From a virus: a stretch of 64,000 nucleotides of DNA. The notes under the pieces were generated by a model. That model made no database searches. It was not told the DNA's origin and saw nothing but the letters and a program-made list of their open reading frames with translations. The position numbers and the translations under genes are program-made. The stretch is taken from positions 116,826-180,825 of the IMG/VR virus record IMGVR_UViG_3300009008_000005; one strand, written 5' to 3'. This document shows positions 1 to 64,000 of this stretch, piece by piece; within the stretch, counting starts at the first letter, position 1, and each line of letters starts with the position of its first letter.

Positions 1-199
1 TTCCAGGTGCGCTTATATCCCGTAGCACGATCTGCCCGATCATGGGATCCTCTCGACTACCTAGAAAGAACGCATAGTGGCCGGGTTTCTCTGCACGTGT
101 GAAGTAAAGCCCGTTCCGCTCATGTTCGTCCACTACCTTGAACCTAAGGTACTCGGTGGACTGCCCTGAGGATGTGCCTTTGCCTTTAGGAATAGCCAT
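1..199 (-). CDS. Unknown protein, N-terminal 66 residues (cut by window edge)
   Basis: An open frame starts with ATG at 199 on the minus strand and runs off the left edge without a stop. A GGGAGGTGG ribosome-binding site lies about 5 nt upstream. The protein begins MAIPKGKGTSSGQSTEYLRF and has mixed strand-like sequence with no motif I recognise. It is divergent from the gene at 298. Function unknown; that it is a real gene is supported by the ribosome-binding site and the uninterrupted frame. Confidence 0.6.
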   Translation of the reverse strand, partial: MAIPKGKGTSSGQSTEYLRFKVVDEHERNGLYFTRAEKPGHYAFFLGSREDPMIGQIVLRDISAPG

Positions 200-266
200 T
201 GACCACCTCCCTGACGTACATGGTAACACGCACGTATGGCGTGCAAAAAGTAAATACCTTTGGGGG

Positions 267-272
267 ATAAGA
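267..272 (+). promoter_or_regulatory. ATAAGA-type phage promoter box
   Basis: The sequence GGGGGATAAGAAAG sits 31 nt before the ATG at 298. It matches the box seen upstream of many plus-strand genes here. Probable -10-like element of a phage promoter; no clear -35 is visible. Confidence 0.4.
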
Positions 273-297
273 AAGGTAGAACCTAAGGAGGTAAGCC

Positions 298-534
298 ATG
301 CCGATCATACCGATACCACATGACGAACTCAAAGCGTCGCTAGACTACTTCACCGCTAACCTAGAGGCGAACCTCTTCCGGTTCAGAGTGCTCGAACCGC
401 ATCTGGCCCTCTCTTCTGTCTACGTGCGACCTGCCAGTATGCTTCGGCAGAGGCTACGAGTGTTCCCTTCTGTCTCTATGCGCACACATATCGATACGCC
501 TGAGCGTAGGATAGAAGTGCACATAAACTGGTAG
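298..534 (+). CDS. Small unknown protein (78 aa)
   Basis: Starts with ATG after an AAGGAGG site at ideal spacing and is preceded by an ATAAGA box. The 78-residue product is Arg- and hydrophobic-rich with no cysteine pairs, signal peptide or membrane segment that I can see. No family recognised. It forms a one-gene unit; the next 330 nt hold no protein gene. Confidence 0.65.
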   Translation: MPIIPIPHDELKASLDYFTANLEANLFRFRVLEPHLALSSVYVRPASMLRQRLRVFPSVSMRTHIDTPERRIEVHINW

Positions 535-589
535 CTCTGGTGCAAAAAAACTCTGGCCTCTCTTTGCTTAAAGAAATACATGATCCAGG

Positions 590-596
590 TATAAGA
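590..596 (+). promoter_or_regulatory. TATAAGA phage promoter box with no following gene
   Basis: CCAGGTATAAGAGAA here is almost the same as CCAGGTATAAGAAAA at 4291. No ORF with a ribosome-binding site follows, so this promoter probably makes a non-coding RNA ending at the hairpin at 773-800. Confidence 0.45.
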
Positions 597-599
597 GAA

Positions 600-800
600 T
601 CAAGCCGAACCAGCCGACTCCCATATTTTGGTTTGTCCGCTGCCGAGGCTTTTATATAATTGTGGGCGTGCGTTGCTGCTCAAACAGTTGTCCTGGATCC
701 TGACTCCGCACCAGGGGAAGGGCACTGTATCTGTGACGGGGAGCCGTAGGAGCCTTGATCCAGTCATGGAATAAAGGAGGGGGATTAGCCCCCCTTCTTT
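600..800 (+). ncRNA. Candidate structured non-coding RNA (about 200 nt)
   Basis: This is the only stretch over 300 nt without a protein gene (535-868). It is bounded by a TATAAGA box (590-596) and a terminator-like hairpin (773-800). Inside, CTGGATC at 693-699 pairs perfectly with GATCCAG at 757-763, and CTCC at 704-707 pairs with GGAG at 749-752, giving a long closed arm around a 40-nt GC-rich domain. I do not recognise an RNA family. An RNA gene is inferred from promoter, pairing and terminator; exact ends are estimates. Confidence 0.35.
773..800 (+). terminator. Hairpin with T-rich tail
   Basis: GGGGG at 779-783, a short loop and CCCCC at 789-793 form a GC stem followed by CTTCTTT. Probable factor-independent terminator of the candidate RNA upstream. 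Confidence 0.5.
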
Positions 801-827
801 ACATGCAAAAACTGGCTATAAAAAGAG

Positions 828-833
828 ATAAGA
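828..833 (+). promoter_or_regulatory. ATAAGA-type phage promoter box
   Basis: AAAAAGAGATAAGAATAG lies about 36 nt upstream of the kinase-like gene's ATG at 869, directly after the terminator at 773-800. Same box as the other plus-strand units. Confidence 0.4.
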
Positions 834-868
834 ATAGTGAACCCCAACCGTACCTTAGGAGGTGCACT

Positions 869-1273
869 ATGTCCGAGAAGCTGCAGATTCATCTCTACCG
901 TGGACTCCCTGGCTCCGGCAAGACCACCGCTGCCCAGAAGAACCACCGCTACGTCTTCGAAGCGGATGAGTTCTTCATGGTGGGGGACGAGTACAAGTTC
1001 AACCCCCGCAACATCGGCGACGCTCACGACTGGTGCCAGGCCAGGGTGAAGCGGGCCCTGTTCCAGGGGAAGACCTGTGCGGTGTCCAACACCTCCACCC
1101 GCCGCTGGGAGGTCGCCCAGTACCAGCAGATCGCCGACATGTTCGGTGCCGAGCTGGTGGTCCACCACTGCACCGGGAAGTTCGAGAACGTCCACGGCGT
1201 GCCGGAGGATGTGATCGAGCGGATGGGTGACCGGTGGGAGGCCTGGGACGGCGAGGAGACCTACGAGGACTAG
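869..1273 (+). CDS. P-loop kinase-like ATPase (N4BP2/AAA_33 type)
   Basis: The 134-aa protein has a Walker A motif GLPGSGKT at residues 12-19 and an acidic motif ADEFF around 32-36. Both are typical of the small N4BP2-like or polynucleotide-kinase-like P-loop family, which phosphorylates nucleotides or nucleic-acid ends. ATG 869 was chosen because TTAGGAGG lies just upstream; the longer frame from 755 has none. It is followed by a perfect terminator and forms its own transcription unit. No fused phosphatase domain is present, so nucleic-acid end repair is only one possibility. Confidence 0.75.
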   Translation: MSEKLQIHLYRGLPGSGKTTAAQKNHRYVFEADEFFMVGDEYKFNPRNIGDAHDWCQARVKRALFQGKTCAVSNTSTRRWEVAQYQQIADMFGAELVVHHCTGKFENVHGVPEDVIERMGDRWEAWDGEETYED

Positions 1274-1296
1274 ATCCATTCAGGGGGGAGTGGGAG

Positions 1297-1322
1297 AAGG
1301 GGGCGCTCTGCGCCCCCTTTTT
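1297..1322 (+). terminator. Factor-independent terminator
   Basis: GGGGGCGC at 1299-1306, loop TCT, GCGCCCCC at 1310-1317, then TTTTT. It ends the kinase-like gene and lies between convergent genes. Confidence 0.85.
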
Positions 1323-1328
1323 ACCACC

Positions 1329-1706
1329 CTACTTCTTACGTAGAAGTCTGTGCTCCTCTACCTCTGGTCTCTCCGCTGCACGTGTGCATAACCTGGCGCA
1401 GTCCTCTTCGGTCTGTGCTACATGACCACTAGCGATCTTCTCTCCGCTACCGGCGAGGATGTACCAGGCTCGTGTGTAGTACCTCGTCGTCTCTGTCCAG
1501 ATCTGTAGGATCTCTCCATGCGCAGGGGTGAACGTGAATGTGACCTGCTTCAACTCCCCTCCACATCCAGGGCAGGTGTAGTGTGCATCATTGAGTACCA
1601 CCTGTCCCGTGGAGGAACAAGCTTCGCATTTAGGTAGTCCTAGTGTGGGCTCTTTACGAGCGTACCAGACCCTCTCTCCCACCGTGTGGGGAAGCTCTAT
1701 TCGCAT
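1329..1706 (-). CDS. Small protein with a four-cysteine zinc-ribbon motif
   Basis: The 125-aa product carries CxxC at 27-30 and CxxC at 45-48, a spacing typical of a zinc ribbon, followed by strand-rich sequence and a charged C-terminus. Start is ATG at 1706; the ribosome-binding site (AAGG) is weak. It lies 18 nt downstream of the 480-aa virion-type gene on the same strand. Function unknown; a nucleic-acid or protein-binding zinc ribbon is the likeliest reading. Confidence 0.55.
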   Translation of the reverse strand: MRIELPHTVGERVWYARKEPTLGLPKCEACSSTGQVVLNDAHYTCPGCGGELKQVTFTFTPAHGEILQIWTETTRYYTRAWYILAGSGEKIASGHVAQTEEDCARLCTRAAERPEVEEHRLLRKK

Positions 1707-1724
1707 GTTGTACCTTGGGTTAGG

Positions 1725-3167
1725 TTATAGGCGACTAGCAGTCTTGTATAGGTCCAGAGCCATCCCGAGCTTGGTGGGCTCCTTCTTCTCCTTACCCTTC
1801 TTCATAGCAAAACCTGCCGACCCACCAGCCGCAGCTACGCCGCCCCATGCACCTACGCTCTTGCCGGTCTCCTTCTTCAGAGTCTTGTGTGCAGCGTCGG
1901 CCTTAGTCTTCTTTAGACCCAGGAGGACCGAATCCCGATTCATCCTCTTCTTAGCCTTGTGCTTTCGCAGATGTCCCTTCAGGTCCAGAGGGCCCTTTGC
2001 AGGGGTGTTAGATTCAAGGAAAGTCTTCGCTGTGGATTTTATCTGCCCTTTAAGTTCCTTATTGGCCCTAATAACATTCGGAATACCTTCACGAGTTCCC
2101 TTGAAGGTCATAACGTCCTTACCCTTACGGAGGAGATCCATCGCCTTTCCTGCGGTCTTGCTCATCTTAGGTGCTTCAGTTGGTTTAGGGGCCATTGTAG
2201 ATTTACCACCCATCCAACTGGGTGTTTTAGTAGGCTTAGCTGCTGCGGGAGTAGACTGGTTCAAAGGGGCCTTACCGGCCATGTAACGTGTATGGTCCAT
2301 GCCACCAGTGTATCCCTGCGGTGCGTAGGATTTCTGTGTAGCTCCGTAGGCAGATGCATTGGACTTAAGATTAGTCTTAGCACTACTAGAGTGTCCACCC
2401 ATCCAAGTCGGCATCGCCTGACGCATTTTCAGCCTTCCAGCCTTTGCTCTGCTGGATGCGATGGCCTTATTCACACCGCCTGTGAGCCAACCCCCTTTTG
2501 CGGGCTGGGCAGCTTGAGCTTTCCTAGTAAGCGCAGCAGGCCTAGGTGCAGGTCCACGGGACATGGGCAGAGTCCTGGCTCCTCTCTGACCAAGAGGCAT
2601 AGCCGACCTTGTGCGAGCTGCGTTACCAGCAGCAGCACGTACGTCAGCGTAGCTGGCCTGTGCACGCTTCAGCATGGACTCCCCGTTACGAATCTTCCCT
2701 GCCTTCTTATCCTTGGATCCGCTCGTTGCTGTATTCATCTCGTTAGCCTTTCGTGGTAGCTCCTTCACAAACTTAGACCTCTTCACAACAGTCTTTACTG
2801 CTGCCGATGACTCCTTCTTCATAGCCTTCCGACCTAGAGCTGCGCCGCCACCGATAGCTCCCCACGCACCAAGACCCTTCAGGGTCTCCTTGCCCAAAGT
2901 GTTGCGGGCTGTTTCCCTATCCATGCCTGCCAAGATATGATCTTTACGGTTTCTCTGCAGTAGGTCCTTTGAGGCCTCTACCATCTGTGCTCTCAAGGAG
3001 CCTTTAGCTCCCGGGTCCTTAGCTGCTGCTTCCGATAAGGCTTCTGCGTCAAGGTCCAGGGCCTTCATCTTCCTTCTAGACGATAGGTAATCACGTCCAG
3101 AGGACCTGGCCTTACCGAAGCTGAAGATCTCCCCGGTTCTCTTTAGACCTCTGCGCACCTTTCCCAT
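1725..3167 (-). CDS. Ala/Gly/Lys-rich virion-type protein (480 aa)
   Basis: Very basic protein rich in Ala, Gly, Lys and Ser. It has two Gly-rich hydrophobic segments flanked by lysines: one near residues 100-120 (core GAWGAIGGGAALG) and one near the C-terminus (core GAWGGVAAAGGSAG). The same kind of segment occurs in many minus-strand proteins at 28-63 kb, and the C-terminus carries LYKTA, the K-x-A motif frequent in those proteins. ATG 3167 has GGAGG 5-6 nt upstream; the frame could open at 3185 but without a site. Probably a virion or internal protein lying apart from the main structural cluster. Molecular role unknown. Confidence 0.6.
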   Translation of the reverse strand: MGKVRRGLKRTGEIFSFGKARSSGRDYLSSRRKMKALDLDAEALSEAAAKDPGAKGSLRAQMVEASKDLLQRNRKDHILAGMDRETARNTLGKETLKGLGAWGAIGGGAALGRKAMKKESSAAVKTVVKRSKFVKELPRKANEMNTATSGSKDKKAGKIRNGESMLKRAQASYADVRAAAGNAARTRSAMPLGQRGARTLPMSRGPAPRPAALTRKAQAAQPAKGGWLTGGVNKAIASSRAKAGRLKMRQAMPTWMGGHSSSAKTNLKSNASAYGATQKSYAPQGYTGGMDHTRYMAGKAPLNQSTPAAAKPTKTPSWMGGKSTMAPKPTEAPKMSKTAGKAMDLLRKGKDVMTFKGTREGIPNVIRANKELKGQIKSTAKTFLESNTPAKGPLDLKGHLRKHKAKKRMNRDSVLLGLKKTKADAAHKTLKKETGKSVGAWGGVAAAGGSAGFAMKKGKEKKEPTKLGMALDLYKTASRL

Positions 3168-3225
3168 AGGAACCTCCATACACACGGATTATCGCACCCG
3201 CCTAGGCCACGATGCAAGCGCAGGG

Positions 3226-3242
3226 GTATTTCAACGAAATAC
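3226..3242. promoter_or_regulatory. 17-bp palindrome, copy 1 (GTATTTC-AAC-GAAATAC)
   Basis: Perfect 7-bp arms with a 3-nt spacer. It lies between divergent genes (starts at 3167 on minus and 3280 on plus) and immediately upstream of the ATAAGA box at 3247, a fitting place for an operator. Confidence 0.65.
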
Positions 3243-3246
3243 GGGC

Positions 3247-3252
3247 ATAAGA
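3247..3252 (+). promoter_or_regulatory. ATAAGA-type phage promoter box
   Basis: GGGCATAAGAAAGG starts 4 nt after palindrome copy 1 and 33 nt before the ATG at 3280. Confidence 0.4.
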
Positions 3253-3279
3253 AAGGTGGACGATCAGAATGGAGGTGAC

Positions 3280-3513
3280 ATGAGTATAGGAAGAGATCTC
3301 CCCTTCGACATCCTGGAGGTGCTGAAGAATGCGGAGTTCGCCCTGGACTATATAACCGAAACGGGGAGGCAGAGCAGTACCTATCACACAGCTACCGACA
3401 TCGTTATCCGTAGGGTAAGGGAACTCGGTGACATGTACCAGGATCTCACCTTCCAGACCATACTTGACCCACGCAACCGGATAATCCGAGTGGAGGTGTT
3501 CCAAAATGAGTAA
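3280..3513 (+). CDS. Small unknown protein (77 aa)
   Basis: ATG 3280 follows GGAGGTGAC at ideal spacing; the longer frame from 3256 lacks a site. The product is a small, mostly charged alpha/beta protein without cysteines. Its stop overlaps the next gene's start by 8 nt, so the two are probably co-translated. It is the first gene after a palindrome-plus-promoter element. No family recognised. Confidence 0.65.
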   Translation: MSIGRDLPFDILEVLKNAEFALDYITETGRQSSTYHTATDIVIRRVRELGDMYQDLTFQTILDPRNRIIRVEVFQNE

Positions 3514-4237
3514 GCTGCGGAACCGTTTCTACATCAAGATTGAGTTCGCCTACGCCGATGAACCGGCGAAGACGCACGTCATGAGGAAGCTGTTCTACAC
3601 GTACAGCGGTGCCGTCACGTACCGCACCACGTTGAACAGCTCCGAAGGTGCGCACATGAGACTGCAGGGCGAGAGAGTCATCGTCTCGAAGATCGGGCCG
3701 GTGGAACCCTTGCATAAAAGAGACACGGAGGTGGAGGAGATGCCGGAAGAGCAGCAGAGCACAGGGACGAAGATCTGGACAGGGAAGGCGAAGCACGCAT
3801 GGGGCGAGAGGTCCGTGAACGAGTCCTTCGGCTACCTACTCGGGCAGTGGAAGTTGAAGAGACTGCTGCGGAAGGGGGACACGGCCTACCTGCAGTTCTT
3901 CTCCTCCGACGACACCTGGAAGATCGTCGTGGAGAAGGAGAACGGCAAGTTCGTTCGCATGGGCGTCAAGTGCCCGTTCTTCGAGGGGACCTTCCGATAT
4001 GGCCAGGCCGTCTTCCGCACCCCTTTCACGGACAACGACCCACAGGAAATCCTGGAGCAGCTCGACGACACCCACGCCCTCTACGGACTCGGCAACGGGT
4101 TCACCTGGACCGAGATGGAGGCCGAGGAGGTCGAAGAGGAGGTCGAAGAGGACGCCACGGATGCTACCGAGACCGTCCTGCTCGACGAGGATGACCTCCC
4201 GGAGAATGCGCCTCCACCGGAGCAGCACATCCACTAG
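3506..4237 (+). CDS. Unknown protein with acidic C-terminus (243 aa)
   Basis: Starts inside the end of the previous gene, with GGAGG upstream. Residues 1-70 form a strand-rich N-terminal part and the middle holds FFSSDDTWKIVVEKENGKF. The last 45 residues are almost entirely Glu/Asp. The middle region resembles the small proteins encoded at 4630-6306 (hydrophobic strand, short Asn/Asp-rich loop, F-x-N/D-D-x-L), so it may be a longer member of that family. A terminator follows. Function unknown. Confidence 0.6.
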   Translation: MSKLRNRFYIKIEFAYADEPAKTHVMRKLFYTYSGAVTYRTTLNSSEGAHMRLQGERVIVSKIGPVEPLHKRDTEVEEMPEEQQSTGTKIWTGKAKHAWGERSVNESFGYLLGQWKLKRLLRKGDTAYLQFFSSDDTWKIVVEKENGKFVRMGVKCPFFEGTFRYGQAVFRTPFTDNDPQEILEQLDDTHALYGLGNGFTWTEMEAEEVEEEVEEDATDATETVLLDEDDLPENAPPPEQHIH

Positions 4238-4262
4238 AGTGGGTTGCACCCTCACGTGAGAT

Positions 4263-4285
4263 AAGGCCCTGCGGGGCCTTTTCTT
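4263..4285 (+). terminator. Factor-independent terminator
   Basis: AAGGCCC (4263-4269), loop TGCG, GGGCCTT (4274-4280), then TTCTT. It ends the 3280-4237 unit. Confidence 0.8.
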
Positions 4286-4294
4286 AGTTCCAGG

Positions 4295-4301
4295 TATAAG
4301 A
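4295..4301 (+). promoter_or_regulatory. TATAAGA phage promoter box
   Basis: CCAGGTATAAGAAAA lies between a terminator and the ATG at 4328. It is the cleanest example of the recurrent box and matches the one at 590 at 14 of 15 positions. Confidence 0.55.
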
Positions 4302-4327
4302 AAAGCAGACAAAAATGGAGGTGACTA

Positions 4328-4633
4328 ATGGGTGAAGTACTGACAACGGCTGCGCAAGTTGAAGCTTTGGTCGCACTCGATCACGCCCCGGATGTGGGGA
4401 TCGGTCGGACTGCCATCGTGGAGCTTGTGCAGAAAGCTAAAGTGTCCGAGGAGCGATTGCAGGTCATCGGGTCCAGCCGGTCCCAGCTCCTCACGTTCAT
4501 CCTGAACCAGGGTAGCTGCTGCCAGGGTCATGATGATTGCATGCACGGATATGAGGAGGCTTCCAACGGGTCCAACTGCAGGGCTTGTTGGCTGGCCTTC
4601 TCCGAACGAAGCCTCGCAAGGAGAGATACATGA
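4328..4633 (+). CDS. Small cysteine-containing unknown protein (101 aa)
   Basis: ATG 4328 follows ATGGAGGTGAC. The first 60 residues are helical; the C-terminal third contains CC, C-x-H and CRAC cysteines that could bind a metal. The stop overlaps the next ATG as ATGA. It is the first gene of a five- or six-gene operon. No family recognised. Confidence 0.6.
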   Translation: MGEVLTTAAQVEALVALDHAPDVGIGRTAIVELVQKAKVSEERLQVIGSSRSQLLTFILNQGSCCQGHDDCMHGYEEASNGSNCRACWLAFSERSLARRDT

Positions 4634-4998
4634 AGATCCAGTACCAGGTCGAGAAGGGAGCCGACAAGCTCGTGGCGTTCCTCGCCGGATGCGTCGGTCA
4701 CGCCTTCGTGAACGGAGATACCAAGAACCAGTCCATCATGGCCATCATCGGAGAGCCGGGGAAGAAGTCCACGTCGATTCACGTGATCAACTCCCAGGGC
4801 GGCAACGGCCCCAAAGAGATCGTGTTCCGTGAGTTCGTGAAGGCCGACAAGGTGGGAGAGTGGAAGTTCATCCTCCAGCCCACGTCCGTCCGGATCGAAT
4901 ACGACGGCAAGGCCGATGCCTGTCCCTACTTCTCGAACGACATCCTGACCAACAGGTTCGTCCTCCAGAACGACCTGAAAATGGCCAGCAGCCAGTAG
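4630..4998 (+). CDS. Phage paralogous family protein A (122 aa)
   Basis: Starts at an ATGA overlap with the upstream gene, after AAGGAGAG. First of four consecutive genes of similar size that share a pattern: an N-terminal helix, a run of strands, then a segment such as FSNDILTNRFVLQNDL near the C-terminus. No database family comes to mind. The tandem arrangement suggests duplication within the phage and divergence, perhaps as adaptor or inhibitor proteins acting on several host targets; that role is a guess. Confidence 0.6.
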   Translation: MKIQYQVEKGADKLVAFLAGCVGHAFVNGDTKNQSIMAIIGEPGKKSTSIHVINSQGGNGPKEIVFREFVKADKVGEWKFILQPTSVRIEYDGKADACPYFSNDILTNRFVLQNDLKMASSQ

Positions 4999-5006
4999 GA
5001 GACAGC

Positions 5007-5432
5007 ATGTCTGACGGCGTCATAGCTGTATCCATTGAAATCCTAACGAAGGAGGGGGTGGAGAAATTCAAGAGGTGGCTGACCATCCGACTGGGCCTCA
5101 TGCTCATGAATGGTGACATCAACACCTTCTCGGAAACCACCTCCTTCCTCTACCCTAGGAAGGAGAAACTGGTCACGGAACCGGAAGAGTACATCACGGA
5201 GCTGCGCCTTATCCGGATGACGGACGATGTGCAGTCCTTCGAAATAAACTACTTCGCACGGCCCAAGGGGATCCGACTGTTCGAATCCAAGTGGTGGTTC
5301 AACATCCTGACCAACAAGGCGTTCCTGGTCATGAACGGGCACCGGAGTAGCAACCACCTCTTCGCCAATGCGGACCTCAAACCCTTCGGCGATAAGGTCT
5401 ATGTACAAGGTCAACTGGAGGCACAAGCATGA
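5007..5432 (+). CDS. Phage paralogous family protein B (141 aa)
   Basis: ATG 5007 follows AGGAGACAGC. Residues 20-40 (FKRWLTIRLGLMLMNGDIN) resemble the N-terminal helix of the next gene (FRRWIAAHLGSAIVAGVM), and the C-terminal segment SNHLFANADLKPFGD resembles NYLFTNDDLSDLADE there. This is good evidence that the two are paralogues. The stop overlaps the next start (ATGA). Function unknown. Confidence 0.65.
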   Translation: MSDGVIAVSIEILTKEGVEKFKRWLTIRLGLMLMNGDINTFSETTSFLYPRKEKLVTEPEEYITELRLIRMTDDVQSFEINYFARPKGIRLFESKWWFNILTNKAFLVMNGHRSSNHLFANADLKPFGDKVYVQGQLEAQA

Positions 5433-5902
5433 AAGACGTGAATCTCGAATATAGAATGCTCGTTCCGGAGACCCGGAAGACATTCCGGCGTTGGATCGCC
5501 GCACATCTGGGATCAGCCATCGTGGCTGGCGTCATGAGGACTCCGAAAGGGAGGTCCGCCCCGATCATTGACGTCACGATCGGGGACTACAGCACGTACA
5601 TCGAGCACCTCAAGGCGTCGAACGACAACGGGCTGGAGAAGATCTCCCTCTCCTTGCTGCACAAGACGGATGAGGTGAAGGCCGGGAGGCAGTCCCACTG
5701 GGATACCCTCTGCGACTGGATGATCCACCTCGGCGAGAAGGAGTGTTACGTCGTGTTCGAGGGCGACGAAACCTGCAACGCCAACTACCTCTTCACGAAC
5801 GACGACCTCTCAGACCTCGCAGACGAGGTGTGGTCCGGTGGGGAGTGCATCACGTTCGGCATCGAGACCACCAAGGAAATCGATGCGGAGACCGTGGCAT
5901 GA
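5429..5902 (+). CDS. Phage paralogous family protein C (157 aa)
   Basis: Third member of the tandem family, starting at an ATGA overlap. It shares the R-W-helix near the N-terminus and the NxxLFxNxDL segment near the C-terminus with the preceding gene. Acidic overall, with no signal peptide or membrane segment, so probably cytoplasmic. Function unknown. Confidence 0.65.
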   Translation: MKDVNLEYRMLVPETRKTFRRWIAAHLGSAIVAGVMRTPKGRSAPIIDVTIGDYSTYIEHLKASNDNGLEKISLSLLHKTDEVKAGRQSHWDTLCDWMIHLGEKECYVVFEGDETCNANYLFTNDDLSDLADEVWSGGECITFGIETTKEIDAETVA

Positions 5903-6306
5903 GCGCCCGGGTCGGGTTCAAGATCAAGAGCCGAGCTGCGGACTTCGGGGACTTCCTCATGAAGGTCATCGGCCAGTTCGTTCAGATCTGCTCCACCTGT
6001 GGAGTGGACCAGGACGGAAGTCCGCAGTTCACCTACTCCGAATCTGATGCAGATGGGATCCGGATGTTCATCCTCACCAGGCTGGAGAAAACCCACTACG
6101 TGATGGGGCACTTCCACGTCGACAAGCTTTCCGGGGTGCTGCACGAACACTGTACGTGGTCCTTCATCAGGAAGGACGGCGTGTGGCACGCTCTGTTCGA
6201 GGGTAACGGGAATGGGAGGACTCCGTTCTACCTCCAGTCCCACACCGAGAAGTGGGCGGATACCTTCGGCCCGATCGAAGAGCCTCGTGATGTCCCTCCT
6301 GAGTAA
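5899..6306 (+). CDS. Phage paralogous family protein D (135 aa)
   Basis: ATG 5899 overlaps the preceding stop (ATGA). It is the most divergent member: the N-terminal helix, the strands around HYVMGHFHVDK and the TPFYLQSHTEKWADT segment sit where the other members have theirs. Two cysteines near residue 30 (CSTC) are extra. Homology to the others is weaker and is inferred from length, order and pattern. Confidence 0.55.
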   Translation: MSARVGFKIKSRAADFGDFLMKVIGQFVQICSTCGVDQDGSPQFTYSESDADGIRMFILTRLEKTHYVMGHFHVDKLSGVLHEHCTWSFIRKDGVWHALFEGNGNGRTPFYLQSHTEKWADTFGPIEEPRDVPPE

Positions 6307-6532
6307 GACCGGGATCGGTAGGTCCAGCGTCTGCGAGAGGGGAAAGAGGTGCTCGGAATGCAAGGGTGATCTGGTCAAGTTCTACACCGGGGACTTCTAT
6401 CTCGGAGACGAGGGGAAGCTCGTGTTCAAGATCTGCTGGAAGTGCCGCTGCGGTAGTGCCTACTACAGCGAGGATGGAGGCAGAGACGCACCGCCCAGGC
6501 TGAAGAGAGCTGCGAAGCTCGTTCTGAAGTAA
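6290..6532 (+). CDS. Small zinc-ribbon protein (80 aa)
   Basis: Cysteines at 15, 21 and 24 (CSEC) and a CWKCRCG cluster near 52-58 make a compact zinc-binding fold. The chosen ATG overlaps the previous gene by 17 nt; a frame start at 6212 is possible but overlaps further. It ends at a strong hairpin. Small zinc ribbons in phages often bind nucleic acids or host proteins; the role here is unknown. Confidence 0.5.
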   Translation: MSLLSKTGIGRSSVCERGKRCSECKGDLVKFYTGDFYLGDEGKLVFKICWKCRCGSAYYSEDGGRDAPPRLKRAAKLVLK

Positions 6533-6534
6533 GA

Positions 6535-6562
6535 AAGAGGGGAGGGGCTTCCCTCCTCTCTT
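6535..6562. terminator. Hairpin between convergent genes
   Basis: Twelve-bp stem (6535-6546 with 6551-6562, loop GCTT, one G-T pair) lies exactly between the stops of a plus and a minus gene. Likely a two-way terminator, although the T tracts are short. Confidence 0.6.
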
Positions 6563-6564
6563 AC

Positions 6565-6837
6565 CTAGCCCTCTTCGATTACTTGTTCAATCTGGTTGAT
6601 CACGACGTCGACTACCAGCCTGTCTATACTGGTCTGCTCGTCTGGCCCAGAATTCTTGTAGGCCTCTGAACATGAGGGGCACAGAACGGCCTTCGCCTCT
6701 CCGTATGGAGTAGCGATGTGCATCTCAAGGAACTCGACGACTGCAGGGTCCTTGTACTCTTCCCTGCAGACTGGACACTCGTGAACACTGAGTGCCTGCC
6801 AAAGTCTCTTACTATCTTCATCGGGCATTGAAATCAC
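6565..6837 (-). CDS. Small four-cysteine zinc protein (90 aa)
   Basis: CPVC at residues 21-24 and CPSC at 53-56 form a probable zinc finger. The frame opens with GTG at 6837, overlapping the upstream stop as GTGA, which suggests translational coupling; an ATG three codons later (6828) is the alternative. The C-terminus is acidic and helical. It is the last gene of a four-gene minus-strand operon headed by the AP2 protein. Function unknown. Confidence 0.5.
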   Translation of the reverse strand: MISMPDEDSKRLWQALSVHECPVCREEYKDPAVVEFLEMHIATPYGEAKAVLCPSCSEAYKNSGPDEQTSIDRLVVDVVINQIEQVIEEG

Positions 6838-7172
6838 AGTCCAGGTAGTTTCCCCACTCCTACAACAGGAGGCTTGATCCTGTCCAGGATATCTTTGATC
6901 TTGTCTATATGCCCCCCATCCATTATGTCGGGAAAGGCGCTAAGGAGGGAACTGTAGTCCTCATCAGCCTTCTGGAGAGCTTGCCGTGCCTTGCCTATCT
7001 CTCCATTGGACACATAGCTCATCGCATCCTCGATGTAACCGCTTATGTCGCTACTGCTGCCCTCGATCTGATCCGTGATCTCAGTAGCACAGTCCTCCAG
7101 ATAATCCTCTAGGTCACTGCTGAGGTCCTCGATGAGGTCCAGCTCCGAGTCCAGGCTTATGTTATCGTCCAT
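6834..7172 (-). CDS. Acidic helical protein (112 aa)
   Basis: Starts with ATG after TGGAGG. The first 70 residues are strongly acidic and predicted helical with leucine/isoleucine heptads (coiled-coil-like), and the C-terminus ends in a short Gly/Pro stretch. No cysteines. Possibly a protein-binding or DNA-mimic protein, on charge alone; no family recognised. Confidence 0.55.
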   Translation of the reverse strand: MDDNISLDSELDLIEDLSSDLEDYLEDCATEITDQIEGSSSDISGYIEDAMSYVSNGEIGKARQALQKADEDYSSLLSAFPDIMDGGHIDKIKDILDRIKPPVVGVGKLPGL

Positions 7173-7193
7173 AATAAACCTCCATAGAACATC

Positions 7194-7496
7194 CTAGGGC
7201 CTGGGGTTGCGTGCCGCAAGTCTCTGCAACCTTGTGCCCTTGCTGAAAACCGTGTCCCCTTCTTTAGGGATGGGCCAGTCTATGTTGAAAGTAACGTCGG
7301 GTGTGACGCATACCGGGTAGCTGTTTGAACCTCGCTCCCCTAGACAGGTGACCTTTGCGTGCGTGATGTAAGGAGTAAATTCAAACTCGATATCTGCAAG
7401 CTGTTGGTCGGTGGCCCGGTCCAACACTGTCAGCTGGATGCCGCCACCCACCCCATTCATGGTGAGGTGGAGGACGACACCCTCAGACTTATACAC
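7194..7496 (-). CDS. Unknown beta-rich protein (100 aa)
   Basis: Opens with GTG at 7496, 8 nt inside the end of the AP2 gene, so it is probably translated by coupling. The sequence is strand-rich, with two cysteines and a basic C-terminus. No motif recognised. Part of the same minus-strand operon. Confidence 0.5.
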   Translation of the reverse strand: MYKSEGVVLHLTMNGVGGGIQLTVLDRATDQQLADIEFEFTPYITHAKVTCLGERGSNSYPVCVTPDVTFNIDWPIPKEGDTVFSKGTRLQRLAARNPRP

Positions 7497-8823
7497 GTAC
7501 GGACTTCTCGGAGACGTGGGCGATCTGGACCAGGAGATCCATGTAGGCCTCCTGCGAAAGCTCAGATGCGTACTTCTTGGAGTAGTCCACGAGCCAGGCA
7601 GAGACCTCCTGCCTGGAGAGCGTCCCGTTGGGGGAGGCGGGTGCAGGTTCGGCGGGAGCCTCGGGCTTCTTGGTGGCCAGGAGAGACGGCTGTACCGCCT
7701 CCACCTTGACAGGCTTACGGGTGGCCGGCTTCTCCTCCAAGGTCATGAGAGCATTCGGCCTACGCTTGGACCAGCGGCGGATCGTGCAGAACTTGGCGGG
7801 CTTCTTCGTGAGGCGAGTCGTGAACTCCATGGCCCAAGTGGGGAGCTTCTCGTACCACCCCTCAGGATCTATGACACCATTGACCTCATCGATCAGTGCA
7901 CCACACCCACTGCAGTGAGTATACGAGCGGCCCCGACCAGAAGTTGCACTGCGCTCGCTCTTGTACCCACAGGGGCAGTCGATGGTGGTTCCCTTACGGG
8001 TCTTCGTGATCTTGGCCTTCTTCCCCTCCAAAGAGAGCAGGAGCTTATGGTGATCCTCAATCTCTTTCTTGCTGTGGTCATAACGGAACGGGCGCTTACG
8101 CAGACGACCGAAGTACTTCGCCAGCATGACGTCGTACCAGAGGCGTCCGGTCTTCGCATCTTTGGCTGCACCCAGGTACAACGTGAAGTTGTCGGTGCTA
8201 AGTCCGAGATCGTCCAGGTGGGTGATGATGATGTGAACGGCGTACTCTCCACGCTCGTTGGGTGCCCTGTTGACTCCCTTGTACCCATGATACTTCTTCT
8301 GGCCCGCAACATCGGGGATGGGGGTGGATACTTCGGTCTTAGGCTCCGGAGAAGCCTTGGCCTCAGCCAGAGTGGACTTGAAAACCTTGGGGTTGAATAT
8401 CGCCATCAGCTCCTCTTCAGGCTTGGCACTGCCGTCGTAGTAGACCCTTCGTCCACAACCTTCGCATCGCCAGTAGTTGAACACAGTCCCCTTCCTAGGG
8501 GCGTGGAAAGTGCACCCGCACTCGCAGGTGACATCGTGAGTACCGTCAAGCCGACCCTTAATCGACGCAGTCCCTTCTTCCGGGAGCATCATGGCCCACA
8601 CGGACTTCTCGACTTCATCCTGTGGATGGTTAGTGTCGTACCTCCCGAGCAGTAGCGCAGCACGGTCCCAAGCCATGGCGGCGTTGGGAGCAGTAAGGAA
8701 ACCACCGAGCGTGATATTGCCCGGCCTGTGAGGGGCACCGATATATGCCCTCCACTTTTTAGATGAGGAATCAAACGTAATACCGTGAAATTCCGGGAAC
8801 TCTTGCCGCTTCACTTCACCCAT
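7489..8823 (-). CDS. Double AP2-like/zinc-ribbon DNA-binding protein (444 aa)
   Basis: Residues 12-66 match the AP2/ERF-type DNA-binding fold (WRAYIG, LGGF, AAMAWDRAA, N at the end). A second, more divergent copy lies at about 178-250 (YAVHIII, LYLGAAKDA, YDVMLAKYFG). Each is followed by a zinc ribbon (cysteines 100/102/104/120/123 and 283/285/304/307). The C-terminus (350-444) is a Pro/Ala linker plus a helical domain. In phages AP2 domains usually accompany homing endonucleases, but I see no HNH or GIY-YIG catalytic motif, so it looks like a pure DNA binder. GGGAGGT precedes the ATG, and a TATAAGA box lies about 40 nt upstream. Confidence 0.65.
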   Translation of the reverse strand: MGEVKRQEFPEFHGITFDSSSKKWRAYIGAPHRPGNITLGGFLTAPNAAMAWDRAALLLGRYDTNHPQDEVEKSVWAMMLPEEGTASIKGRLDGTHDVTCECGCTFHAPRKGTVFNYWRCEGCGRRVYYDGSAKPEEELMAIFNPKVFKSTLAEAKASPEPKTEVSTPIPDVAGQKKYHGYKGVNRAPNERGEYAVHIIITHLDDLGLSTDNFTLYLGAAKDAKTGRLWYDVMLAKYFGRLRKRPFRYDHSKKEIEDHHKLLLSLEGKKAKITKTRKGTTIDCPCGYKSERSATSGRGRSYTHCSGCGALIDEVNGVIDPEGWYEKLPTWAMEFTTRLTKKPAKFCTIRRWSKRRPNALMTLEEKPATRKPVKVEAVQPSLLATKKPEAPAEPAPASPNGTLSRQEVSAWLVDYSKKYASELSQEAYMDLLVQIAHVSEKSVRV

Positions 8824-8860
8824 CGCATACCTCCCTGGTTGTAGCTCTTTCGGCTGGGAC

Positions 8861-8867
8861 TCTTATA
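8861..8867 (-). promoter_or_regulatory. TATAAGA phage promoter box (minus strand)
   Basis: On the minus strand the sequence reads TAATGTTATAAGAGTCC, about 40 nt before the AP2 gene's ATG. It is the only clear minus-strand copy of the box I found in an intergenic region. Confidence 0.45.
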
Positions 8868-9010
8868 ACATTATAAAAGTCCATTTTAGGTAACTCCCCT
8901 AACGGGGTAGCACTATAAGCTCTATTTTTTCCTTGGGTGGTCAATCGGAATCTCGTCATGCTTACTTTGTAGATCGCCAGGTTTGCTGAGTCAAGTAAAA
9001 AATTTGAGGC

Positions 9011-9016
9011 ATAAGA
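9011..9016 (+). promoter_or_regulatory. ATAAGA-type phage promoter box
   Basis: GAGGCATAAGACAAG lies 40 nt before the ATG at 9051 and forms a divergent pair with the minus-strand box at 8861-8867. Confidence 0.4.
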
Positions 9017-9050
9017 CAAGTGCGGGTAGAATAGACGCTCGGAGGTGCAC

Positions 9051-9320
9051 ATGGATCCGTACGTAAAGCACATTGTTTTCGAGGCGTTAGCTCTAGGATT
9101 CGCATCGGTTGGGAGCCGTGTGAAAAATCTTGAGGAGCGCCTGAATAAGCGTCTTATACTAAAAAACGAGCGTATCGTGCGTCAAAGTCTACGTACTCAC
9201 CTGGAGGATAGTACGTTGGTTGGAAAGATCTTCATCCTCGCATCCACGACGTGTGAGTCACTGCTCCTATTGTCCCGCAGATGTTCTAAAGTTGCAGACG
9301 CAGCCGCAGAACGGATATAG
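9051..9320 (+). CDS. Small basic helical protein (89 aa)
   Basis: ATG 9051 follows CGGAGGTGCAC; an upstream in-frame GTG at 9045 is less likely. The product is helical, basic and Leu/Arg-rich with two C-terminal cysteines and no membrane segment. It precedes the lytic transglycosylase-like gene by 30 nt and probably shares its transcript. Function unknown. Confidence 0.55.
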   Translation: MDPYVKHIVFEALALGFASVGSRVKNLEERLNKRLILKNERIVRQSLRTHLEDSTLVGKIFILASTTCESLLLLSRRCSKVADAAAERI

Positions 9321-9350
9321 TCCTGAGCCGTTACACCCAAGGAGGTTAGT

Positions 9351-10202
9351 ATGGCCTACGTACTACTGCTCGCCCTAGCACTGGGGGAATTCGGGTCCCC
9401 ACACAATGATCCCGTTGAACTTGCGAGGCACTTCGTAGAGGCAGGCGAGGTCTCCGGTGAAAATCCGTTCCTCCTCGCAGCGGTAGCCATCTATGAATCC
9501 AGGCTAGACAATGATGAGGTCAGCAAGAAGAACGCATGTTGCATGATGCAGGTTCTGGGAGGGCGGTACGGAAATCCCTCTTGCAGTGCGATGCAGAATG
9601 ATCTGTCCCTGTGTGTCCACATTGGGGCGAGAGAACTTTCCGAGTGGAGAGCCTATAGAGGCGCTGAGACCGACGAGAACACCTTATGCCACTACAACTG
9701 TGGGTGTGTGTGCTCCAGTAATTCCCGTAAGATGTATGTCAGCGGAGTACTATGGTGGAGGGACTTCCTGTATGCAGTGGCCACGCACACCCCGAAGTCT
9801 AGAATAACGTGCACGATCCGTATCCAAGAGAAGGAAGGCGTACTAGAAGCTACGGACTCTGCGTATATCTGGAACGAAGCTATAGCCGGACATGACCGGC
9901 CTAAAATTCGGAACTATGAGGAGCACGTGAAGAAAGACTTGAAGCTCAGGCTCAAGTATCGTACATGTAACTTGAAGCATGTCGGAGCCTGGAATGGGAA
10001 GAGATACTTGCACGAGCGCTCTCCGGCCTTCGCATGCCTCACATCTTCAAGGACCTATGCGTGTGAGGAGGAGGTCTACTATGCAAGCCATGACCAGGCG
10101 GTGCAGGTTGCGCAGGAGACCCTTGAGTGGCGTAGAGAAGCGCTACAGAGAATATGGGCTGGAACATTCCTCACATTCCTGGGACTTACAACACAGGGGT
10201 AA
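9351..10202 (+). CDS. Lytic transglycosylase-like peptidoglycan hydrolase (283 aa)
   Basis: Residues 38-100 fit the SLT (lysozyme-like) fold: NPFLLAAVAIYES with candidate catalytic Glu49, then CCMMQV at 63-68 and a later LCHYNCG matching the family's ALxxYNxG motif. The N-terminus is a hydrophobic stretch of about 12 residues that could act as a signal or signal-arrest peptide. Many cysteines suggest disulfides and work outside the cytoplasm. The C-terminal 140 residues are unassigned and may bind the wall. Such enzymes cleave the glycan backbone for lysis. AAGGAGG precedes the ATG. It lies in the accessory region, which suits an endolysin better than a tail enzyme. No holin is obvious. Confidence 0.7.
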   Translation: MAYVLLLALALGEFGSPHNDPVELARHFVEAGEVSGENPFLLAAVAIYESRLDNDEVSKKNACCMMQVLGGRYGNPSCSAMQNDLSLCVHIGARELSEWRAYRGAETDENTLCHYNCGCVCSSNSRKMYVSGVLWWRDFLYAVATHTPKSRITCTIRIQEKEGVLEATDSAYIWNEAIAGHDRPKIRNYEEHVKKDLKLRLKYRTCNLKHVGAWNGKRYLHERSPAFACLTSSRTYACEEEVYYASHDQAVQVAQETLEWRREALQRIWAGTFLTFLGLTTQG

Positions 10203-10205
10203 GCC

Positions 10206-10841
10206 ATGGCTAGTGCGGGCCTGAAACAACTACTCGGGCCCTCTGGCGAGGCGGACTTCATAGTCCTCGTCCAGGAGCCACTGATCGTGTCCAACGGACA
10301 GTGGATACTCACAGACAAGGCCGCTAAGAAGACACTCCCCAAGATGACAGAGCTTTGGCGGAAGAATGTCTTGAAGACCGCCGAGCAGGGTCAGATATCA
10401 CTTGTAGACCTGAACCCTGTGGTCGTCGGCCAGTTCGCTACGGAGGTGGCTAAGGGGAAGCGACCCTGCATCTATTGCAAGGGAGCTAACCTATTCACGG
10501 CCACCTTTGACCCAGGGGAGCAACAGGTCACTCTAGCCTATAGGTCCTTCCTGGAATTCGAACGGACCAGCATCCTACTACGTAGACCTCTTCACCACTC
10601 CACAGGTGCCTACCTGACTAAGGATGGTGAGCCCATGGCCTACTCCTGGTCATTCATGCATCCCACCTCACACACAATCTGGATCTGGGCACCCTACGTC
10701 TCACTGATGGCACGAGTCGGAGCGGTCGCCTTTGAGTACAACCCTGAGAATAAAAGGGTTGTGATCATGAAAAACAAGTACGACCACACCGTGGGCATGG
10801 TCGGCCTCTACGACCTCGATCCAGACAAAGAAAGCCTCTAG
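10206..10841 (+). CDS. Unknown protein next to the ubiquitin-like cassette (211 aa)
   Basis: Starts 4 nt after the transglycosylase stop, so it shares that operon. It is a mixed alpha/beta soluble protein with a CIYC pair near residue 88, an RTSILLRR basic strand and aromatic-rich strands near 150. No recognised family. It ends just before the promoter of the ubiquitin-like gene. Any link with that cassette rests only on position. Confidence 0.55.
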   Translation: MASAGLKQLLGPSGEADFIVLVQEPLIVSNGQWILTDKAAKKTLPKMTELWRKNVLKTAEQGQISLVDLNPVVVGQFATEVAKGKRPCIYCKGANLFTATFDPGEQQVTLAYRSFLEFERTSILLRRPLHHSTGAYLTKDGEPMAYSWSFMHPTSHTIWIWAPYVSLMARVGAVAFEYNPENKRVVIMKNKYDHTVGMVGLYDLDPDKESL

Positions 10842-10865
10842 TACAAATCCAAGTACTTTTCTCGT

Positions 10866-10872
10866 TATAAGA
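10866..10872 (+). promoter_or_regulatory. TATAAGA phage promoter box
   Basis: CTCGTTATAAGAAGATTG lies about 80 nt before the ubiquitin-like gene, giving it its own transcript with a leader of some 70 nt. Confidence 0.45.
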
Positions 10873-10948
10873 AGATTGAATCCTGGGCCACTAGTTGGTG
10901 GTCCGTGTGCACGGATTTGCCATAACTATCCTCTCAAGGAGGGAACAT

Positions 10949-11161
10949 ATGATCTGCAAGGTCATGCGTATCGGCAGCGGGACCCGTGAGGTCGAGATCC
11001 CGGACGGCTCGGCCGTCCGCAACGCCCTGACGGCGGCTCAGTTCGAGACCCGAGGCGCCTCCGTCTCCGTGAATGGCATCGAGGCCACCATGGACACGGC
11101 ACTGCAGGACGGCGACACCGTCAGTCTCGTGGCGAAGGTCGAGGGCGGCACCTCCGTCTAG
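10949..11161 (+). CDS. Ubiquitin-like beta-grasp protein with cleavable tail (70 aa)
   Basis: A single beta-grasp domain (MoaD/ThiS/ubiquitin fold): paired N-terminal strands, a helix around SAVRNALTAAQF, then VNG and LQDGDTVSLVAKV, the conserved penultimate features of MoaD/ThiS proteins. It ends GG-TSV: the diglycine (66-67) is followed by three extra residues, as in ubiquitin precursors. The JAMM protein encoded just downstream could remove that tail. ATG 10949 follows AAGGAGGG. It has its own promoter box and a strong terminator, separate from the E2-JAMM-E1 operon, which would let the modifier be made in excess. It may equal the PRTRC protein C type. The fold assignment is by motif, not by search. 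Confidence 0.75.
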   Translation: MICKVMRIGSGTREVEIPDGSAVRNALTAAQFETRGASVSVNGIEATMDTALQDGDTVSLVAKVEGGTSV

Positions 11162-11199
11162 GGGGACCATACTCGTCTCGCTCCGATGAAGGAACATGT

Positions 11200-11227
11200 G
11201 GGGGAGGGGGGTTCGCCTCCCTCCCCC
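11200..11227 (+). terminator. Strong hairpin after the ubiquitin-like gene
   Basis: Twelve-bp stem (11200-11211 with 11216-11227, loop TTCG), followed by TAAGTTTCTC. It separates the modifier's transcript from the operon downstream. Confidence 0.75.
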
Positions 11228-11304
11228 TAAGTTTCTCCCTAAAAGTATACCCATAAGTGGGATTATCTATATGTGTCTTGGGATGGATGGACAAGGAGGC
11301 AAGA

Positions 11305-12819
11305 ATGCCAGCAGGAGTTCAAGCAACCCGCCTACACGCCGACATGGTGTCGGTCTTGGGGGAACTCTCCTCTGAGATGAATGTAGGCATCCGAGCGGAG
11401 ACGGTGAATCTCTCTCGGTTCTTCTCGCAATTCCCCGGAACGGAGGGCGACAGCGTCAGGCTGTTCTTCCACAACGGGGAGCGTGGAACGCAGCAGGAGT
11501 TCAGCTTCGTCGTGGACGGAACTGAGTGCAAGGTCAAATTCGCCATGGCCCAGCACAATCCGAACCTCTTCGAGGAAGGGGTCGAAACCCAGCTGCGGAT
11601 CCCTGTCGGTGGCGGCGAATCCACAGACCTGATCGGTGTCTACGGAGGGACACAGATCATGTTCGGTGCAGACCTCAACAACCTCTTCACACACCCGGAA
11701 TACATCGAGGGAGATGTGACGGCCAAGGACTTGGCCAAGCACATCCTGAAGAGTGCCCTCTCCGGAATCATGGACAGCATCGAGAACCGTGGGCGGGAGG
11801 AGTTCGCAGACACCCTCATGACCATGTACAGGGCGAGCGTGGCCCTGTGGCGGGAGACCATCACGAACAACGACGCCTCGATCGACAACCACCTGCGCCA
11901 GCTGAGCGAGCTGTACACTCGCAACCAGGCCACTCGGGCGCAGATCAACGCCTTCGACGGCACCATGCAGACCGCACGGGACAAGGCGAAGGAGGAGTAC
12001 GAGAAGCTCGTCCGACTGGTTGGAACCTCCTTGGAGGAAGTCCAGGTCGTCAACCGGCGTCTGCAGCTCCGTACGTCGGAAATGCACATCGAGTACGACG
12101 GGATCGATTACAACATCGGCCGAATCGTGATCGACACCCCCATCCTCGGCAACTCTGGCGAGGTGACAATGTTCAGCTACGACGGCAGGGACCAGAACGG
12201 ATGCGCCCACCCGCACGTCAGCGGTGGTCGGGTCTGCTGGGGAAACGTGGGAGGCACGATCACGGAAGCGCTCTCCACAGGGGAAGTGCTCCAGGCTGTG
12301 TTGGCCATGCTCGCCTACCTCCAGTCGTACAACTCCGAGGATGCCTACACGGACATCCAGAACTGGGGCGATGCCTACGACCGTAACCAGGCCTGTCGTG
12401 AAGACCACAGCACGGATGAGTGCGCTCGCTGCGACAGTGAGGAGTGCCCATATCGGGAGGAGAGCCGACAGGAGTGCTTCGACGACCACACCCGTGACGA
12501 GTGTATCCGCTGCAACTCCTGTCCCCTCGCAAATGAAGCGGCAGAGAACTGCCTACGTGAACTGCTCTCGACCAACACTCTCGGTAGGTGCATGGAAACT
12601 TGCACCGTCAACACGTGCAGATTCTTCCGGAACCCTGTTCGCTGCAGAAACGTCATCGGATCCTGTCCGACTGCTTGCACTGCTGACACCTCGTGCTATC
12701 GACACCCGTCGTATTCTTCGGGTGACCCCGGCGGTGGTGGAAGTTCAGAGATCTCTGTGAGCCGCAACATGAGCATCACCGGAAGCGGTGACCAGTTCGA
12801 CATCGTGAGGAGGGCCTAA
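11305..12819 (+). CDS. E2-like ubiquitin-conjugating protein with coiled coil and Cys-rich tail (504 aa)
   Basis: Around residues 255-375 the protein shows a UBC-like core: strands (YNIGRIVID), then HPH at 302-304 and GGRVCWG with candidate catalytic Cys311. This parallels the HPN...G-x-(V/I)-C of classical E2 enzymes; a helix follows. Residues 1-160 are a strand-rich domain of unknown type and about 165-245 a coiled coil. After the E2 core come more than twenty cysteines (about 375-475) in CxxC-like pairs, possibly metal-bound, then a Gly/Ser linker. An E2 accepts the modifier from E1 and passes it to a target. ATG 11305 has AAGGAGG upstream; the frame start at 11257 has none. The stop shares a base with the next start (TAATG). 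Confidence 0.65.
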   Translation: MPAGVQATRLHADMVSVLGELSSEMNVGIRAETVNLSRFFSQFPGTEGDSVRLFFHNGERGTQQEFSFVVDGTECKVKFAMAQHNPNLFEEGVETQLRIPVGGGESTDLIGVYGGTQIMFGADLNNLFTHPEYIEGDVTAKDLAKHILKSALSGIMDSIENRGREEFADTLMTMYRASVALWRETITNNDASIDNHLRQLSELYTRNQATRAQINAFDGTMQTARDKAKEEYEKLVRLVGTSLEEVQVVNRRLQLRTSEMHIEYDGIDYNIGRIVIDTPILGNSGEVTMFSYDGRDQNGCAHPHVSGGRVCWGNVGGTITEALSTGEVLQAVLAMLAYLQSYNSEDAYTDIQNWGDAYDRNQACREDHSTDECARCDSEECPYREESRQECFDDHTRDECIRCNSCPLANEAAENCLRELLSTNTLGRCMETCTVNTCRFFRNPVRCRNVIGSCPTACTADTSCYRHPSYSSGDPGGGGSSEISVSRNMSITGSGDQFDIVRRA

Positions 12820-14024
12820 TGACGGGTACGACAACAACGAAGCCTACCGGAACCACCAACACGACCGGGAGCCGGGTGAACCCGGACCTGGTCAAGCCTC
12901 ACGTCTATATCATGCCCCGTGCCGATGCCAAGATCTGGCACTGGGTCCGAATGGCGACAGGTGAGGTCTCCGGCCTCGGCCTGGTCGACGTGATCGACGG
13001 ACAGATGGTCGTGTCCGATGTCTTCCTGCCCAAGCAGGAGTGCACCTCGGCGGACACGGACCTGGACCAGCAGGCGGTGGCACAGCTCATGATGGAGCTG
13101 GACAACGAAGGCGTGGACCTGGGGAAGCTCCGGTTCTGGTGGCATAGCCATGCCGACATGGAGGTGTTCTGGAGCGGGACTGACACGGGTACCATGCAGG
13201 AGCTGAGCGGGGGCGACACGTTCCTCCTCTCGATGGTCGTCAACAAGAAGCACGACCGGAAGCTCCGGGTGGACATGTTCAACCCCTTCAACATGATCCT
13301 CGACAACCTCGGGGCCAGCGTCCTCGACCTCTCCGATGAGGAGCTGAAGGAGGAGTGCAAGAAGGCGTTCGACGAGAACGTCTCCGAGGGCTACTCCGGC
13401 TACTACTCTGGGTCGACCCACAACCGCAGCGGCGGACGGTCCTCCACCAATGCCACCCACTCGGTCACCTCCGCCACACGGAGGAAGATTGGGTTTCAGG
13501 CAGGGAAAACGCCCACCTCGCAGATCTCGGTCTGGAATTCCAAGGACGGAGTGTGGGAGGACCACTACACGTACGCCGAGGGGGAGCCGAAGATCGTCAC
13601 GTCGTCGGGTTCGGTCGTCGGAGTAGGTGCGTACCTCTCCAAGGAGGCCGAGGCCATCGCAGAACTCGCCCACGAGGAAGGGTGGGGAAGCTGCATCGAG
13701 CAGCGTGGTGACGAGGACGCCAACGAGGTCGCTCCCATCGAGCCCGAGGAACCCACCGATGAGGACGAGGAGATCACGTACAAGAAGGTGGACGACATCA
13801 CGGACCTGGTCTGCGACGCCTGCGGGAACTACGTGCTGGCCCTCGACCCCGAGGACATGATCACGATGGAGGGTCCCAAGGGCACGAACCCGCTGAAGCG
13901 GCAGGACATCACCCTGTACTGCGCAGACTGCGGCGAGGCACACCACGTGAACGTCCTGATGAAGTACGTCGATGGGGAGTGGATCCCCAAGCAGTGGGTG
14001 GAGGGAATCCATGTCGAAGCCTGA
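12819..14024 (+). CDS. JAMM/MPN metalloprotease (401 aa)
   Basis: Complete JAMM zinc site: Glu49 (GEVSGLG), His109-Ser-His111, then Ser119-x2-Asp122. The family comprises isopeptidases that cut ubiquitin-like proteins from targets or trim their C-termini. Residues 1-25 are a Thr/Ser/Gly-rich tail, about 170-300 a linker region, 300-320 an acidic stretch, and the C-terminus a zinc ribbon (CDAC...YCADC). It overlaps the E2 stop by one base and the E1 start by 14 nt, so the three are one operon. Two jobs are plausible: cleaving TSV from the ubiquitin-like precursor and reversing conjugation. Confidence 0.85.
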   Translation: MTGTTTTKPTGTTNTTGSRVNPDLVKPHVYIMPRADAKIWHWVRMATGEVSGLGLVDVIDGQMVVSDVFLPKQECTSADTDLDQQAVAQLMMELDNEGVDLGKLRFWWHSHADMEVFWSGTDTGTMQELSGGDTFLLSMVVNKKHDRKLRVDMFNPFNMILDNLGASVLDLSDEELKEECKKAFDENVSEGYSGYYSGSTHNRSGGRSSTNATHSVTSATRRKIGFQAGKTPTSQISVWNSKDGVWEDHYTYAEGEPKIVTSSGSVVGVGAYLSKEAEAIAELAHEEGWGSCIEQRGDEDANEVAPIEPEEPTDEDEEITYKKVDDITDLVCDACGNYVLALDPEDMITMEGPKGTNPLKRQDITLYCADCGEAHHVNVLMKYVDGEWIPKQWVEGIHVEA

Positions 14025-14697
14025 GATCGACACCACCATCTACTGGCGGCAGATGGACGTGCTGCCCATGAAGAAGGTCCTCTCGGTCCCCGTCACCGTC
14101 GTCGGTGCGGGGGCCATCGGGAAGGCCATGGTCGAGGTCCTCTCCGGGATGGGGATCAACGACATCACCGTGTTCGATGCGGACAGCGTCGAGCCCCACA
14201 ACCTTCCCAACCAGGGCTACCGGCCCTGCGACGTCGGGAAGCCGAAAGTCGAGGCGCTGGCCGAGATCGTGGAGGCCCTCACGGGATTCAAGATCAAAGG
14301 CATGAACGAGTGGTTCACGGACCAGAAGGTGTCCGAGATCACCGTGTGCGCAGTCGATAGCATGGACACGAGGATGAAGCTCTGGGAGGCCATAGCTCCC
14401 CAGCTCCCGAAGCTCTACATCGACATGCGGATGGGAGCTGAGATCGGGCAGATCTTCTATGTGAACCCGTGGAGTCCCGGCTCCAAGCGGCAGTACGAAG
14501 CGAACCTGTTCCCGAGCGATGAGGCCGTCGAGGCACCATGCACGGAGAGGGCGACCAAGTACTGTGCGACGGGTATCACGTCATTCGCAGCGGGCGGGGT
14601 GGCGAACTACCTCCGTGGTGAGGCGCTTCGTCCGCTCGTGCTGGACTTCAGGTGCGGTCAGGTCATCGATCTTCCGAAGGCCACCGAGAAGCCTTGA
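14011..14697 (+). CDS. ThiF/E1-like activating enzyme (228 aa)
   Basis: Rossmann nucleotide-binding loop GAGAIG at 32-37, acidic DAD at 56-58 and HNLPNQGY at 63-70 are the signature of ThiF/MoeB/E1 enzymes, which adenylate the C-terminal Gly of a beta-grasp protein. Cys177 and Cys185 (PCTERATKYC) are candidates for the thioester or a structural site; the second zinc-binding CxxC pair of MoeB is not seen. ATG 14011 follows GGAGGGAATCC and lies inside the JAMM gene. At 228 aa it is a minimal E1, close in size to PRTRC ThiF proteins. Last gene of the operon. Confidence 0.85.
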   Translation: MSKPEIDTTIYWRQMDVLPMKKVLSVPVTVVGAGAIGKAMVEVLSGMGINDITVFDADSVEPHNLPNQGYRPCDVGKPKVEALAEIVEALTGFKIKGMNEWFTDQKVSEITVCAVDSMDTRMKLWEAIAPQLPKLYIDMRMGAEIGQIFYVNPWSPGSKRQYEANLFPSDEAVEAPCTERATKYCATGITSFAAGGVANYLRGEALRPLVLDFRCGQVIDLPKATEKP

Positions 14698-14710
14698 GTC
14701 CTCCATCCCA

Positions 14711-14732
14711 GGGGACCCCTTCGGGGGTCCCC
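14711..14732 (+). terminator. GC hairpin with TTCG loop after the E1-like gene
   Basis: GGGGACCCC and GGGGTCCCC form a 9-bp stem closed by TTCG. There is no T tract, so it may stabilise the message 3-prime end or terminate only weakly. Confidence 0.55.
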
Positions 14733-14759
14733 GGAGTAGGGGAAACCTATATTTTATGC

Positions 14760-14766
14760 TATAAGG
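14760..14766 (+). promoter_or_regulatory. TATAAGG promoter-like box
   Basis: ATGCTATAAGGATAG lies 23 nt before the ATG at 14789, a variant of the recurrent box with G at the last position. Confidence 0.35.
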
Positions 14767-14788
14767 ATAGTCCATAGGCGGAGGTAAT

Positions 14789-15457
14789 ATGACTGAGCAA
14801 GAAATCATCCAATTCGTTCACAGGCTTGAACTGCCCAAAATCACTACGGATACCGGGTGGGGAATCAGCATCAAGGTAAGCAAGATCTGCCCAGAAGAGC
14901 TGCAGGAGGAAGTCCGTGTCCTATTGTTCCTAACGAATGAGCTACTGTCCAAAGATGTGGACATGACTCTTGGCTCTGCCCCAATGCAGTTCTTCGGGAA
15001 GTTCGCACAGATCTTCGGAGAGATGTCTGGTGGTATTCAAGCGGCCACAGATAACCGGCAGGACATGCTGGTCGTGGACACGGAAGACCTCCCAGATGAT
15101 GCAGACCCTGAAGAGATCTTCAGGGTAATGCAGTCGGCAGTAAAGGAGGCACTGAAGAGTTCACTCTTCCAGCTGTGCAACCCTGAGGAGCCTCGCATCC
15201 TCCTTCACAACCCTCCCTTCGTCATCAAGATCCACGAAGGCTCCGTAACCGTAGAGCTTATCCCGAACGTCGTGCTCAATGCTCTGGACTATCCGTCCGT
15301 CGAAGAGCTGTCTTCTGAACTCACAGAGCTGTGGCTCAACTCCAACTTCGTCGGAATCGTGAGTCTCATCTGGGCACTGCAGGCTTTCGACAAGCTGCAC
15401 TCCAAGTTCGCTGAGTTATCTATGAAATGGGCAGCTCCGCAGGTCCTGAATAGCTAG
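14789..15457 (+). CDS. Unknown protein (222 aa)
   Basis: ATG follows GCGGAGGTAAT. An acidic, mainly helical soluble protein; residues 90-110 are Asp/Glu-rich and the C-terminus is helical with aromatic residues. It follows the conjugation operon and its own promoter box. No family recognised. Its last base is the first base of palindrome copy 2. Confidence 0.6.
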   Translation: MTEQEIIQFVHRLELPKITTDTGWGISIKVSKICPEELQEEVRVLLFLTNELLSKDVDMTLGSAPMQFFGKFAQIFGEMSGGIQAATDNRQDMLVVDTEDLPDDADPEEIFRVMQSAVKEALKSSLFQLCNPEEPRILLHNPPFVIKIHEGSVTVELIPNVVLNALDYPSVEELSSELTELWLNSNFVGIVSLIWALQAFDKLHSKFAELSMKWAAPQVLNS

Positions 15458-15473
15458 TATTTCACCGAAATAC
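15457..15473. promoter_or_regulatory. 17-bp palindrome, copy 2 (GTATTTC-ACC-GAAATAC)
   Basis: Perfect 7-bp arms. It lies between genes, 28 nt upstream of the TATAAGA box at 15502. Confidence 0.65.
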
Positions 15474-15501
15474 TGCACGCTCCGACACCCCTAAAAATCG
15501 G

Positions 15502-15508
15502 TATAAGA
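15502..15508 (+). promoter_or_regulatory. TATAAGA phage promoter box
   Basis: ATCGGTATAAGAGATATAG, 36 nt before the ATG at 15538 and 28 nt after palindrome copy 2. Confidence 0.5.
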
Positions 15509-15537
15509 GATATAGAAGCCTGGTAAAGGAGGTCTTC

Positions 15538-16158
15538 ATGCAGCTGCACCAGTGCGTGAACTGGAAGGAGCTTCTCGCTGGGAGGGTAGAGACCGGGCGG
15601 TCAGTGTTCTACGCCCTGCAGAGTGATTCCGATGAGTTCATATTCGTTCCCGCAACAATGCAACGGGCAGCGGTGTTTCCGCTGGTACTTCGAGGGCGTG
15701 ACTCGCCCTCGCTACACGGTTCTGCGCTAACGTGGAAATTCATCGAACGAGATATGGGGTTGGGCCAGTCCGAAGTGCAGTCTCTGCTACTCTTCGGGTT
15801 GATCGGACTCTCTTCAAAGCTGAAAACTGATGAGGGAGCAAATGTAGGAGAAATACTCTCGGAGGCGCTGCCCTTCGACGTCGAGTTCAGTGAGGATACA
15901 AATGACTTGGAGCCATTCTCCAGACTGGGTGCACCTGCATGGATGATGCGGGTTGCTACCAGGCACCAGCTGGGGGTCAAGGAGATCGACATGAAGGGGC
16001 TGGTGACGGCCCTGCTACCTACACCATTGGAAGTGAGCACGAGATCTGACTGGGGATATGACACCCGGAGCGAAGTGCTGCTGCTTGCGCATGGGGTAGA
16101 CTGGAGTACGATGGACTTTCTCCGGGAGAGGAACATCGGAGTGTGGTACCGCCGGTAA
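15538..16158 (+). CDS. Unknown protein (206 aa)
   Basis: ATG follows AAAGGAGGTCTTC. Mixed alpha/beta, with one strongly hydrophobic stretch (SLLLFGLIGLSS, about 82-93) too short for a clear membrane span, and a C-terminal aromatic/basic end. A terminator hairpin follows. No family recognised. Confidence 0.6.
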   Translation: MQLHQCVNWKELLAGRVETGRSVFYALQSDSDEFIFVPATMQRAAVFPLVLRGRDSPSLHGSALTWKFIERDMGLGQSEVQSLLLFGLIGLSSKLKTDEGANVGEILSEALPFDVEFSEDTNDLEPFSRLGAPAWMMRVATRHQLGVKEIDMKGLVTALLPTPLEVSTRSDWGYDTRSEVLLLAHGVDWSTMDFLRERNIGVWYRR

Positions 16159-16163
16159 CGGTG

Positions 16164-16186
16164 GGGAGGGGGCCCAGTCCCCTCCC
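16164..16186 (+). terminator. GC hairpin terminator
   Basis: GGGAGGGG at 16164-16171 pairs with CCCCTCCC at 16179-16186, followed by TTACTC. The ribosome-binding site of the next gene begins shortly after. Confidence 0.6.
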
Positions 16187-16202
16187 TTACTCGGGAGGAT
16201 GG

Positions 16203-17108
16203 ATGAAGAAGAACGTCGTAGAATGCGATGGGACCAAGGTCCTGATTGAGCAGATACGTGGGGAGTCCGTGAACGACATCCCACGAAACGTGTACAGAGA
16301 TCCGGACACGATGGATGTATGGGACGCAGATACTATCCCCCCTGTAGGTAAAGGTCACACCTACACCGCCGTCGCCAGGATGACATATAGGAACCAGGGT
16401 AGAATCTTCGACAACGATGACCCTGTCTACCTTGTTACGAACAAGCTCCGTGCCTGGGACGAGGAGTCAATGCCGTTGCTGGATACCTGTGGGGCCCTAC
16501 CTGCCCAGGTTGTGGCCAACTCCACAATGAAGAAAACGATAAGTGGTTTGCGGCCGGGTGCAGTGAAAGAGTCTGTCCTCATTCCCGCTGCGACCTTTGC
16601 ACACTTCTTGAGCGTAGGGGAATCCGAAGGCTGGGACATCACTGTTGCAGAGTGGGATAAGGATACCCAGTGGGAAGCAGAAGAACTTCTGAAGAGAGTT
16701 GAAGGCGGTGACAAGTCCGATGAGAGTGTGGAGGAGCTGCGTAGACTTGCAGTGATCGCTGCAAATACCGATGACCCTGGATACATGGACGACGCAGGGA
16801 GGAGACTATCTCTGAGGCCTGTAGTGGCGAAGATAGAGGCCGCTCTCCGGGGGCGCAAGGTGTCCAAGCGAGATAGGATACGGTATGCAGAATTCCTGCT
16901 AGGTGAGATGCGGAAGGCATTCGACTGGGCGAAGGAGGCTCATCTTGAAGGGGCTACCATTGTCGTCACACTACAAAAAGGAACGCTGAGAATGGATGCG
17001 GATGCCATCGCTTACCAGTCCGAGGAGCTGTTCGATTCTAAGGCAGCGATACCTGCGCAAGGTAGTCGCCTAAGTCGTCTTGCGAAGAAGTCGGGTAGTG
17101 TTTCTTAG
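16203..17108 (+). CDS. Unknown protein (301 aa)
   Basis: ATG 16203 was chosen for the GGGAGGATGG just upstream. A charged soluble protein: an N-terminal strand-rich region with Asp/Tyr-rich loops, a helical middle (EAEELLKRVEGG), and basic helices towards residue 230 (LRGRKVSKRDRIRYAEFL). The C-terminus reads SRLSRLAKKSG. No motif recognised. It lies between the conjugation cassette and ParB. Confidence 0.6.
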   Translation: MKKNVVECDGTKVLIEQIRGESVNDIPRNVYRDPDTMDVWDADTIPPVGKGHTYTAVARMTYRNQGRIFDNDDPVYLVTNKLRAWDEESMPLLDTCGALPAQVVANSTMKKTISGLRPGAVKESVLIPAATFAHFLSVGESEGWDITVAEWDKDTQWEAEELLKRVEGGDKSDESVEELRRLAVIAANTDDPGYMDDAGRRLSLRPVVAKIEAALRGRKVSKRDRIRYAEFLLGEMRKAFDWAKEAHLEGATIVVTLQKGTLRMDADAIAYQSEELFDSKAAIPAQGSRLSRLAKKSGSVS

Positions 17109-17142
17109 AGGGGTGAACTTTTTTCTTGAGTATCCTAAGCTT

Positions 17143-17149
17143 TATAAGA
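17143..17149 (+). promoter_or_regulatory. TATAAGA phage promoter box
   Basis: GCTTTATAAGACTATTATAG, 134 nt before the ATG at 17283, would give a long leader that contains palindrome copy 3. Confidence 0.4.
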
Positions 17150-17217
17150 CTATTATAGAGCAGAAAAAAATAGTGAGAGCGTACATATTAGGGAAGGGCC
17201 CCAGACCGGACCTAAAA

Positions 17218-17234
17218 ATATTTCAATGAAATAC
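17218..17234. promoter_or_regulatory. 17-bp palindrome, copy 3 (ATATTTC-AAT-GAAATAC)
   Basis: Six of seven arm positions pair. It lies upstream of the gene at 17283, which leads into ParB. A TTGACC sequence starts 4 nt after it, so it may abut a host-type promoter. Confidence 0.6.
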
Positions 17235-17282
17235 TGGTTGACCTGGGGGCATACTGGTGTAGATTGGACTGGAGGTACCCGC

Positions 17283-17567
17283 ATGCAAGAGTTCAGGAAG
17301 GTAGCAAGAGCTTCCTGCGAAGAAGCCTTGGGTAAAGCCAAGGAACTTCTCAATGAGCTATCTGACATCAATCAAGTCCTGCACATCATCGACAAGTCCA
17401 CCTTCGGACTCCTGGAGTTCGGTGAGATGCAGGTGAAGGTCGAGCATGGTGTCCACAGGGGAAGTACCTTCCCCGTGGAGAAGATCCAGATCGATAACGA
17501 ATCCGGTATAACACTTTGGGCGGACATCAACGACCGTCCGCAGAAGGTCAAGGGACATCTACTCTAG
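17283..17567 (+). CDS. Small unknown protein upstream of ParB (94 aa)
   Basis: ATG 17283 follows CTGGAGGTACC. N-terminal half helical, C-terminal half strand-rich. It ends 10 nt before the ParB-like gene and is surely co-transcribed with it. Could be a regulator or partner of ParB by position only; no family recognised. Confidence 0.6.
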   Translation: MQEFRKVARASCEEALGKAKELLNELSDINQVLHIIDKSTFGLLEFGEMQVKVEHGVHRGSTFPVEKIQIDNESGITLWADINDRPQKVKGHLL

Positions 17568-17577
17568 GAGGGTACTG

Positions 17578-18525
17578 ATGGCGGAGAAGGCAAAAATGCC
17601 AGCCGAGGCTAAGAAGATCGAGATCCCGTTCGACTCCATCGAACTGGACAAGTACGGCCTGCGTAACAGCAGGTCTGCAATTCCCAACACGGACAAGCTC
17701 CGGGCCTCCATCGAGGCGTTCGGTCTGCTCGTCCCAATGGTCGTGTGGAAGCCCCCAGGAAAGGATTCCTACGTCCTGTGCTGCGGGTACCTGCGACACA
17801 AGGCGATCACAGAAATCCGGTCCAAGGATGCAAAGCAGTACGAGACCATCGGAGTCTCCCTGCTGGACGGTGTTCCCCTCAACGACGCACTCTGCGTCAA
17901 CCTCGAAGAGAACATCAAGAGGGAGACCCTCAACCACGCAGACCTCGCAGCCCGCATGTTCCTCCTGAACCACGGGCGCAAGATGAGCGAGACTGCCATC
18001 GCCGACAAGCTCAACGTGTCCCAGGGGTACGTAGCACGCCTCATCGGCGTGCACATGAACTGCATCGACGAAGTGCTCCAGGCTCTCCGTGAAGGCCTCA
18101 TCTCCGTGCAGCGTGCAAAAGAGCTGGCCACCCTGGATCCGGAAGAGCAGCTCACCCACCTGGAGAAGCTGCTAGACCCGGAGAAGGCCGAGGAGTTCCG
18201 GAAGAGGCTGGCCAAGAAGGTCGGGCACTCTCGTCCAGGTATCAAGGTTATCCAGGCGCAGATCAAGCAGCTGGAGAAGTACGAGGGGGACCAGGATGTT
18301 GGCTATCGGCGTGGTGCTCTCGCTGCGCTCCGCTTCTCCTTGGGTACAGCCGAGGAAATACTCCTCTTCCACCCGCCTGAGTCTGCATCAGGGTCTGCCT
18401 TGAAGAAGACCATGAAGAAGCCTGACAAGAAGAAGGTCGCCGAGAAGAAGTTCCCGACCAAGAAGGAAACAAAGAAGAAGTCTGCGAAGAAGAAGAAGCT
18501 GGTCACGAAGAGGAGCAAGTCCTAG
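17578..18525 (+). CDS. ParB-like protein (315 aa)
   Basis: N-terminal ParB/sulfiredoxin fold with box CGYLRHKA at 69-76 (equivalent to GERRxRA) and ENIKR at 111-115, the CTP-binding boxes of ParB. A helix-turn-helix at about 135-157 (ETAIADKLNVSQGYVARLI) follows, then a helical domain and a very Lys-rich tail (about 278-315). ParB proteins bind palindromic parS sites and slide as CTP-gated clamps; KorB relatives repress transcription. No ParA/ParM partner is in the window. ParB-related proteins define PRTRC cassettes, so the conjugation genes upstream may belong with it. TAGGAGGG precedes the ATG. Confidence 0.85.
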   Translation: MAEKAKMPAEAKKIEIPFDSIELDKYGLRNSRSAIPNTDKLRASIEAFGLLVPMVVWKPPGKDSYVLCCGYLRHKAITEIRSKDAKQYETIGVSLLDGVPLNDALCVNLEENIKRETLNHADLAARMFLLNHGRKMSETAIADKLNVSQGYVARLIGVHMNCIDEVLQALREGLISVQRAKELATLDPEEQLTHLEKLLDPEKAEEFRKRLAKKVGHSRPGIKVIQAQIKQLEKYEGDQDVGYRRGALAALRFSLGTAEEILLFHPPESASGSALKKTMKKPDKKKVAEKKFPTKKETKKKSAKKKKLVTKRSKS

Positions 18526-20163
18526 ATGACGCAGCTTGAATCTCTCATTTGTTCCGACTACCCGTTGACCTACGTCATCACGTCGGAAGAAGAGAGGCTC
18601 CTGTTGGAGCTGGACAGGATCCTGAAAGATAACGATATGCACGCTGAGGTGCACGCATGGGACATCGTCAACGGTGTTCGCCCGGTGTACATCCGGGAAG
18701 GCGTACCTCAGTTCGGTGACTCCATCGTCATGGGTCCTGATCCCTCCGCAGGGGTTGAGTGGCTGGGAGAGAGGAACAAGGACACGATCCTTCTGTTCCT
18801 CGACATCCATCGTACATTCGATGACGCCCAGTCCGTTCGTGCTCTTCGGAATGTTCTACAACTACGCCACCACAACGACGTGGCACGCACAGCGATGATC
18901 GTGTCCCCTATCTCCGAGGTTCCTCCAGAACTCCGTAGGCAGGTGGCCGTCATCGACTTCGACCTACCGACCCGCTTGGATATCGCAGAGTACCTCGCAG
19001 TGAAGCAGAAGAAGGCCGAGCTGGGAGACGCACTGGGAAGCAAGCCTGAGGACCTCACTGACATCATCGACGCTTGTAGAGGGCTGACCCTCTACGAGAT
19101 AGAGAATGTACTCGCACGAGCCTACATCGAGGAGGGCAAGGTAAGCCCCGAAATCGTAGTTCGTGAGAAGAAGTCCATCATCAGGTCCAGCCGTTCCCTT
19201 CAGTACTATGACACCAAGGAGTCACTGGAGAACGTCGGTGGTCTAGAGAACATTCACAAATGGTTAGCGCAGCGCAGATTGGCTTTCTCTCCGAAGGCCA
19301 GAGAGTTCGGGTTACCATACCCAAGAGGGATCCTCCTTGTAGGAGTCCCTGGTGGCGGGAAAAGCCTGGTGTGCAAAGCAGTGTGCGCCAGCTGGAAGAT
19401 TCCTCTACTACAGTGGAACGTGGGTGCGTCCTTCGGAAAGTACCTGGGAGAGACTGAAGGTGAGGAGAGGAACGTAGAGAAGACCTCCGAAGCTGTAGCT
19501 CCTTGCGGGTTGTGGGCCGACGAGATCGACAAGGGTCTTGGAGCTTCCGCCGCAGGTGGTGGAGCTACTGACGGTGGAACAGGGGCCCGCATGGTCGGGA
19601 GCTTCCTCACATGGATGGAAGAGAAGACGGAACCTGTCTTCGTCCTCGCCACCTGCAATGCCATTGAAGGTCTAGGGCCGCTTCTACGCCGAGGCAGGTT
19701 CGACGAGATCTTCTTTGTAGATGTACCTAACGAGAATGCTCTTGGACAGATACTTGAGATCCACATCCGACTGAAGGGTAGGGACCCGGAGAAGTTCGAT
19801 ATCCCTCGCCTTGTGGAGAGGTCCTTAGGCCTTGTGGGAGCTGAAGTGAAGAGCGCTATCGAAGATGCACTCTTCCTAGACTTCGAGAAAGGTCAGGAAT
19901 TGTCACAAGAGTCCTTGGAGACATGTCTACTTCGAGTCATTCCGCACTGCATCACACGGAAGGACGAGATAGCGAGGTTGCGAAAATGGGCAGAAGACAA
20001 AGCCCAACCGGCGCAATCAGAGCCTCTGGATTTACAGAGAGCTTTGGACTTGCGAGAGCAGTTGGCCCAACAATCCCAGCAGGGATCACGCAGATCTTTG
20101 GCCCGCCGGGGTCGGGTAAAACGTCGCTTGCCCTCTGGCTCGAAGGCCTCGCCCAAAAAGTAA
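18526..20163 (+). CDS. Ycf46-like AAA+ ATPase (545 aa)
   Basis: Starts directly after the ParB stop (TAGATG). Residues 1-230 form an N-terminal domain of the Ycf46 type. The AAA+ module has Walker A GVPGGGKS at 273-280, Walker B-like LWADEID with Asp332/Glu333, and a sensor ATCN. An arginine-finger region (LLRRGRFDE) follows. AAA+ proteins remodel proteins or complexes using ATP. The last 59 codons overlap the next gene in another frame (178 nt), and the tail is Arg/Lys-rich, unlike a folded domain. The DUF2997-like and Ycf35-like genes downstream support the Ycf46 assignment. Confidence 0.8.
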   Translation: MTQLESLICSDYPLTYVITSEEERLLLELDRILKDNDMHAEVHAWDIVNGVRPVYIREGVPQFGDSIVMGPDPSAGVEWLGERNKDTILLFLDIHRTFDDAQSVRALRNVLQLRHHNDVARTAMIVSPISEVPPELRRQVAVIDFDLPTRLDIAEYLAVKQKKAELGDALGSKPEDLTDIIDACRGLTLYEIENVLARAYIEEGKVSPEIVVREKKSIIRSSRSLQYYDTKESLENVGGLENIHKWLAQRRLAFSPKAREFGLPYPRGILLVGVPGGGKSLVCKAVCASWKIPLLQWNVGASFGKYLGETEGEERNVEKTSEAVAPCGLWADEIDKGLGASAAGGGATDGGTGARMVGSFLTWMEEKTEPVFVLATCNAIEGLGPLLRRGRFDEIFFVDVPNENALGQILEIHIRLKGRDPEKFDIPRLVERSLGLVGAEVKSAIEDALFLDFEKGQELSQESLETCLLRVIPHCITRKDEIARLRKWAEDKAQPAQSEPLDLQRALDLREQLAQQSQQGSRRSLARRGRVKRRLPSGSKASPKK

Positions 20164-20837
20164 GACCCACCTACTGGTTGAAGTTTGAGCCTCTACCTGA
20201 AAGGGATCACTTCATCCGCATGGGAGTGGACCTGGAGAAGCTACACATTGCTTCACCTAAGACTCTGGACGGAGGGTACAGCCATCTACGTTCCCTCGTC
20301 CCTCACTCACTCGTCGTATGGGACTGTCTAGACTCCACCAAGGTCGGAGACGGCCAAGAGCTTAGTAGCGGCACACACGGCGTCTACGAGCCTCTGGTGG
20401 AGTACTTTGAGGACATAGCGAACCTGGTACACGAGTTCGGCATATCCCTGATTGTCATCTCCCAGGTTCGCCAGTCCTTCAAAAACCCCCGGGAAGTCAT
20501 ATCTTCAATGGAGTACCTCCTACCCTTCTTCGTCATGTCGTTGAGTGTAGAGGTCAAGAAAACCGAGTCCAGGTTCGGTGAAAAGACCTGGAAGCGCATG
20601 CATGTGCATGCCCGTAGAAATCTGACCTGGCCACCAGGCGGAAGTGCCGACTTACACTATCACGAGACCTTGGGGTTCTGCCCTGAGATCGAACTCGTAA
20701 TAGAAGCTGAGAAGAAGTACGGACCTAAGTGGAGAAACGAGCTAGGTATCACCATGCCACGTGGCCGGGAACAAGCTGTAACACGAATCCGGGAGAACCC
20801 GGAACTATTCGAACAATTATGGAGGGCAGTGCTATGA
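19986..20837 (+). CDS. RecA-like P-loop ATPase (283 aa)
   Basis: Walker A GPPGSGKT at 39-46 and Walker B SLVVWD at 108-113, with the RecA-type segment DHFIRMGVDLEKLHIASP between. This resembles phage UvsX/RecA-like or RadA-like proteins, shorter than RecA (about 350 aa). ATG 19986 has GAGG 8 nt upstream; a frame opening at 19923 is possible. The first 60 codons, including Walker A, overlap the end of the AAA+ gene. The stop overlaps the next ATG. May serve recombination or supply energy to the Ycf46 module; the second is speculation. Confidence 0.7.
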   Translation: MGRRQSPTGAIRASGFTESFGLARAVGPTIPAGITQIFGPPGSGKTSLALWLEGLAQKVRPTYWLKFEPLPERDHFIRMGVDLEKLHIASPKTLDGGYSHLRSLVPHSLVVWDCLDSTKVGDGQELSSGTHGVYEPLVEYFEDIANLVHEFGISLIVISQVRQSFKNPREVISSMEYLLPFFVMSLSVEVKKTESRFGEKTWKRMHVHARRNLTWPPGGSADLHYHETLGFCPEIELVIEAEKKYGPKWRNELGITMPRGREQAVTRIRENPELFEQLWRAVL

Positions 20838-21019
20838 AGAGGGCCGAGATCGAGATCCTTCCTGACGGGACGATGAAAGCAGAGGCCATCGACTTCGAGG
20901 GAAAGGGTTGTGAGGTGTTCCTACAGGAACTTACGAAGGGCCTGAAGCCAAAGAGTAAGCAGAGGAAGAAGGAGGCATTGGTCCTGGACAAGGCTCCAAG
21001 ACAACGGCTCCGTACATGA
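20834..21019 (+). CDS. DUF2997-like small protein (61 aa)
   Basis: The pattern I-x-I-x-PDG-x-(M/V)-K-x-E-A-x-x-(F)-x-GK-x-C-x-x-x-x-x-x-L, seen as IEILPDGTMKAEAIDFEGKG then C, matches what I recall of DUF2997, which occurs next to DUF1257 and Ycf46-type ATPases. The C-terminus is Lys/Arg-rich. ATG overlaps the RecA-like stop and its own stop overlaps the radical-SAM start. Biochemical role unknown. Confidence 0.65.
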   Translation: MKRAEIEILPDGTMKAEAIDFEGKGCEVFLQELTKGLKPKSKQRKKEALVLDKAPRQRLRT

Positions 21020-21564
21020 TCTATGCCGGGATCATTGAGAACAGTGAGGTGAATGGACCAGGACGGAGAAATGTACTCTTCGTTCGTGGGTGCCCTCACG
21101 AGTGTCCTGGCTGCTACAACGCAAGTCTATGGGATCTCAGAGTCCCGGGTGCGTTGGAGGCTACACCAGAGGACCTAGCGGACAAGCTGATGATGGGTTC
21201 ACCCGATGGTGTATCCATATCGGGAGGAGAGCCCCTGCTGCAGCTAGCAGAGCTACTCCGACTCTTGCAATCCCTGAATAGGGAGGGAGTTTCCGTAACC
21301 ATCTTCACAGGTTACACCAAAGAGGAGATCATGGGTTCACCAATGATGTCCGCTGTGCTGAACCTTGTAGACATCCTTGTTTGCGGACGTTACGATTCTA
21401 GTCAGCCCTCAGGCGCTGGCTTGAGAGGTTCCGAGAACCAGGAGATTCTGGTGCTGAACGGTGAGTGGGATAAGGAAGAGTTGGAGACATGTCCACACTT
21501 CCTTGAGATCCATTCCGACCCACCGATCATCACAGGATTCCCTGCGGCAGCAATCTTGAAGTAG
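21016..21564 (+). CDS. Radical-SAM activase-like protein (182 aa)
   Basis: CPHECPGC gives cysteines 26, 30 and 33, the CxxxCxxC site that holds a [4Fe-4S] cluster, and SISGGEP is the SAM-binding GGE motif. Size and the start (short NGPGRRNVLFVRGC) match the NrdG-type activase family that makes a glycyl radical on class III ribonucleotide reductase. No NrdD is in the window. Relatives of this size also occur in Ycf46/DUF1257 clusters, so the target may be elsewhere. Translationally coupled to the gene before it. Confidence 0.8.
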   Translation: MIYAGIIENSEVNGPGRRNVLFVRGCPHECPGCYNASLWDLRVPGALEATPEDLADKLMMGSPDGVSISGGEPLLQLAELLRLLQSLNREGVSVTIFTGYTKEEIMGSPMMSAVLNLVDILVCGRYDSSQPSGAGLRGSENQEILVLNGEWDKEELETCPHFLEIHSDPPIITGFPAAAILK

Positions 21565-21574
21565 GAGGAAAGAA

Positions 21575-21988
21575 ATGTCAGCGTATCTAACTTGTGTGGC
21601 CGTGTACGAGAAGCCCGAGCTTATCGAAGAGGCCCTGAAAATGTTGGGTCTTCGTCCCCAGACTGGGACGGGTCTCACCCTCACCGGGGGCGACCGGGCC
21701 GTGCAGAACGCATCTATCAAGGTGGACAAGTCTCAGTATGGCGGTACTGCAGACCTCGGGTTCGTGAAGAAGAATGCCGAGTACGAGATGTTCATGTACA
21801 ACGGGGACAGCGGGAAGATCGCAGCGAAGTCCAGCAGCATCAAGCGGGGCACTGCCTTCAACACCGCCTTCCGTCAGGCGTACACGATGACGCAGCTCAC
21901 GGCCAATGCCAGACTGAAGGGTATTCGTATCCAGAAGCAGGCTAACCAAGTGTTTGGCCAGCCCGTCAAGATGACAGCGTTCGCCTAG
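21575..21988 (+). CDS. DUF1257 (Ycf35)-like protein (137 aa)
   Basis: Begins MSAYLTCVAVYEKPELIEEAL and contains the DUF1257 pattern: residues 30-50 with a gap, then ADLGFVKKNAEYEMFMYN, and a C-terminal helix with AYTMTQLTANARLKGI. Ycf35/DUF1257 is known from algal plastids, cyanobacteria and phages, of unknown function. AGGAGGAAAG precedes the ATG. It closes the plus-strand half; its stop overlaps that of the convergent tail gene by 4 nt. Confidence 0.7.
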   Translation: MSAYLTCVAVYEKPELIEEALKMLGLRPQTGTGLTLTGGDRAVQNASIKVDKSQYGGTADLGFVKKNAEYEMFMYNGDSGKIAAKSSSIKRGTAFNTAFRQAYTMTQLTANARLKGIRIQKQANQVFGQPVKMTAFA

Positions 21989-22812
21989 GACGTTACCGGC
22001 TGCTGCTGCACTGAAGACTGGTCCATGAACTCCTTCTGAGTGAAGAGTCCCTTCAGCAGGGAAACACCATTCACATTCACGGGGACGAGGTTTCCACAGA
22101 TGATGGAAATCGTCTCCTGAATGATGAGGCCCTGTGAGTCCACAGCCATGGTGTGGGTAGGAATGTGGCACTGCTCAAGGTAGTACCCTGCCACATTGTT
22201 GTCCTCGTTGTCCCTCATGAGGAAGAACAGACCCGTAGGCATCTTGAAGAGATCGGACGCCAGGTTGATCCAGACGTTCTCGTACCCGGGTGGGATCCGA
22301 ACTTCCGGCATACCGGAAGAGAGCTTCGTGCTCTGGATTCCACTTCGAGATTCAATCTGGGTACCGCTCTGGTCGTTCGTCACGAAGGGCTTCAGGTAGT
22401 CGGGTAGGTCCGTCATGGTCCCAAAGACCTGATGGACAGGCTCGACGCCTGAGGTACCTACGGAGTCGTTGTACCAGCTGTACATGAGGCGCAGGAGGGA
22501 GGGGCCGTGATAGACGATTCGTCCGAGGGAGACCTGACGGACAGTCCTCCCACGGAAGAAGTAAGGCCTCTCGCCTCCGATCTCATGGATCTGCTGGACG
22601 GCGGAGTTCTGAGAGATAGCGAAGTTCTGCGCCAGACCGATAGGGTACAGGACCTCGGTATTTTCATTACCTCCACCGGCCATCAGGTCGATGATGGATG
22701 AAAGGTAGGGAGGGCCTGCGCAGATTAGAGTGTTTCTACCTGAGAGGTAGTTGTACTCCCGCAGTCCCCCCTGGACGTGTTTGTTGAAGGGATCCCAACT
22801 TTGGACGGGCAT
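21985..22812 (-). CDS. Probable tail structural protein (275 aa)
   Basis: Strand-rich protein downstream of the sheath gene. It has Gly-rich loops near 45-50 (AGGGN), a central YHGPSLLRLMYSWYNDS and a C-terminal strand pair (IIQETISIICGNLVPVNVNG). The position after the sheath would suit a tail tube or baseplate-proximal protein; I do not recognise the family from sequence. TTAGGAGG precedes the ATG. Last gene of the structural run. Confidence 0.5.
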   Translation of the reverse strand: MPVQSWDPFNKHVQGGLREYNYLSGRNTLICAGPPYLSSIIDLMAGGGNENTEVLYPIGLAQNFAISQNSAVQQIHEIGGERPYFFRGRTVRQVSLGRIVYHGPSLLRLMYSWYNDSVGTSGVEPVHQVFGTMTDLPDYLKPFVTNDQSGTQIESRSGIQSTKLSSGMPEVRIPPGYENVWINLASDLFKMPTGLFFLMRDNEDNNVAGYYLEQCHIPTHTMAVDSQGLIIQETISIICGNLVPVNVNGVSLLKGLFTQKEFMDQSSVQQQPVTS

Positions 22813-22847
22813 TCTATTTACCTCCTAAGTAGACACACTAACCTATT

Positions 22848-23705
22848 CTACAGCACTACGATGGGATCATCCAAGAGCTGGTACTCAACAAAGATGGTCA
22901 TCTTCCCGGCTGTAAGGTCTGCAACTGCAATGTCAATGGCGATAGGAGAGCCAGAGACGCCGTTGAGAACCATGTTTGCAGCCGTACCGTCGACTGCCGT
23001 GTCGTACGTGGTATCTTCCTCGAAGTTCTCCGCACCGGCACCACCTACAAGGGAAGGTGTCCACAGTGCACCACCCAGAAGGCCAATATCAATCGTAGCC
23101 CCACCGGGAACTGGATTCTCTACAATGGTCTCATCAACGTGGAAGTAGGCTCTGGTGACCATCGCCCTCGGGGGAACCATCGCAGGAAGGATGATGAGAC
23201 CAACGGTTCCACCGTGGAGGTCGAAGTCATAAGTCGCACGGGCAACGCTCTTGCCTACGTTCCCGTCAATGGACCCACCAGCCTCGGAGATCGGGATCCA
23301 GCCCATGAGGATCTCGAAGATTAGGACGTGGCCTGTGTTCCCATTGATGATGATTGCGCCCGGAGGGAGGAGGTCGAAGTCCCATGCTGCTTCGTCAGAA
23401 TCCCAGGTAGCCAGGTATGCCCAGTAGTTCTCAAAGGCATCGCCAGCACCGGGACCTTGTTCCGTCCGTAGGGCCTCATCCCATACCAGCCACTGCTCAC
23501 CATCCGCAGGGGCAACGATGGTGTCTGCGTCGACTGTCGCACCGGCTACGGTGACCAGCTCCAGGTTCTGGGTCTCCATGTCGGCCTGAACGGCGAGGAA
23601 GGCAGTCTCTACGTCTGCACGCAGGAATTTACCTACCCGGTCGGCCTGCTCAAGGTGAGGGTACTTCGCTTTCAAGTGCCCAAAGTAGTCGCTGTAATCA
23701 GACAT
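22848..23705 (-). CDS. Structural protein with beta-sandwich C-terminus (285 aa)
   Basis: N-terminal helical 40 residues, then strand-rich sequence. Residues 165-215 (ATYDFDLHGGTVGLIIL ... VTRAYFHVDE ... GGATIDIGL) match a beta-sandwich pattern common in phage fibre, collar and decoration proteins. Acidic, with no cysteines. It sits between the sheath and the 275-aa gene, so a tail tube, fibre or decoration role is possible. AAGGAGG precedes the ATG. Confidence 0.5.
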   Translation of the reverse strand: MSDYSDYFGHLKAKYPHLEQADRVGKFLRADVETAFLAVQADMETQNLELVTVAGATVDADTIVAPADGEQWLVWDEALRTEQGPGAGDAFENYWAYLATWDSDEAAWDFDLLPPGAIIINGNTGHVLIFEILMGWIPISEAGGSIDGNVGKSVARATYDFDLHGGTVGLIILPAMVPPRAMVTRAYFHVDETIVENPVPGGATIDIGLLGGALWTPSLVGGAGAENFEEDTTYDTAVDGTAANMVLNGVSGSPIAIDIAVADLTAGKMTIFVEYQLLDDPIVVL

Positions 23706-23715
23706 TAGTTCCTCC

Positions 23716-26700
23716 TTACACCACCAGTGTCACCCGGATTCTATTTGCCGGGTAGTAGGGTGTGATGTCCACTTCGATAAGAATCGTATCCGGGTTATCC
23801 GGATCGATAACGATGTTGACTACGGTCGCACGCTGGACGATGACTCCGCTGAAGCTGCTCACCAAGGTGTTGATAATGGTAGACAGCAGCGCCATGAAGT
23901 TCGGCGTGATGTTGTAGCGACCAGCCAGACGGTTGATGTTCGTCCGGATGATCTTGGTCATGTAGTCCAGTACACGGGTAATGGACAGCTCCCTCGTCTG
24001 GAGGGATGATACGTCCGTGGTCAGCTGGTGACGTACGAACACGGGACCGTCTGCGCTCTCCTGGATGAGCCACATGACCCCGCCACCTGCGGCTAGATCC
24101 ATGTTGGCTTCGGAGAACTGGTCCCAGGACCCGGAACAGGCTTCGATCCCGTACAGCACGGTCCCCGTGAAGGACTGGTGCGGCGGGAGTGCAGATGCCT
24201 TACCTGCGAGGGCTGCGCATGCGTAGTATCCGTGAAGGACTACGTCCGTGCCTGAGTCGTTGTAAGTAACCTGGTCAGGCTGCACGAAGGCCATGCGGCG
24301 TGTTCCGTAGCGGCTGGCCATGTCAGAGATGGCCTCTGCTGCGTATTGCCGTCCAGTGGTCGTAGTGTAGGACACTGATGCCTGGCGGACGAAGAGAGTA
24401 ACCGTCTCGCCGTCGACATCCCACGTCGGGGAGTCCCCGTACCCAGGGAGGTCCTCGGAGAAGAAGGCATCATCGTTACCGTTCGTCGCAGGTCCCGACC
24501 CAGCGGAGAAGCCAGTGGTGCGGCACTTGAGGACGTTACCAGCAGCGATCTCCGATACGGAGTAGCGGAACCCGTCTCCGCTCCTCTCGATGTACAGGCC
24601 ATCCGAGATGGCGCAAATACCGAAGGTCGGCACAGGGTTACCCAGAGCATCGGTCTTCCCGATAAGGGCGGCTGCGATGTTGAACCCTGTCGCCGGGTCG
24701 ATAGCCAGGTCGAAAGTAAAGGTCGGGAGATTTACGACTGCGTCTACGCCCGTGTCCGTACCGACAGACGTAGGCTTCCTCTCCGTAGGCTGTGTCTGGC
24801 AGACGAAGCCGAGCCTCTCACTCCGGCCTGTCTCAGGATCTTCCATCGTCTCGATGTGGGTCTTGAGCGCATCATGCACCGACCGATCAGCGGTCAGAGG
24901 TGCGATGGAGTACACATCGTTCGCCTCAAGGAGACCGAAGGCGTTGTTGTACGCAGAGGTAGTTCCCTGCGGCTGTGCAGTAGAGACCGCATCGACCGAC
25001 AGCACCTTCACCTGCGTGTTGGGCGCATTGTTCATCGCAAGGTACGCACCCACAGTCAGGGGATTCCTGCTACTGATGGTACCTAGAGTAGTCGTGATGT
25101 CGTCGGTCCCACCCAGGATAGTTACGCCACTACCCAGGGCAGACAGGTCACTACGGAGTGCGTCATATCCGCAGACCATAGAGAAGCTTGGGTCGGATAC
25201 CCACATCCCACCGTTGTCTCGACCAATACCAGACTTGATCGTGAACCTCTCCAGAGTAGACGAAAGTGTCAGCTCCGGAAGCGGACGACTGGCGATGAGG
25301 CCTGTAGACGTAGAGGTGAGGTTCTCGGCCTGGTAGTACCAGTATGCGATGGGCGTACCCATGGTACCGGCCTGTGCGTCCAGCTTCGTGATGGCGTTGG
25401 TGAGAGTACCCGTTCCCAGAACTCCTGCGGGGAATGCGTAGTTCTCGAAGGCCGTCACAACTCCCTGCTCCACGCCGCCATTGTAGAGTGTGTCCCCAAC
25501 GGCTGTGGTGATGGGATCTCCGAAGTAGCAACCCTCATAGTCGAGATCAGAGGAGCTGTAGGACCCGACCATGAGCAGCTGGAGACCGTCGATCTCACGA
25601 AGCTCTATGGAGCAGTCCGAGCCTGCTGTCGTCGTAGCCAGGAGGGCATCATTCAGATCGAACCTGATGCAAGGAATCGCCGCACCAGCAGCAGGTAGCG
25701 CTACGATCGTGTAGCTGCAACTTGTGCAGTCCGTAATGTTTGCCGTGATGTCGATGTTAGTCGCACCACCAACGGCTCCGATTGCGGAGAGGGCGTTCCA
25801 ATTCGTCCCGCCGACTGTGTCGTAGACCCAGCACCGGAACTCACCGCCAGCGGTGACATCCATCGCCACGAAGTCCTTGGTCAGGTCGGTGAGTGTCGTG
25901 TTCGCACCAGCAGAAACGGCTGCGGTTCCGCTGCAGTACTCAACGCCGACCGTGGCACTCACAGGAGCCCAGGTGCTGGCGATGTTCACGCCTACCTGCG
26001 CATTGATGGATGCCGTAATATCCGCTGGCAAAGTGGCAGTGGGATCAATCGTTACGATCGTCTCTGCACCACCATTGAGCCGGACACCGAACTGCTTATC
26101 TTGCAGATTCAGGACCTGCTGTGCGGTCATCATGGCCTGTCCCAGCACCCTTGGGTAGGCGGTATTGGTACCACCCAGGGTGTAGGTGTTGGTCATCGCC
26201 CCGCCGTAGTTATACGGGTCAGCTCCGAAGCTCAGGTTGTAAATCTGGCTATCGTGAACATCCGAGATGGTGTTCGTACCCGTGGCCCCGGAGTTCAGGT
26301 AACTCGCACCTGTACTGGAGGAAGCTCCTGGGTCCAGGTAGTTTGCCCAAGTCGTCTGGGCCTGGATGTTCGTGTCGAAGTCGTCGAGAGTATCCAGTCC
26401 TGTAGCAGCTGCAGCGTCCAGGATACGGTAGTGGCACTTCATGGCTACTTCGGCACCCACCAGGACTGCGTCGTCCAGGTGCGGCCATGAGGTCCAGGTA
26501 TCGGTGATCAAGGTAACGATAGCTACCTTCACCGGACCAACGAGGTCGTCAACCAGCTCGTCCAGTGTGTCCAGGACACCAGCACCGAGGTTTGCGTTGA
26601 TGGTGATCACTGTACCGGCGTTTGTACCGTCCATGATGACCATGAACTCACCACCGCCGATAGTCGGCCACACAGTCGACCCTCCAGGAGGACAGGTGAT

Positions 26701-27852
26701 CGTATCATTGGTACCTGGTCCGCCTGGATCGTGCTGGATGGTAATGTCGTCCGCACCAAGATGCGCCTCGAACTCGATGTAGGCGCTGTTACCCAGGGCA
26801 CCCGGGAGGTACCCAATGTCGGACAGGTAGCTCGCACGCCAGTTCTGGAATCCGAAGGCCTCGAAGTGGTAGTAGTCATCTGCAGGTCCACCAGACAGCG
26901 GAATGTCAGCGAATGCGTGACGCCCGGTGTTGATGAACTTGTTCGTGGATGTTCCACCATCGGGGTTCCACGGGTAGAGGTAGTTGTTCTCCGGAACAGG
27001 ATCCACACTGGGCTCCCCGCCCGTGTTGGCCACGGAGCAGAGCACACCATTGGGTCCGCTGACCGTACCAGTAAAGTCGTAGGCATTGAACATGGGAGCG
27101 ATAAGCTCCGCCTTACCTACCTGGAGAGTCTCTGCAGACCAACCACCGCCAACGCCAATGTCGAACACTACCTCAACACGACCCGCACGGGTGGCGTTGA
27201 CGCAGGAGTCCTCGCTCAGGGCCACGAGAGACCCGTACTTGAGCAAGTACATGTCGATGTCATCTGCGTCGAACGTGAGGTAGCTCATCACGCCGTTCGG
27301 GTCGGGCAGATCCGTCCAGGCAGCAGACACGGTCCAGTTGTCGTAGGACCCTGCTCCGGAGTAGGTGATACCTTCATAGATATCAATACCCAGATCCGCA
27401 TGCGCCGAAGCGCCTGCAGGTAAGGTTACGACGATGGATACGCTGTCGCCCATCCCCACCGTACGAACCTCGATGTAGTTCGTTGCAGTCTTACTCCACA
27501 GGAGCTGGTCTGCAAACGACTCGTTCAAGCTCGTGATGATGGTATCGATGGGAAGGCTCCCGGGAGCGGTCCCGGGAAGCACAGCTTCCGTATCGTTTAC
27601 ACCGTTGGTCACCACATGGACATACAGTCCTGCTACGGGGAATGTTGTACCCGCTTCGTCTCCTTGGATCGACGCAGGGAGATTCATCACAGCGCTGGAG
27701 TTCAGCGCTCCGGAAGACCCAGTGGCCTCCAAAATCTCCTTGTGAGGACCAACAACACAAGCGTAAAAAGTAGGCCTGAAGATCGTAGGAGTGACATTCC
27801 GGATCTCCTGGATTACTTCGACTCCTGGCCTCGGGATTGAACCTGTCGACAT
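23716..27852 (-). CDS. Very long tail-sheath protein (1378 aa)
   Basis: N-terminus RPGVEVIQEIRN matches the RPGVYxxE start of contractile sheath proteins. The last 150 residues (TRELSITRVLDYMTKIIRTN ... ILIEVDITPYYPANRIRVTL) match the conserved sheath C-terminal domain, which carries the arms linking sheath subunits. Usual sheaths are 400-700 aa. The extra 700 or so residues in the middle are Thr/Gly/Ala/Asp-rich beta sequence with several cysteines, and look like inserted surface domains. CAGGAGA precedes the ATG. No internal stop or frameshift seen. Confidence 0.75.
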   Translation of the reverse strand: MSTGSIPRPGVEVIQEIRNVTPTIFRPTFYACVVGPHKEILEATGSSGALNSSAVMNLPASIQGDEAGTTFPVAGLYVHVVTNGVNDTEAVLPGTAPGSLPIDTIITSLNESFADQLLWSKTATNYIEVRTVGMGDSVSIVVTLPAGASAHADLGIDIYEGITYSGAGSYDNWTVSAAWTDLPDPNGVMSYLTFDADDIDMYLLKYGSLVALSEDSCVNATRAGRVEVVFDIGVGGGWSAETLQVGKAELIAPMFNAYDFTGTVSGPNGVLCSVANTGGEPSVDPVPENNYLYPWNPDGGTSTNKFINTGRHAFADIPLSGGPADDYYHFEAFGFQNWRASYLSDIGYLPGALGNSAYIEFEAHLGADDITIQHDPGGPGTNDTITCPPGGSTVWPTIGGGEFMVIMDGTNAGTVITINANLGAGVLDTLDELVDDLVGPVKVAIVTLITDTWTSWPHLDDAVLVGAEVAMKCHYRILDAAAATGLDTLDDFDTNIQAQTTWANYLDPGASSSTGASYLNSGATGTNTISDVHDSQIYNLSFGADPYNYGGAMTNTYTLGGTNTAYPRVLGQAMMTAQQVLNLQDKQFGVRLNGGAETIVTIDPTATLPADITASINAQVGVNIASTWAPVSATVGVEYCSGTAAVSAGANTTLTDLTKDFVAMDVTAGGEFRCWVYDTVGGTNWNALSAIGAVGGATNIDITANITDCTSCSYTIVALPAAGAAIPCIRFDLNDALLATTTAGSDCSIELREIDGLQLLMVGSYSSSDLDYEGCYFGDPITTAVGDTLYNGGVEQGVVTAFENYAFPAGVLGTGTLTNAITKLDAQAGTMGTPIAYWYYQAENLTSTSTGLIASRPLPELTLSSTLERFTIKSGIGRDNGGMWVSDPSFSMVCGYDALRSDLSALGSGVTILGGTDDITTTLGTISSRNPLTVGAYLAMNNAPNTQVKVLSVDAVSTAQPQGTTSAYNNAFGLLEANDVYSIAPLTADRSVHDALKTHIETMEDPETGRSERLGFVCQTQPTERKPTSVGTDTGVDAVVNLPTFTFDLAIDPATGFNIAAALIGKTDALGNPVPTFGICAISDGLYIERSGDGFRYSVSEIAAGNVLKCRTTGFSAGSGPATNGNDDAFFSEDLPGYGDSPTWDVDGETVTLFVRQASVSYTTTTGRQYAAEAISDMASRYGTRRMAFVQPDQVTYNDSGTDVVLHGYYACAALAGKASALPPHQSFTGTVLYGIEACSGSWDQFSEANMDLAAGGGVMWLIQESADGPVFVRHQLTTDVSSLQTRELSITRVLDYMTKIIRTNINRLAGRYNITPNFMALLSTIINTLVSSFSGVIVQRATVVNIVIDPDNPDTILIEVDITPYYPANRIRVTLVV

Positions 27853-27854
27853 GG

Positions 27855-28499
27855 TTATTCTCCTGTCCCCAGCAACTCATCCATTTGCATTGTAATACGT
27901 CGGACCTGCCCGTGGAAAGTTTCAGACGTTTCTGCCTCTTCCAATGTATCCTGCTGGAAGTAAGGAACCTGGATAGGCACTAGCCTCCACGATGACAGCG
28001 GAGAGCCCTGAACTAGACTATTAGCGGATGTAGCCGTACCTAGAGTTAGATTCTGAACGATGCCACTGATGCCGTACTTCTGGAGTACTTTCTCGAATAC
28101 AGGGATTAGCCTATAAACGAAGTACGCAATAGCTCTCGCCTCGCCAGCCTCTTTTGCGATGCAGTTCAACCCCAAAGACACCGACGACATACCGACGTGG
28201 ACTCTAGGGTTCTCAGTGACGAATCCTCCGTGGTCCATAATACCTGTGGAGGTCCAGTTACAGGGGCCCATGGATATCACAATCTGTGGTTGTGATGTGG
28301 GCGATTCCATCTGGTACGGACTCTCGTTCGTGATGTGTATCTCTGTCTCTGTAGGGTTATTCACCCATCGGTAGTTCCCTACAGGTCTGGCTGCGAACAG
28401 GGCTTTGATCCAAGCATCCCAGACTCGTGTGCTCTGGAAAATGGAGTCGTGCAGCTCTCCAGCAAAGGGGTCATAAGGTTTTATGAGGCTAGAAGTCAC
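27855..28499 (-). CDS. Probable neck or tail-completion protein (214 aa)
   Basis: Opens with GTG overlapping the upstream stop (GTGA). Mixed strands and a long helix (AGEARAIAYFVYRLIPVFEKVL) resemble tail-terminator/neck proteins, and the position just upstream of the sheath fits that. Sequence alone does not name the family. No cysteine clusters. Confidence 0.45.
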   Translation of the reverse strand: MTSSLIKPYDPFAGELHDSIFQSTRVWDAWIKALFAARPVGNYRWVNNPTETEIHITNESPYQMESPTSQPQIVISMGPCNWTSTGIMDHGGFVTENPRVHVGMSSVSLGLNCIAKEAGEARAIAYFVYRLIPVFEKVLQKYGISGIVQNLTLGTATSANSLVQGSPLSSWRLVPIQVPYFQQDTLEEAETSETFHGQVRRITMQMDELLGTGE

Positions 28500-28951
28500 T
28501 TACCCACCCTATTCATCCGGTCAGCTTTACGCTTCAGATACACACCTAGGCCACCAGTACCAGCTCCTGCAGCTCCAACTCCTAGGGCAGCTAGGGCCCT
28601 GTACTTCGGAGGAAGTTTACTGGCCCTGTTCAGGGCATTTCCCCCTAAGATCTGAGCTAGTGCAGTTCCTGTGGCTCCGCCTGTGGCGGAGAGGATTGCA
28701 ATCTCACCTGGAGAGAGCTTCCGCTTCTCCGCAGCGAGCTTCGGGTTCAATGTTTTCAGGGGAGGAGCCTGCACCTTCACCTGATTCTGCTGCTGAGGTT
28801 TCTGTGCAGGAGGAGCACCTGGGGAAGGGATGTTCGAGCTAGGATTCAAAGCAGGCCCAGCCTGAGGGTTGGGTTTATCCATGCGCACGGCCGGAGCGCC
28901 ATAATTGGCCTCTTTGGTGAGCAGTGCGTGGAATAGCGTGTACTCGTTCAT
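28496..28951 (-). CDS. Pro-rich protein with two Gly-rich hydrophobic segments (151 aa)
   Basis: LLTKEA at residues 10-15 matches the recurrent K-x-A motif. Residues 25-65 are Pro/Gln-rich and disordered. Two hydrophobic Gly/Ala segments follow: about 83-103 (ILSATGGATGTALAQILGG) and about 117-137 (ALAALGVGAAGAGTGGLGV), ending in basic residues. They could be membrane helices or packing segments of an ejected virion protein. ATG overlaps the upstream stop (ATGA). Confidence 0.5.
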   Translation of the reverse strand: MNEYTLFHALLTKEANYGAPAVRMDKPNPQAGPALNPSSNIPSPGAPPAQKPQQQNQVKVQAPPLKTLNPKLAAEKRKLSPGEIAILSATGGATGTALAQILGGNALNRASKLPPKYRALAALGVGAAGAGTGGLGVYLKRKADRMNRVGK

Positions 28952-29850
28952 ACCTTGAAAATCCTCTGGGACATGTCCTCGTCAGGGACCTGTTCCTCAG
29001 TCAAGTCTTGTGAATGAGTGTACTGCCTCTCCTCATAGGGTCGCAAATCTGCCATCTCGTCTGAGTCCAGCTCGATCGGGATCTTGTAGACGACGTCGGT
29101 ATTTGACGGCCTGTGGAGAGGGAATTCCTGCCTCACGAGCGCACGTGCCTTCTCTATACGACGGATGCCTTCTCCGATGAGCCAGCGGGTGTTATCGGCC
29201 TCCACCACGAGCCACCTATGAGCTACCTCTGGGAAGTTTGCCAGCTTCCCCTGCCCATTGACGTTCTCGATCTCGCCTAGATCCGCAGCCGTCGTGGACT
29301 GTGGAGGGGTCGTGATCTGCATCTTTACTTCTAGGGGCCGGTGATACCCACCCACGAAGGTAGTGTCGAAGCAGGTAAGGCATGTGGACCTACGCTTGAT
29401 TCCTGTGGAACTGTCACTGCATACGGGGCACTTTTGCCCGAATGTCCTCACAGGGAAGACCCACACGGTCCGTCCGTTCACTTCACGTAATCGGATCCGC
29501 TCGTTCCTCGCCATCTCCAAGGCCTGCAGATCAGGTTCGGCCCGTACGCATACACCCCTCCCGTTCTCGGGGAAGTACACAGGGTCGTCACCGCTTCCAC
29601 GAAGCTGTACACGGATCCTGTAGTACCACTTGCGGAAGAAGGACTTCTGCCCTCGAAGCGTATTGTCCTTGAAGAGGTACCTGTCCGTGAAGGGCCCTAC
29701 AAGGGTGTGGAACCCACTGAACTCTGCGTCACTCTTCTCTAGCCAGAAGTCGTACTTGAGGGGATCCTCAGTGGTGGGTTCGATATCCCATAGAACGTAT
29801 AGGTGGTCCAGATCGAAGCTCCGTACCCTTATGTTCTGAACCTTCAACAT
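28948..29850 (-). CDS. FN3-like/zinc-knuckle structural protein (300 aa)
   Basis: Residues 1-105 look like a fibronectin-III-type beta sandwich (YVLWDIEP ... FRKWYYRIRV). CPVC at 141-144 and CLTC at 157-160 form a zinc knuckle, and the rest is mixed with an acidic C-terminal tail. It lies between neck-type genes and is probably a virion component. The start at 29850 has only a weak ribosome-binding site. No family named with confidence. Confidence 0.5.
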   Translation of the reverse strand: MLKVQNIRVRSFDLDHLYVLWDIEPTTEDPLKYDFWLEKSDAEFSGFHTLVGPFTDRYLFKDNTLRGQKSFFRKWYYRIRVQLRGSGDDPVYFPENGRGVCVRAEPDLQALEMARNERIRLREVNGRTVWVFPVRTFGQKCPVCSDSSTGIKRRSTCLTCFDTTFVGGYHRPLEVKMQITTPPQSTTAADLGEIENVNGQGKLANFPEVAHRWLVVEADNTRWLIGEGIRRIEKARALVRQEFPLHRPSNTDVVYKIPIELDSDEMADLRPYEERQYTHSQDLTEEQVPDEDMSQRIFKV

Positions 29851-29856
29851 TCACTG

Positions 29857-30492
29857 CTATGCCCCGTAAGGACCTTGATCCCGACCCCCGAAGACCTTCT
29901 TAGCTCCATAGCCCACACCCAAAGTCCCAAGACCTGCGCCCATGGCGAGTTCAGGAGAAGCTTTACCTGCGGCCATGAGTTTGTTTCCTAGGTGTCCACC
30001 TTGCTCACCAGCCTGTCTGAATGCGCCTCGGGCCTTGTCTAGCTCTCGCCCGAAGTTCCTCTTCAGGACTTCACGCCCCTTAGGCAGATTCTTTAGACCT
30101 CCCTCAGCAGCGCTACGGATCATAGGATTTTTGCTCTTCCTGAGCATTTCAATACTTTCTTGTGCACCCTTGCTCCCGGCCTGAGCTGCATCATGAACCT
30201 TAGCTGTGGCTCGTGCGCCCCCCACACTTGCAGGGGCCTTGATGAATTTCCGGTAGAGACCGCCTAGACCCTTCTTACCGAACTGATATGCGCCCTTCAG
30301 AGCAGCGACAATGGCTTCCTTGTGCATCTCGACCTCGGGATCTAACTTCCCAGAGGTCTTGATCATCTGGTGTGCCTCGATAAGCTCCGAGCGGGTCATT
30401 CCACCCACTACAGAAGCCACCTTCGTATTCTCTCGCACAGTAGATGCTGTCTCCTGATAGGAATCGGTCAAGAGTTTAGTTAGCTGGTCCAT
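29857..30492 (-). CDS. Basic Ala/Gly-rich virion-type protein (211 aa)
   Basis: ATG 30492 follows GGAGG at good spacing; a TTG two codons earlier is less likely. Contains MHKEA near residue 58 (K-x-A motif), many Lys/Gly/Ala residues and a C-terminal Gly-rich hydrophobic segment (ELAMGAGLGTLGVGYGAKK). Similar to the other Gly-segment proteins of this cluster. Possibly an internal or ejected protein; function unknown. Confidence 0.5.
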   Translation of the reverse strand: MDQLTKLLTDSYQETASTVRENTKVASVVGGMTRSELIEAHQMIKTSGKLDPEVEMHKEAIVAALKGAYQFGKKGLGGLYRKFIKAPASVGGARATAKVHDAAQAGSKGAQESIEMLRKSKNPMIRSAAEGGLKNLPKGREVLKRNFGRELDKARGAFRQAGEQGGHLGNKLMAAGKASPELAMGAGLGTLGVGYGAKKVFGGRDQGPYGA

Positions 30493-30494
30493 TA

Positions 30495-31220
30495 TCAACC
30501 TCCACGCAGGGCTTTCATATCCACCTTAGGTAGTGGAGGAGCCTTGGCTGCTACGTCCTTCTTTAGCTCTGGGTAGGAAGTCTTACCTGGTCTAGGCAAA
30601 GATGGAGCCTTCACCTCAGGGGGCTTCCAAGGACCTTTCGGCTTTGCCGAATTGATACGCTGCTTCGAACTCTGCCCTACGACAGGTGCCATCTTCGACT
30701 TCGCCGGAGTCGCCTTGGTGGGCTTAGGGGAATTTACAGGCTTGTAGGAAGTAGGGGCCTTCGGCGGAGACACAGTCATCTTGGTCTTCAACTTCACTGC
30801 AGCAGCAGCCAGCTTGTCAGCGGCTGTCTTCATCTGCGGAGGTTGGGCTCCAGGATTTGGATTAGCCTGTGCCTGTGGAGGAGCAGGCTGAGGCCCAACA
30901 GCCTGTCCGGGGACGCCGGGTCCCTGGGGAGCAGCTTCTGGCCCGGGGGTAGAGGGCGGTGCTTGCTGCATGAACAACTGTACTACGGGAGAAGACTCAA
31001 AACCTTCGATAGCTCCGTGTAGAAGCTGCTCTGGATCCTGCTGAGTTTGTGCCGTAGGGTTGTTCCCCTGGGGCGACGGAGCGGCTGTGGTTGCAGGTGC
31101 AGCTTGGGGTGCTGCTGCAGCCGGGGCCTGAGCGTGCTTTACCTGCATGAAGCGGAAGGCCGCACCCACCTTATGTAGTGCCTCATCCTTTCGGAGTATT
31201 TCGGCGAAATATTCTTCCAT
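30495..31220 (-). CDS. Pro/Ala/Lys-rich disordered protein (241 aa)
   Basis: After a short helical N-terminus (residues 1-30) the protein is mostly Pro, Ala, Gln and Lys with no fold apparent. MKTAADKLAAA near residue 131 carries two K-x-A motifs. GGGGGACACT precedes the ATG. Codons 3-8 (EYFAEI) are encoded by palindrome copy 4, so coding and regulatory sequence coincide. Probable virion or assembly protein. Confidence 0.5.
   Translation of the reverse strand: MEEYFAEILRKDEALHKVGAAFRFMQVKHAQAPAAAAPQAAPATTAAPSPQGNNPTAQTQQDPEQLLHGAIEGFESSPVVQLFMQQAPPSTPGPEAAPQGPGVPGQAVGPQPAPPQAQANPNPGAQPPQMKTAADKLAAAAVKLKTKMTVSPPKAPTSYKPVNSPKPTKATPAKSKMAPVVGQSSKQRINSAKPKGPWKPPEVKAPSLPRPGKTSYPELKKDVAAKAPPLPKVDMKALRGG
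31196..31212. repeat. 17-bp palindrome, copy 4 (GTATTTC-GGC-GAAATAT)
   Basis: Six of seven arm positions pair. It lies within the first codons of the gene that starts at 31220, so it could act in regulating that start. Confidence 0.6.
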
Positions 31221-31230
31221 AGTGTCCCCC

Positions 31231-31581
31231 CTACTTGATGTCCATATAGAGCAAGGTATCTGTGAGGATTACCGTAGCTGTAGGGGCAACCTCTCCTTCG
31301 TCTGTGGTGTAACGGATGCGAAGAAGGATAGGACAAGCTCCTGCATAGAAAAGTTGTCCGTCTGCTGCGAGGGTTGCTGCGGCTCCTGCGTAGTCTACCC
31401 CAACATCATAGAACGTAGTCCCATTTACGCTACCTTCTAGGACCAAAGTCCCATCTAGGTCGTCTGCTTGTACGCAGCATCTCCTGTACTGTTCGCTCTG
31501 CGGGATAGTCCAGCTATGCTCTGCTCCGTCTCCGTTGAGGGTTATCCTCTTACGGACCGGCCTGTTCAAGCTCTCTGCCAT
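31231..31581 (-). CDS. Small beta-rich structural protein (116 aa)
   Basis: Begins at a TAATG overlap with the upstream gene. It is nearly all beta strand with Gly-rich turns (GTLVLEGSVNGTTFYDVG), three cysteines and no hydrophobic helix. The pattern resembles small decoration or head-joining proteins in neck clusters; assignment is from position and composition only. Confidence 0.5.
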   Translation of the reverse strand: MAESLNRPVRKRITLNGDGAEHSWTIPQSEQYRRCCVQADDLDGTLVLEGSVNGTTFYDVGVDYAGAAATLAADGQLFYAGACPILLRIRYTTDEGEVAPTATVILTDTLLYMDIK

Positions 31582-32084
31582 TATGAACCCCCACGCCTAG
31601 TGGTTAGGTAGTGATCGAAGTCCATGAGCTGGCTGAAGTCGCTGTACACACCTACGTTGCTTCCACCAGGACCCATAGCCCTTGCGATGTTTTCCTTTAC
31701 GATGAAGTTTTGCTTCTTCTGCTCGTACTCGGACTGGAACTTCTGAGTGAGGTTCAAGTACATAGAAGCATGATCCGACTGATTCACCTGTACTCCTTGC
31801 CCGTCAGAGTAGGTGAGGTGGTTACGGGCCTGCAGGATTGCCTCTGATGTGAGCAGGTGCCACATCGTTCCAATCATGAGTAGGTAGGTGAAGGGGAAGT
31901 TCTCCAAGGTGAATGTAAGTCCAGGGGGTGCGGAGAGGTTGATATCCTCTAGCGTAGCCATGACACACATGGCAATGGTCCGGTCCCCGTGCTCAACCCC
32001 TTCAATAAGGCGGTTCAGAGAAGGAAAGTCCCGCATGTACGCACGTACGAGCTGGACGATTTCTTCTAATTTAGAGACGGCCAC
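31581..32084 (-). CDS. Probable head-tail connector protein (167 aa)
   Basis: Opens with GTG after GGGGGCACT. Mostly helical, with an aromatic FPFTYLLMIGTMWHLL segment around 62-77. A gene of this size between the capsid and sheath blocks is usually an adaptor or completion protein. No diagnostic motif seen. Confidence 0.45.
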   Translation of the reverse strand: MAVSKLEEIVQLVRAYMRDFPSLNRLIEGVEHGDRTIAMCVMATLEDINLSAPPGLTFTLENFPFTYLLMIGTMWHLLTSEAILQARNHLTYSDGQGVQVNQSDHASMYLNLTQKFQSEYEQKKQNFIVKENIARAMGPGGSNVGVYSDFSQLMDFDHYLTTRRGGS

Positions 32085-32096
32085 AGTGCCCCCTGA

Positions 32097-32759
32097 CTAA
32101 ATAAGTTCCATGTCGATGGCGAGATCGACCAGCTTACGCTTGGTCTTACCCTTGGTATCCTCTTTGTCTACTCCCATATCGATGAGCCATGTGATGAGAT
32201 CATCCTTGCGCTTCTTGTTCAGATCGGAGGCTGTGAGCCTGGGCTCCTCTTCCTCCAACTCCTCAACTTCTTCTTCTTCTACTTCCTCGACTACCTCTTC
32301 TACTTCCTCTACAGGCTCCACTTCCCACGCCTCATCAACGTCGGGGGTAGAGGGGTCATCAGCCTTGAACGTACCGTCCTCTTCGTGGGCACGTACAGGG
32401 ACAACCACGGTAGCTTCAGGCTGTACTTCGTCCACAGTGGGATTCAACTCAGGTGGCAGCTCCTTTGCGGGCTGGCCTACGGGGGACTTCTTTCCTTCTG
32501 TCTCTGTCTGCACAACCTTACCGTCTACAACCGTATGCACGTGCAGGACACCGCTCTTTGAAGCTGTGTCGATAACAGCCCGCCACTTCTTGTAGAAGGG
32601 TTCACCTACAGACATAGAAGTACCTGGCCCAAAAGACAGTGGCCCTACACGGATCGACCCGAGGTGAATCAACGACCGAAGCGACGGGAACTTCAGCATG
32701 TTGTGCTTCATCTCACGGGTGATGACCGTGGGAGTAGTCAGGATATACTTGGTTCCCAT
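32097..32759 (-). CDS. Acidic protein with C-terminal SAP-like helices (220 aa)
   Basis: Residues 1-75 are strand-rich. Residues 130-172 are dominated by Glu/Asp/Val (VEEVEEVVEEVEEEEVEELE). The last 45 residues (TASDLNKKRKDDLITWLIDM...) form two short helices resembling a SAP-type fold, which often binds DNA. It lies directly downstream of the capsid gene. Perhaps a head protein that touches DNA; role not established. Confidence 0.5.
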   Translation of the reverse strand: MGTKYILTTPTVITREMKHNMLKFPSLRSLIHLGSIRVGPLSFGPGTSMSVGEPFYKKWRAVIDTASKSGVLHVHTVVDGKVVQTETEGKKSPVGQPAKELPPELNPTVDEVQPEATVVVPVRAHEEDGTFKADDPSTPDVDEAWEVEPVEEVEEVVEEVEEEEVEELEEEEPRLTASDLNKKRKDDLITWLIDMGVDKEDTKGKTKRKLVDLAIDMELI

Positions 32760-32801
32760 GGTTACCCTCTCAGCGTAGTTTCAAACAGTCGAACACTTGG
32801 A

Positions 32802-32832
32802 CCCCGGGCAGACCGAAAGGAGCTACCCGGGG
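32802..32832 (-). terminator. GC hairpin downstream of the capsid gene
   Basis: CCCCGGG at 32802-32808 pairs with CCCGGGG at 32826-32832, with an inner CC-GAAA-GG. No T tract follows, so partial termination or RNA 3-prime protection is likelier than full termination. This would help raise capsid transcript levels over the genes downstream. Confidence 0.4.
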
Positions 32833-32846
32833 CAGGTCAATCAACC

Positions 32847-33977
32847 CTAGTAAAGGGTGATCTGCGGGTACGTATACCCATCATAGGCCTGGTTGTTCAC
32901 CGCACCGAGGTCTTCCTCAGCACCAGGTGCAACCTCATCAGCGTATCCAGCAAGATCGTAGCCAGTGGTGTCACCGGAGATCAGCTCCAGGCGGCAGACG
33001 GCTGCGATGTTGGCGAGACCCATGCCGATGTTCTCCCAACCCCAGAAGGAGATCTTCCGTGCTTCCTTCTTCACCCAGAACTTCACGTTGTCCAGGATGT
33101 AGGAACGCCCGAAGAACTCGGGGGAGGTGAAGCCGTAGATCAGGGAGTCGTTGAGAACGTCGCCCTTCAGGGAGGTGACGATCTTGTATCCAAGTACGGT
33201 GTTGTACTTGTAACCCTGAACCATGACCTCTCCGGTCAGCTTCTCGCCGAGGTCGGCGGAGGTGAGCTGTCCGAAGTCCTGGAAGGTGTGCTCAGTCATG
33301 AGGACACGGTCCAGGCGCAGAGCCTTACCTGCACGGGTGAACAGCTTCGAGAGACGGCCAATGTCCTGCCTCTGGAGAGGATGGACTTCGTCGTCATCTG
33401 CGACTGCTGCACGGGCCAGCTCGCCCTTCGCAATGGAATCCTCGACCACGAGACCGGCCTGGATGTCCGAAGCACGAAGAGGGATCGCACCGTTGGTGAG
33501 GGTGTGCTTCTGCACGACGGCGGAGTTCACGTGGAGCAGGAAGTAGCGATCCTCGACCGCCTGGATGTCCTTTACCACGTTGTTCTTGATCACGTCAGTG
33601 ATCGGGTAGGTGTAAGTCCGAAGCTCCTCAGTGAAGCCTTCCCACTTCAGCGAGCTGATGGTGTGGAAGGTGACCGCCATGCGGGGTCCCTTGATGAGCT
33701 TGGGGTCGGGCTCGCCACGGAACGAGATCGACATTGCGTACGAGCCGGGCTCGATGTCGACGATCTTGTAGACCGTGTCGTGCTCAAGAGACCGCTGGCA
33801 CTCGGCCACGGTGACGCCCTTCGGGGGAAGAATCTTCCGTGCGAAGGACAGTTCCTTGAGCTTATCCCGGATATAAGCAGCACCGGCCGCAGCCAGCTTC
33901 TCACGGTCATCAGGGCTGTCTGCCTTGTTGACGAAAAGCTCGTTGAGGACGTTAGCGGGCATGTTCTGGAAACTCAT
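32847..33977 (-). CDS. Major capsid protein, HK97-like (376 aa)
   Basis: The C-terminal region FWGWENIGMGLANIAAVCRLEL has the A-domain pattern of HK97-fold capsid proteins, and an N-terminal helical arm with REKLAAAGA leads into a strand-rich P-domain-like middle. Length is typical of an unprocessed or lightly processed subunit. It has TAAGGAGG at ideal spacing and lies between the scaffold/protease block and the neck genes. A GC hairpin follows. Assembles the icosahedral head shell. Confidence 0.7.
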   Translation of the reverse strand: MSFQNMPANVLNELFVNKADSPDDREKLAAAGAAYIRDKLKELSFARKILPPKGVTVAECQRSLEHDTVYKIVDIEPGSYAMSISFRGEPDPKLIKGPRMAVTFHTISSLKWEGFTEELRTYTYPITDVIKNNVVKDIQAVEDRYFLLHVNSAVVQKHTLTNGAIPLRASDIQAGLVVEDSIAKGELARAAVADDDEVHPLQRQDIGRLSKLFTRAGKALRLDRVLMTEHTFQDFGQLTSADLGEKLTGEVMVQGYKYNTVLGYKIVTSLKGDVLNDSLIYGFTSPEFFGRSYILDNVKFWVKKEARKISFWGWENIGMGLANIAAVCRLELISGDTTGYDLAGYADEVAPGAEEDLGAVNNQAYDGYTYPQITLY

Positions 33978-33989
33978 CGTTGGACCTCC

Positions 33990-34619
33990 TTACTCGCCCG
34001 CCGGGGTGGTGATGGATTTCTTGAGCGGCGTCGAGTAAATCTCGGCCTGAAGTACTGCACCAGTCGCCGCAACGGAACTGGTCGCAACACCCACAACCCA
34101 AAGCTCGTACTCTGTCGCCAGGTCAAGTCCGCCTGCCCCGATCAGCTCTGTGCCGACGAACGGGAAGAGGACACCCTTGCATCCGGTATAACCGATGCCT
34201 GCAGTGCCGCCCCACGTGGCGTCAACGCCGTTGAAGAAGGCAACGCACAGCTCATCGCCTGCGTTCACAGCTGAGTCTGCTGCCCAGACCCAGAACTGAC
34301 CTTCAAGAATTCCCTCTGTCAGAAGCGGAATCTTGTTCACGCTCTGAATGTCGAGGGAGCCCCGCTCGGAGAAGACGCACTTCGGCATCTCCAGAGCCTC
34401 CGCCTGACCGGCGAAGACTACATCCAGCAGAGAGACCGTGGGCCGCTTACACCCGGCCTGAGTCCGGAGCACGAATTCTCCGATGTCGACATACGCCGCA
34501 TCGAGGGGATCCGTGGAGACCGTGTCCTCAGGGTAGAAGTCCTTGATCCTTGCTTTGAGGATCGAGGTCATGAGGCGCAGCGACCGACCTTTGTCCTTGT
34601 ACTGTCCGTAAATTGCCAT
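33990..34619 (-). CDS. Probable capsid-associated or decoration protein (209 aa)
   Basis: Located 12 nt upstream of the capsid gene in the same transcript. Strand-rich, with hydrophobic segments (LEGQFWVWAADSAVNAGDE) and Gly-rich turns, four cysteines. Decoration proteins are often encoded next to capsid genes, but the sequence itself does not identify one. GAGGAACACT precedes the ATG. Confidence 0.5.
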   Translation of the reverse strand: MAIYGQYKDKGRSLRLMTSILKARIKDFYPEDTVSTDPLDAAYVDIGEFVLRTQAGCKRPTVSLLDVVFAGQAEALEMPKCVFSERGSLDIQSVNKIPLLTEGILEGQFWVWAADSAVNAGDELCVAFFNGVDATWGGTAGIGYTGCKGVLFPFVGTELIGAGGLDLATEYELWVVGVATSSVAATGAVLQAEIYSTPLKKSITTPAGE

Positions 34620-34630
34620 TAGTGTTCCTC

Positions 34631-34957
34631 CTACTTCAGCAATTCTGCAGTCAGGGGATCGGTACTAGCGCTGGCTCCCTCATCGGGAGTTACGCTGGAG
34701 AAGTCCCCAAGATTCATGTTCAGCGCTTCAGACATCAGGTTCAGATCCTTGCCCGAATCCATGAGTGCAGCAACCTTATCCTTATGTGGTACATCAGGAT
34801 CTACAAGGCCCTGCGACTCCATCCGAGCTACCAGCTCTTCTGCCTGCGCAACCTTCTCATTATGGGCGACCTTCTCACGAAGAAACTGAATCTCTTTGGA
34901 TGCGCTCCGCAGAGCTACAGCTACTTTTTCAAACAGTGCGGTGTCCTGGGCGCTCAT
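34631..34957 (-). CDS. Small coiled-coil core/scaffold-type protein (108 aa)
   Basis: Residues 5-50 form a coiled coil with FEKVA, REKVA and NEKVA, followed by HKDKVAA: four copies of the K-x-A motif in 75 residues. The C-terminus is acidic/Ser-rich. Overlaps the upstream stop (ATGA). Likely part of the prohead core or scaffold, by position between protease and capsid. Confidence 0.5.
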   Translation of the reverse strand: MSAQDTALFEKVAVALRSASKEIQFLREKVAHNEKVAQAEELVARMESQGLVDPDVPHKDKVAALMDSGKDLNLMSEALNMNLGDFSSVTPDEGASASTDPLTAELLK

Positions 34958-35436
34958 CGCTCTCCTCCCTTACCAAGAATGTCACTTAGTGTGCGGGGAG
35001 AGGACGGAGCAGGAGCGGAAGTTGCTACCTTTTCCTTACTGGCAGCTACCCACGACTCGATGACCGACTTCACCTTAGCCTGCTTTTCCTTGTCCTCATC
35101 GGACTGGACGCCAGGCACCAGCTGGGCGATCTTCTGCATCGTGGACTCCCTAAGCTCGTCATCCGACTTGTCATCCACGTCCTCGTCCTCAGGGACTTCG
35201 TCGGTCGGGATGGCAGCGAGCTTCTGACGAAGCAGCTGCTGGATATCGAGTTCAGGAGTTCCCTCCTCTTCACCTAGATCTGCCTCCCCACCACTAGCCA
35301 ATGTTTCCATGGCCTCAGCGAGCTTCTCGATCTCTTCGAGGTCGAGGGAGGTATCTCCATCTGAAGATGAGGTGTCTTCCGGCTCCACCAGTCCACCCAG
35401 CTCCTGCTGGAGCATGTCATGTAGGGAACCACTCAT
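34954..35436 (-). CDS. Acidic scaffold-type protein (160 aa)
   Basis: Rich in Asp, Glu and Ser, helical and without cysteines, as phage scaffolds are. Carries IEKLA, MQKIA and KEKVA, the K-x-A motif. CTAGGAGG precedes the ATG. Its place between protease and capsid fits an internal scaffold removed during maturation. Confidence 0.55.
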   Translation of the reverse strand: MSGSLHDMLQQELGGLVEPEDTSSSDGDTSLDLEEIEKLAEAMETLASGGEADLGEEEGTPELDIQQLLRQKLAAIPTDEVPEDEDVDDKSDDELRESTMQKIAQLVPGVQSDEDKEKQAKVKSVIESWVAASKEKVATSAPAPSSPRTLSDILGKGGER

Positions 35437-35475
35437 CTTGGCCTCCTAGTGTGGTGGTTGGTGGACATAGGTTTC

Positions 35476-35769
35476 TTACTCACCCTCGATGGCGTCCACG
35501 ACGGAATCAGGGTCGTACCCTGCGTCATCGATCATCTCCAGGGCACGGACGTTCAGAGCGTTATCGAACTCTTCGCCCTCACCGCCGCCAGCCTCGGCCT
35601 GCTCCAGGTTCTCCGCAGCGACCTTCAGCATCTCCTCTGCACGGGCGTATGCGAGCTTCTCGAAGGCCGAAGCCTCCTTCTGCATCTCGCCACCTTCGAG
35701 GATCTGAGAAGCGATCTTCTCCAGCTGCTCCATTCCGTCTTCGCCTACCAGGTCATACAGTACAGTCAT
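35476..35769 (-). CDS. Core-module protein 1 (97 aa)
   Basis: Contains the module FEKLAYARAEEMLKVAAENL followed by an acidic turn, then NALNVRALEMIDDAGYDPDS. The same module occurs in the next two genes upstream. Three more K-x-A motifs (LEKIA, MQKEA, EKLA) lie before it. GAGGAGGACGAG precedes the ATG. Probable prohead core protein; function inferred from position. Confidence 0.55.
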   Translation of the reverse strand: MTVLYDLVGEDGMEQLEKIASQILEGGEMQKEASAFEKLAYARAEEMLKVAAENLEQAEAGGGEGEEFDNALNVRALEMIDDAGYDPDSVVDAIEGE

Positions 35770-35783
35770 CTCGTCCTCCTCAG

Positions 35784-36704
35784 TTACTTACGCAGTTTCG
35801 CAAGAATCTCTTGCTCGCTCTTACCGATACCCTTCTGTCCCTTAGCCGCACGTCCCTTTGCTGCACGGGCGTGGATTCCACGATTCATCGCAGAAGATCC
35901 GTAACCAAGGGCTCCACCTGCGGCTGCTCCACCGAGTCCTCCGAGGATAGCCTTCAGGGCCTTACCCTTAGCTGATCCACCGCCTGCGTGAGCGCCCAGG
36001 ACACCACCGAGCGTAGCACCGGAAATCGTAGGAGTGATAGCGTTGGTCAGGTACCTGGAGATGGGATAGGTCTTCTCGCCTTCCTCGGCCACCTTCACAC
36101 GGCCGATAAGGTCGTCGACATCCCAGCCCGCCTCAGCCAGCTTCTCAAGAGCACGGACGTTCAGAGCGTCGTCCAGCTGTCCCTCGTCGGCCTCTTCGCC
36201 ACGCTCTTCGCCGGTCGAAGGGTCGTAGCCAGCTGCGTCGAGGATCTCAAGGGCACGATCATCGGCGAGCTTCTCGAAGGAAGAGGCAGTCTTCTCTACA
36301 CCATGGGTAGAGATGTAGGCCTGTGCGAGTTTCTCCGCAGCTTCCTCATGTCCGTTATCATAGAGGGCCTGGAGAGCATCACGGGTCTCGTAGTCGACCT
36401 CGATCTGGTCTTCGTACATCGTCTCTTCTCCACTTGCGATCTTCTGTAGTTCGGTCCAAACCTCTGCGGCCATTTCCTTGGGAGAAGCTACCTTCTCCTG
36501 GTTCTCATCCTCTTCCAGGAGGCCCTGCTCACGGAGGTCCTCCACCACGGACTGCTCCAGAAGCTCCTTCTGGTCGTCCGACAGCTTTGTGATGTCCACT
36601 CCATACTGGCCTGCGAGCTTGTCGATGAAAGTGTCCTCGCTCGCCGTCTTCTGGAGTTCTTCCTTCCCTGCTCCCCAGATTGCGGTCATGATGTCTTCAC
36701 TCAT
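35784..36704 (-). CDS. Core-module protein 2 with Gly-rich C-terminus (306 aa)
   Basis: Acidic helical N-terminus with many K-x-A motifs (LQKTA, DKLA, LQKIA, EKLA, VEKTA). The shared module appears as FEKLADDRALEILDAAGYD, then DALNVRALEKLAEAGWD at about 190-207. A Gly/Ala-rich hydrophobic region (TISGATLGGVLGAHAGGG, LGGLGGAAAGGALGYG) and a basic tail follow. AGGAGGACTAGGGAA precedes the ATG. It looks like a scaffold or core part joined to a Gly-segment virion part. Confidence 0.55.
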   Translation of the reverse strand: MSEDIMTAIWGAGKEELQKTASEDTFIDKLAGQYGVDITKLSDDQKELLEQSVVEDLREQGLLEEDENQEKVASPKEMAAEVWTELQKIASGEETMYEDQIEVDYETRDALQALYDNGHEEAAEKLAQAYISTHGVEKTASSFEKLADDRALEILDAAGYDPSTGEERGEEADEGQLDDALNVRALEKLAEAGWDVDDLIGRVKVAEEGEKTYPISRYLTNAITPTISGATLGGVLGAHAGGGSAKGKALKAILGGLGGAAAGGALGYGSSAMNRGIHARAAKGRAAKGQKGIGKSEQEILAKLRK

Positions 36705-36718
36705 TTCCCTAGTCCTCC

Positions 36719-37333
36719 TCAGTTAGTGCCGTAGTCAGGGTGCTTCGGAGCCCAAGACTTCTTACCAGAAGAATTTGGTCCTAGATTTGGTGTTGCCGTG
36801 ATTTTATGCTTGTTGGGCATGTACTTTCCCTTCGATGCCATGGTGACACCCTGTGCAGGAATCCTCACACCCATCTGTGGATACTTCGCAGCTTCTTTCA
36901 TCAGAATTGATGCCACCTTCTCAGCGTCGTACCCGGCGTCATCGATCATCTCAAGAGCCCTGACGTTCAGAGCATCCTCAAAGGGCTCCGATTCCTCGGC
37001 ACCCTCCAAATTCTCTACGGCCACCTTCATCAGCTCTTCCGCACGAGCGTAAGCGAGCTTCTCGAAGTTGGCATCGGCTGCGAACTTCATGCGGTGGACA
37101 GAAGTGCCTGTGTTCACGAATTGTCCCCGCTTCTCGTCCTTGTCATTCTTGGGGGGCATCTTCGTGCACATGTCTGCCAGACCCTGGATCGCACTAGGCA
37201 TCGGAGTCGAAGGACTTTCCTTCGGACTGCCACTGGTTCCAGTGACAGCAATTTTCTCCAGCCTTTCCTGGGCCATCTTTTCGAGGGCATCAAGACCCTC
37301 TTCGGTGTACAGCTCCGTGAGCTTGGAACTCAT
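36719..37333 (-). CDS. Core-module protein 3 (204 aa)
   Basis: Carries MEKLA-like motifs (LEKMA, LEKIA), then FEKLAYARAEELMKVAVENL and DALNVRALEMIDDAGYDAEK at about 90-135. These are nearly the same as core-module protein 1, so the genes are paralogues. The C-terminus is basic. GAGGAGG precedes the ATG. The 118 nt to its right hold only the end of the protease gene's unit and no further gene. Confidence 0.55.
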   Translation of the reverse strand: MSSKLTELYTEEGLDALEKMAQERLEKIAVTGTSGSPKESPSTPMPSAIQGLADMCTKMPPKNDKDEKRGQFVNTGTSVHRMKFAADANFEKLAYARAEELMKVAVENLEGAEESEPFEDALNVRALEMIDDAGYDAEKVASILMKEAAKYPQMGVRIPAQGVTMASKGKYMPNKHKITATPNLGPNSSGKKSWAPKHPDYGTN

Positions 37334-37451
37334 GCGGACCTCCTCTACAAAGTTTAGTGGAATTCTTCGTCGTAGATCGGAACCCGTATTACAAGTTCCA
37401 TTGGGGGCCTACCTTCCGGTCACTACGGCCCAGGAGTCCTTAGCATACAAC

Positions 37452-40088
37452 CTACACCACAAATCTGGCAAGTCGGGACAAGACACTTTTTATTGCGTCC
37501 GAATTAGCTGCTGCCCCAGCCACGGTGGAGGTAGTTAGCACAGGATGGTGTGCTACGAACTTCTCTAGTGGATTCAAGGACATGTGCTTCTTCTCTTTCG
37601 TACGCAGGTGAGCGCTGTATAGGTAAACAAGAGGTAGGAGAGCTGCCCACCAAGGCACAGAACCTGCCGCTTCTTTATGTAGGTGAGAGGTTTTTATTTT
37701 CCCACCCTGTAGGACTCTAGCGATGCTATTCAAGAGATTCATCCTGTAATCCATGTACAGGGAGCTAAGTAACTTTTCCTGTCCCCCACCCAGAGGGAGA
37801 GAGGTGCCCATGGGGTGGGCATTGGACAAGATAGTGATCCTATTGACGATGCAAGGTGTGCTAGCTGCACGTCCCTGCATGAAGTCTGAAGGTAGATTGA
37901 ATCCGAATCCCGTAGGGCCTGGGCTGAGTACCCTAGCCCCTAGGGGAGAACCAATCGGACGGAAGACAGTATTTCGCCGAAATAGTGACTCCGCTAGAGA
38001 CGGGCTCTTCTTGGCTGTGATCAGGAACTGGAACTCCGAAGGCTTGGCTACTACACCCTGGTCAGCCAGTAAACCTAGTGCGTCCCCAACATCATACTTA
38101 CACAGCCTGCGGAGAGCAGGTAGCGGGAGATCCTGTTCCTTATCGAAGATCGGGCCCAGGTGTTCCGATAGCTCCGGGATCTCTTTGACGATAGTAGAAA
38201 CCTTCGCCGCAGCCACCTTAGGTGCTGCTAGAGACGCAGCTACCTTCTCCAATACGAAGGAAGTCTTGTCTGCGCCGACCATGACGAAGGAGATGTCGAA
38301 GAATCTTGGGTTCGGGTTATAGACGAAGACCTTGCGTCCGTCAGGGAGCACCTGATTCATCTGGTTGAGTGCGTGCCTACAGTAGTCCTTACGGGTCTTC
38401 GACTTGTTGCCACAGATGGAGCAGGTATCGTACTTGACCTTACAGTTGTGGACTGCGGTGCGAGCAGCTACATAACTCTCGTCACCCTCAACGGAGAAGT
38501 TGTAGACGTCCCCTACCCATTCTGGGTCTTCCGAGATATCCCTGACCTTCGAGATCAGGTACTTGGTGCCTTCGTGGGTCAAGAAGAATCTGCGTGAGTT
38601 CAAAGCCCTCCCACGGTGTACGGGCTTCCTCGTCAAGTGCGACAACTTCCAAGAAGTGTCAGTACCAACCCAGACCTGATACTCCACTGTCTCGATGTTG
38701 ACTAGGTCGTTCGGCTTGTGGTGGTTTACATTGATGCTGGCCTTCATCTCGCAGCGTGCCAGCATCGTGAATAGCTGCTCGGCCAGGGACTTGTTGCAAG
38801 TAGAGTAGTAGAGGGAGCCCTTGTAGGCCCCGCCATCACCGTTGGCATACGCACCTAGGAACACGGCCTGTGCCTCTGGTGGTGCGTGCATGATGTCAAG
38901 GCCGAGACGCTTTTCATGCGCACCTCGCCCAACATGTGTATTGCAGAGGTGGGCAATACCGGCGTCGTACAGATAGGCCGAGTACGCTGCGGCTCCCTCA
39001 CGTGGACGCCAACCTACTACGTTACGGATACCCATCCGCTCACGCAGTTCATCCAACTCCTCGATGATGTACATATCATCCTCGGACAAGGTGAACTCTA
39101 CCCCACAGGGTAGATGGTTCTTGTCCCACAGGATGTGCCCCTCTGCTGCGTAGTAACCGAGAAAACGCATTTGGTCGTGGGTGAGTACGTCTCGCTCTTC
39201 GGAGGGGATAGGGAACCCTACGTAATCCCCCACCTCCAGCTCATCCGCTCTCTTCCAGGAAAACGAAGCAGCTATGCTAGTCCTAGTACACCCCTCGCAT
39301 GTCCCACGTAGGGTGTTCAAGCTAGGGGCGCACACAGTTTTTACCCTCTGCCCACCCTTTGAGGGCTTACCCCCACACCGTAGCTCGGATGAACCCAACA
39401 CCCAATACGGATGCTCCTCGGTGACCTCTACCTCCGGACACCCATCAATCTTGACGTGCAGCTTACCTGTATGCTGGTGAGACATTACATCGGTCACAGC
39501 AGCAGACGCACCAGTATGGGTGAGTACGAGATCCCCCACCCGAATCTCCTCAATGGGGCGAAGAGACCCGTCCTCCATAGTAATGTCTGTACCAGCCGTG
39601 AAACAGCCCATGGAGACAGGGACATGCTCACCCTTCTCCAGAGCTTCAACCAAGGACTCATGTCCTACGTCACGGGCCTTCTTCTTATCTACTTCGATGA
39701 CAAGCTCTACCCGGTGCATCTCCGGATTATAGATGGCTAGCACCACGCTGCCGAGGCTCTTCGCCTTATCCTTATTTACATGGTGCCTATACACACCTGC
39801 GAGGGGGAAGGTCGTGTATCCGTATCTGGAATCGGGGTTGAGGAGTTCCTTCTCTTCGAAGTAGTCCCCATTGACATTGGCCCCGTAGTACTCACCTGCC
39901 CCCAGAGCTGAAACGATGACATAGATCTTGTTCGGGGACTTCTTCAGGTTGTCCAGGAACTTCTTCAGCTTAGGGTGATACTTCTTAGCTGCGGCCAGCT
40001 TCAACAGAGGCTCACCAGGAGCATAGGCCTCTGTGAAGATCTGTCCTGTTTCCGGGTCCATCCCCGGGAAATGAAGTTCCTTGTACAT
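37452..40088 (-). CDS. Intein-containing prohead maturation protease (879-aa precursor)
   Basis: The exteins (residues 1-161 and 549-879, 492 aa joined) read NVNGDYF, VYRHHVNKD, GSVVLAIYNPEMHRVELVIE and VPVSMG|CKVKYDTCSICGNKSK. I recognise this as a phage capsid maturation protease type with a zinc-binding CSIC...C-x-H site. His103 and Ser159 are candidate catalytic residues. The intein interrupts just before the conserved Cys. After splicing the protein would have LLKLA, LEKVA and HKEA motifs and a hydrophobic segment near the C-terminus. ATG 40088 begins 1 nt from the upstream stop; a frame opening at 40178 lies inside that gene. It would cleave scaffold and core proteins during head assembly. 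Confidence 0.7.
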   Translation of the reverse strand: MYKELHFPGMDPETGQIFTEAYAPGEPLLKLAAAKKYHPKLKKFLDNLKKSPNKIYVIVSALGAGEYYGANVNGDYFEEKELLNPDSRYGYTTFPLAGVYRHHVNKDKAKSLGSVVLAIYNPEMHRVELVIEVDKKKARDVGHESLVEALEKGEHVPVSMGCFTAGTDITMEDGSLRPIEEIRVGDLVLTHTGASAAVTDVMSHQHTGKLHVKIDGCPEVEVTEEHPYWVLGSSELRCGGKPSKGGQRVKTVCAPSLNTLRGTCEGCTRTSIAASFSWKRADELEVGDYVGFPIPSEERDVLTHDQMRFLGYYAAEGHILWDKNHLPCGVEFTLSEDDMYIIEELDELRERMGIRNVVGWRPREGAAAYSAYLYDAGIAHLCNTHVGRGAHEKRLGLDIMHAPPEAQAVFLGAYANGDGGAYKGSLYYSTCNKSLAEQLFTMLARCEMKASINVNHHKPNDLVNIETVEYQVWVGTDTSWKLSHLTRKPVHRGRALNSRRFFLTHEGTKYLISKVRDISEDPEWVGDVYNFSVEGDESYVAARTAVHNCKVKYDTCSICGNKSKTRKDYCRHALNQMNQVLPDGRKVFVYNPNPRFFDISFVMVGADKTSFVLEKVAASLAAPKVAAAKVSTIVKEIPELSEHLGPIFDKEQDLPLPALRRLCKYDVGDALGLLADQGVVAKPSEFQFLITAKKSPSLAESLFRRNTVFRPIGSPLGARVLSPGPTGFGFNLPSDFMQGRAASTPCIVNRITILSNAHPMGTSLPLGGGQEKLLSSLYMDYRMNLLNSIARVLQGGKIKTSHLHKEAAGSVPWWAALLPLVYLYSAHLRTKEKKHMSLNPLEKFVAHHPVLTTSTVAGAAANSDAIKSVLSRLARFVV
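37969..37985. repeat. 17-bp palindrome, copy 5 (GTATTTC-GCC-GAAATAG)
   Basis: Six of seven arm positions pair. It lies inside the second extein of the protease gene, where its codons give FRRNT, far from any start. Confidence 0.6.
38445..39605 (-). other. Intein with LAGLIDADG homing endonuclease (387 aa)
   Basis: Starts with Cys1 in CFTAGTDITMEDGSLRPIEE (block A) and ends SYVAARTAVHN followed by extein Cys+1 (blocks F and G). All splicing residues are therefore present: Cys1, penultimate His, last Asn and Cys+1. Two dodecapeptide motifs, FLGYYAAEGH near intein residue 147 and FLGAYANGDGG near 248, mark a LAGLIDADG endonuclease with plausible acidic catalytic residues (E, D). The intein is thus likely active for both splicing and homing. 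The insertion is in frame at a conserved VSMG-C site. Confidence 0.9.
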
Positions 40089-40089
40089 G

Positions 40090-40662
40090 CTAGACCAGCC
40101 CCATCTCCATGACGCCCCTGATGGAACTCGGGATACTCTTGATGTACTCACCCTTACCGTGAGACCTGCTCTTCGCATCCATCAGGTTCTTCTGGATCTG
40201 GCTCAAGGACGATACGTCAGCCATGGGCAGTCCGATGTCCTTGAAGTCCTTCATCCTACGTACGAAGGCACCTGCGGCAAGAGGATCCTTAGATACCTCG
40301 GGGGAGAACCTACGTAGAGTCTTGAAGTACTTCTCTGTGGCCTTCGGGGTCTTGGCGAGATCAGGGTTGCCCTTCAGCATGCCCTTGTACGAAGAACGAT
40401 ACTTCAGCTTGTCTTCTACCGCATCCACTCCAGATGCTGCAGCTCCAAGACCTACACCGAGGCCACCACCTACAGCAGCCGCACCCAACGCACGACGCCA
40501 GGGGCTCTTCGCAGCCTTGTCTGCCTTCTGCATCTCGGAAAGCACCTTATGGATCTTCTCCATGCCTTTGGTCATAGGCCCATTGAAGATCTGCGACCAG
40601 GTAGGACCGGCTGTCTTATCGAAAGCTGCCCTCGCATGTAGCAAATTCTGGGAGGTAATCAT
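40090..40662 (-). CDS. Gly-segment virion-type protein (190 aa)
   Basis: ATG 40662 lies 1 nt beyond the upstream stop, with AAGGTGG upstream. Near residue 14 it has FDKTA (K-x-A). Residues 58-82 form a Gly/Ala hydrophobic segment (RALGAAAVGGGLGVGLGAAA) and the rest is basic and helical. Same architecture as several neighbours: motif, short helix, Gly segment, basic tail. Role unknown; virion location inferred from cluster. Confidence 0.5.
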   Translation of the reverse strand: MITSQNLLHARAAFDKTAGPTWSQIFNGPMTKGMEKIHKVLSEMQKADKAAKSPWRRALGAAAVGGGLGVGLGAAASGVDAVEDKLKYRSSYKGMLKGNPDLAKTPKATEKYFKTLRRFSPEVSKDPLAAGAFVRRMKDFKDIGLPMADVSSLSQIQKNLMDAKSRSHGKGEYIKSIPSSIRGVMEMGLV

Positions 40663-40663
40663 C

Positions 40664-41188
40664 TTAGAAACCACCTTGCTCTGAGGGGAGAGGTGAGTAC
40701 CCACCCCGTGCTTGTGCCTGCTGCCGTCGCATAGCAGCAATCTGTGCCTGCTGCTGTGGGGTGTACTGTTGCCCGACCTGCTTACGGGATTTATTCAGCA
40801 TGTAAGCCGCCGCTACACCTCCACCAACACCAACAGGGTGTTTGTGTGCGAAGCCAGCTAGGCCACCTACAGTCTGCTTGCGCATCGCAGGTACTTTCTT
40901 TCCGTCCAGGTTGATCATCCGGACGAGCTTCCTCTTCTCGGGGTCGGCTAGCATCTCGTTAGCCTTAGACCTGGAGAGGCCCTTCCAGGATTTGAGGTCG
41001 CCTGCACGTCCCTTGTAGCGTCGGTATGAACCTTTGAACGGTCCACGGATAGCCTTTCTACCTATGAGAAGATCCTTCACGATCCCACCGGACGGACGGA
41101 ATACCGCATCGGTAAGGAACTTGCCCAAGGCTCTCCCAAAGGCTAGCTTCACCCTCTCGTCTGAGTAGGTAAGGCTACTTGACGCCAT
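40664..41188 (-). CDS. Basic virion-type protein with Gly-rich segment (174 aa)
   Basis: Begins VKLAFGRALG after a short tail, is strongly basic through residue 100, then carries GGLAGFAHKHPVGVGGGVAA and a Gln/Ala-rich C-terminus. Overlaps the upstream gene by 14 nt. No recognised family; composition suggests DNA contact or packaging in the head. Confidence 0.5.
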   Translation of the reverse strand: MASSSLTYSDERVKLAFGRALGKFLTDAVFRPSGGIVKDLLIGRKAIRGPFKGSYRRYKGRAGDLKSWKGLSRSKANEMLADPEKRKLVRMINLDGKKVPAMRKQTVGGLAGFAHKHPVGVGGGVAAAYMLNKSRKQVGQQYTPQQQAQIAAMRRQQAQARGGYSPLPSEQGGF

Positions 41189-41960
41189 CCAACAGCTCCT
41201 TTGCCTTTGCCTCAGCTTCGCCCCTCACCTTGATGTAGTTCGCAGCGGACTTGGCGCACTCTTTCGCCTTCTTGACGAGAGGGTGGTTGTCGTTCGGGAT
41301 TGAACTCTCGCCGAACCTGTGACGGACCTCGACACCTTGTACATGAGCGCATGCGGATTTCACGAGGTCCGTGTGCACACCAGAGTTGCGCAGGGCCTTT
41401 GCGATATCCTCGGGAGAACCTTCCTCGTCCTCCACAGCTTCTCCCACCATGCGCTGCAGTTCCGCCACCTTATTGATGGCGTCACTCTGTGCATCTTCTA
41501 CACCCGTACGGAGATTCTCCGCCATCTGCTTTAGTTCAGATGCGGACATCACCTGACCATCAGACTCCACCTCTTCCGTAACCCCGAAGAGAGCTGACGC
41601 AAGCTTCTCTGTATCGAAGTTCTCGGACCCGGCGATATACCGCTGGGACTCCAGCATAGGTACGGAGGCTGTCTTCGTGGTGTCACCGGGTTCAGCCATA
41701 GGGAATGTGACGTATCCTGGGTCACGCTGGAAGATCTGCTGGAATGCAGAATTATTAGCGTACTCAGACACCCTCTTTTGCTGCTCTGGGTTGAGATCGT
41801 GCTCCGAAGCCATCTTCTCGATGGTGTCGGTCATGCTCTTCCCATCAGAGACCAGGGCCTCCGCAGCTTCTTTGGCCAGGTTCTTGTAGAACCCGTCGTC
41901 CTTATGAGGAGTCAATACACCGCTGGAAGCGGTCAGGAAGTCAGATAGTGGATTACTCAT
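41175..41960 (-). CDS. Acidic protein with many K-x-A motifs (261 aa)
   Basis: ATG 41960 has CGGAGGTGATT upstream; the ATG at 41978 has none. Residues 20-260 are helical and acidic, with at least seven K-x-A sites (LAKEA, IEKMA, TTKTA, EKLA, NKVA, VKSA, AKSA). It lies downstream of the terminase gene. Probably a scaffold or head protein processed by the protease; inference from motif density. Confidence 0.5.
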   Translation of the reverse strand: MSNPLSDFLTASSGVLTPHKDDGFYKNLAKEAAEALVSDGKSMTDTIEKMASEHDLNPEQQKRVSEYANNSAFQQIFQRDPGYVTFPMAEPGDTTKTASVPMLESQRYIAGSENFDTEKLASALFGVTEEVESDGQVMSASELKQMAENLRTGVEDAQSDAINKVAELQRMVGEAVEDEEGSPEDIAKALRNSGVHTDLVKSACAHVQGVEVRHRFGESSIPNDNHPLVKKAKECAKSAANYIKVRGEAEAKAKELLDGVK

Positions 41961-42008
41961 GGAATCACCTCCGTACACGACAATCGTACGTTTTCATGAG
42001 CAAAGGTG

Positions 42009-43670
42009 TCAAGACGGCACCCTTTGCTGGTTCTGTGCGAACTCTACACTTCCGTGTAGCAGGTCCGGTCTTGGCCACTTCACCATGCTACCTACGAGGC
42101 AGTACAGAGCGGAGTGGAAGGAATCATCGGTAGCATTCAGCTCTCGATTGTACATGAGCACTCTTCGGGTTTCGTGCCACTCACTGGTAATAGCCAGGAT
42201 GTCATCGCCGAAGGGCTCTTGGAACTCGTCCCACCTAGGGAAGTTCACCTCGTTGTGCTTGATTGCAGAGAAGAGCATGCTCATAAGCTCCGACCTCTGC
42301 ATCAAGAATCGGCCCAGTTTGTTCTCCCAGCGGATGAAGTCATTCACATCAGCGTACTGGTACTTCACGATCCGGTTAGCACCGAACTCCCGCTGTAGCT
42401 CGTCGTTCTGCTCGAAGCCACCACCATAGTCGCAGCCCACGACATCCAGGTTGAACCTACGAATGAGGTTCTTCACACCAGACATCCTACGCCGAGGCTC
42501 AGCCTCACGACCGGTGAACCTCTTGAAGTAGACGTAGGTGAACTTCCCGTTGATGTACGTCGCCACGGACATGACCGTGTAGCTGTTCTCGGCAGTTCCC
42601 CAGTCGATCCCACCAAAGGTTGGGTTGTGGACGCTATACGTGTCCAGCCATGCGGGGTTGAAGGGAATGTCTTTGTTGTACATGGACACGGTGGGGCTAC
42701 ACACGGCCTGCAGTTCCGCAGTAGTGATGGGCTTGGTCCCAATATCGTACGGTCTCGCTAGGACCTCGTTCACGAAGCGGTGCCTTGGGTACCGGGCCCT
42801 CTTGTCCAGCATGTCAGCCCAGACAACCATGGGAGTAATCATCTGCGGGATCCGGTAACCCTCGAATGGGATAGGAACCTTCGGCTTAGGATTCCTGGAG
42901 ACCCACTGGGCATCCTTATGGTCGGGGTTGATCAGCTCCCCGCACTTCGCACAAGACAGACCCTTCTCCCCGATGTTGTGCTCATCAGGTATATTCCAGA
43001 ATCTATAGCCAGCCTTCTTGCTCCCGCATGCATCGCAGGGAATCGCCCACTCGTTCTGGGTAGAAGACTTCGTCCAGACCTGAGCGATAGTGTTCGTGTG
43101 GGTCAGCGGTGTACCTGCGTACCTCATCACCTTATGCTTTGAGGTGAACAGGGTCTCCTCGATAACCGGGAGGAGATCCAGGAGCATGTCCTGAAGTTCG
43201 TCCACGGCCAGCATGTCAGCCATCTTTCCACGAATGGAGTCTGCGTTCAGGTAGGCAGATGCAATCCTAAGGTTCGACCCACTAGCGAACTCCTTGTAGT
43301 AGGTATTGTCGTTCGCTCCCCAGTTACTCTGGAACTGCTTGAGAATGTCGGAGTATGCGATGGGCTGCTTGATGCGGTCACGGCTGAAGGTCTGTGCCTG
43401 GTTCTGCCTTGGAGCTACATAGATAGCCTGGAAGAAGGGACGGAGGATTAGGTTCACGAGCATGATGTTGCCTAGGCTCGTTGACTTGTGTACCTGCCGT
43501 CCACAGAGGAGGAGAACACGGGAAGCAATCGTATCGTAGATCTGGTAGAGGTAGCGGCAGTCGGCAATAGAGAAGCGTTCAAGGCCCTCACGACCGGGAA
43601 TCTGGAATACAGACTCCACGAACTTTGAGGGTGTTACCTCTACTCGCTTTTCTAGTTTGGCTGCTTGCAT
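42009..43670 (-). CDS. terL: Terminase large subunit (553 aa)
   Basis: ATPase: Walker A-like CGRQVHKST at 56-64, Walker B LAVDE at 154-158 and motif C AGTP at 185-188. A zinc ribbon is inserted between the domains (C212, C215, C240, C243), as in GpA-like terminases. RNase H-like nuclease: Asp356 (GGIDWGT), Asp414 (GCDYGG) and a C-terminal TDDSFHSALY. The enzyme drives DNA into the prohead and cuts it. The start codon directly abuts palindrome copy 6 and no ribosome-binding site is within reach, so initiation may be controlled or coupled. No small subunit was recognised. Confidence 0.9.
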   Translation of the reverse strand: MQAAKLEKRVEVTPSKFVESVFQIPGREGLERFSIADCRYLYQIYDTIASRVLLLCGRQVHKSTSLGNIMLVNLILRPFFQAIYVAPRQNQAQTFSRDRIKQPIAYSDILKQFQSNWGANDNTYYKEFASGSNLRIASAYLNADSIRGKMADMLAVDELQDMLLDLLPVIEETLFTSKHKVMRYAGTPLTHTNTIAQVWTKSSTQNEWAIPCDACGSKKAGYRFWNIPDEHNIGEKGLSCAKCGELINPDHKDAQWVSRNPKPKVPIPFEGYRIPQMITPMVVWADMLDKRARYPRHRFVNEVLARPYDIGTKPITTAELQAVCSPTVSMYNKDIPFNPAWLDTYSVHNPTFGGIDWGTAENSYTVMSVATYINGKFTYVYFKRFTGREAEPRRRMSGVKNLIRRFNLDVVGCDYGGGFEQNDELQREFGANRIVKYQYADVNDFIRWENKLGRFLMQRSELMSMLFSAIKHNEVNFPRWDEFQEPFGDDILAITSEWHETRRVLMYNRELNATDDSFHSALYCLVGSMVKWPRPDLLHGSVEFAQNQQRVPS

Positions 43671-43686
43671 TATTTCGCCGAAATAC
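43670..43686. promoter_or_regulatory. 17-bp palindrome, copy 6 (TTATTTC-GCC-GAAATAC)
   Basis: Six of seven arm positions pair. It fills the 16 nt between the upstream stop and the terminase ATG, and covers where a ribosome-binding site should be. Confidence 0.6.
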
Positions 43687-44553
43687 CTAGCCCTTCCCTG
43701 GAGCAGCCTGTTGCTGCGGTGGGGGTGGGATGTTACCTGGGCGAGCAGGTCCTGAGCCAGTCATACCAGTGTTACCGGTATTCATGGTCTTGTTTGCCGC
43801 CTGCATCGGGGCCTTAGGTGGAGGGGGAACAGAAGGTTTTTCTGTGTAGGCCTTCTGCGCATCCCCGGACACCTGACTGGACATTCCGCCGTAGGTATAG
43901 GCGTACTTTGCCTTGAAGACATCATTGTAGAACCTGTGCTGATCCCTGGAACCGGCCCTACCCATTTGGACCTTCATGTGAGGGCGCTTGGAGCCACGAG
44001 TAAACTGGTCCATGTCCCGTGTGTAGCCTTTGGTCTTGAATAGCTTGCGGAAGAACCCCTTAGGCTTACCTTCACGTCGGAAGGCTAGAGTAGCGAAGTC
44101 ATCAGGGTGCTTCGTCTTGTACTTCTTCCGCACGGACTGGAGGGTAGCTCCCTTTTCTCCTAGTAGAGACTGGAGGTACTTCTTCTTCCCTGTAGTGGCC
44201 GGGTCTTTATCTGTTCCAATGAACAGGCCACCGGATGTAGTACGGATATCGTTCTTGTCCCTGCGCTTGAATATCCTACCTCCCTTGCGGGTGACTACGA
44301 GGTCTGCGATCTTCCGTAGGCTAGCCATCTTCGTCTGACTGAAGGGCTTCATCTTTGGGACCGCCGGAGGAGGAGCCATTGGAGCCACACCAGGATTTAC
44401 GTTTGGTACGGATGGGGGCGGGGCTTTGGGACCGGCCCCGGCACCCGGGACTTTGATACCTGCGGGCGCTGCACCAATCCCTTTTGGTGGGGCTGGGGGC
44501 TTGACGGGCTTGAAGGTTGCCGCCGCAACTTTGAGCCAATGTTCTTTAACCAT
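43687..44553 (-). CDS. Pro-rich/basic virion-type protein (288 aa)
   Basis: Starts within the helicase gene (157-nt overlap, different frame) with GAGG upstream. WLKVAAA near residue 6 and LRKIADL near 79 are K-x-A motifs. Residues 18-70 and 245-288 are Pro/Gly/Ala-rich; the centre (80-230) is basic with KKYLQSLLGEKG and YTRDMDQFTRGSK segments. No recognised fold. Likely a virion or packaging protein. Confidence 0.5.
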   Translation of the reverse strand: MVKEHWLKVAAATFKPVKPPAPPKGIGAAPAGIKVPGAGAGPKAPPPSVPNVNPGVAPMAPPPAVPKMKPFSQTKMASLRKIADLVVTRKGGRIFKRRDKNDIRTTSGGLFIGTDKDPATTGKKKYLQSLLGEKGATLQSVRKKYKTKHPDDFATLAFRREGKPKGFFRKLFKTKGYTRDMDQFTRGSKRPHMKVQMGRAGSRDQHRFYNDVFKAKYAYTYGGMSSQVSGDAQKAYTEKPSVPPPPKAPMQAANKTMNTGNTGMTGSGPARPGNIPPPPQQQAAPGKG

Positions 44554-46256
44554 TGTTTGAATCCTCTGGGTTTCTTAGCCGGGGCTATCCCAGGTCTCTT
44601 GAACCCAGGCTTATCCGGATACTTGTAGCGCCACTCGCCTGTAGCCGGATCCCGCCACTTCCTTTCGTACTTATGCATTCGCTTCGGGCTAGGCAGAGCC
44701 AATACACCCTTGCGTAGTTGCTTGTTGAGAATGTGCTTCCTCTTCGCCACGTCATAGATCCACTGGTCCACTGTGGCCTTAGGCTTACCGAAGAACTTCT
44801 TCGGATAGACTGACTGGTACCTGTAGACCTCTACCTTCCTGGCCTCTTGCGGGCGATGAGCCTGCCCCTTCATGCGGACGGCCCTTGCCTCAGCCTGGAG
44901 GATCCTCTCAGGGTTCCAATGACCATCCATGGAGAAGAAGCCTGTAGCATTCTTCAGGTCTAATCCCTCTGCACCTGCTCCGGAGATGAGGAGGATCTTC
45001 GACTTCCCGGCCTGGAAGTCCTTCACTGCCTTGGCCCTAGCCTTATGGCTTGAGACCTGACCTCCCACCTCTCTTCCAGACCCTGCGAACACACCGAACT
45101 TCAGACCCTTCTGCTTGAGGGCCTCAGCGGCTACGTCGAGTCCACCCGTGATCAGGTTGCTGTAGATCACAACCTTCCCATCCGGAGTCCGCTGCATATG
45201 GTCGTCCAGGTCCGCCATCATCTTCTGGACCTTGGGAGTCTGCTGGGCAGCAGTTCTCTTGGTGATCTTAGGGTTGATGGCGGAGAGATCGTTCATTGCA
45301 CGGCGGGCGTGGATGATCCTACCGAAGACATGCTGGAGCTGCTTCGGGGTGAGGTCTGTCTTCCTCTGCGCTACAATGTCGGAGAGCGGCCCAAGCTGAC
45401 GCATCACGTAGTCGTAATACATCCTCTGCTCTTTGGACATCGGGACCTTGACGGTCTTCACATCCTTCTTCGGGAACAGGTCCTTGATGGACTCCTTGGG
45501 CTGGTAGTCCACCACAGGCTTAATGTAGGCAGCGGCCTCAGGCCTACGGACCATCGTCACCTGCTTCTTCTTTCCACCGAAGAAGCTGGGTGTGTATCCC
45601 GTCTGCCGCATGTACCGACGCTTGAATCGGGATGCTCCCATGAACTGCCCGTTCGTGGCGATGTTCACGAGGGTTCCGATCTCAGCTGGGTTGTTGTTCA
45701 CCGGAGAGGCTGTCATCCCAATGAAGTTTCGAGCGTACTGTCTTGCACCCAGAGCTGCCTGGTGGATCTTCGCACGCTCGTTGCGGACCTTGTGGAACTC
45801 ATCGAAGAGTAGGGTATCGGCCCCGGCCCTCTTCAGGATACCAACAGGATCCTTCAGGAACATCTCGTAGGAGATGATGGTGTAGTCCTTACCGGGCTGA
45901 ATGCTGTCGAGGTACACGATCTCATCTTTGTCGCTCTTCCTAGACTCACTCTTAGACCCAATGATCTGGAAGCTGGCTGTGGTGAACTTCTTCACCCCAC
46001 CGTGGGCAAAGTTCGACTTCAGTCCAGAGGGGACTACTACGACAGCTCGCTTTGCCATACCCTTCGCCTTGGCGGCTTCCACGGAGAATAAAGCTGTAGC
46101 TGTCTTCCCGGTACCTGTGGCATGTGCGAGGATGAGCTGGCCAGAGTTCGTGAACTTGTCTACAGCCTTCTGCTGATGGGGATAGGGCTGGAACTTTGGA
46201 CGTAGCTCCGCTGTCTTCAGGAGACTACGTAGGAACATGTTTACAGAGTCGTCCAC
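44397..46256 (-). CDS. SNF2-type superfamily 2 helicase (619 aa)
   Basis: Motif I HATGTGKT at 45-52, motif II DEFH at 152-155, motif III-like MTASP, and motif VI QAEARAVRMKGQ near 460 define an SF2 helicase of the SNF2/DEAH-like group. Residues 1-20 carry LLKTA, the K-x-A motif of the structural proteins. Start is GTG 46256 abutting the upstream stop; ATG 46238 is the alternative. The C-terminal 60 residues are Pro/Arg/Lys-rich and overlap the next gene. Its place among head genes suggests a DNA translocase used in the virion or early after entry; not proven. Confidence 0.8.
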   Translation of the reverse strand: MDDSVNMFLRSLLKTAELRPKFQPYPHQQKAVDKFTNSGQLILAHATGTGKTATALFSVEAAKAKGMAKRAVVVVPSGLKSNFAHGGVKKFTTASFQIIGSKSESRKSDKDEIVYLDSIQPGKDYTIISYEMFLKDPVGILKRAGADTLLFDEFHKVRNERAKIHQAALGARQYARNFIGMTASPVNNNPAEIGTLVNIATNGQFMGASRFKRRYMRQTGYTPSFFGGKKKQVTMVRRPEAAAYIKPVVDYQPKESIKDLFPKKDVKTVKVPMSKEQRMYYDYVMRQLGPLSDIVAQRKTDLTPKQLQHVFGRIIHARRAMNDLSAINPKITKRTAAQQTPKVQKMMADLDDHMQRTPDGKVVIYSNLITGGLDVAAEALKQKGLKFGVFAGSGREVGGQVSSHKARAKAVKDFQAGKSKILLISGAGAEGLDLKNATGFFSMDGHWNPERILQAEARAVRMKGQAHRPQEARKVEVYRYQSVYPKKFFGKPKATVDQWIYDVAKRKHILNKQLRKGVLALPSPKRMHKYERKWRDPATGEWRYKYPDKPGFKRPGIAPAKKPRGFKQWLKNIGSKLRRQPSSPSSPQPHQKGLVQRPQVSKSRVPGPVPKPRPHPYQT

Positions 46257-46613
46257 TTAGGACTTGTCCTTCTTGAGAAGCTTCGCAGCCCCTATTCCAC
46301 CACCAGCGGCTAAGGCCCCAGCTCCACCCCAAGCACCAACACCTTCAGCTATACCTCGCTTTTTTTTCTTCTTCAGTGCCGTTTGTATTGCTGACCGGGC
46401 CTCACCAAAGGTCGGCATGCCGTGACCTTCTGGGATAAAGTCCTCAAAATCCCGCTGCCTCAATCCACCTAGACGTGTAGCGTCTTCCATCTGGTTGATA
46501 GAGACTAAGTTTTCGGTACCCTTTAGCGCACCAAGACCCTTCTTTGCCTGCCTGTACTTCTTCAATTTGAAGGCGTCCATGACCCTACCGGCTAACTTCA
46601 CGTAGTCTGCCAT
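46257..46613 (-). CDS. Gly-segment virion-type protein, tandem copy A (118 aa)
   Basis: Begins MADYVKLAGRVMDAFKLKK, nearly identical to copy B's start (MTDYVKLAGRVMDAFKLTK), and ends with the Gly segment GAWGGAGALAAGGGIGAAKLL. DNA identity covers both ends (see repeat feature), so it arose by recent tandem duplication. The middle differs in length. VKLA is a K-x-A motif. Probably membrane- or DNA-associated virion protein. Confidence 0.55.
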   Translation of the reverse strand: MADYVKLAGRVMDAFKLKKYRQAKKGLGALKGTENLVSINQMEDATRLGGLRQRDFEDFIPEGHGMPTFGEARSAIQTALKKKKKRGIAEGVGAWGGAGALAAGGGIGAAKLLKKDKS

Positions 46614-47139
46614 AGCTATACCCTTAGCTTGTCTTTGATTATGGTAGCTCGCTTCTCGTCTTTCTTGAGAAGCTTCGCAGCCCCTATTCCACCACCAGCG
46701 GCTAAGGCCCCAGCTCCACCCCAAGCAGCAGCTCCTTCTGCGGCTCCACGCCTACGGTCCTTGCGGAGAACATCCTCGGTCGGACCTGTAAGCCAGTCGT
46801 CAGCTCCTTCCATCTTCTTGACATCCAGCTTCTTAGGCTTGAACTCGTGAGGTTTCATGGAATCGACACGGAACTTGGTCTCCTTCCCACCCTTGGTGAC
46901 TGATCCCCGACCAGTGCCACCCGCATCCCGTATAGCCTTCTCTATACTAGAGGAGTCTAAGGCATTATCTAAGCTAGAGGCCTTCAAGTCCTTCAAGCCC
47001 TTCAAGCCCTTATGGGCCTTGCGGAACTTAGTCAATTTGAAGGCGTCCATGACCCTACCGGCTAGCTTCACGTAGTCTGTCATAACTATATCCTTAGCTT
47101 GTCTTTGATTATGGTAGCTCGCTTCTCGTCTTTCTTGAG
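46271..47139. repeat. Tandem duplication with near-identical direct repeats
   Basis: Three pairs of direct repeats: 46271-46335 with 46663-46727 (65 nt, Gly-segment coding), 46562-46613 with 47032-47083 (52 nt with 2 differences, N-terminus coding), and 46623-46669 with 47093-47139 (47 nt, shared C-terminal KDEKRATIIKDKLR coding). Three adjacent genes share these modules. Confidence 0.9.
46616..47083 (-). CDS. Gly-segment virion-type protein, tandem copy B (155 aa)
   Basis: Same N-terminus and Gly segment (AAWGGAGALAAGGGIGAAKL) as copy A, with a C-terminal tail KKDEKRATIIKDKLRV that is shared with the gene upstream (ending KLRI). Middle contains Ser/Gly and Lys-rich sequence. Basic. The three-gene module sharing shows repeated duplication and recombination. 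Function unknown. Confidence 0.55.
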   Translation of the reverse strand: MTDYVKLAGRVMDAFKLTKFRKAHKGLKGLKDLKASSLDNALDSSSIEKAIRDAGGTGRGSVTKGGKETKFRVDSMKPHEFKPKKLDVKKMEGADDWLTGPTEDVLRKDRRRGAAEGAAAWGGAGALAAGGGIGAAKLLKKDEKRATIIKDKLRV

Positions 47140-48639
47140 CTGGGGCTTCTTAGGACCAGATACTAAAGACAATCTGGCGTGTGGGAATCTCCCACGCATC
47201 TCAGCCTGAGTTTCCAGGAAGGCCTTGTTTAGAGCAGCATCCTGGGCAGAGCTGGTCTTCTTCTTGTGCCTCTTCCGTAAACCTAAACCAGCCCCAAGGG
47301 AACCAACTCCTATAGCTGTACCGCCCCAAGCCTTACCACCAGCTTCACGAATCCGCTTAGCCTCATTCTTATGATAGTCCGAAGCATCCCTAACCCTGCG
47401 CAGTTTACTAGTTATCATGCTCTGCTGTTTTTTGAGCTTCGGAAGTTCCCGGCGTCCTACGTCTTTCCACACGCCCAGGGCAATGTCTGACAGCCCCTTG
47501 TAGTGATCCCTTAGCCTAGGGCTAATACCTTCCGTGCGAGATTTTTTATGATAACCACTAGCATCTTTGTAGGCCTGATCCCACCTTCTCCTGGCGGTGT
47601 CTAGCCTAAGACTAATATCGCTGAGGTCTCCCTTACCGTGTATGTCGTGCCACAGCTTAGTTTCTTTGGACAAATTTTTGTGCTTCTTTAGGTCCTTGAA
47701 CCGAAGGGCATTGACATACTTCTTCGGGTACTTCAAAAGAGCATTTTTATAACCACCTTGGGGCCTTTCAAGCTCCAGCAGTAAATTAGCCATATTACGC
47801 ATCCTAGGGCCCAGCGATCTTGCCGAAGTCTTTACCTTGGGTTGCTTCTTCTTCAGAGCGTCCAAGACCTTATCAGTGATGCCACCTAGAACTGCAGCTC
47901 CCAAGGCACCAGTAGTAGCTCTGCTCACACCCTTCGGGACATACTTCGAGGGCTGCTTCAAGAGAACCTTCCAAGGAACCTTAGCTCCCTTCGGGCCCCT
48001 GCTACGTAGCAAGGCCTCATGGGAACCTTTGTAGGCCCCGCCTAACATTCCACCTGCAACTGCAGCGGGAAGTACCTTCAGGGTAGAGGGCTTCTCTCCC
48101 TTAGCCTTGGCCTCTCGCTTCGTCTTGATTCCCTTCGCAATCCCGGCAGCTGTGATAGCACTAGAAGCTAGACCTGGAATAGCCCTGCTCTTGAACCCCT
48201 TGGTGAGGTTCTGGATGAGGGCTCCCTTGTTCATCTTCACACCCTTCTGCAAGGACTCGATGGGTAGCTCCACGCCGCCCTTCAGCCCTTGGAAGGCAAC
48301 ACCGGACCCAAGGATCTTTCCCATACCCTTGGCTTTGTCTTTGCTCGTGTCCCCTTGCATATCCTTGATGCCACTAGCGAACACGGGGAAGGTAACCATC
48401 CCGGCGATACCGCCTGCAGCCCTACCAGCTCCACGGCCCTTCACAGCCTTGACCACTCTGGCCTTATTGATCCCTTGCTTGAAGGGCTGTCCCTTGAACT
48501 TGTTCCGTACTCCCTTCTCTACTACGTCGTCAATCACACCCTTAGGGAAATCAGAGATGAGCGCCTTGGTCCCGACCGCACCGGCTGTGATTCCGGCTGC
48601 ACGTAGACGGCGCTTCCACTTATCTTTGCGCTCACTCAT
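47086..48639 (-). CDS. Basic Ala/Gly-rich virion-type protein (517 aa)
   Basis: ATG 48639 overlaps the upstream gene's end by 8 nt and has GGAGACGAAG upstream; the frame opening at 48711 lies deep in that gene. Strongly basic. Several Gly/Ala hydrophobic segments occur (GITAGAVGTKALI, GAGRAAGGIAGMVTFPV, WGGTAIGVGSLGAGLGL), interspersed with long helices (residues 300-440). It ends with the tail shared with copy B. VKTSARS and KKTSS are motif-like. Candidate ejection or inner-head protein. Confidence 0.55.
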   Translation of the reverse strand: MSERKDKWKRRLRAAGITAGAVGTKALISDFPKGVIDDVVEKGVRNKFKGQPFKQGINKARVVKAVKGRGAGRAAGGIAGMVTFPVFASGIKDMQGDTSKDKAKGMGKILGSGVAFQGLKGGVELPIESLQKGVKMNKGALIQNLTKGFKSRAIPGLASSAITAAGIAKGIKTKREAKAKGEKPSTLKVLPAAVAGGMLGGAYKGSHEALLRSRGPKGAKVPWKVLLKQPSKYVPKGVSRATTGALGAAVLGGITDKVLDALKKKQPKVKTSARSLGPRMRNMANLLLELERPQGGYKNALLKYPKKYVNALRFKDLKKHKNLSKETKLWHDIHGKGDLSDISLRLDTARRRWDQAYKDASGYHKKSRTEGISPRLRDHYKGLSDIALGVWKDVGRRELPKLKKQQSMITSKLRRVRDASDYHKNEAKRIREAGGKAWGGTAIGVGSLGAGLGLRKRHKKKTSSAQDAALNKAFLETQAEMRGRFPHARLSLVSGPKKPQLKKDEKRATIIKDKLRI

Positions 48640-49471
48640 CTTCTTCGTCTCCGTCCGCCTCTTGCAGGAGGAACACGTTCTTACTCCGCTGCATGTCCAG
48701 GACTGAGCCAACAGGCTCGGATTGAGAGCTGATCACGAGGGTCTGCAATAATTCTACTGCCTGGTTCAACCCAGTGGACTGCTTGGTGTGCAGCTCGAAG
48801 GACCTGAAAGCAATGTTGGACCAGACCCTAGCTGCCTGTGTGGCTACAGGATTATCCATCCCCTTGCTCAAACTCTTCATGCGAACCATGGACTCCTGCA
48901 GTAGCTCCAGCATGAAGTCATCGGGGGATAGATCTACTTCCTCACCGATTCTGGCGAGGGCTACATTAGAATCCTTAGCTATGTAGACTCCCCACAGCAG
49001 ATCACCCGGATCATAGTCCTCCAGGAACGAACGCCAATCGTCCATGGACATCACGTCGATATTCCAGAAGTAGTGCCTGAAGTACGGAATGGTCGTTGCA
49101 TCCAGAATCTTGCCTGTGTGCTTAGCTAGGATCTGGGCGATGTTCTCTGGAGCTACGTTCCCTAAAAGCATAGCTTCGACCTTCGTACGCATATCGTAGG
49201 ACTGGAAGATCTCGAAGGCCTCGGTTACACCCAGAGGTTTATCGAATAAGTTCAGTACCTTGTGATCGGCTAACCACTTTGCACAGTGGTCTGCAGCCGG
49301 GTCAAAAGGACGAGGTCTGGAAGCACGGATAGTGGTGCGGAGTGATTCAAGATACAGATCAGTCGGTGCGGGATACCTGCGGAGGGTGACTAGATCACGT
49401 ACCTCTTCATTGGAGAACTGCGGCTCCAAGGAGAGTAGATAGAAGATCCAGTGTTCACAAGGGAAACGCAC
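48632..49471 (-). CDS. Helical unknown protein (279 aa)
   Basis: Opens with GTG (MRFPCEHW...). Mostly helical with acidic C-terminus (GDEEDE) and no K-x-A motif, so different in kind from its neighbours. The first 32 residues are duplicated as a gene fragment at 49637-49804. Its size and shape are those of a soluble adaptor or assembly protein. No family recognised. Confidence 0.55.
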   Translation of the reverse strand: MRFPCEHWIFYLLSLEPQFSNEEVRDLVTLRRYPAPTDLYLESLRTTIRASRPRPFDPAADHCAKWLADHKVLNLFDKPLGVTEAFEIFQSYDMRTKVEAMLLGNVAPENIAQILAKHTGKILDATTIPYFRHYFWNIDVMSMDDWRSFLEDYDPGDLLWGVYIAKDSNVALARIGEEVDLSPDDFMLELLQESMVRMKSLSKGMDNPVATQAARVWSNIAFRSFELHTKQSTGLNQAVELLQTLVISSQSEPVGSVLDMQRSKNVFLLQEADGDEEDE

Positions 49472-49473
49472 AC

Positions 49474-49698
49474 TCAGCTTCCTTTGCGGGCTTCATTGTA
49501 TCTTTGAAGTGCTACCTCTAGCCGCCTTCGATCGCTGATGCGTTTTACCCCTAGGCCATCAGGAATCTTTCCCTCAGGAGGATCCTTGAAGAACTTCCGG
49601 CCCCCGGGGAACTTTCTCTTAGCTATCTCGCCCATCTCAATCCAAGGCTTTATCCGACGTGCGGCAATTTTCTCTAATGCCCAACGTAGTGAACCCAT
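49474..49698 (-). CDS. Small basic protein, duplicate family (74 aa)
   Basis: Starts MGSLRWALEKIAARR after GGAAGGAG. The same 13-residue core SLRWALEKIAARR begins the 142-aa gene upstream, and both contain the LEKIA motif. The rest is basic with FPGGRKFFKD. Ends 2 nt before the 279-aa gene. Function unknown. Confidence 0.6.
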   Translation of the reverse strand: MGSLRWALEKIAARRIKPWIEMGEIAKRKFPGGRKFFKDPPEGKIPDGLGVKRISDRRRLEVALQRYNEARKGS

Positions 49699-49804
49699 TT
49701 TTTCTCCTTCCTGTGAGGGTGACTAGATCACGTACCTCTTCGTTGGAGAACTGTGGCTCCAAGGAGAGAAGGTAAAAGATCCAGTGTTCGCAAGGAAATC
49801 GCAC
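49637..49804 (-). pseudogene. Truncated duplicate of the 279-aa gene's start (55 codons)
   Basis: A GTG-led frame encodes 32 residues (VRFPCEHWIFYLLSLEPQ...) nearly identical to the N-terminus at 49471, including FSNEEVRDLVTL. It then diverges and stops at 49637. It lies exactly where the full gene would sit in a duplicated segment and overlaps the 74-aa gene's first codons. A relic rather than a working gene, although it may still be translated. Confidence 0.75.
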
Positions 49805-49805
49805 A

Positions 49806-50234
49806 CTACTTGCCCTTCCGTAGAATCCTACTGACTGCCTTACCCCCGCTACGGCGCAGTTCGTCTAGGCGTCCAGTATTGTACATCCTCTGCTGGGTAC
49901 GGCCCTTCAAATTCAGAGGCACATCGCCTCGAACATCGTTCATCTCGTGTATCGCTCTCTTCAAGTTCTCTCGTTGATTCCGCACCTTACCCGCCTTCTC
50001 AGCAGCTTCCATCTTCTTGTAAAGCAGACCGTGACCCTTCACTTCCTTGGCGACAGCACGACCATCCATATCGTCAGGGCTCAGTGACTCGATGTTCCAC
50101 TTCAGGTTGATATGCTTATCTCCATAACGGCGGAAATCCCCTCGTTTGAGACGGGACTTCAGCTCCTCGGCCTCTGCAGCTGGTGACGTCCGACGAGCGG
50201 CGATCTTCTCTAATGCCCAACGTAGTGAACTCAT
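49806..50234 (-). CDS. Basic protein, duplicate family (142 aa)
   Basis: ATG 50234 follows AGGAAGGAGAAAAA; the frame opening at 50270 lacks a site. Begins MSSLRWALEKIAARR (motif LEKIA), then charged helices with KSRLKRGDFRRYGDKH and a Lys/Arg-rich C-terminus. Paralogue of the 74-aa gene over the first 15 residues only. Start overlaps the upstream stop (ATGA). Function unknown. Confidence 0.6.
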   Translation of the reverse strand: MSSLRWALEKIAARRTSPAAEAEELKSRLKRGDFRRYGDKHINLKWNIESLSPDDMDGRAVAKEVKGHGLLYKKMEAAEKAGKVRNQRENLKRAIHEMNDVRGDVPLNLKGRTQQRMYNTGRLDELRRSGGKAVSRILRKGK

Positions 50235-50398
50235 TTTTTCTCCTTCCTGGGAGGGAACACCTTCTGCCAACCAGGTCCCCAGTCAGAGATGTCGTACTTG
50301 TGGGAGAACTCTTCTGGAGTAAGACCTCGACGGGTCGGGGTCTTCTTCTTGCACTTACCCTCTTTCAAGAGGTCTGCTGCGAGTTTCAAACGTCCCAT
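50231..50398 (-). CDS. Small basic protein (55 aa)
   Basis: A short minus-strand frame from ATG 50398 to TGA 50231, with GAGG upstream and an ATGA overlap at its end. Begins MGRLKLAADLLKEG and contains a Lys/Thr/Arg-rich stretch and a Trp-rich C-terminus (DWGPGWQKVFPP). It fills the gap between the 665-aa and 142-aa genes, which supports its reality. LKLAADL fits the K-x-A motif. Confidence 0.6.
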   Translation of the reverse strand: MGRLKLAADLLKEGKCKKKTPTRRGLTPEEFSHKYDISDWGPGWQKVFPPRKEKK

Positions 50399-50406
50399 AC
50401 AATCCC

Positions 50407-52404
50407 TCACACCGGGGTCTCGGTTTCCTTATTACGCAAGCGGAGCAGCTCAAGACCTGCCGTCACAGCCTCAAGAGAGTTGATCGATTGCCCCGCCGCA
50501 GACTCCGGTACATCAGAGAGGCCTAGCTGGATACCCAGGTACAGCTCACACAACTTACTCAGAGCTTCTTCCACGAGGGGGAGCGCATCCACGAAGGAGG
50601 CTACGTTCTCCGGAGTTACGAAGTTCAGACCCAGGATTGCATCTACACTCTTCTCATCAGGTACCACCATGGCGCACTTCACGAGCTGGAGGCCCTGGCG
50701 CACAGGGAACTTATCGATGAACTTAGCTGCAGCCTGCTTCGAGAACTCCCGGGTCTCCTCATACCTGTGCAGTGTGCGGTACCCGAGCATACTGGTACGC
50801 CCAAAGGTCTGAGCCTCTGCGATCTTCGCTTTGGTGACCTGGGGAGGTACACCAAGCATACCCATCACGAAGGCTACCTTGGGCTCGGAGATGAAGTCTC
50901 CCTCGTCGCCCAGCGCATCCACGGGAGCACCAGAGATGGAGAACTCCCCATCGTTGTGGACTAGGTCGACCTTCTGTTCCCAGGTGGCAGCGTTGGCCAG
51001 CTTGGTTGCAAGCTCAGCTTCGTTGCAGAAGTTCTGGGGCTCACCAAGCTTGATGAATCGTGTAAGGGTTTTGGGGTGGATCACGTAGTCGCCAGCACCC
51101 AGCTTCGCCAGTCCGGGGGACTCCGGAATCTGGGAGGAAATCTTCATGCGTCCACGCTCTGTGGGCGTCTCGAAGACTGCGTAGGTAGCTCCTGCACTCT
51201 TCTCATAGAACTCGATGTCCACAGGCATCGTTGCTGCGCCACTGGTCTTCACGAAGAATCCGGTTCCTCTCGGCAGGTCTTGCCATGGCTCCTGAGCAAG
51301 GCTGCTGTGGAGTGAGGAGGCCGGTGTACCTACAGGGGTCTCCATGTAGGAGTATCCGCTGGCTGTCTTCACCAGCGAATAGTCTGTGGGAGTACCGTCG
51401 AGGGACTCTACGTCGGTGAAAACCAGCGCAGGAGAGGCTTCCTTGTTCGTGGTCTGTACATTGTAGACGCCAGCGGTCTTGATGTAGTCAGGGGAAGCAT
51501 CTTCCGTGTAGATGGGGAGGGTCTTGGCCCGAACCACATATCCCTTAGCATCAGCCTCCTTCCGAAGGTTAGCTGGGATCACATCCTCGGCCCCGTTGAC
51601 CAACTCCTTACTGTCGTTCGCATAAGCATGGCAGCAACCGGAAGTGAAGTTGTACCCATTGGCTGTCTTCTCGATGAGGATGGAGTCGACAGGCATCTCC
51701 TTCATGACATCTTGGTGGATCTGAGCAGCGGTCTTAGATTTCGCATCCAGGAAGGAATCGATAGCTCCACGGAAGGCATCGTTATGCTCCAGACCGTGGA
51801 CCAGCTCGGGATCATCTACAAGGGCGTGGGCGAAAGCCTTCTTCACCTTGGGAGATACTGTCTGTCCCAGCATGGCGCAGATGGGGTACTTCGACGAGGC
51901 CATCTTGGTGGACAAGTCGTAGGGCATCATCAGCCCACCGGTCTGGGCAGGGCCCGAATTCATCATGGGAGAAGGTACAGAGGAAGCCTCGAACGTAGTC
52001 GGAGAGAAGAGGATAGATTGCATCCGCCTCTGCGATAGTGGATACGCCTTCCCGTTACTCGGGTCCACGAATACGTTGACGGGCTTCAACTTCTTCTTAG
52101 CCACCACGAAAGGAACCCGAAGAGACTTCTCCGGAGGTGCCGGGGTATTCGGGGTCATCTCAGGTGAACCAAGAGGTGCACTAGGGGCAGGGTAAACCTT
52201 GAAGAACCCATACCCGTAACCCAGCTTCTCGTCATGTCCGAGCACGGACACATCGATCTGATAGTTACCCAGGTATGGAGCCTTCTCCAGAAGGGCAGTC
52301 ATAAGTTCCTGAGACCACTTCGAGATGTCGTCACTCAAGGTGGTCAGAGGTGCTGCTTCCTTCTGCATTTCAGGCGGGCTGGAAAGGAAAAGTGGGTGGC
52401 TCAT
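50407..52404 (-). CDS. Large protein with repeated KTA-x-GY motif (665 aa)
   Basis: MQKEA lies at about residues 13-17. From about 170 to 420 there are five segments of the form (I/V/E)-K-(T/S)-A/S-x-G: EKTANGYNF, IKTAGVYNV, VKTASGYSY, VKTSGAATM and EKSAGATY, each near the start of a strand-rich stretch. KSKTAA, RKEADA and NKEAS are additional. The protein may be a chain of small beta domains, or a polyprotein cut at these motifs. TAGGAGCT precedes the ATG. It sits between the spike and duplicated basic-protein genes. Virion role likely; name unknown. Confidence 0.55.
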   Translation of the reverse strand: MSHPLFLSSPPEMQKEAAPLTTLSDDISKWSQELMTALLEKAPYLGNYQIDVSVLGHDEKLGYGYGFFKVYPAPSAPLGSPEMTPNTPAPPEKSLRVPFVVAKKKLKPVNVFVDPSNGKAYPLSQRRMQSILFSPTTFEASSVPSPMMNSGPAQTGGLMMPYDLSTKMASSKYPICAMLGQTVSPKVKKAFAHALVDDPELVHGLEHNDAFRGAIDSFLDAKSKTAAQIHQDVMKEMPVDSILIEKTANGYNFTSGCCHAYANDSKELVNGAEDVIPANLRKEADAKGYVVRAKTLPIYTEDASPDYIKTAGVYNVQTTNKEASPALVFTDVESLDGTPTDYSLVKTASGYSYMETPVGTPASSLHSSLAQEPWQDLPRGTGFFVKTSGAATMPVDIEFYEKSAGATYAVFETPTERGRMKISSQIPESPGLAKLGAGDYVIHPKTLTRFIKLGEPQNFCNEAELATKLANAATWEQKVDLVHNDGEFSISGAPVDALGDEGDFISEPKVAFVMGMLGVPPQVTKAKIAEAQTFGRTSMLGYRTLHRYEETREFSKQAAAKFIDKFPVRQGLQLVKCAMVVPDEKSVDAILGLNFVTPENVASFVDALPLVEEALSKLCELYLGIQLGLSDVPESAAGQSINSLEAVTAGLELLRLRNKETETPV

Positions 52405-52414
52405 ACCAAAGCTC

Positions 52415-53584
52415 CTATTTTGTCTTCACTGCATCTGACAATAACGACGGAGGGGGCGGAGAACACTTCGCTCCGACAGCTAGTAGGGACAAGTACGCCA
52501 TTAAAGCATTTCCCTTGACCAACGGTTCCATCGCTCCGACACCCCCCAATTTTAGTTGTGGTGCGTCGATGTTGCAAACTGACCGAGATTTTATGGACAG
52601 GGAAGAAGATGCCGCTAAGAGCAGTTGAGCCGCTTCTACAATCAGATTCCCCGCTTCGTCACCCTTGAGAGCGCCCAGGGCACCGAATTCTATGTTGAAG
52701 CCCTTAGTGAGGTGGGCATAGGCGTGTCTACCCTCCCAGTGGAGGCTACCAGTGATCTTCTGGAAGATGTTACCCAACGAGTCAATCTGGAATACGTAGG
52801 TGGCCCCTGTGTTTTCCGGGTCCACACAAATCGACAGCCGTGTGGTCTCCCTAGGCTTGTTCGTGATGTACTCTGTGGCGAGGTCCTTGGTGAAGGGCTT
52901 GTCCTTTAGGTTCCCGAACAACTCCTGCTGCTGTGCACCGAACTCCGGGTCACCCACACGCCCCGCACGCACGTTTACCGTAAGGAAATCATTCTCCACT
53001 AGGTCCTTGGTTCCCCAGTGGAGGCAGGCCGTCGTATCACCATCATCTGTCTTGATCTTCCCATGCTTCCAGACGATGTCCCCCAATAGGGACCTGCCCT
53101 CGTAGTTCTGGTAGAACTGCCTGATCAGGTTGTCCAAGGGGAAGTACATGGTTTGGGCTATAGGGGAGGCACCTACCTGTACTGTGCCTCCCTTCCGGAG
53201 GGTGACGAAAGCGCCCTTCCCATTGTACAGAGCGATGTCGCCAGGAGATAGGAGGGGCCGACCAGCTAAGTAGTCCTCTTCAGATTCCCCGTCCTTACCT
53301 GTGGACCCAGCCTTGGGTGGAGCTACCCATGAACCGATGAAAGGAGAAGTTCCGTCAGATGGGTAGAACAGATAACAGTCAGAACCCACCTCCGGGCAGA
53401 AGTCGATAGCCGTCCCGCTCTCCACGTTCAGATAGGCTGCTCCGCAGGCTAGCTCGGGTACTACCTGGGAATCTGTATCCGTGTGTACGTCTACAGTCCT
53501 GCGCCCGGGATGTACTTTCGTGACAGTACCTCGGACCATGCGGCCTGCACGACCCGAGGAAGCTCGCTTAGCCTGTCCAGACAT
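52415..53584 (-). CDS. Baseplate spike, gpV/gp5-like (389 aa)
   Basis: Residues 15-85 form an OB-fold as in phage spike proteins (GTVTKVHPGRRTVDVHTD ... GSDCYLFYPSDGTSPFIG). A strand-rich body and a C-terminal segment (VKGNALMAYLSLLA) typical of gpV/gp5 needle proteins follow. The spike sits at the tip of the tail tube and pierces the cell envelope. Start overlaps the RNA polymerase stop (TAATG), which is an odd partner for a spike gene. Confidence 0.65.
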   Translation of the reverse strand: MSGQAKRASSGRAGRMVRGTVTKVHPGRRTVDVHTDTDSQVVPELACGAAYLNVESGTAIDFCPEVGSDCYLFYPSDGTSPFIGSWVAPPKAGSTGKDGESEEDYLAGRPLLSPGDIALYNGKGAFVTLRKGGTVQVGASPIAQTMYFPLDNLIRQFYQNYEGRSLLGDIVWKHGKIKTDDGDTTACLHWGTKDLVENDFLTVNVRAGRVGDPEFGAQQQELFGNLKDKPFTKDLATEYITNKPRETTRLSICVDPENTGATYVFQIDSLGNIFQKITGSLHWEGRHAYAHLTKGFNIEFGALGALKGDEAGNLIVEAAQLLLAASSSLSIKSRSVCNIDAPQLKLGGVGAMEPLVKGNALMAYLSLLAVGAKCSPPPPSLLSDAVKTK

Positions 53585-56500
53585 TAGTACCCCTCGCCCA
53601 GAGGCTTCGTACCGAATTCCTTCCCGTATACCAGGGAGGGGATCGGGTGCATACCATGCAGATTCGAGGACTGCCGGATTGCCGCTGCGTCCTGGACTGT
53701 ATCACGGAGACGGGCGTAGACCATCTTAGCCAACCAGTCATCGTGGATGTCGAGAGGTAGTGTGGTGGTTCCCCGGAGGATAGGTTTGTACTTGACCGGC
53801 TTCGCACCCTTGGGCCTCTTTCCGTTCCACTCCTCCATCTGAGAGATCCTAGCTGTGTCCCCCTTGAGGAGGTTATCGTCTCCACCCGGATCCTGGACCC
53901 GGGCGGTGTTCGTGAGGGCCTTTACGATGACCTCCATGTGCCGCCTTTTGATTCCATAAGGATCATAGATCTTTCCCATCTCGTCAGTGAGGTACTTCTG
54001 CACCGTAGGGAGATTCGTGAGTTCCAGAAGCTCGTGAGGATTGATCAGCCCATGCGATATCTGCTGGCCCTTGGTCACCTTCGAGCCGACCTTGACATCC
54101 AGACCACGGTTCTGGGGTACGTAGTGCTGAGTATCTCCAACACCTACATCCCACCCACCAACGGGACTCTTCTTGATGGAGGTCACCTTCCCGGAGTCTC
54201 TGGCTAGGACTGCTGAGTTCGGGATGTTCTTGGGTAGCTGTACGATCTGGCGTAGACGACTCATTGCGTCCACGATTCCACCGCCCTTACCAGTGTGGAA
54301 AACCCGCATGGTCAGCTGAGCTGCACGCTCCCCCACGGCCTGAGTAGCATGGATACCCACGTTCGTTCCCATCGGAGCAGCATTCGCTCCTGCGTGAACC
54401 CCGTAGCACTTCTGACACACCCCGTTAGCTACACGGCACTTCAGGGGGCTACGTACCACGACGCCAGTAACCTTGGATGCCTTCAGCTTGGAAAGAGTGT
54501 CCGTGGTGATGAGCGTGTTCGATTTGATCGTCTGGCCCGACCGCAGCTTGATGGATACAGCAGTATACCTGTCGAGTAGGGAGTTGTTGGTGGTGGGGAG
54601 CATGATCCCCTTAGGGGTCTTGCAGTCCGGGGAGGAGATGATAATGTCCATCGTGGACTTACCGAGCTGTTTCGTGATTGCGCCCGGGTCCCTGACCTCC
54701 TGCGTCTTAGCGATGATACCTCGCCGAACACCAGGTGCAGACATCCAGTAGTCGGCCATGGATAGACCATCACCATAGCTACCTGTTACAGCCGGAGTAG
54801 CTGGGGAGCCTGTCGGATCCTGCACCAGCATACGAGCTAAAATGATCTGCTCGATCTGTGTCCAGGAGGGCTTCACGCCAGCCTGGGACATGATGTATAG
54901 CGCCGTGTCCTTCTTCTTGAGGATAGGCATAGCCTCCCGTTCCATGATGGCACTAGCATCCTCATAGAGCTTCAGCATAGCCTTGTGCTTTGCGTCCTTG
55001 GAGAGATTCTTGTTCTCCTGGATCTTACGGACCTTCGGCTCCACAGCGGCCAGGGCCTTGTTACGGATACCCTTCAGCGGCTCGAAGTCCGTTAGCTTGT
55101 AAGAGAACCCTACCTTGTGGACATGACCGAACCCCAGGTCCTTGAGTACCTGTGCGGTCTGGACGTATAGCTGGGGCTTCTCCGTGGCTATGTGCTGGAG
55201 CAGCTTGTTCACACCACCCTTGTTCAAGGACCAGTCTGCCTTGTTGGACAACAGTGCGGAGGCTTCCTTCGGGAGCTTCTGTTTCAGTAGCTCACGCCCA
55301 GCGGTAGTCCGAAGCTTGCCGATACCCACCTGCGTGTCCCAAGGGATCTTTCCGTTATCGGCGTCCTCGATCAAGTCATCAGACGAGGAGTATTTCGTTG
55401 AAATACTGTTCTTCTTCACCCTGGACAGGAGATACAGACCTACGAGGCTTTCCATCGTAGGGGTGTGGATAATGGCATCAGATGCAGGGTTGATTAGGTT
55501 ACGGCTGGGCATCAACCCATAAGCTTCCTTCACAGCTTCCTTGGATACAGGCACGAACAGAGCTACCTGGTCACCATCGAAGTCTGCGTTGAACCCCGAG
55601 GTAACCAAGGGATGAATGTGGATCTCCTTGTCACCCATGATCCGCACATTGAAGGCCATGATCCCGAACTTGTGGAGAACAGGATCCCGCTTCATCAGGA
55701 CAGGGCGCTCCTTCAGGACCTCCTTCATGGCTAGCTTCGCATGCTCCGACTTGGCAATGATGGACTCCCTTGCTTCCAATGGCCGCATCCCACCAAGGAC
55801 CATCTTCTGTTGGATGAAGGGACGGAACAGCTCCAAGGCTACGTCTTCAGGTAGGCCCACATCGTCTAGCTGCAGAGTCTGGTCGGGAACAATGATCCCA
55901 CGGGCCGTCATGTCCTGCTTCCTCTTGACGAGCTTCGTCATGAAGTAACCGGACTTGGGCTGTGGTCCTGCGATGATGTTGAGGATACCCTTCACCTGTG
56001 GTGAGGGTTCCTTCAATCCGGACAGGGCCCGCATGCCGTCATAGACTTCCTTCCGCAGGCGGGCTCTCTGGCTCTCGGGCATCTCTGGAGGAAGGTCCTT
56101 CAACTGCTGGTTACTCAATCCAAACTCTCTGTAGAGCTGATTGAGGTCTCCACGGCTAAGGTTCCCGTCATCTAAGACGGAGATCGGGCGTAGCTTAGGC
56201 GGAAGTACTAGCTGCTTATCGAGCATGTAGACCGTTGCGTCTACCTCCCCACGTACTAAGGCCCTAAGGTACTTAGCACGCTTGTTCAGCTTGTTGAGCT
56301 GGTCACCCTCTGTGTTGTTCAGCTCATCTACTGCGGCCTTCAACTCCTCCTTGGGGTTGATCTGTCCCAAGAGTTTCTTGATCGACTCTGGGCCCCTGAC
56401 TACAGGGTCTTCATCTGTGATCTTGCCTTCCTTGTTCAGGCCTACCTCACCAGTCAGGAGCTTTTCGTAGGTGGACTGGGTTATACCAAGGAGAGACTTG

Positions 56501-59500
56501 ATCGCTCGTTCGAAGACAGGGTTCGGGAAGGTCTCGGCTAGTGCGATGTGGCCGAAGTTCCTACCCCCAATACCACCTGTGACATCCTCATCGAACAATC
56601 CATTCTTCTCTGCCCGTAGATCCTTGGCCCTAAGCATACGACCCGGGTCCTTGATCTCTCCGTTCGAGATGTTGCTGATCTGCTTATCCGTGAATGGGAA
56701 GATAACAAGAGTATCATCCTCCCGCTCCACCCCAAGCCCCAAAGCCTCCAAGTACTTCACGAACTTGTCGAAGGCACTAGGTATCCTGGGTGGCGGTAAG
56801 GGCTGTCCCATCTGCACAGCCATCCAGATGTCATCTTGTGCAGAGTCCGCCTTGAAGGTCTGCATCTCTCGGAGGTTATGGATAGCCCCGTGGGCGAGCA
56901 TGCCGTAGATACCCAGCTCCCCCATGCGCTGTGCACCGTGCTTACCCCCACCACGGGGCTCTCCATCCAAAGTATACTCGTACCCCGGTCCCCAGGACCT
57001 GACTGCCATCTTCTTATCAGCCTGGTGCACCAGCTTCAGAATATACTGCTTACCTGTGAGGACCTGTCCCAGAGACTTCCCGGTCTGCGGGTCGAAGAGT
57101 TCCTCCGTCTCCGACAGCCCACGTTCCTTCAGCTTGTCCTGGACAACGGATAGGTAATCCCTCTCGTACTTGTAGGGTGCTACCCAGATCTTCTTTTTGT
57201 CCTCTCCACCCTTACCGGTGTTGACCACACGCCAGTGGCCCTTCACCTTCACGATCCGCTTGTTCCGATCCGACTCGAAGTTCCGGATGGCTACAGGGGA
57301 CTTCTCCTCTTCCGCAACATGAGAGATCGAAGTCTCCAGGACCTGCCCCACGTTCATACGACCGCCCACACCCTGAGGGTTGTGGATGATCTCGATGGCG
57401 TTCCCGTCCTTGTCCTGGGGCATCTCGTCATCTGGAAGGACTCCTGAGATGACACCCTTGTTGCCGTGGCGACCGGAGAGCTTGTCACCTGCCTTGGCAG
57501 GCTCCTCTGTTCGGATGTGTACGTGAACATCGTTCCCGATCTTGTTCACGCTAACGACCTTTCCTTCCACAGTGGAGTTCCAGGTTAGAGACTTGTCGGA
57601 ATACTCGCTGACCAGACTCTTGTGGACACCACGAAGGAGGGCTTTCTCTGGAGTCAGCTCCGCCTTCTTGGCTGTGGCCACCAGGATCTCCCCAGGTGAC
57701 ACGGTCTCTCCCACCTTCACCACACCCGTTGCGTCCAGCTTTTCCTCATTGGCAGGAGTCAGCTTCGCAGGGTAGAGCATCTTGTACTTCTTCCTGCTGT
57801 TGATGGACTCCTTCGGATCGATTGTGACAGAGGGCTTGTACATGTGAATGGAGGTCATCTTCTTAGCTGCGGTCTCAGAGATGAGGACCCCATCCTCGAA
57901 GGTCAGCCCCTTGTACGGGAGGTAGGCAATGCGGAGGTTCTTACCGAGCGCAAGCACTCCGTCCTTTGTATAGTTCGTATCAGCAACAGCCGCCCCACGG
58001 GTTACCTTGTCCCCCTTGGATACAGTGGCCTCCGACTGGAGGAACATGCTGACACCATTCAGTGGGAAGTTGTTGTACAGGTGGACGGGGTGATTCTTCC
58101 CCGTCTTGTCCTTGATCACGATTTTGTCTTTGGTGACGGAAGACACAGTACCTGACACGGGAGCTACGTGCCCTGCGATTGCGGCCCAGCGCTTCTCTAG
58201 CGTAGGAGCATTATCTCCAGTCTGAGACTGGACCTGCACAAGAGGGGCTTCACGATGCTTCAGCGGGATGGCCTGCTCCATGTGGCGAGCTGCCATCTCG
58301 ATACGTGTTCCGTCGTCATTGGACAAGAAGGGTACTAGGTTCGTAGACGAAGAGAAAAGCATGCTCGGGGAGGGGAGGATGTAGTCCACGTCCTTCGCAT
58401 CGACCGTAGCCTTCAGAGATTCCGGGGTCTGGGCATGGACGGCATTGGCTACAGGGGTGAAGTTCCCGTCCTTGTACTTGTACTGGTCTGGGAAGGCCAC
58501 TACTGACTTTGACAACTTCGCAGGGGACACCATGTCCAGCTTCTTGGACTTGGTGTTGAACATGGGTACCTTTACTTCCTGTCCGTCCTTATGGACACCC
58601 CACGCTAGGCGGAGGGTAATACCTGAGCGCTCTCCCTCAGGGGTATGCACAGGGTCTAACACACCAAGGTGAGAGGAGTGGACTGCCTTTGCATCCTCTG
58701 TCACACCGAAGGGACCACTGATACCACCAACCCCTTCACCAACCAGTGTCGTCTCGGTGAACCTAGATACCCAGTCCAGCGGATTGATTTGTTGGGTCTG
58801 GTTGGAGATCGATGACGACCGGAAGAAGGCATGGATGGGCTTGGTGAACACGTCGGAAGCAATGATGTCCCTTACACTGTCTCTACGGTCTAGACGGTTC
58901 AGGACCTTTCTACGAATCGCCGTCTTGGACCTATCGAGCCTGTCTGCTGCCAGGTCATCTACGCCCAGGAGGGACTTGAATTGGATAGCGTCACGGAAGT
59001 CGGGCTCTACCTCTCCCCGGTGAATACCCAGCAGCTTCTTGGATGCGACTAGTAGAGCCTCGTTGTTCACTGTGGCGAAGGGCTTTCCTAGGGTAAGTGC
59101 GGTGGTGTCCTCACGGATCTCGGTTTGAGCGAACCTCTCACGTATAGCCTTGGTAACACCCTCTTCCGTCTCCGGGACCGTGTCGCCCAATGAAGTAAGG
59201 AGCTTCCTCCCGTCCTTCATAGGCTTGGATACCTTCTTTGCGTTCTCCAACATCCCAGCGCCCCAGGCCTTCTGGATGTCTTCGTCCTCTGCGCCCATCA
59301 TCTTGAGTAGAGAGTATAGAGGTACCCTTGCGGACTCATACTTCAAGAGGAAAGTTTTCTTCTTAGGGTCGAGGATCAGATGGAAGCCCCTGCGGTTGAA
59401 GCCCTCCGCCAGGTTGAATTGTGTCTCTGGGTTACCCGTAGCTGCGATTCGGGAGTAGGCTCCGGACTTCAAGCGCCACAGATGTGAAACCTGTCGCTCC

Positions 59501-59820
59501 GAACCACCGACGATGAAACTGTACCTTCGAGTAAGACCTGGTACAGAGGCTAGTCGGATGCCCTTGACCTTGTCGAGAACCTTACCTGTGGCCTTGTCCT
59601 TGAGTACCACATCTCCCTTCACAGCCACGGACCAGGTTCGACCAGTGTTCTTCGCCGTAGTTTGGCTTGGAATATCGTCTACTGCCTTGGGATCTTCTGT
59701 AGTCAGATTCGAGACTTCCAGGGTGTGCTTCTTACCTTCGAAGGGAAAGAAGGACCCAATTTTGTGGGCGACCTTCTTCTGCAGATCGTCCATAAGGGAC
59801 TCAGGATTTAGAACCAGCAT
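53584..59820 (-). CDS. Single-chain fused beta/beta-prime RNA polymerase (2078 aa)
   Basis: Beta part (about residues 1-1040): HSSHLGVLDPVHTPEG at 381-396, GRHGNKGVIS at 783-792, GVGGRMNVGQVLE near 820 and GAQRMGELG near 962. Beta-prime part (about 1046-2078): SNGEIKDPGRMLR, KRKQDMTARGIIVPD, catalytic NADFDGDQ at 1411-1418 (Asp 1413, 1415, 1417), CRVANGVCQKCYG, and QAVGERAAQLTMRVFHTG. All main catalytic motifs of both large subunits are in one chain. The N-terminal zinc-binding domain of beta-prime (CxCGK...CxxC) is absent, and the total is about 670 aa shorter than the E. coli pair. ATG 59820 follows GGGAGGAACC. No alpha, omega or sigma is in the window. A sigma70-like promoter lies upstream. 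Confidence 0.95.
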   Translation of the reverse strand: MLVLNPESLMDDLQKKVAHKIGSFFPFEGKKHTLEVSNLTTEDPKAVDDIPSQTTAKNTGRTWSVAVKGDVVLKDKATGKVLDKVKGIRLASVPGLTRRYSFIVGGSERQVSHLWRLKSGAYSRIAATGNPETQFNLAEGFNRRGFHLILDPKKKTFLLKYESARVPLYSLLKMMGAEDEDIQKAWGAGMLENAKKVSKPMKDGRKLLTSLGDTVPETEEGVTKAIRERFAQTEIREDTTALTLGKPFATVNNEALLVASKKLLGIHRGEVEPDFRDAIQFKSLLGVDDLAADRLDRSKTAIRRKVLNRLDRRDSVRDIIASDVFTKPIHAFFRSSSISNQTQQINPLDWVSRFTETTLVGEGVGGISGPFGVTEDAKAVHSSHLGVLDPVHTPEGERSGITLRLAWGVHKDGQEVKVPMFNTKSKKLDMVSPAKLSKSVVAFPDQYKYKDGNFTPVANAVHAQTPESLKATVDAKDVDYILPSPSMLFSSSTNLVPFLSNDDGTRIEMAARHMEQAIPLKHREAPLVQVQSQTGDNAPTLEKRWAAIAGHVAPVSGTVSSVTKDKIVIKDKTGKNHPVHLYNNFPLNGVSMFLQSEATVSKGDKVTRGAAVADTNYTKDGVLALGKNLRIAYLPYKGLTFEDGVLISETAAKKMTSIHMYKPSVTIDPKESINSRKKYKMLYPAKLTPANEEKLDATGVVKVGETVSPGEILVATAKKAELTPEKALLRGVHKSLVSEYSDKSLTWNSTVEGKVVSVNKIGNDVHVHIRTEEPAKAGDKLSGRHGNKGVISGVLPDDEMPQDKDGNAIEIIHNPQGVGGRMNVGQVLETSISHVAEEEKSPVAIRNFESDRNKRIVKVKGHWRVVNTGKGGEDKKKIWVAPYKYERDYLSVVQDKLKERGLSETEELFDPQTGKSLGQVLTGKQYILKLVHQADKKMAVRSWGPGYEYTLDGEPRGGGKHGAQRMGELGIYGMLAHGAIHNLREMQTFKADSAQDDIWMAVQMGQPLPPPRIPSAFDKFVKYLEALGLGVEREDDTLVIFPFTDKQISNISNGEIKDPGRMLRAKDLRAEKNGLFDEDVTGGIGGRNFGHIALAETFPNPVFERAIKSLLGITQSTYEKLLTGEVGLNKEGKITDEDPVVRGPESIKKLLGQINPKEELKAAVDELNNTEGDQLNKLNKRAKYLRALVRGEVDATVYMLDKQLVLPPKLRPISVLDDGNLSRGDLNQLYREFGLSNQQLKDLPPEMPESQRARLRKEVYDGMRALSGLKEPSPQVKGILNIIAGPQPKSGYFMTKLVKRKQDMTARGIIVPDQTLQLDDVGLPEDVALELFRPFIQQKMVLGGMRPLEARESIIAKSEHAKLAMKEVLKERPVLMKRDPVLHKFGIMAFNVRIMGDKEIHIHPLVTSGFNADFDGDQVALFVPVSKEAVKEAYGLMPSRNLINPASDAIIHTPTMESLVGLYLLSRVKKNSISTKYSSSDDLIEDADNGKIPWDTQVGIGKLRTTAGRELLKQKLPKEASALLSNKADWSLNKGGVNKLLQHIATEKPQLYVQTAQVLKDLGFGHVHKVGFSYKLTDFEPLKGIRNKALAAVEPKVRKIQENKNLSKDAKHKAMLKLYEDASAIMEREAMPILKKKDTALYIMSQAGVKPSWTQIEQIILARMLVQDPTGSPATPAVTGSYGDGLSMADYWMSAPGVRRGIIAKTQEVRDPGAITKQLGKSTMDIIISSPDCKTPKGIMLPTTNNSLLDRYTAVSIKLRSGQTIKSNTLITTDTLSKLKASKVTGVVVRSPLKCRVANGVCQKCYGVHAGANAAPMGTNVGIHATQAVGERAAQLTMRVFHTGKGGGIVDAMSRLRQIVQLPKNIPNSAVLARDSGKVTSIKKSPVGGWDVGVGDTQHYVPQNRGLDVKVGSKVTKGQQISHGLINPHELLELTNLPTVQKYLTDEMGKIYDPYGIKRRHMEVIVKALTNTARVQDPGGDDNLLKGDTARISQMEEWNGKRPKGAKPVKYKPILRGTTTLPLDIHDDWLAKMVYARLRDTVQDAAAIRQSSNLHGMHPIPSLVYGKEFGTKPLGEGY
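55390..55406. repeat. 17-bp palindrome, copy 7 (GTATTTC-GTT-GAAATAC)
   Basis: Perfect 7-bp arms, inside the polymerase gene where it encodes ISTKY. No start codon nearby. Confidence 0.6.
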
Positions 59821-59849
59821 GGTTCCTCCCATTGAGAAGACTCTTGTTT

Positions 59850-59879
59850 ATGATAGGAGACCCTCTCTCCGAGCGTCAA
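59850..59879 (-). promoter_or_regulatory. Sigma70-like promoter of the RNA polymerase gene
   Basis: On the minus strand TTGACG (59879-59874), an 18-nt spacer and TATCAT (59855-59850), about 30 nt before the ATG. It is the best host-type promoter seen in an intergenic region of this window, and differs from the TATAAGA boxes of other units. Confidence 0.6.
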
Positions 59880-59891
59880 CTCTTTAGCTGG

Positions 59892-59898
59892 TATAAGA
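59892..59898 (+). promoter_or_regulatory. TATAAGA phage promoter box
   Basis: AGCTGGTATAAGAGCC, divergent from the polymerase promoter, 50 nt upstream of the small ORF at 59948. Confidence 0.5.
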
Positions 59899-59947
59899 GC
59901 CTTGAAGCCTAGTCCCACATACCATAGGAGGTAAGAGTTGATCTAGG

Positions 59948-60097
59948 ATGCTGATTCTTGTAATGGATATCTTCAACGAGGACAGAAGGGATTCTCCGTT
60001 TGACATGTTCACGGATGATCTCTTTGCAGACCTGCCACCTGTGGATGATAATCAGGAGCAGGAAAAAGAGGACGAGAAGAACGAAGAAGAGAAATGA
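59948..60097 (+). CDS. Small acidic protein (49 aa)
   Basis: ATG 59948 to TGA 60097; the ribosome-binding site (GGAGG at 59928-59932) is 15 nt away, so use of ATG 59963 is possible. Product MLILVMDIFNEDRR... is extremely acidic in its second half (EDEKNEEEK). Located divergently from the polymerase gene behind a phage promoter box, with a tiny membrane-like ORF overlapping its end. Such acidic peptides may bind polymerase or mimic DNA, but nothing here proves it. Confidence 0.5.
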   Translation: MLILVMDIFNEDRRDSPFDMFTDDLFADLPPVDDNQEQEKEDEKNEEEK

Positions 60098-60189
60098 GAA
60101 TTGCCGCCCTGTACTTTTTGGCGTCCCTAGCTATGCATGCGGGTAGCACCCTGCTAGCTATGGCGCAGAAGGCTGTCAGACAGAAGTGA
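60094..60189 (+). CDS. Tiny membrane-like peptide (31 aa)
   Basis: ATG at 60094 overlaps the preceding stop (ATGA) and the frame ends at 60189. Product MRIAALYFLASLAMHAGSTL... has one hydrophobic helix of about 20 residues followed by a Lys/Arg end, as in small holin-like or membrane-anchored peptides. Short ORFs occur by chance, but the overlap and shared operon with the acidic peptide support it. A terminator follows. Confidence 0.35.
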   Translation: MRIAALYFLASLAMHAGSTLLAMAQKAVRQK

Positions 60190-60237
60190 CAGTCGGGAAG
60201 GGTACAGCCAGGCGGTACAGCCAATAGAGCTGTTGCT

Positions 60238-60263
60238 GAAGGGGGCCCCGCCTGGCCCCCTTC
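60238..60263. terminator. Terminator between convergent genes
   Basis: GAAGGGGGCC (60238-60247), loop CCGCCT, GGCCCCCTTC (60254-60263), then TTT. Perfect 10-bp stem. Confidence 0.85.
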
Positions 60264-60264
60264 T

Positions 60265-60573
60265 TTACCTATGATGGAACTCTACACCAGGTCTTTTGGA
60301 GAATTTATCTACGAATTTCGCATTCATGTCGAAGAACATGCGACCATTCTTACGCAGTGCCCTCAAGGCTTGCCTACGAGAATTTCTGCCGAGTCTACCT
60401 CTTAGGAGATGCCGCTTGTGGTCCGGAGTCTTCTTCCATAGATCAGCTCCACGTAGATCCATATCCAAGCTGACGAGGGGAAGTCTAAGGCGCTTCGCAA
60501 GGGTAGCGGCATAAGTAGACTTTCCGGCACCTGAGTGACCTGTAACTACTATGTGCCTGAAATCCCTATCCAT
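60265..60573 (-). CDS. P-loop kinase-like protein (102 aa)
   Basis: Walker A GHSGAGKST at 12-20 and later basic helices (KRHLLRGRLGRNSRRQALRA). It is half the size of a normal nucleotide kinase and has a D-x-D segment (MDLRGAD) that could be the acceptor-binding acid. Probably a small adenylate-kinase-like or shikimate-kinase-like fold. It sits between the portal and polymerase genes, an unusual place for an enzyme. Confidence 0.65.
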   Translation of the reverse strand: MDRDFRHIVVTGHSGAGKSTYAATLAKRLRLPLVSLDMDLRGADLWKKTPDHKRHLLRGRLGRNSRRQALRALRKNGRMFFDMNAKFVDKFSKRPGVEFHHR

Positions 60574-60580
60574 GCCTCAC

Positions 60581-62599
60581 CTAAATATAACGACTACCCT
60601 CCGGAGAGGTACTGGGTCGTTGCTCCGGGAGGGGCTGTCCACCCTGTCCGGAAGCCTTAGCCACCTGATACTGGTGGATGAAGTGGAGGACTGCTGGGTA
60701 GATATCAGGACGCTGATCCCTAACCGTAGCCAGGTACTGCATACGCTGACCAGAGTCGAATGACATCAGGTTCGAGGCGATGGCCTGAGCTTCTTGATCC
60801 TGCGTAGGAGTCGTAGGGGCCATGGGTGCTTCTGGAGGCTGTTGGGCCTGAGGCTCACCCGTGAAAGGTGCACCCCTACCAGCCGTACCACCTTCAGGAG
60901 CCCTAGGAGGCTGAGGTGGCATGGGACCACCCGGAGCTTGCTGCATACCTGGTACCTGCTGCTCCTGCCCAGGAGGTGGCTGTCCCTCCTGACCAGGTTG
61001 TCCTTCCTGCCCAGGTTGAGGCGGAGGCTGTACACCCAGGGCCTGCATCCGCTCTTGCATAGCAGCCTGGGACTCAGCCTGGTATTTCGCCGAAATAATC
61101 CCAGCCTCGCCCTGCACCTCAGCTGCCTGTGTCTGCAGCTTGAGCTGGATCTCCCTCTCAGGTTCCAGCTCATTGAGGATCTGCTCAGACTCAGGCTTCC
61201 ACTCGTAGTCCCGGCTCTCCACCACGGTCTTCTTGGAGATGTACCGTGCCTGTGCGAGCTGGAAGTCGAAGGCAGCACGCTGAAGATCGTCAGCCATCTT
61301 GAAGGGCTTGAATTTCACCTTCACAGGTGGGATACCCAGGAACGAGGACACGCCACGAATGATGAACTTCAGGAACTGGGCCATGTCTTCCCGGTCCCCA
61401 ATGAATCCGTTCTCCAGAGTACGTAGGGATACGGAGGACCCAGAGTAGCTCAGGCCACCGAAGATGAACTCCGAAGGTACGCCTAGACCTGCGAGGATCT
61501 GATCCGCTACAAGGCGCATCTCCTGATGGAGCATGAGGGCTCTGCCCTGCCCACCAATAGACTGGTACCCGAGAGGATACGGAAGCACAGGCATGTAGTT
61601 CGGATCGTCACGCCACGTGCGTACCTCAGACTGTACCTGCTGCTCCCAGTCCAGAAGGTTGATCTGCGTATAGGGGTTGTCGATCTGCCCGGAGGCCTGA
61701 GGGAACAGGACCCGGAGCGGAACGATGTGATCTAGTGCGACTGCCTCCTGCGCTTTCTGCAGGATCCGGTAGTAGAAGCAGAGCTTGATGACGGGAGCGA
61801 TGTTCGGAACACCCCACCCTGAGTCATGCCTGGAGATACTGGACCGCTTCATGTGGAACAGAGAACCGGCCTTGAACGTGAGCCGCTTCTGATTTGCGAC
61901 AGCGTTCAGGAAGGACTGGGGTACCCGAGTGATGACATCCTTACGGCCCAGGGTAATGGCGTTCGCCAGAGCAGGTGGCATCGTGAAGAAGTACCGTGAC
62001 TCGTTGTTCTCCGGGTTGTGGTCGATGTCGATGTAGTTAGGGTTCCAGCGGACGAGGTTCAGGCCACGAGTCGAACGGATGTACTGGTCGTGGGCCTTCC
62101 CATTGCCGTGGAACTTACACTCAGGGCAGGTGTACAGGAACTTGTAGCCAGACCAGGTGTAATCCGTTCGGTCTGCAGGTACACGGGAATGACACTCCGG
62201 ACACTCCAGGACCTTGCGCATCGGATAGTGGATCGACACAAAGGCGTTGCCATAGGTCTTGTAGTCCAGGTTCATCTCTACGAGGAAGGACCTGATGTGG
62301 AAGACCTCATCGAACAAGTACTCATAAACGCTGTTGATGTAGTCGTTGTCACCGTGATAGATGAGGTCGGTAATGGGGTAGGAGGCCATCTTCGTAGTGG
62401 CAGCATGGATGAGAGGATCCATGATGGCGAAGTACTCACACCAGCGGAACATGTGCTTGATGCTGGTGGGCAGGTAGAGGTTCGTCACATCCGAGAAGAT
62501 GTTGGCGTAGGGCCCATACTCCTGGCTCCCCGCACGACTGTCGTAGGAGTCGAAGCGAAAGGCGGAGCCTGGAGCTAGGTCGTATCCACTGCTACTCAC
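60581..62599 (-). CDS. Portal protein (672 aa)
   Basis: Length and pattern are those of a portal: N-terminal helical region, GVPSEFIFGG and GSSVSLRTLENG in the stem/clip region, and a Gln/Pro/Gly-rich C-terminus. A zinc motif (C133/C136 and C158/C161) is extra. The C-terminal repeat includes GQEGQPGQEGQPPPG. The portal forms the vertex through which DNA enters and is the docking point for terminase. Codons near residue 506 coincide with palindrome copy 8. Confidence 0.8.
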   Translation of the reverse strand: MSSSGYDLAPGSAFRFDSYDSRAGSQEYGPYANIFSDVTNLYLPTSIKHMFRWCEYFAIMDPLIHAATTKMASYPITDLIYHGDNDYINSVYEYLFDEVFHIRSFLVEMNLDYKTYGNAFVSIHYPMRKVLECPECHSRVPADRTDYTWSGYKFLYTCPECKFHGNGKAHDQYIRSTRGLNLVRWNPNYIDIDHNPENNESRYFFTMPPALANAITLGRKDVITRVPQSFLNAVANQKRLTFKAGSLFHMKRSSISRHDSGWGVPNIAPVIKLCFYYRILQKAQEAVALDHIVPLRVLFPQASGQIDNPYTQINLLDWEQQVQSEVRTWRDDPNYMPVLPYPLGYQSIGGQGRALMLHQEMRLVADQILAGLGVPSEFIFGGLSYSGSSVSLRTLENGFIGDREDMAQFLKFIIRGVSSFLGIPPVKVKFKPFKMADDLQRAAFDFQLAQARYISKKTVVESRDYEWKPESEQILNELEPEREIQLKLQTQAAEVQGEAGIISAKYQAESQAAMQERMQALGVQPPPQPGQEGQPGQEGQPPPGQEQQVPGMQQAPGGPMPPQPPRAPEGGTAGRGAPFTGEPQAQQPPEAPMAPTTPTQDQEAQAIASNLMSFDSGQRMQYLATVRDQRPDIYPAVLHFIHQYQVAKASGQGGQPLPEQRPSTSPEGSRYI
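61082..61098. repeat. 17-bp palindrome, copy 8 (GTATTTC-GCC-GAAATAA)
   Basis: Six of seven arm positions pair, inside the portal gene where it encodes ISAKY. Confidence 0.6.
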
Positions 62600-62609
62600 A
62601 TCAACCTCT

Positions 62610-63347
62610 CTACTGCTGCGGTACTTGCTGCTGGGCCTGCTGCCTCATGGCGTTGGCCTTGGCCAGCCTCTTGGCCCGTTCCTTTCTTCCAAAGAGGCCA
62701 CCAAGGGCCCGACCGCCAGCTTCAAGGCCAACGAACGCAGCCATGTTCGCCACTAGTGGCATCCTGTTAGTCAACATCCAGGCAGGTACAGAAGCGAGAG
62801 CGCCACCAATGGCTTTACCCTTCTCACCTTTGGGTGCCTTACGAGCTTCATTTAGCTGGGAAGCTCCCATACCTGTAGCCATCACTCTATTCAGGGAAGG
62901 GTACAGCGCACCTGCAGCTTCATGGCTCCTGACGAATCTCGGTAGTACCTTACCCTCGACACGAGTGACTCCAGAGATGGCTCCCTTAGCCGGTCCCATG
63001 GACTTCCAACCCTCACGTATAGCCTCACCAGGTTTCGTGACCAGTTGCTTCGCTGCGGCTGGAATTGATGTGTACTTCGTACCTGGAGAGGGAGGTGAGT
63101 CGATCAGGTTACCGGCCTCGTCCACCTTATTCAGGTGCTTGAACTTCCCGGTGTGACTACCTACAAGACCTTCCCACTGCTTCTTGAGCCCCCGCTTGAT
63201 ACCACCCCCAAGTGTCCCAATCCTACGAGTTCCGGAGATACCTAATCTGCCTAGAGGGGAGGACAGGACTTTCGTAGCAAGACCGGCTTCCTTATATAGA
63301 GCCGCTGACCTTACCAGCGAGTTTCTTTGCTGTGGCGACATGTTCAT
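62610..63347 (-). CDS. Basic Gly/Ala-rich virion-type protein (245 aa)
   Basis: ATG 63347 follows AAGAGG; the frame opening at 63389 overlaps the next gene by nearly 100 nt. LYKEA near residue 19 is a K-x-A motif. Then basic and Ala/Gly sequence, with a hydrophobic segment near 195-215 (SVPAWMLTNRMPLVANMAAFV). It lies immediately downstream of the 215-aa gene and upstream of the portal. Similar in composition to the other Gly-segment proteins. Confidence 0.5.
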   Translation of the reverse strand: MNMSPQQRNSLVRSAALYKEAGLATKVLSSPLGRLGISGTRRIGTLGGGIKRGLKKQWEGLVGSHTGKFKHLNKVDEAGNLIDSPPSPGTKYTSIPAAAKQLVTKPGEAIREGWKSMGPAKGAISGVTRVEGKVLPRFVRSHEAAGALYPSLNRVMATGMGASQLNEARKAPKGEKGKAIGGALASVPAWMLTNRMPLVANMAAFVGLEAGGRALGGLFGRKERAKRLAKANAMRQQAQQQVPQQ

Positions 63348-63939
63348 CCCGTAGCCTCTTGCAGAAGGAGACGTAGTCATCAACTCCACGCCTCTTTAAT
63401 ACTTGATACGCCAGTGTAGGGTCGGAAGGCAAGGACTTCGCTCCGGAGGATCCGATACGGGATAGGGGTTCGAATAGCTCCGTAGGTACCAAGGGGCGCA
63501 TACGATGGGCCACAAACTCCAAGGGCTTGGGGGGATACACCATACCGTCATCAAGAATCACAGCGGCGATGTACTTCTCTACGTCGGACCCAACAGGCTG
63601 GGTCCGTACCTCCATCATGGCCCACACACCCTGTGCAAGCGCTGATACGGAAGGTTTTTGCATCGTATCGAACATAGGGGATGCGAAGTTCAGCCCCTGG
63701 ATGATCTTTTCAAAGATGAACCAGTCTTCGTAGGGCTCATCAGATACATGAATCGTCCGACAGGCCTGCAGCTTTCCTTTGTTCAGAGTACTCGGCTCGT
63801 CCCCACACGTGCGCTTCAATTCCTGCCAGATCGTCTCCGCTTCCCACCCAATGTACTTAGGTCCAAAGAGCTGTAAGCAGAAAATGTGTAGACCGATGGG
63901 GTGAGTCATCGGTTGCGTAAGGAACTCGACCCGGTTCAT
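63292..63939 (-). CDS. Unknown protein upstream of the portal block (215 aa)
   Basis: Begins at a TAATG overlap. Helical and mixed, with cysteines at 21, 45 and 60 but no pairing into a zinc motif. No K-x-A run except AKKLAGKV near the C-terminus. Probably a head or packaging accessory protein by position; no family recognised. Confidence 0.5.
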   Translation of the reverse strand: MNRVEFLTQPMTHPIGLHIFCLQLFGPKYIGWEAETIWQELKRTCGDEPSTLNKGKLQACRTIHVSDEPYEDWFIFEKIIQGLNFASPMFDTMQKPSVSALAQGVWAMMEVRTQPVGSDVEKYIAAVILDDGMVYPPKPLEFVAHRMRPLVPTELFEPLSRIGSSGAKSLPSDPTLAYQVLKRRGVDDYVSFCKRLRDEHVATAKKLAGKVSGSI

Positions 63940-64000
63940 TACACTTCCTGGGACATCTGGGCGAGCATCAACTGTGTTGGTTTGGGGAGGCTTTCAAATA
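63939..64000 (-). CDS. C-terminal end of a gene cut by the window edge
   Basis: An open minus-strand frame enters from the right edge and ends TAA at 63939-63941, overlapping the next start. Only about 19 residues are visible (FESLPKPTQLMLAQMSQEV). No function can be given. Confidence 0.55.
   Translation of the reverse strand, partial: FESLPKPTQLMLAQMSQEV

Follow-up and report, generated by a model that had tools for sequence, protein, structure and literature searches.

A ubiquitin-like modifier, E1-like, E2-like and JAMM gene set in a contractile-tailed phage

A contractile-tailed phage contig of 180.8 kb carries a four-gene set for a ubiquitin-like modifier, an E2-like conjugating protein, a JAMM metalloprotease and an E1-like enzyme. 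The set occupies positions 10949-14697 of the window, the whole stretch of 64,000 nucleotides that was analyzed, and the phage nature of the contig is evident from its terminase, tail sheath and capsid genes. In outline, a bacterial virus here carries a small ubiquitin system of its own, with a tag, an E1, an E2 and a protease that takes the tag off again; such machinery is best known from human cells. Complete modifier-E1-E2-JAMM sets have previously been described in bacteria, and the characterized ones act against phages. Here, phages themselves own this machinery, in many unrelated lineages. The four genes probably encode a reversible ubiquitin-like conjugation system used by the phage during infection. 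This reading draws on gene presence, the identity of folds and motifs, conservation, co-occurrence and co-inheritance, from which we infer all of the chemistry and its timing.

The sequence-only reading of this DNA had claimed a whole modifier, E2, JAMM and E1 set in a phage, with the last three genes overlapping in one operon, and both points are borne out (Table 1). The E2 stop and the JAMM start share one base, the JAMM and E1 genes overlap by 14 bases, and together with the modifier gene, whose start codon is preceded by AAGGAGG, they form an operon-like block of four. No tRNA or Rfam family was found within the window, a DNA-level search of INPHARED with the sequence gave no match, and clustering of the module's neighbors found no conserved fifth gene. 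The nearby ParB-like and AAA+ ATPase genes were rejected as module parts because only one of 24 other module-bearing records (G023) has them and because this AAA+ ATPase is common in mycobacteriophages, while the window JAMM finds no relative in INPHARED. These two genes are probably unrelated context.

Table 1. Features of the module and its surroundings, in window positions
Feature	Position	Strand	Basis
TATAAGAAG, phage promoter-like element upstream of modifier gene	10866..10874	+	9-mer
Ubiquitin-like modifier, 70 aa, beta-grasp, C-terminus VEGG-TSV	10949..11161	+	Pfam ThiS, PDB profile matches
Terminator-like 12-bp hairpin separating the modifier and E2 genes, without T run	11200..11227	+	-32.5 kcal/mol, z -3.5
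E2-like conjugating protein, 504 aa	11305..12819	+	Fold match, motif, conservation
JAMM/JAB metalloprotease, 401 aa	12819..14024	+	Motif, profile, fold
E1-like ThiF-fold adenylating enzyme, 228 aa, single domain	14011..14697	+	Pfam, profile, conservation
9-bp hairpin 3' of E1	14711..14732	+	Hairpin prediction
ParB-like gene	17578..18525	+	Context; membership in module unsupported
AAA+ ATPase (PHROG 8638)	18526..20163	+	Context, probably independent

The profile and structure comparisons proposed with the sequence-only reading gave matches to ThiS, ThiF, Rpn11 and UbcH7, with PRTRC profiles far under their cut-offs. The first gene had been read as a beta-grasp protein ending in GG-TSV, and its product indeed scores 29.9 bits against Pfam ThiS (cut-off 22.5), with profile matches in the PDB to PF1061 (6e-10) and SAMP2 (1e-9). 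G66 and G67 are present in 90% or more of the 27 modifiers compared. GG falls within the last five residues of 24 of the 31 modifier matches, compared to 2.8% of small ORFs from the same loci. The modifier is a ThiS/SAMP2-type beta-grasp protein with a conserved terminal Gly-Gly. In two phages (L008 and L009), it is encoded as a tandem precursor in which GG ends each unit.

The E1 features GAGAIG and DAD motifs, from which a ThiF/E1 had been proposed. It scores 80.8 bits against Pfam ThiF (PF00899), far above the cut-off of 28.1, and matches UBA5 by profile (1e-19), as well as NEDD8-E1 and ThiF. Its invariant columns among 34 relatives are R13, G32, G34, D56, D58, N64, K79, D116, R121, R140 and C177, the last of which lies within a PCTER motif. 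With the ATP-site residues D58, K79 and D116 and the crossover cysteine C177 all invariant, the enzyme is of the ThiF/UBA5 type.

A modifier above the ThiS cut-off and a single-domain E1 whose best NCBIfam matches are ThiF would also suit a sulfur-carrier pathway, and sulfur metabolism is known to pair ThiS with a JAMM (PMC1779556). In such a pathway, a modifier thiocarboxylate would be charged by the ThiF-like protein and the JAMM would release the product (CysO/Mec+ or ThiS/MoaD-like), yielding a sulfur metabolite or a modified base for the phage. This is very unlikely, however, since the E1 keeps its invariant Cys in the PCT motif, no rhodanese or sulfurtransferase gene is seen within the block, the JAMM is nearest to protein deubiquitinases, and the full sets also contain, next to these genes, an E2-fold protein whose Cys is invariant.

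The JAMM had been recognized by E49, H109-S-H111 and S119-x2-D122. These zinc-site residues hold up well, as E49, H109, H111, S119 and D122 are the sole invariant columns among 43 relatives with a mean column identity of 13%. Archaeal Rpn11 is matched by profile (2.5e-12) and Rpn11 by fold (Foldseek 2e-9, probability 1.00), and the profile and fold matches include ubiquitin-bound Rpn11. The protein combines the Glu plus H-x-H-x7-S-x2-D signature of JAMM/MPN+ enzymes with an MPN fold and is a JAMM of the Rpn11 type, the C-terminal part of which carries Cys pairs. At an E threshold of 0.01, neither INPHARED nor PLSDB contains a protein matching the JAMM. Searching the contig with the Prok-JAB family failed to pick up this JAMM, so absence by the Prok-JAB model means little.

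Assignment of the second protein as an E2 is of moderate strength and is suggested by fold and motif. The best PDB match of its predicted structure (mean pLDDT 67) in Foldseek is UbcH7, with a probability of 0.99 and a modest E value of 4.5e-3, while the sequence-profile E2 match is weak (0.024). The motif HPHVSGGRVC311WGN (HPHxSxxGxxC), from which an E2-like protein had been claimed, has the same H-to-C spacing as the HPN...C motif of eukaryotic E2s. Met1, C311 and G313 are invariant among 33 relatives, only two of which match Pfam UQ_con, and the first His of HPH is variable (L005 and L015 carry SPT or NPT). The protein is thus a candidate UBC fold with a catalytic Cys after HPx, and is built of an N-terminal beta domain, a long helix, an E2 core at about residues 237-370 and a Cys-rich C-terminal tail.

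The E2 set of this contig is larger than the sequence-only reading described. Two further E2-fold genes lie on the same contig, outside the window, one of which, at contig positions 93079-93624, lacks the catalytic Cys and is UEV-like. Two active E2s and a dead UEV/Mms2-like E2 might build modifier chains or distinct tags, with Rpn11-like reversal, thereby steering infection, and the neighboring AAA+ ATPase might process tagged proteins, but this elaboration is improbable. That tandem precursors of the modifier and an E2 homologue without the Cys occur outside eukaryotes is useful for studying the origin of ubiquitin signaling.

Other phages carry the set as well: all four genes are found together in a further 20 distinct viral loci and in three bacterial MAG contigs, and distant versions exist in cultured phages. 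In all four families, the catalytic residues are the positions kept among relatives with very low overall identity. The gene trees of the set correlate (r 0.52-0.76), and none of 2000 permutations gave values as high. The set goes beyond what chance would produce. The tree correlation may reflect shared phage ancestry instead of function. Among cultured phages, the distant version occurs in Bacteroides crAss-like phages and the Flavobacterium FpV4 group, where it is annotated as "thiamine biosynthesis". In Xanthomonas jumbo phage PhiXhv-16, the modifier ends in GG and is accompanied by an E2 and an E1, and no JAMM was detected there (profile A9 only). This would be expected if a modifier without a tail to cut can do without the JAMM. 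The job of the set is testable, since the cultured phages with related sets, whose genes are annotated as "thiamine biosynthesis" or hypothetical, include Bacteroides crAss-like phages, the Flavobacterium FpV4 group and Xanthomonas PhiXhv. A complete phage cassette is undescribed in the open-access literature searched, which is of limited coverage, and a survey of jumbo phages does not mention JAB or ThiF.

In the proposed conjugation system, the JAMM would first trim the TSV tail and expose Gly67. The E1 would adenylate Gly67 and then hold the modifier as a thioester on Cys177, steps suggested by its invariant ATP-site residues and by Cys177 itself. The E2-fold protein would take the modifier on Cys311 and pass it to amino groups of target proteins, and likely target- or E3-like parts of this protein are the N-terminal domain, the coiled coil and the Cys-rich tail. 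The JAMM would additionally strip the tag from targets, since it is retained in four loci where GG forms the very end of the modifier and nothing has to be trimmed. The sequence-only reading had proposed E1-E2 conjugation with JAMM maturation and removal; fold, catalytic residues, tandem precursors and co-inheritance favor this chemistry, although the set proves wider and larger than described and its PRTRC likeness limited.

Host proteins, the virion and rival phages all stand as candidate targets, as in the sequence-only reading. In several unrelated phages, the module is placed among early or replication-type genes; in crAss-like phages, it adjoins primase, uracil-DNA glycosylase and PD-(D/E)XK exonuclease genes. 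This placement weakly suggests action during host takeover and replication, with host proteins or non-structural phage proteins as targets, and not in the virion. In a narrower form of the conjugation reading, the tag would go solely to proteins of the phage itself, such as virion parts or replication proteins, and would time assembly or replication. The proximity of crAss-like sets to replication genes agrees with this, as does phage lambda, whose tail genes include a UBL and a JAMM and whose tail proteins I and K have been proposed to use a UBL-JAMM pair (PMC1779556). In lambda/T1, the UBL (I) and the JAB (K) of tail assembly are likewise phage-encoded, but they are structural tail genes without an E1 or E2. 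In this window, moreover, the module lies on the strand opposite to the terminase, capsid and tail sheath genes and distant from them, and the narrower form is tentative and somewhat unlikely.

The tests applied here place the phage set outside PRTRC, Bil and CBASS. Bacterial E1/E2/JAB/UBL operons were described by Iyer, Burroughs and Aravind in 2006 (table rows 6a-6e, including the now-named PRTRC cassettes; PMC1779556), and they share with the phage set the same four components per operon, a mobile-element setting and a nearby ParB. The comparison with PRTRC in the sequence-only reading stands for gene content only. PRTRC models score far below NCBIfam cut-offs (ThiF 44.1 bits compared to 144.75, ParB 44.2 compared to 278.6), none matches the JAMM, E2 or modifier, and ParB/AAA are common to only the one record given above. 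The phage set also lies on a tailed-phage contig rather than a plasmid or ICE, with no JAMM relative in PLSDB at E 0.01; its modifier is small, GG-ending and ThiS/SAMP2-like, and its extra E2-fold genes, one Cys-less, lie elsewhere.

Bil (BilABCD) likewise comprises modifier, E1, E2 and JAMM, and its adducts act on phage proteins. However, Bil is bacterial, with two UBL domains in BilA, an inactive and an active adenylation domain in BilD and a CEHH motif in BilB (PMC11354881), whereas the phage set has a single UBL of 70 aa, a single E1 domain of 228 aa and HPH before the Cys. Two relatives, L008 and L009, do carry tandem UBLs. CBASS type II (Cap2/Cap3) shares E1 and E2 chemistry and a JAMM, but Cap2 is a fused E1-E2 that acts on a CD-NTase and there is no UBL, while the phage E1 and E2 are separate and accompanied by a UBL, and a scan of genes beside the module showed no CD-NTase. 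Among solved structures, the modifier is nearest to SAMP2/PF1061 and the JAMM to archaeal/eukaryotic Rpn11, which recalls the archaeal SAMP/UbaA/JAMM1 and Caldiarchaeum ubiquitin-Rpn11 systems. Unlike the phage set with its E2-fold protein, SAMP systems are not known to include an E2.

The phage set might instead serve as an anti-defense decoy or saboteur that disturbs conjugation by CBASS type II or Bil of the host, for instance by JAMM stripping of conjugates or sequestration of host E1/E2. Conjugation of UBLs does serve bacteria as a defense against phages (PMC10097602), removal of host tags has been proposed for Borg JAMMs (PMC12660748), and the E1 weakly matches PADLOC CBASS E1-E2 models (best 3e-13). 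Yet a mere remover would need less than these phages carry, namely a matched modifier, E1 and E2 of their own, whose active sites are intact and whose trees correlate, and PhiXhv-16 has no detected JAMM, so this role is quite unlikely.

The modifier gene had also been credited with its own promoter and terminator, which is partly confirmed. A scan at the modifier found neither a sigma-70 consensus promoter nor a T-run terminator (and missed the hairpin that follows the gene), but the phage-specific TATAAGAAG lies 83 bases upstream and the hairpin is strong. TATAAGAAG has four copies in 180.8 kb, three of which are upstream of ubiquitin-system genes (the modifier and both extra E2-fold genes). 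The idea of a ubiquitin-specific regulon is weakened, because the fourth copy falls within a hairpin and because GTATAAG-like elements precede many genes, lying about 30 bases upstream of start codons as a general feature of this phage.

The 180,825-bp record that holds the window (its bases 116826-180825) comes from a contractile-tailed phage, as judged from the minus strand of the window, which encodes a terminase large subunit, a tail sheath, a weak capsid match and helicases. The module itself is encoded on the plus strand, its four genes amid non-structural ones. Their positions and motifs were re-read from the window sequence and agree with the sequence-only reading, which had described a complete ubiquitin-like conjugation and deconjugation cassette. 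In other phages, genes annotated as primase, uracil-DNA glycosylase, exonuclease or helicase are found near the module, as are PD-(D/E)XK exonuclease-like genes, the latter recognised only by eye among unannotated neighbours. Upstream of the module, window 9351-10202 may encode a lytic transglycosylase-like protein (by eye only).

The E1 matches Pfam ThiF at 80.8 bits, and a profile of 34 relatives matches UBA5 (1e-19) as well as NEDD8-E1, ThiF and MoeB. The JAMM protein as a single sequence falls under the Prok-JAB cut-off, which 18 of 37 relatives pass; its profile reaches Rpn11 at 2.5e-12, and comparison of its structure model also leads to Rpn11 (probability 1.00). Each is present in one copy in the contig. 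Other module-bearing phages carry a second, short E1-like protein (L005:8555-9133 and L015:9545-10123), and L015 also a second JAMM-like protein with an HTH motif seen by eye (L015:4859-5320).

The modifier scores above the Pfam ThiS cut-off, and a profile of 27 relatives matches PF1061 and SAMP2 in the PDB at about 1e-9. Most modifiers have at least one residue after GG. Two loci (L008, L009) encode two modifier units in a single chain, each ending in GG, a likeness to polyubiquitin, and such tandem precursors need a protease. The modifier ends exactly at GG in L004, L012, L021 and L072, and the retention of JAMM in all four loci suggests that it also takes tags off.

Of the four identities, that of E2 is the least secure. 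The window E2 sequence alone matches no family. Its core, modelled at a pLDDT of about 90, finds UbcH7 as its top hit in the PDB (probability 0.99, E 4.5e-3), and Pfam UQ_con is matched by two relatives, at best with 6e-4. Many relatives carry the active-site motif HPHVSxxGxxCWGN, with the spacing of the eukaryotic HPN...C motif; the window's own E2 has one residue fewer here. Residues 355-470 (window 12370-12715) form a Cys-rich tail with two similar units, C..DHSTDECARC..CP and C..DHTRDECIRC..CP, possibly a zinc-binding or E3-like part.

Two adjacent E2-fold genes (G000:C1:93079-94446, equal to L088:8080-9447), each with a TATAAGAAG element, gave E-values of 1e-13 and 5e-11, respectively, against the E2 family of the window. 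In the second protein the cysteine is kept (HPHDDGGGMCMGN), and the first (HPHADPYGVLDMG) has none at the catalytic position of the alignment. The gene pair recalls the way in which a eukaryotic E2 is partnered by a UEV that lacks the Cys.

Features outside the four module genes of the window and in the phage PhiXhv-16 (L084)
Feature	Location	Remark
First extra E2-fold gene	own contig 93079-93624	outside window; E2-family match
Second extra E2-fold gene	own contig 93697-94446	outside window; E2-family match
ParB and AAA genes	window 17578-20163	downstream of module
AAA+ ATPase, PHROG 8638	window 18526-20163	adjoins ParB-like gene
PhiXhv-16 modifier	L084 3781-4203	ends exactly GG; recognised by eye
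PhiXhv-16 E2-like protein	L084 4283-6961	HPH...CLGS, Cys-rich tail
PhiXhv-16 E1	L084 6974-7657	

In alignments of relatives with mean identities of 10-29%, the invariant positions are the ATP-site residues and C177 of E1, E49, H109, H111, S119 and D122 of JAMM, and C311 of E2, and the modifier family keeps Gly-Gly. What stays invariant across the four families is, on these alignments, the chemistry. In the proposed mechanism, JAMM would cut the TSV tail off the modifier, E1 would adenylate G67 and form a thioester at C177, C311 of E2 would accept the modifier, lysines of target proteins would be modified, and JAMM would reverse the modification. We infer this order from sequence, structure prediction and co-inheritance. 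Replication-phase host or phage proteins are tentatively favoured over virion parts as targets.

A pattern-plus-tblastn scan found 68 viral and 10 genome-contig loci bearing JAMM, and profiles run over these loci found E1 in nearly all untruncated viral ones. The same profiles show the complete four-gene set in a further 20 distinct viral loci and in three MAG contigs. Bacteria probably also have the block, since in a Candidatus Collierbacteria MAG contig (L073) it lies beside genes that look chromosomal by eye. A proteobacterial MAG (L072) also has the four-gene block among apparently chromosomal neighbours, and together the two make exchange between bacteria and phages likely.

The cultured Xanthomonas jumbo phage PhiXhv-16 (PV764603.1) encodes a modifier, missed by the modifier profile, an E2-like protein and an E1, annotated as hypothetical and thiamine biosynthesis; JAMM was not detected in its 229 kb. 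Two groups are more divergent. In the first (L025, L030, L031, L033), modifiers, where found, end in GG without a tail. In the second, crAss-like and Flavobacterium phages, the modifier-like protein continues beyond KSG/KSGG into a C-terminal extension; the JAMM and E1 links to the window's counterparts are solid, and the E2-like link is weak (hhalign probability 31.5). In three of these (L006, L007, L085), the distant modifier-E2-JAMM-E1 block adjoins DNA primase and uracil-DNA glycosylase, and its E1-like genes are annotated thiamine biosynthesis protein.

The components and operon logic of such sets are already known in bacteria, as are phage tail genes with a ubiquitin-like protein and JAMM (PMC1779556). 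Bil and CBASS have been reviewed (PMC11354881, PMC12355090), and JAMM expansions are reported in Borgs (PMC12660748). No description of complete phage sets was found in the literature searched, whose coverage was limited; one phage protein is already auto-annotated "Type II CBASS E2 protein domain-containing".

GTATAAG-like elements occur at window 4295, 10866, 14760, 15502 and 17143 (+) and 8862 (-), with further copies elsewhere in the contig. They lie about 30 bases 5′ of start codons on both strands (83 bases for the modifier gene), and are probably the phage's own promoter class.

The order modifier, E2, JAMM, E1, ... ParB, AAA recurs in one other record, G023, whose modifier (L083:6260-6682, recognised by eye) ends GGC. 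Because ParB and AAA genes were not found in the remaining 23 module-bearing records, and the AAA is commonly present elsewhere, the two are treated as lineage context of the module. The window AAA+ ATPase has relatives among CDC48/PAN-type domains and shows a weak relationship to IetA, an antiphage ATPase.

Follow-up and report, generated by a model that had tools for sequence, protein, structure and literature searches.

A conserved five-gene unit in a virus genome links a predicted p97/Cdc48-like AAA ATPase to DUF1257, DUF2997 and radical-SAM proteins

Proteins of the Ycf46, Ycf35 (DUF1257) and DUF2997 types have, to our knowledge, no clear biochemical role, and the locus described here raises the question of what such proteins might do together with a RecA-like ATPase and a radical-SAM protein in a virus. 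The window, the whole stretch of 64,000 nucleotides that was analysed, belongs to a virus record of 180,825 bases (G000). A sequence-only reading of this DNA had placed five overlapping or abutting genes here, and all five are found, on the + strand, in the order AAA, RecA-like, DUF2997, radical-SAM and DUF1257. The identities it gave them are borne out by matches to PF00004, Fer4_12 and DUF1257, the RecA-like assignment being weak in the window and clear in the related viral contigs L091 and L093. The genes of the set and the upstream genes that bear on its interpretation are:

12819..14024, + strand: JAB/JAMM-type protein, HSH-x7-SxxD motif intact, Prok-JAB match only 0.077
13972..14697, + strand: ThiF/E1-like protein, PF00899 1e-22
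17578..18525, + strand: ParB-like protein directly upstream of AAA, HTH_ParB 2e-6, phrog_4715 2e-20
18526..20163, + strand: predicted p97/Cdc48-like tandem AAA ATPase (Ycf46-type), PF00004 1e-21, phrog_8638 2.5e-109
19986..20837, + strand: RecA/UvsX-like ATPase, PF00154 20.9 bits (under the cut-off of 27), phrog_97 (UvsX) 4e-5
20834..21019, + strand: DUF2997 protein, 61 aa, PF11211 22.5 bits and E 1e-4 (just under the Pfam cut-off of 24.1), broader local profile E 9e-15 (window protein among its seeds)
21016..21564, + strand: radical-SAM protein of NrdG/PflA-activase type, 182 aa, Fer4_12 9e-30, TIGR02491 106.9 bits (under the equivalog cut-off of 126.1)
21575..21988, + strand: DUF1257 (Ycf35-type) protein, 137 aa, PF06868 27.1 bits (over the Pfam gathering cut-off of 22.2), final gene of the + strand block

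Read from the sequence, the set is tightly packed, with junctions of 0-10 bp or overlaps. At TAGATG the stop of the ParB-like gene runs directly into the start of AAA; the AAA and RecA-like genes overlap by about 180 bp in different frames, 4-bp ATGA overlaps join the RecA-like gene to DUF2997 and DUF2997 to the radical-SAM gene, and a 10-bp gap with a GGAGG site separates the latter from DUF1257. The DUF2997 start lies most likely at 20834, within a larger frame that begins at 20729. Promoter and terminator scans returned only weak promoter-like sites and terminators that were not in excess. The full gene order recurs in three other viral contigs, L091, L093 and L104, the first two of which carry one extra small gene ahead of the radical-SAM gene. 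The AAA proteins of these contigs are only about 34-40% identical to that of the window, and the order has therefore been kept over a long divergence. Because it recurs in these contigs, and because a core of the set recurs in bacteria and phages, the five-gene unit is real and conserved, beyond chance clustering, and the single-unit architecture first proposed from the tight junctions stands.

The distribution of this core was surveyed in an AAA-seeded sample of 80 cellular and 80 viral loci, taken from a narrow alignment of AAA proteins, to which were added DUF1257-bearing regions found in 5 of 400 Chloroflexota, 18 of 195 Myxococcota and 33 of 392 Planctomycetota genomes; families were called with profiles built from the collected loci. 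AAA, DUF1257 and DUF2997 genes lie within 6 kb on one strand in 36 of the 38 DUF1257-seeded bacterial loci holding AAA. Of the 80 cellular loci in the AAA-seeded sample, 56 have DUF1257 near AAA, about 49 of these being from cyanobacteria, and in cyanobacteria AAA and ycf35 are adjacent. The three-gene core occurs in phages, Chloroflexota, Myxococcota, Planctomycetota and one archaeal MAG, so that the association of DUF1257, DUF2997 and Ycf46-type proteins, already named in the sequence-only reading, is seen in gene neighbourhoods and is consistent with PMC4284462. Phage examples include RHph_I4, L338C, HJ05, SM1, RcKickapoo and many IMG/VR contigs; the genes that follow AAA in Corndog-type phages gave no match to the DUF1257 and DUF2997 profiles.

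The neighbours of AAA in the virus could suggest a DNA replication or recombination module, whose ParB-like, AAA and RecA-like products would work on the DNA of the phage with the small proteins as adaptors. The ParB-like gene abuts AAA and holds the same position in L091 and L093, the RecA-like gene overlaps AAA, and in several other phages the AAA-DUF1257-DUF2997 core lies a few genes from the replication genes DnaB/Pol I. However, the virus record holds a separate RecA-family gene at 10143-10880, and in an alignment the L104 RecA-like protein is without the Walker A lysine; for these two reasons the RecA-like protein is probably not the main recombinase. Bacterial versions of the set, moreover, accompany Hsp70, GrpE and WD40 genes or ycf35, and the AAA protein models like protein unfoldases, leaving a DNA module an unlikely account of the block. 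In the neighbourhood survey the RecA-like gene was seen in no bacterial locus of the set and is present in L091, L093 and L104, where the positional counterparts in the first two pass PF00154 (48.7 and 45.0 bits); the gene is a viral addition to the set.

The AAA protein comprises two modules. The N-terminal module (about aa 1-220) is degenerate, Walker A being absent from the sequence, and the C-terminal module (about aa 230-495) carries every catalytic motif, with Walker A at 273-280, the Walker B DE at 332-333 and arginines at 388 and 391, its key positions being invariant across 29 relatives. The PF00004 match, Walker A, Walker B and arginine fingers together mark the protein as an AAA ATPase. 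Residues 1-493 of its AlphaFold2 model (pLDDT 87.8), compared with D1-D2 of p97/Cdc48, gave a VIA Z of 26.3 over 454 aligned aa (rmsd 5.5). Against the CDC48/p97 model TIGR01243 it scores 81.2 bits, far under the curated cut-off of 802.65, and at the pore-loop position most relatives have Leu instead of an aromatic residue. Its model is that of a p97/Cdc48-like tandem ATPase in which one module is predicted to be active, an architecture new here, and from this fold we infer that it may work like a protein remodeller. The assignment to Ycf46 is putative, the comparison having covered cyanobacterial homologues, which are 35-38% identical and adjoin ycf35. A defence-system assignment was dropped, the matches to IetA being weak ones that arise because the ATPase domain is common to both proteins.

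Resemblance to p97 also brings to mind a ubiquitin-like pathway, in which the E1-like and JAB proteins would manage a tag, the AAA ATPase would unfold tagged proteins and the Fe-S protein would be accessory. The JAB and E1-like genes lie upstream in the same + strand block as the AAA set, and their homologues are syntenic in L091, L093 and L104. Yet none of the upstream gene products checked was a ubiquitin-like protein with a terminal GG, and the E1 profile was found in just 1 of 40 bacterial loci examined (L208), so that such a pathway must be judged very unlikely.

The two small proteins, whose profile matches the sequence-only reading had made its test, did not overturn it, DUF1257 passing its Pfam cut-off and DUF2997 falling just short of its own while matching the broader profile. 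DUF2997 contains a single cysteine that is invariant in 84 of 84 sequences, lies in a G-x-x-C motif and is flanked by near-invariant glycines (flanking Gly 97%), and it is invariant also where no radical-SAM gene is nearby. This invariant cysteine is a finding new here, and it is the candidate site of the radical chemistry proposed below. The DUF1257 AlphaFold2 model (pLDDT 87.8) had no clear structural match in a fold search (best PDB Z 5.0; 0 Foldseek matches under 0.001), and no function is therefore read from its fold. Scans with the single DUF1257 protein of the window returned no relatives from viruses or phages, and no literature linking DUF1257 with phage was found in the collection searched. 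DUF1257 and DUF2997 are naturally fused in L096, on which the mixed alignment of the two families is of poor quality, and this fusion suggests that they act together.

The radical-SAM protein, with 104.2 bits against Fer4_12/PF13353 (cut-off 22), carries CxxxCxxC and GGEP motifs. Among AAA loci, a radical-SAM gene lies within 6 kb in 14 of the 69 that have DUF2997 and in 0 of the 129 that lack it (Fisher p 1.5e-7, a value that overstates independence because the loci are related to each other, the linked ones being non-independent samples). On a quick AAA tree the linkage label changed at least 5 times, by gain or loss. The linked cases come from Chloroflexota, Myxococcota and Planctomycetota as well as several viruses, and the radical-SAM gene therefore belongs to the cellular version of the set and is not a newcomer in this phage. 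Of the suggestion that a RecA-like ATPase and a radical-SAM protein had joined the set here, the first half holds, RecA-like genes having been seen only in viral loci, and the second does not. The radical-SAM gene is not obligatory, since most loci with AAA, DUF1257 and DUF2997 are without such a neighbour.

These linked proteins have to be set against ordinary NrdG, which would activate the host anaerobic ribonucleotide reductase for dNTPs and owe nothing to its neighbours. The window protein matches phrog_626 (NrdG) at 2e-32, its top raw identity (37-38%) is to T4-like NrdG, and a weak branch (support 72/72) unites it with phage NrdG and makes its place in the trees tentative; phages often carry such genes, and the host might supply the NrdD partner. 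Several features argue otherwise. In addition to the NrdG score under the equivalog cut-off, the motif is GGEP in the linked set and GGDP in 4 of 5 NrdD-linked phage NrdG proteins (that of ICP1 gave no motif-scan match), and the linked set, including the window, has a common C-terminal segment (E...G[FIW]) before which these phage NrdG proteins end. A reduced tree places 17 linked-set rows including the window apart from the 5 phage NrdG with support 100/99, two of the 17 being placed 5-9 kb from DUF2997 and five long or very distant rows having been omitted; in a fuller radical-SAM tree the linked rows are not one group. NrdD (PF13597) was not found in G000, its relatives G011-G013, G001 or G003, records that may be incomplete, and a glycyl-radical domain was not found in four phage records; G001 and G003 encode a class I/II-type RNR large subunit, to which G011 and G012 have weak matches. 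The radical-SAM gene also tracks DUF2997 across phyla. Judged by its sub-cut-off score, its extra C-terminal segment and the failure to find NrdD, the protein is probably not an anaerobic-RNR activase, and we regard the NrdG explanation as quite unlikely.

What, then, might the set do? In cyanobacteria, DUF2997 and ycf35 cluster with the ferredoxin gene fed7, and Fed7 binds a DnaJ-like protein (PMC4284462). An Hsp70-like gene lies beside the set in six loci from Chloroflexota and Planctomycetota (L079, L082, L171, L172, L193 and L204), accompanied in L082 by a GrpE-like gene, and these neighbours fit a role in protein folding or maturation. From the Fed7/DnaJ-like link, the Hsp70 and GrpE-like neighbours and the p97-like AAA protein we propose, tentatively and with a probability of about 0.42, that the phage carries its own version of a widespread cellular set, comprising a Cdc48/p97-like AAA protein, DUF1257 and DUF2997, sometimes coupled to a radical-SAM protein (in cyanobacteria possibly to the 4Fe-4S ferredoxin Fed7), which uses ATP and Fe-S radical chemistry to remodel or mature proteins. 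Powered by ATP, the AAA ring would open or remodel a client protein. The two small proteins, DUF1257 and DUF2997, would recruit that client or present the cysteine, and the radical-SAM protein, by way of a 5'-deoxyadenosyl radical, would modify or activate either DUF2997 itself or the client, which in the phage could be a host or a phage protein. As for the RecA-like ATPase, it may be a client or a helper peculiar to the lineage. The suggestion of a phage metabolic or takeover machine draws no direct support from these results and is at most a possible reading. A bolder version of our proposal, which we hold to be rather improbable, is a new post-translational radical chemistry, cellular in kind and borrowed by phages, whose target would be the region around the DUF2997 cysteine or else a client that DUF1257/DUF2997 present to the radical-SAM protein, the p97-like ATPase opening the substrate.

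Taken together, these results speak for an uncharacterised machine of protein maturation and against a chance cluster. They connect Ycf46, Ycf35 and DUF2997 with a remodeller resembling p97, with an invariant cysteine and with what looks like a dedicated radical-SAM subfamily, which yields concrete, testable predictions, and the phage-compacted genes offer a small system amenable to purification. Phage genes annotated as NrdG, in addition, may not all serve ribonucleotide reduction.

Comparison with known systems places the unit among several partial likenesses. Ycf46, which the sequence-only reading named for the AAA protein, is a putative relative of it; Jiang et al. 2015 (as cited in PMC7496141) connected the Synechocystis protein (Slr0374) with CO2 utilisation, a carbon role that is unlikely to transfer to the phage. 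With NrdG/PflA activases the radical-SAM protein shares family and CxxxCxxC, and it differs in GGEP, the C-terminal extension and an NrdD partner that was not found in the records searched. With p97/Cdc48 the AAA protein shares two tandem modules by model comparison (Z 26), but its first module is degenerate, its score is far under the CDC48 cut-off and its partners are different. The Rhizobium phages RHph_I4 and L338C, Pseudomonas phage SM1, Aeromonas phage HJ05 and Rhodobacter phage RcKickapoo have AAA-hypothetical-DUF1257-DUF2997 in one direction, with a different gene of about 210 aa instead of the radical-SAM and RecA-like genes. In the Chloroflexota and Planctomycetota loci L082, L171, L172 and L193, DUF1257, DUF2997 and radical-SAM genes are adjacent, with AAA in the first three, and Hsp70 and WD40/HEAT genes (GrpE-like in L082) accompany the set instead of a RecA-like gene. 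The cyanobacterial loci, finally, have an AAA homologue followed directly by ycf35, and the DUF2997-ycf35-fed7 cluster likewise combines DUF2997, DUF1257 and an Fe-S protein, whereas the window has a radical-SAM protein in place of the ferredoxin, five contiguous genes and an added RecA-like gene.

Upstream of the five-gene set in the window, and in the same direction, lies an overlapping pair of JAB/JAMM-type and ThiF/E1-like genes (12819-14697), whose synteny is kept in the viral contigs L091, L093 and L104. Within the set, the 3' end of the AAA gene overlaps the RecA-like gene in a different frame over an unusually long ~180 bp (19986-20163), whereas these two genes do not overlap in L091. 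The RecA-like protein of L104 (9590-10435) has a valine in place of the Walker A lysine (GMPDSGVST), and the virus record containing the window carries a second RecA-family gene (G000:C1:10143-10880; loci L211 and L213).

The Planctomycetota proteins of loci L205-L209 match the DUF1257 profile in its C-terminal part only, yet they are adjoined by AAA and DUF2997. They are read as divergent DUF1257 members. DUF1257 and DUF2997 are naturally fused upstream of AAA in L096 (7182-7760). In three Myxococcota genomes (L188, L189 and L190), the radical-SAM gene sits in a longer frame, and it lies tail-to-tail with DUF2997, separated by 12-21 bp. The Streptococcus satellite phage Javan368 (L004) carries an AAA homologue (31% identical), with which neither DUF1257 nor DUF2997 was found.

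Longer gene orders occur in a Chloroflexota operon and in two helicase-bearing loci:

L082, Chloroflexota operon, 9986-19768: AAA, HEAT/WD40, GrpE-like, Hsp70, DUF1257, DUF2997, radical-SAM, WD40
L049, 9794-19656, and L099, 7983-17439: AAA, SF1 (AAA_11/AAA_12) helicase, two unknown proteins, DUF2997, DUF1257, radical-SAM

The two proteins between helicase and DUF2997 in L049 and L099 (~570 and ~660-720 aa) have no Pfam match. By PADLOC, the SF1 helicase of L049 resembles MkoA.

What the first reader, a model, noticed from the sequence alone, without database searches (positions are those of the whole stretch)
59832..59950. Polymerase gene has a host-type promoter, others a TATAAGA box: possible transcriptional cascade
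TTGACG-18-TATCAT lies before the polymerase gene, while at least ten other units start with G(T)ATAAGA and no good -35. A simple reading: host polymerase makes the phage enzyme, which reads TATAAGA promoters. The two promoters here face away from each other.
Basis: inference. Interest (0 to 1): 0.7.

Follow-up and report, generated by a model that had tools for sequence, protein, structure and literature searches.

The report
Phage polymerase with two promoter classes
This virus carries its own single-chain bacterial-type RNA polymerase, and its genome uses two different start signals on opposite strands; relatives suggest the polymerase travels inside the virus particle to read one signal early, while its own gene is switched on with the structural genes by a host-type signal.

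Summary
TTGACG-18-TATCAT precedes the polymerase gene, and a GGTATAAGA box 10 bp away faces the other way. Both exceed chance and are conserved. Genome-wide (180.8 kb phage) the box is GG(T/C)ATAAGAAnAGTGnACC: 30 strong sites against 0.3 in shuffles. The same motif appears independently in Salmonella phage Arash, Vibrio phage D69 and dozens of IMG/VR relatives, almost only on the strand opposite the polymerase gene.

The polymerase is one 2,078-aa chain fusing beta and beta'. The genome also encodes a sigma factor with regions 2 and 3 and no clear region 4, which suits a box without a -35. In Arash the polymerase and this sigma are abundant virion proteins, and here the polymerase gene sits among structural genes (portal, terminase, capsid). 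That the phage enzyme reads TATAAGA is plausible but unproven; nothing here measures transcription. A core polymerase plus a true sigma in one phage family, with two strand-segregated promoter classes, was not found described in the papers searched.

The parts
53584..59820 (-). gene for a single-chain RNA polymerase, beta and beta' fused, 2078 aa, active-site motif NADFDGD at residue 1411
   Evidence: Pfam Rpb2_6 E 2.8e-53, Rpb1_2 E 2.3e-28, Rpb1_5 E 1.2e-18; motif; homologous end to end with Arash gp206+gp216 and D69 0261+0264
59874..59879 (-). -35 box TTGACG of the polymerase gene promoter
   Evidence: identical in L030; TTGNC-17/18-TANNNT upstream of 10 of 32 fused-polymerase relatives against 1.0% of random positions
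59850..59855 (-). -10 box TATCAT of the polymerase gene promoter, 18 bp from the -35 box
59890..59910 (+). class A promoter GGTATAAGAGCCTTGAAGCCT facing away from the polymerase gene
   Evidence: matrix score 20.3; a divergent class A box lies upstream of the polymerase gene in 28 of 32 fused-polymerase relatives against 3.1% of random positions
59948..60097 (+). small acidic ORF (49 aa) behind the divergent class A promoter; similar acidic ORFs in the same place in relatives
   Evidence: aromatic-hydrophobic motif in 13 of 19, shuffled mean 0.97, maximum 6 in 2000 shuffles
591..596 (+). class A box (score 13.6)
828..833 (+). class A box (score 28.4)
3247..3252 (+). class A box (score 23.8)
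4296..4301 (+). class A box (score 23.0)
9011..9016 (+). class A box (score 13.0)
10867..10872 (+). class A box (score 20.6)
15503..15508 (+). class A box (score 18.2)
60581..62599 (-). portal protein gene, same strand and just upstream of the polymerase gene, as in Arash and D69
   Evidence: tblastn to Arash gp204 portal E 1.8e-81
44397..46256 (-). helicase gene matching Arash gp217 (a virion protein)
   Evidence: E 7e-46; phrog_62; virion list
42009..43670 (-). terminase large subunit gene, late block
   Evidence: phrog_675 E 2.5e-50
32847..33977 (-). major capsid protein gene, late block
   Evidence: Arash gp226 E 2.5e-27; phrog_2522

Best explanation
The phage uses two strand-segregated promoter classes read by different enzymes. 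Class A (GG-N-ATAAGAA-N-AGTG) is a -10-only promoter recognised by the phage's own fused beta-beta' polymerase with its own sigma factor; this holoenzyme is packaged in the virion and enters with the DNA, so class A genes (small and replication genes) come first. Class B precedes structural genes, including those of the polymerase and the sigma, and in this phage looks like a host sigma-70 promoter; it makes the next round of polymerase late, for packaging. The back-to-back overlap of A and B at the polymerase gene (10 bp apart), sigma operon (19 bp) and one other operon (3 bp) could let the phage holoenzyme occlude class B early. Shown from sequence: both classes, strand segregation, conservation, fused enzyme, sigma. 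Shown only in a relative (Arash): virion location. Inferred: which enzyme reads which class, the timing, the occlusion.
For: Class A: 30 sites at score >=14 against 0.33 in shuffles, mostly 31-43 nt before start codons. The same motif was found de novo in Arash (GGTATAAGtAAagTG) and D69 (TGtTATAAGaaAtATG). In 66 relative loci GTATAAG lies upstream of 63 genes on the strand opposite the polymerase (1.1 expected) and is almost absent on its strand; Fisher p 8.8e-6 in this genome and 0.002 to 0.04 in four more; no enrichment in stretches of three control phages with other multisubunit polymerases. The box has no T(-12) and no T(-7). Sigma at G000:41643-42491 with regions 2 and 3 and no clear region 4, found in 22 of 27 family records, the five without it being 107-134 kb and so probably incomplete. 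Arash virions: polymerase gp206 is the most detected protein (3516 spectra), with gp216 and sigma Gp10 (PMC10585845). Polymerase gene near portal, terminase, capsid. Class B. The class A strand carries DNA polymerase, helicases and a recombinase.
Against: No transcription or proteome data for this phage. The Arash authors allow that abundant enzymes may simply be left in purified virions. Class B in Arash and D69 is TAAAATA without a -35, not a host-type box, so host sigma-70 may not read class B across the family. Only about a third of the fused-polymerase relatives have a recognisable -35 before the polymerase gene. L109's sigma has a weak region-4-like match, so 'no region 4' is not certain. 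The replication operon at 1204-14350 has only a degenerate class A box (GGTATAAC).
Confidence: 0.6

Rival explanations
1. One reading: host sigma-70 polymerase transcribes the phage polymerase gene early, and the new enzyme then reads TATAAGA promoters (T7-like order).
For: A good sigma-70 type promoter stands right before the polymerase gene and is conserved; the sigma operon has one too.
Against: The polymerase gene lies in the structural block, the orthologue is a major virion protein in Arash, and the polymerase strand carries the late-type promoters in the relatives.
Confidence: 0.15
2. The phage sigma reprogrammes the host core polymerase to read TATAAGA promoters, and the phage polymerase does something else (for example late transcription or DNA entry).
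For: Phage sigmas that appropriate host core are common, and jumbo phages with sigmas usually lack their own polymerase (PMC7824862; PMC7598289).
Against: Sigma and polymerase are both virion proteins in Arash and co-occur through the family; a packaged polymerase would then have no early template.
Confidence: 0.12
3. The phage polymerase reads both classes, class A with the virion sigma and class B with another phage factor; the resemblance of class B to host promoters here is convergent.
For: Arash and D69 have a second sigma (gp196 / 0246), gp196 not named in the Arash paper, and a different late box TAAAATA.
Against: No second sigma is detectable in this genome, and the -35 TTGACG at 18 bp is conserved with the nearest relative.
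Confidence: 0.11
4. The TATAAGA boxes are chance AT-rich boxes in intergenic DNA, not promoters.
For: Intergenic DNA is AT-richer than genes.
Against: 30 against 0.33 in dinucleotide-preserving shuffles, fixed distance to start codons, strand segregation, independent rediscovery in relatives, absence in controls.
Confidence: 0.02

Closest known systems
Salmonella phage Arash (OQ632216) and Vibrio phages D69/D148/D181
   Same: homologous polymerase (31% identity), orthologous sigma, portal next to polymerase, same TATAAG promoter on the strand opposite the polymerase
   Different: their polymerase is split into about 1525 + 607 aa; they carry a second sigma; their late box is TAAAATA without a -35; the Arash paper does not mention promoters
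Bacteriophage N4 transcription programme
   Same: virion-delivered polymerase for early genes, host sigma-70 polymerase for late genes (PMC4496689)
   Different: N4 polymerases are T7-like, early promoters are hairpins (own knowledge), middle genes use a second phage polymerase; none of these is seen here
phiKZ / AR9 jumbo-phage multisubunit polymerases
   Same: phage-encoded relatives of cellular beta and beta' with a virion enzyme (PMC7598289)
   Different: those are split into several chains, come in two sets and do without a bona fide sigma; here one fused chain plus a region 2/3 sigma
Thermus phage P23-45 tail-tape-fused virion polymerase
   Same: a virion polymerase homologous to cellular enzymes starts the programme (PMC10770324, abstract)
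   Different: there it is fused to the tape measure protein and transcribes the gene of a second, non-virion polymerase

Membership tests
cellular-type (two-barrel) RNA polymerase | beta Rpb2_6 and beta' Rpb1_2 domains with the catalytic NADFDGD triad | tested here: met
   ADYDGD in Arash and D69
phiKZ/AR9-type jumbo phage polymerase | beta and beta' split into several polypeptides, no sigma-70 homologue | tested here: not met
   one 2078-aa chain; sigma present
sigma-70 family factor | regions 2 and 3 | tested here: met
   Sigma70_r2 just over its cut-off in the genome search (24.1 bits) but a little below it for the single protein (21.4 of 24); Sigma70_r3 24.6 bits here (cut-off 25.3) and above cut-off in orthologues; SigA/RpoS structures E 1e-14 to 1e-12 for the profile
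sigma-70 family factor | region 4 (-35 recognition) | tested here: inconclusive
   no Sigma70_r4 match in G000 at E <= 10; weak match (E 0.012) in L109's orthologue
virion RNA polymerase | packaged in the particle and injected | not testable with these tools
   shown only for the Arash orthologue by mass spectrometry (PMC10585845)
host sigma-70 promoter (before the polymerase gene) | two hexamers near TTGACA/TATAAT, 16-18 bp apart, beyond chance | tested here: met
   10/12 match, spacer 18; genome-wide excess; conserved in L030
host sigma-70 promoter (class A box) | T at -12, A at -11, T at -7 | tested here: not met
   -12 unconserved, -7 is G
N4-type cascade | virion polymerase early, host polymerase late | not testable with these tools
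   gene order and promoter classes agree but timing was not measured
   host-type promoter present, but the gene is in the structural block

The most novel reading that the evidence does not exclude
A family of about 180 kb phages packages a complete sigma-dependent, single-chain bacterial-type RNA polymerase holoenzyme, which starts infection from its own -10-only promoters, and hands over to the host polymerase for late genes through divergent, overlapping promoter pairs that act as a switch and regulate the polymerase's own gene, perhaps together with a small acidic protein encoded across from it.
Probability: 0.3. Interest if true: 0.8.

Novelty: new variant of a known kind. Interest (0 to 1): 0.62.

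Why it matters
Reviews treat jumbo phages as having either their own polymerase or their own sigma (PMC7598289, PMC7824862). Here one family has both, the polymerase being a single fused chain, with a conserved, easily scored promoter. That gives a compact sigma-dependent phage transcription system to rebuild in vitro, a test of how much of sigma is needed when the -35 is dispensed with, and a promoter-based way to assign early and late genes in dozens of unannotated metagenomic phages.

Tried and rejected
Near-identity DNA search in phages: no match. Single-sequence search for polymerase relatives in viral contigs: none; the three-row alignment gave 66. The idea that class B has the same TAAAATA box here as in Arash: rejected, 0 sites. 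The idea that the TATTTC-NNN-GAAATA palindrome is part of class A promoters: rejected as a general feature, only about five of 24 copies sit next to a box and it is absent in relatives. Second sigma in this genome: not detected. Several literature queries were malformed or empty. Early or late status is inferred from gene content; no expression data were available.

Full report
What was checked. The sequence at 59832-59950 was read on both strands. Minus strand: TTGACG (59879-59874), 18 bp, TATCAT (59855-59850), then GGGAGGAACC-ATG with the likely start codon at 59820. Plus strand: GGTATAAGA (59890-59898). The two boxes face away from each other, 10 bp apart. TATAAGA occurs 8 times in the window, 2.9 expected.

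The genome. The window is the last 64 kb of a 180,825-bp virus record. All of it was read through the loci and the window. The gene called 'polymerase' is one chain of 2078 aa in which beta (Rpb2 domains) and beta' (Rpb1 domains) are fused, with the catalytic motif NADFDGD. Its homologues in Salmonella phage Arash and Vibrio phage D69 are split into about 1525 and 607 aa. The best matches by tblastn among deposited phages are about 30% identical. In the window, as in Arash and D69, the portal gene lies just upstream on the same strand, and helicase, terminase and major capsid genes follow downstream. This is a late, structural neighbourhood.

Class A promoters. K-mers and expectation-maximisation on upstream regions gave GG(T/C)ATAAGAA-N-AGTG-N-ACC. 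At matrix score 14 or more there are 30 sites in the genome and 0.33 expected from shuffles. All but two are on the plus strand, most are intergenic, and the start codon usually follows 31-43 nt on. The box has no preferred base at -12 and G at -7, so it is not a host sigma-70 box. The same analysis run afresh on Arash and D69 returned GGTATAAGtAAagTG and TGtTATAAGaaAtATG. Pooling 66 IMG/VR loci that carry polymerase relatives, GTATAAG precedes 63 genes on the strand opposite the polymerase (1.1 expected) and almost none on its own strand. Five whole genomes show the same segregation (Fisher p 8.8e-6, 0.009, 0.002, 0.04, 0.007). Stretches of about 50 kb from three phages with other multisubunit polymerases show no enrichment. 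The class A strand of this genome carries DNA polymerase, helicases and a recombinase.

Class B promoters. On the polymerase strand, split-polymerase relatives use TAAAATA (38 regions against 0.8 expected in the pool). This genome has no TAAAATA upstream of genes; instead 6 upstream regions hold sigma-70 pairs at 10 of 12 or better against 0.97 +/- 1.05 in shuffles, five of them 19-29 nt before a start codon on the minus strand: polymerase, the sigma operon, and three others. Upstream of the polymerase gene, 28 of 32 fused-polymerase relatives have a divergent class A box (3.1% of random positions) and 10 have TTGNC-17/18-TANNNT (1.0% of random positions). Sigma-70 scores upstream of the polymerase gene exceed shuffles over 33 loci (Wilcoxon p 2e-5). 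Against the nearest relative (L030, polymerase 56% identical) the blocks CTTATACCAG, GTTGACGCT and TATCAT are preserved while most of the DNA between them is not.

The sigma. G000:41643-42491 (minus strand, outside the window) encodes a 282-aa sigma with regions 2 and 3; region 4 is not detectable here and weak in a relative. Orthologues occur in 22 of 27 family records; the five without are 107-134 kb and probably incomplete. The near-complete split-polymerase relatives have a second sigma, which is not detectable in this genome.

Virion evidence. In Arash, mass spectrometry found the polymerase gp206 as the most detected virion protein (3516 spectra), with gp216 (1210) and the sigma Gp10 (467); the second sigma gp196 is not named in the paper (PMC10585845). 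The authors note that abundance could also explain this.

Interpretation. The most economical reading is that the packaged holoenzyme reads class A at once and that structural genes, polymerase and sigma among them, follow later from class B. N4 works in this order with unrelated enzymes: virion polymerase early, host sigma-70 polymerase late (PMC4496689). Which enzyme reads which class, and when, is inference. Three class B promoters in this genome (polymerase, sigma operon, g47361) lie 3-19 bp from a class A or class A-like box facing away, so two bound polymerases would collide; mutual occlusion is a testable guess.

Limits. Gene calls are my own simple caller. The IMG/VR loci are partial and related to one another, so pooled counts are not independent events. 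No host was assigned.

Noticed in passing
window 3227, 15458, 17219, 31197, 37970, 43671, 55391, 61083 (24 copies in the 180.8-kb record): Exact dispersed palindrome TATTTC-NNN-GAAATA, 24 copies in genes and between them, none in four relatives. The window encodes a protein with a ParB-type helix-turn-helix (17578-18525) next to an AAA ATPase (18526-20163); parS-like or KorB-like sites are a guess.
   Followed up: partly
window 59948-60097 and the same place in about 18 relative loci: A small, mostly acidic ORF (30-62 aa) with a short aromatic-hydrophobic motif is encoded opposite the polymerase gene across the family; function unknown, possibly a polymerase-binding regulator.
   Followed up: partly
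record ends G000:1-72 and 180754-180825: The first 72 bases recur at the end of the record with one mismatch, suggesting a complete, circular or terminally redundant genome.
   Followed up: no
G001 (record of L030) 6410-6622 and G014 9320-9532: A second sigma region-2 match in two fused-polymerase relatives, in frames of about 200 aa, not seen in this genome.
   Followed up: no
G000 about 67.2 kb and 73-78 kb, outside the window: tRNA-like sequences in long intergenic stretches; the window itself has none.
   Followed up: no
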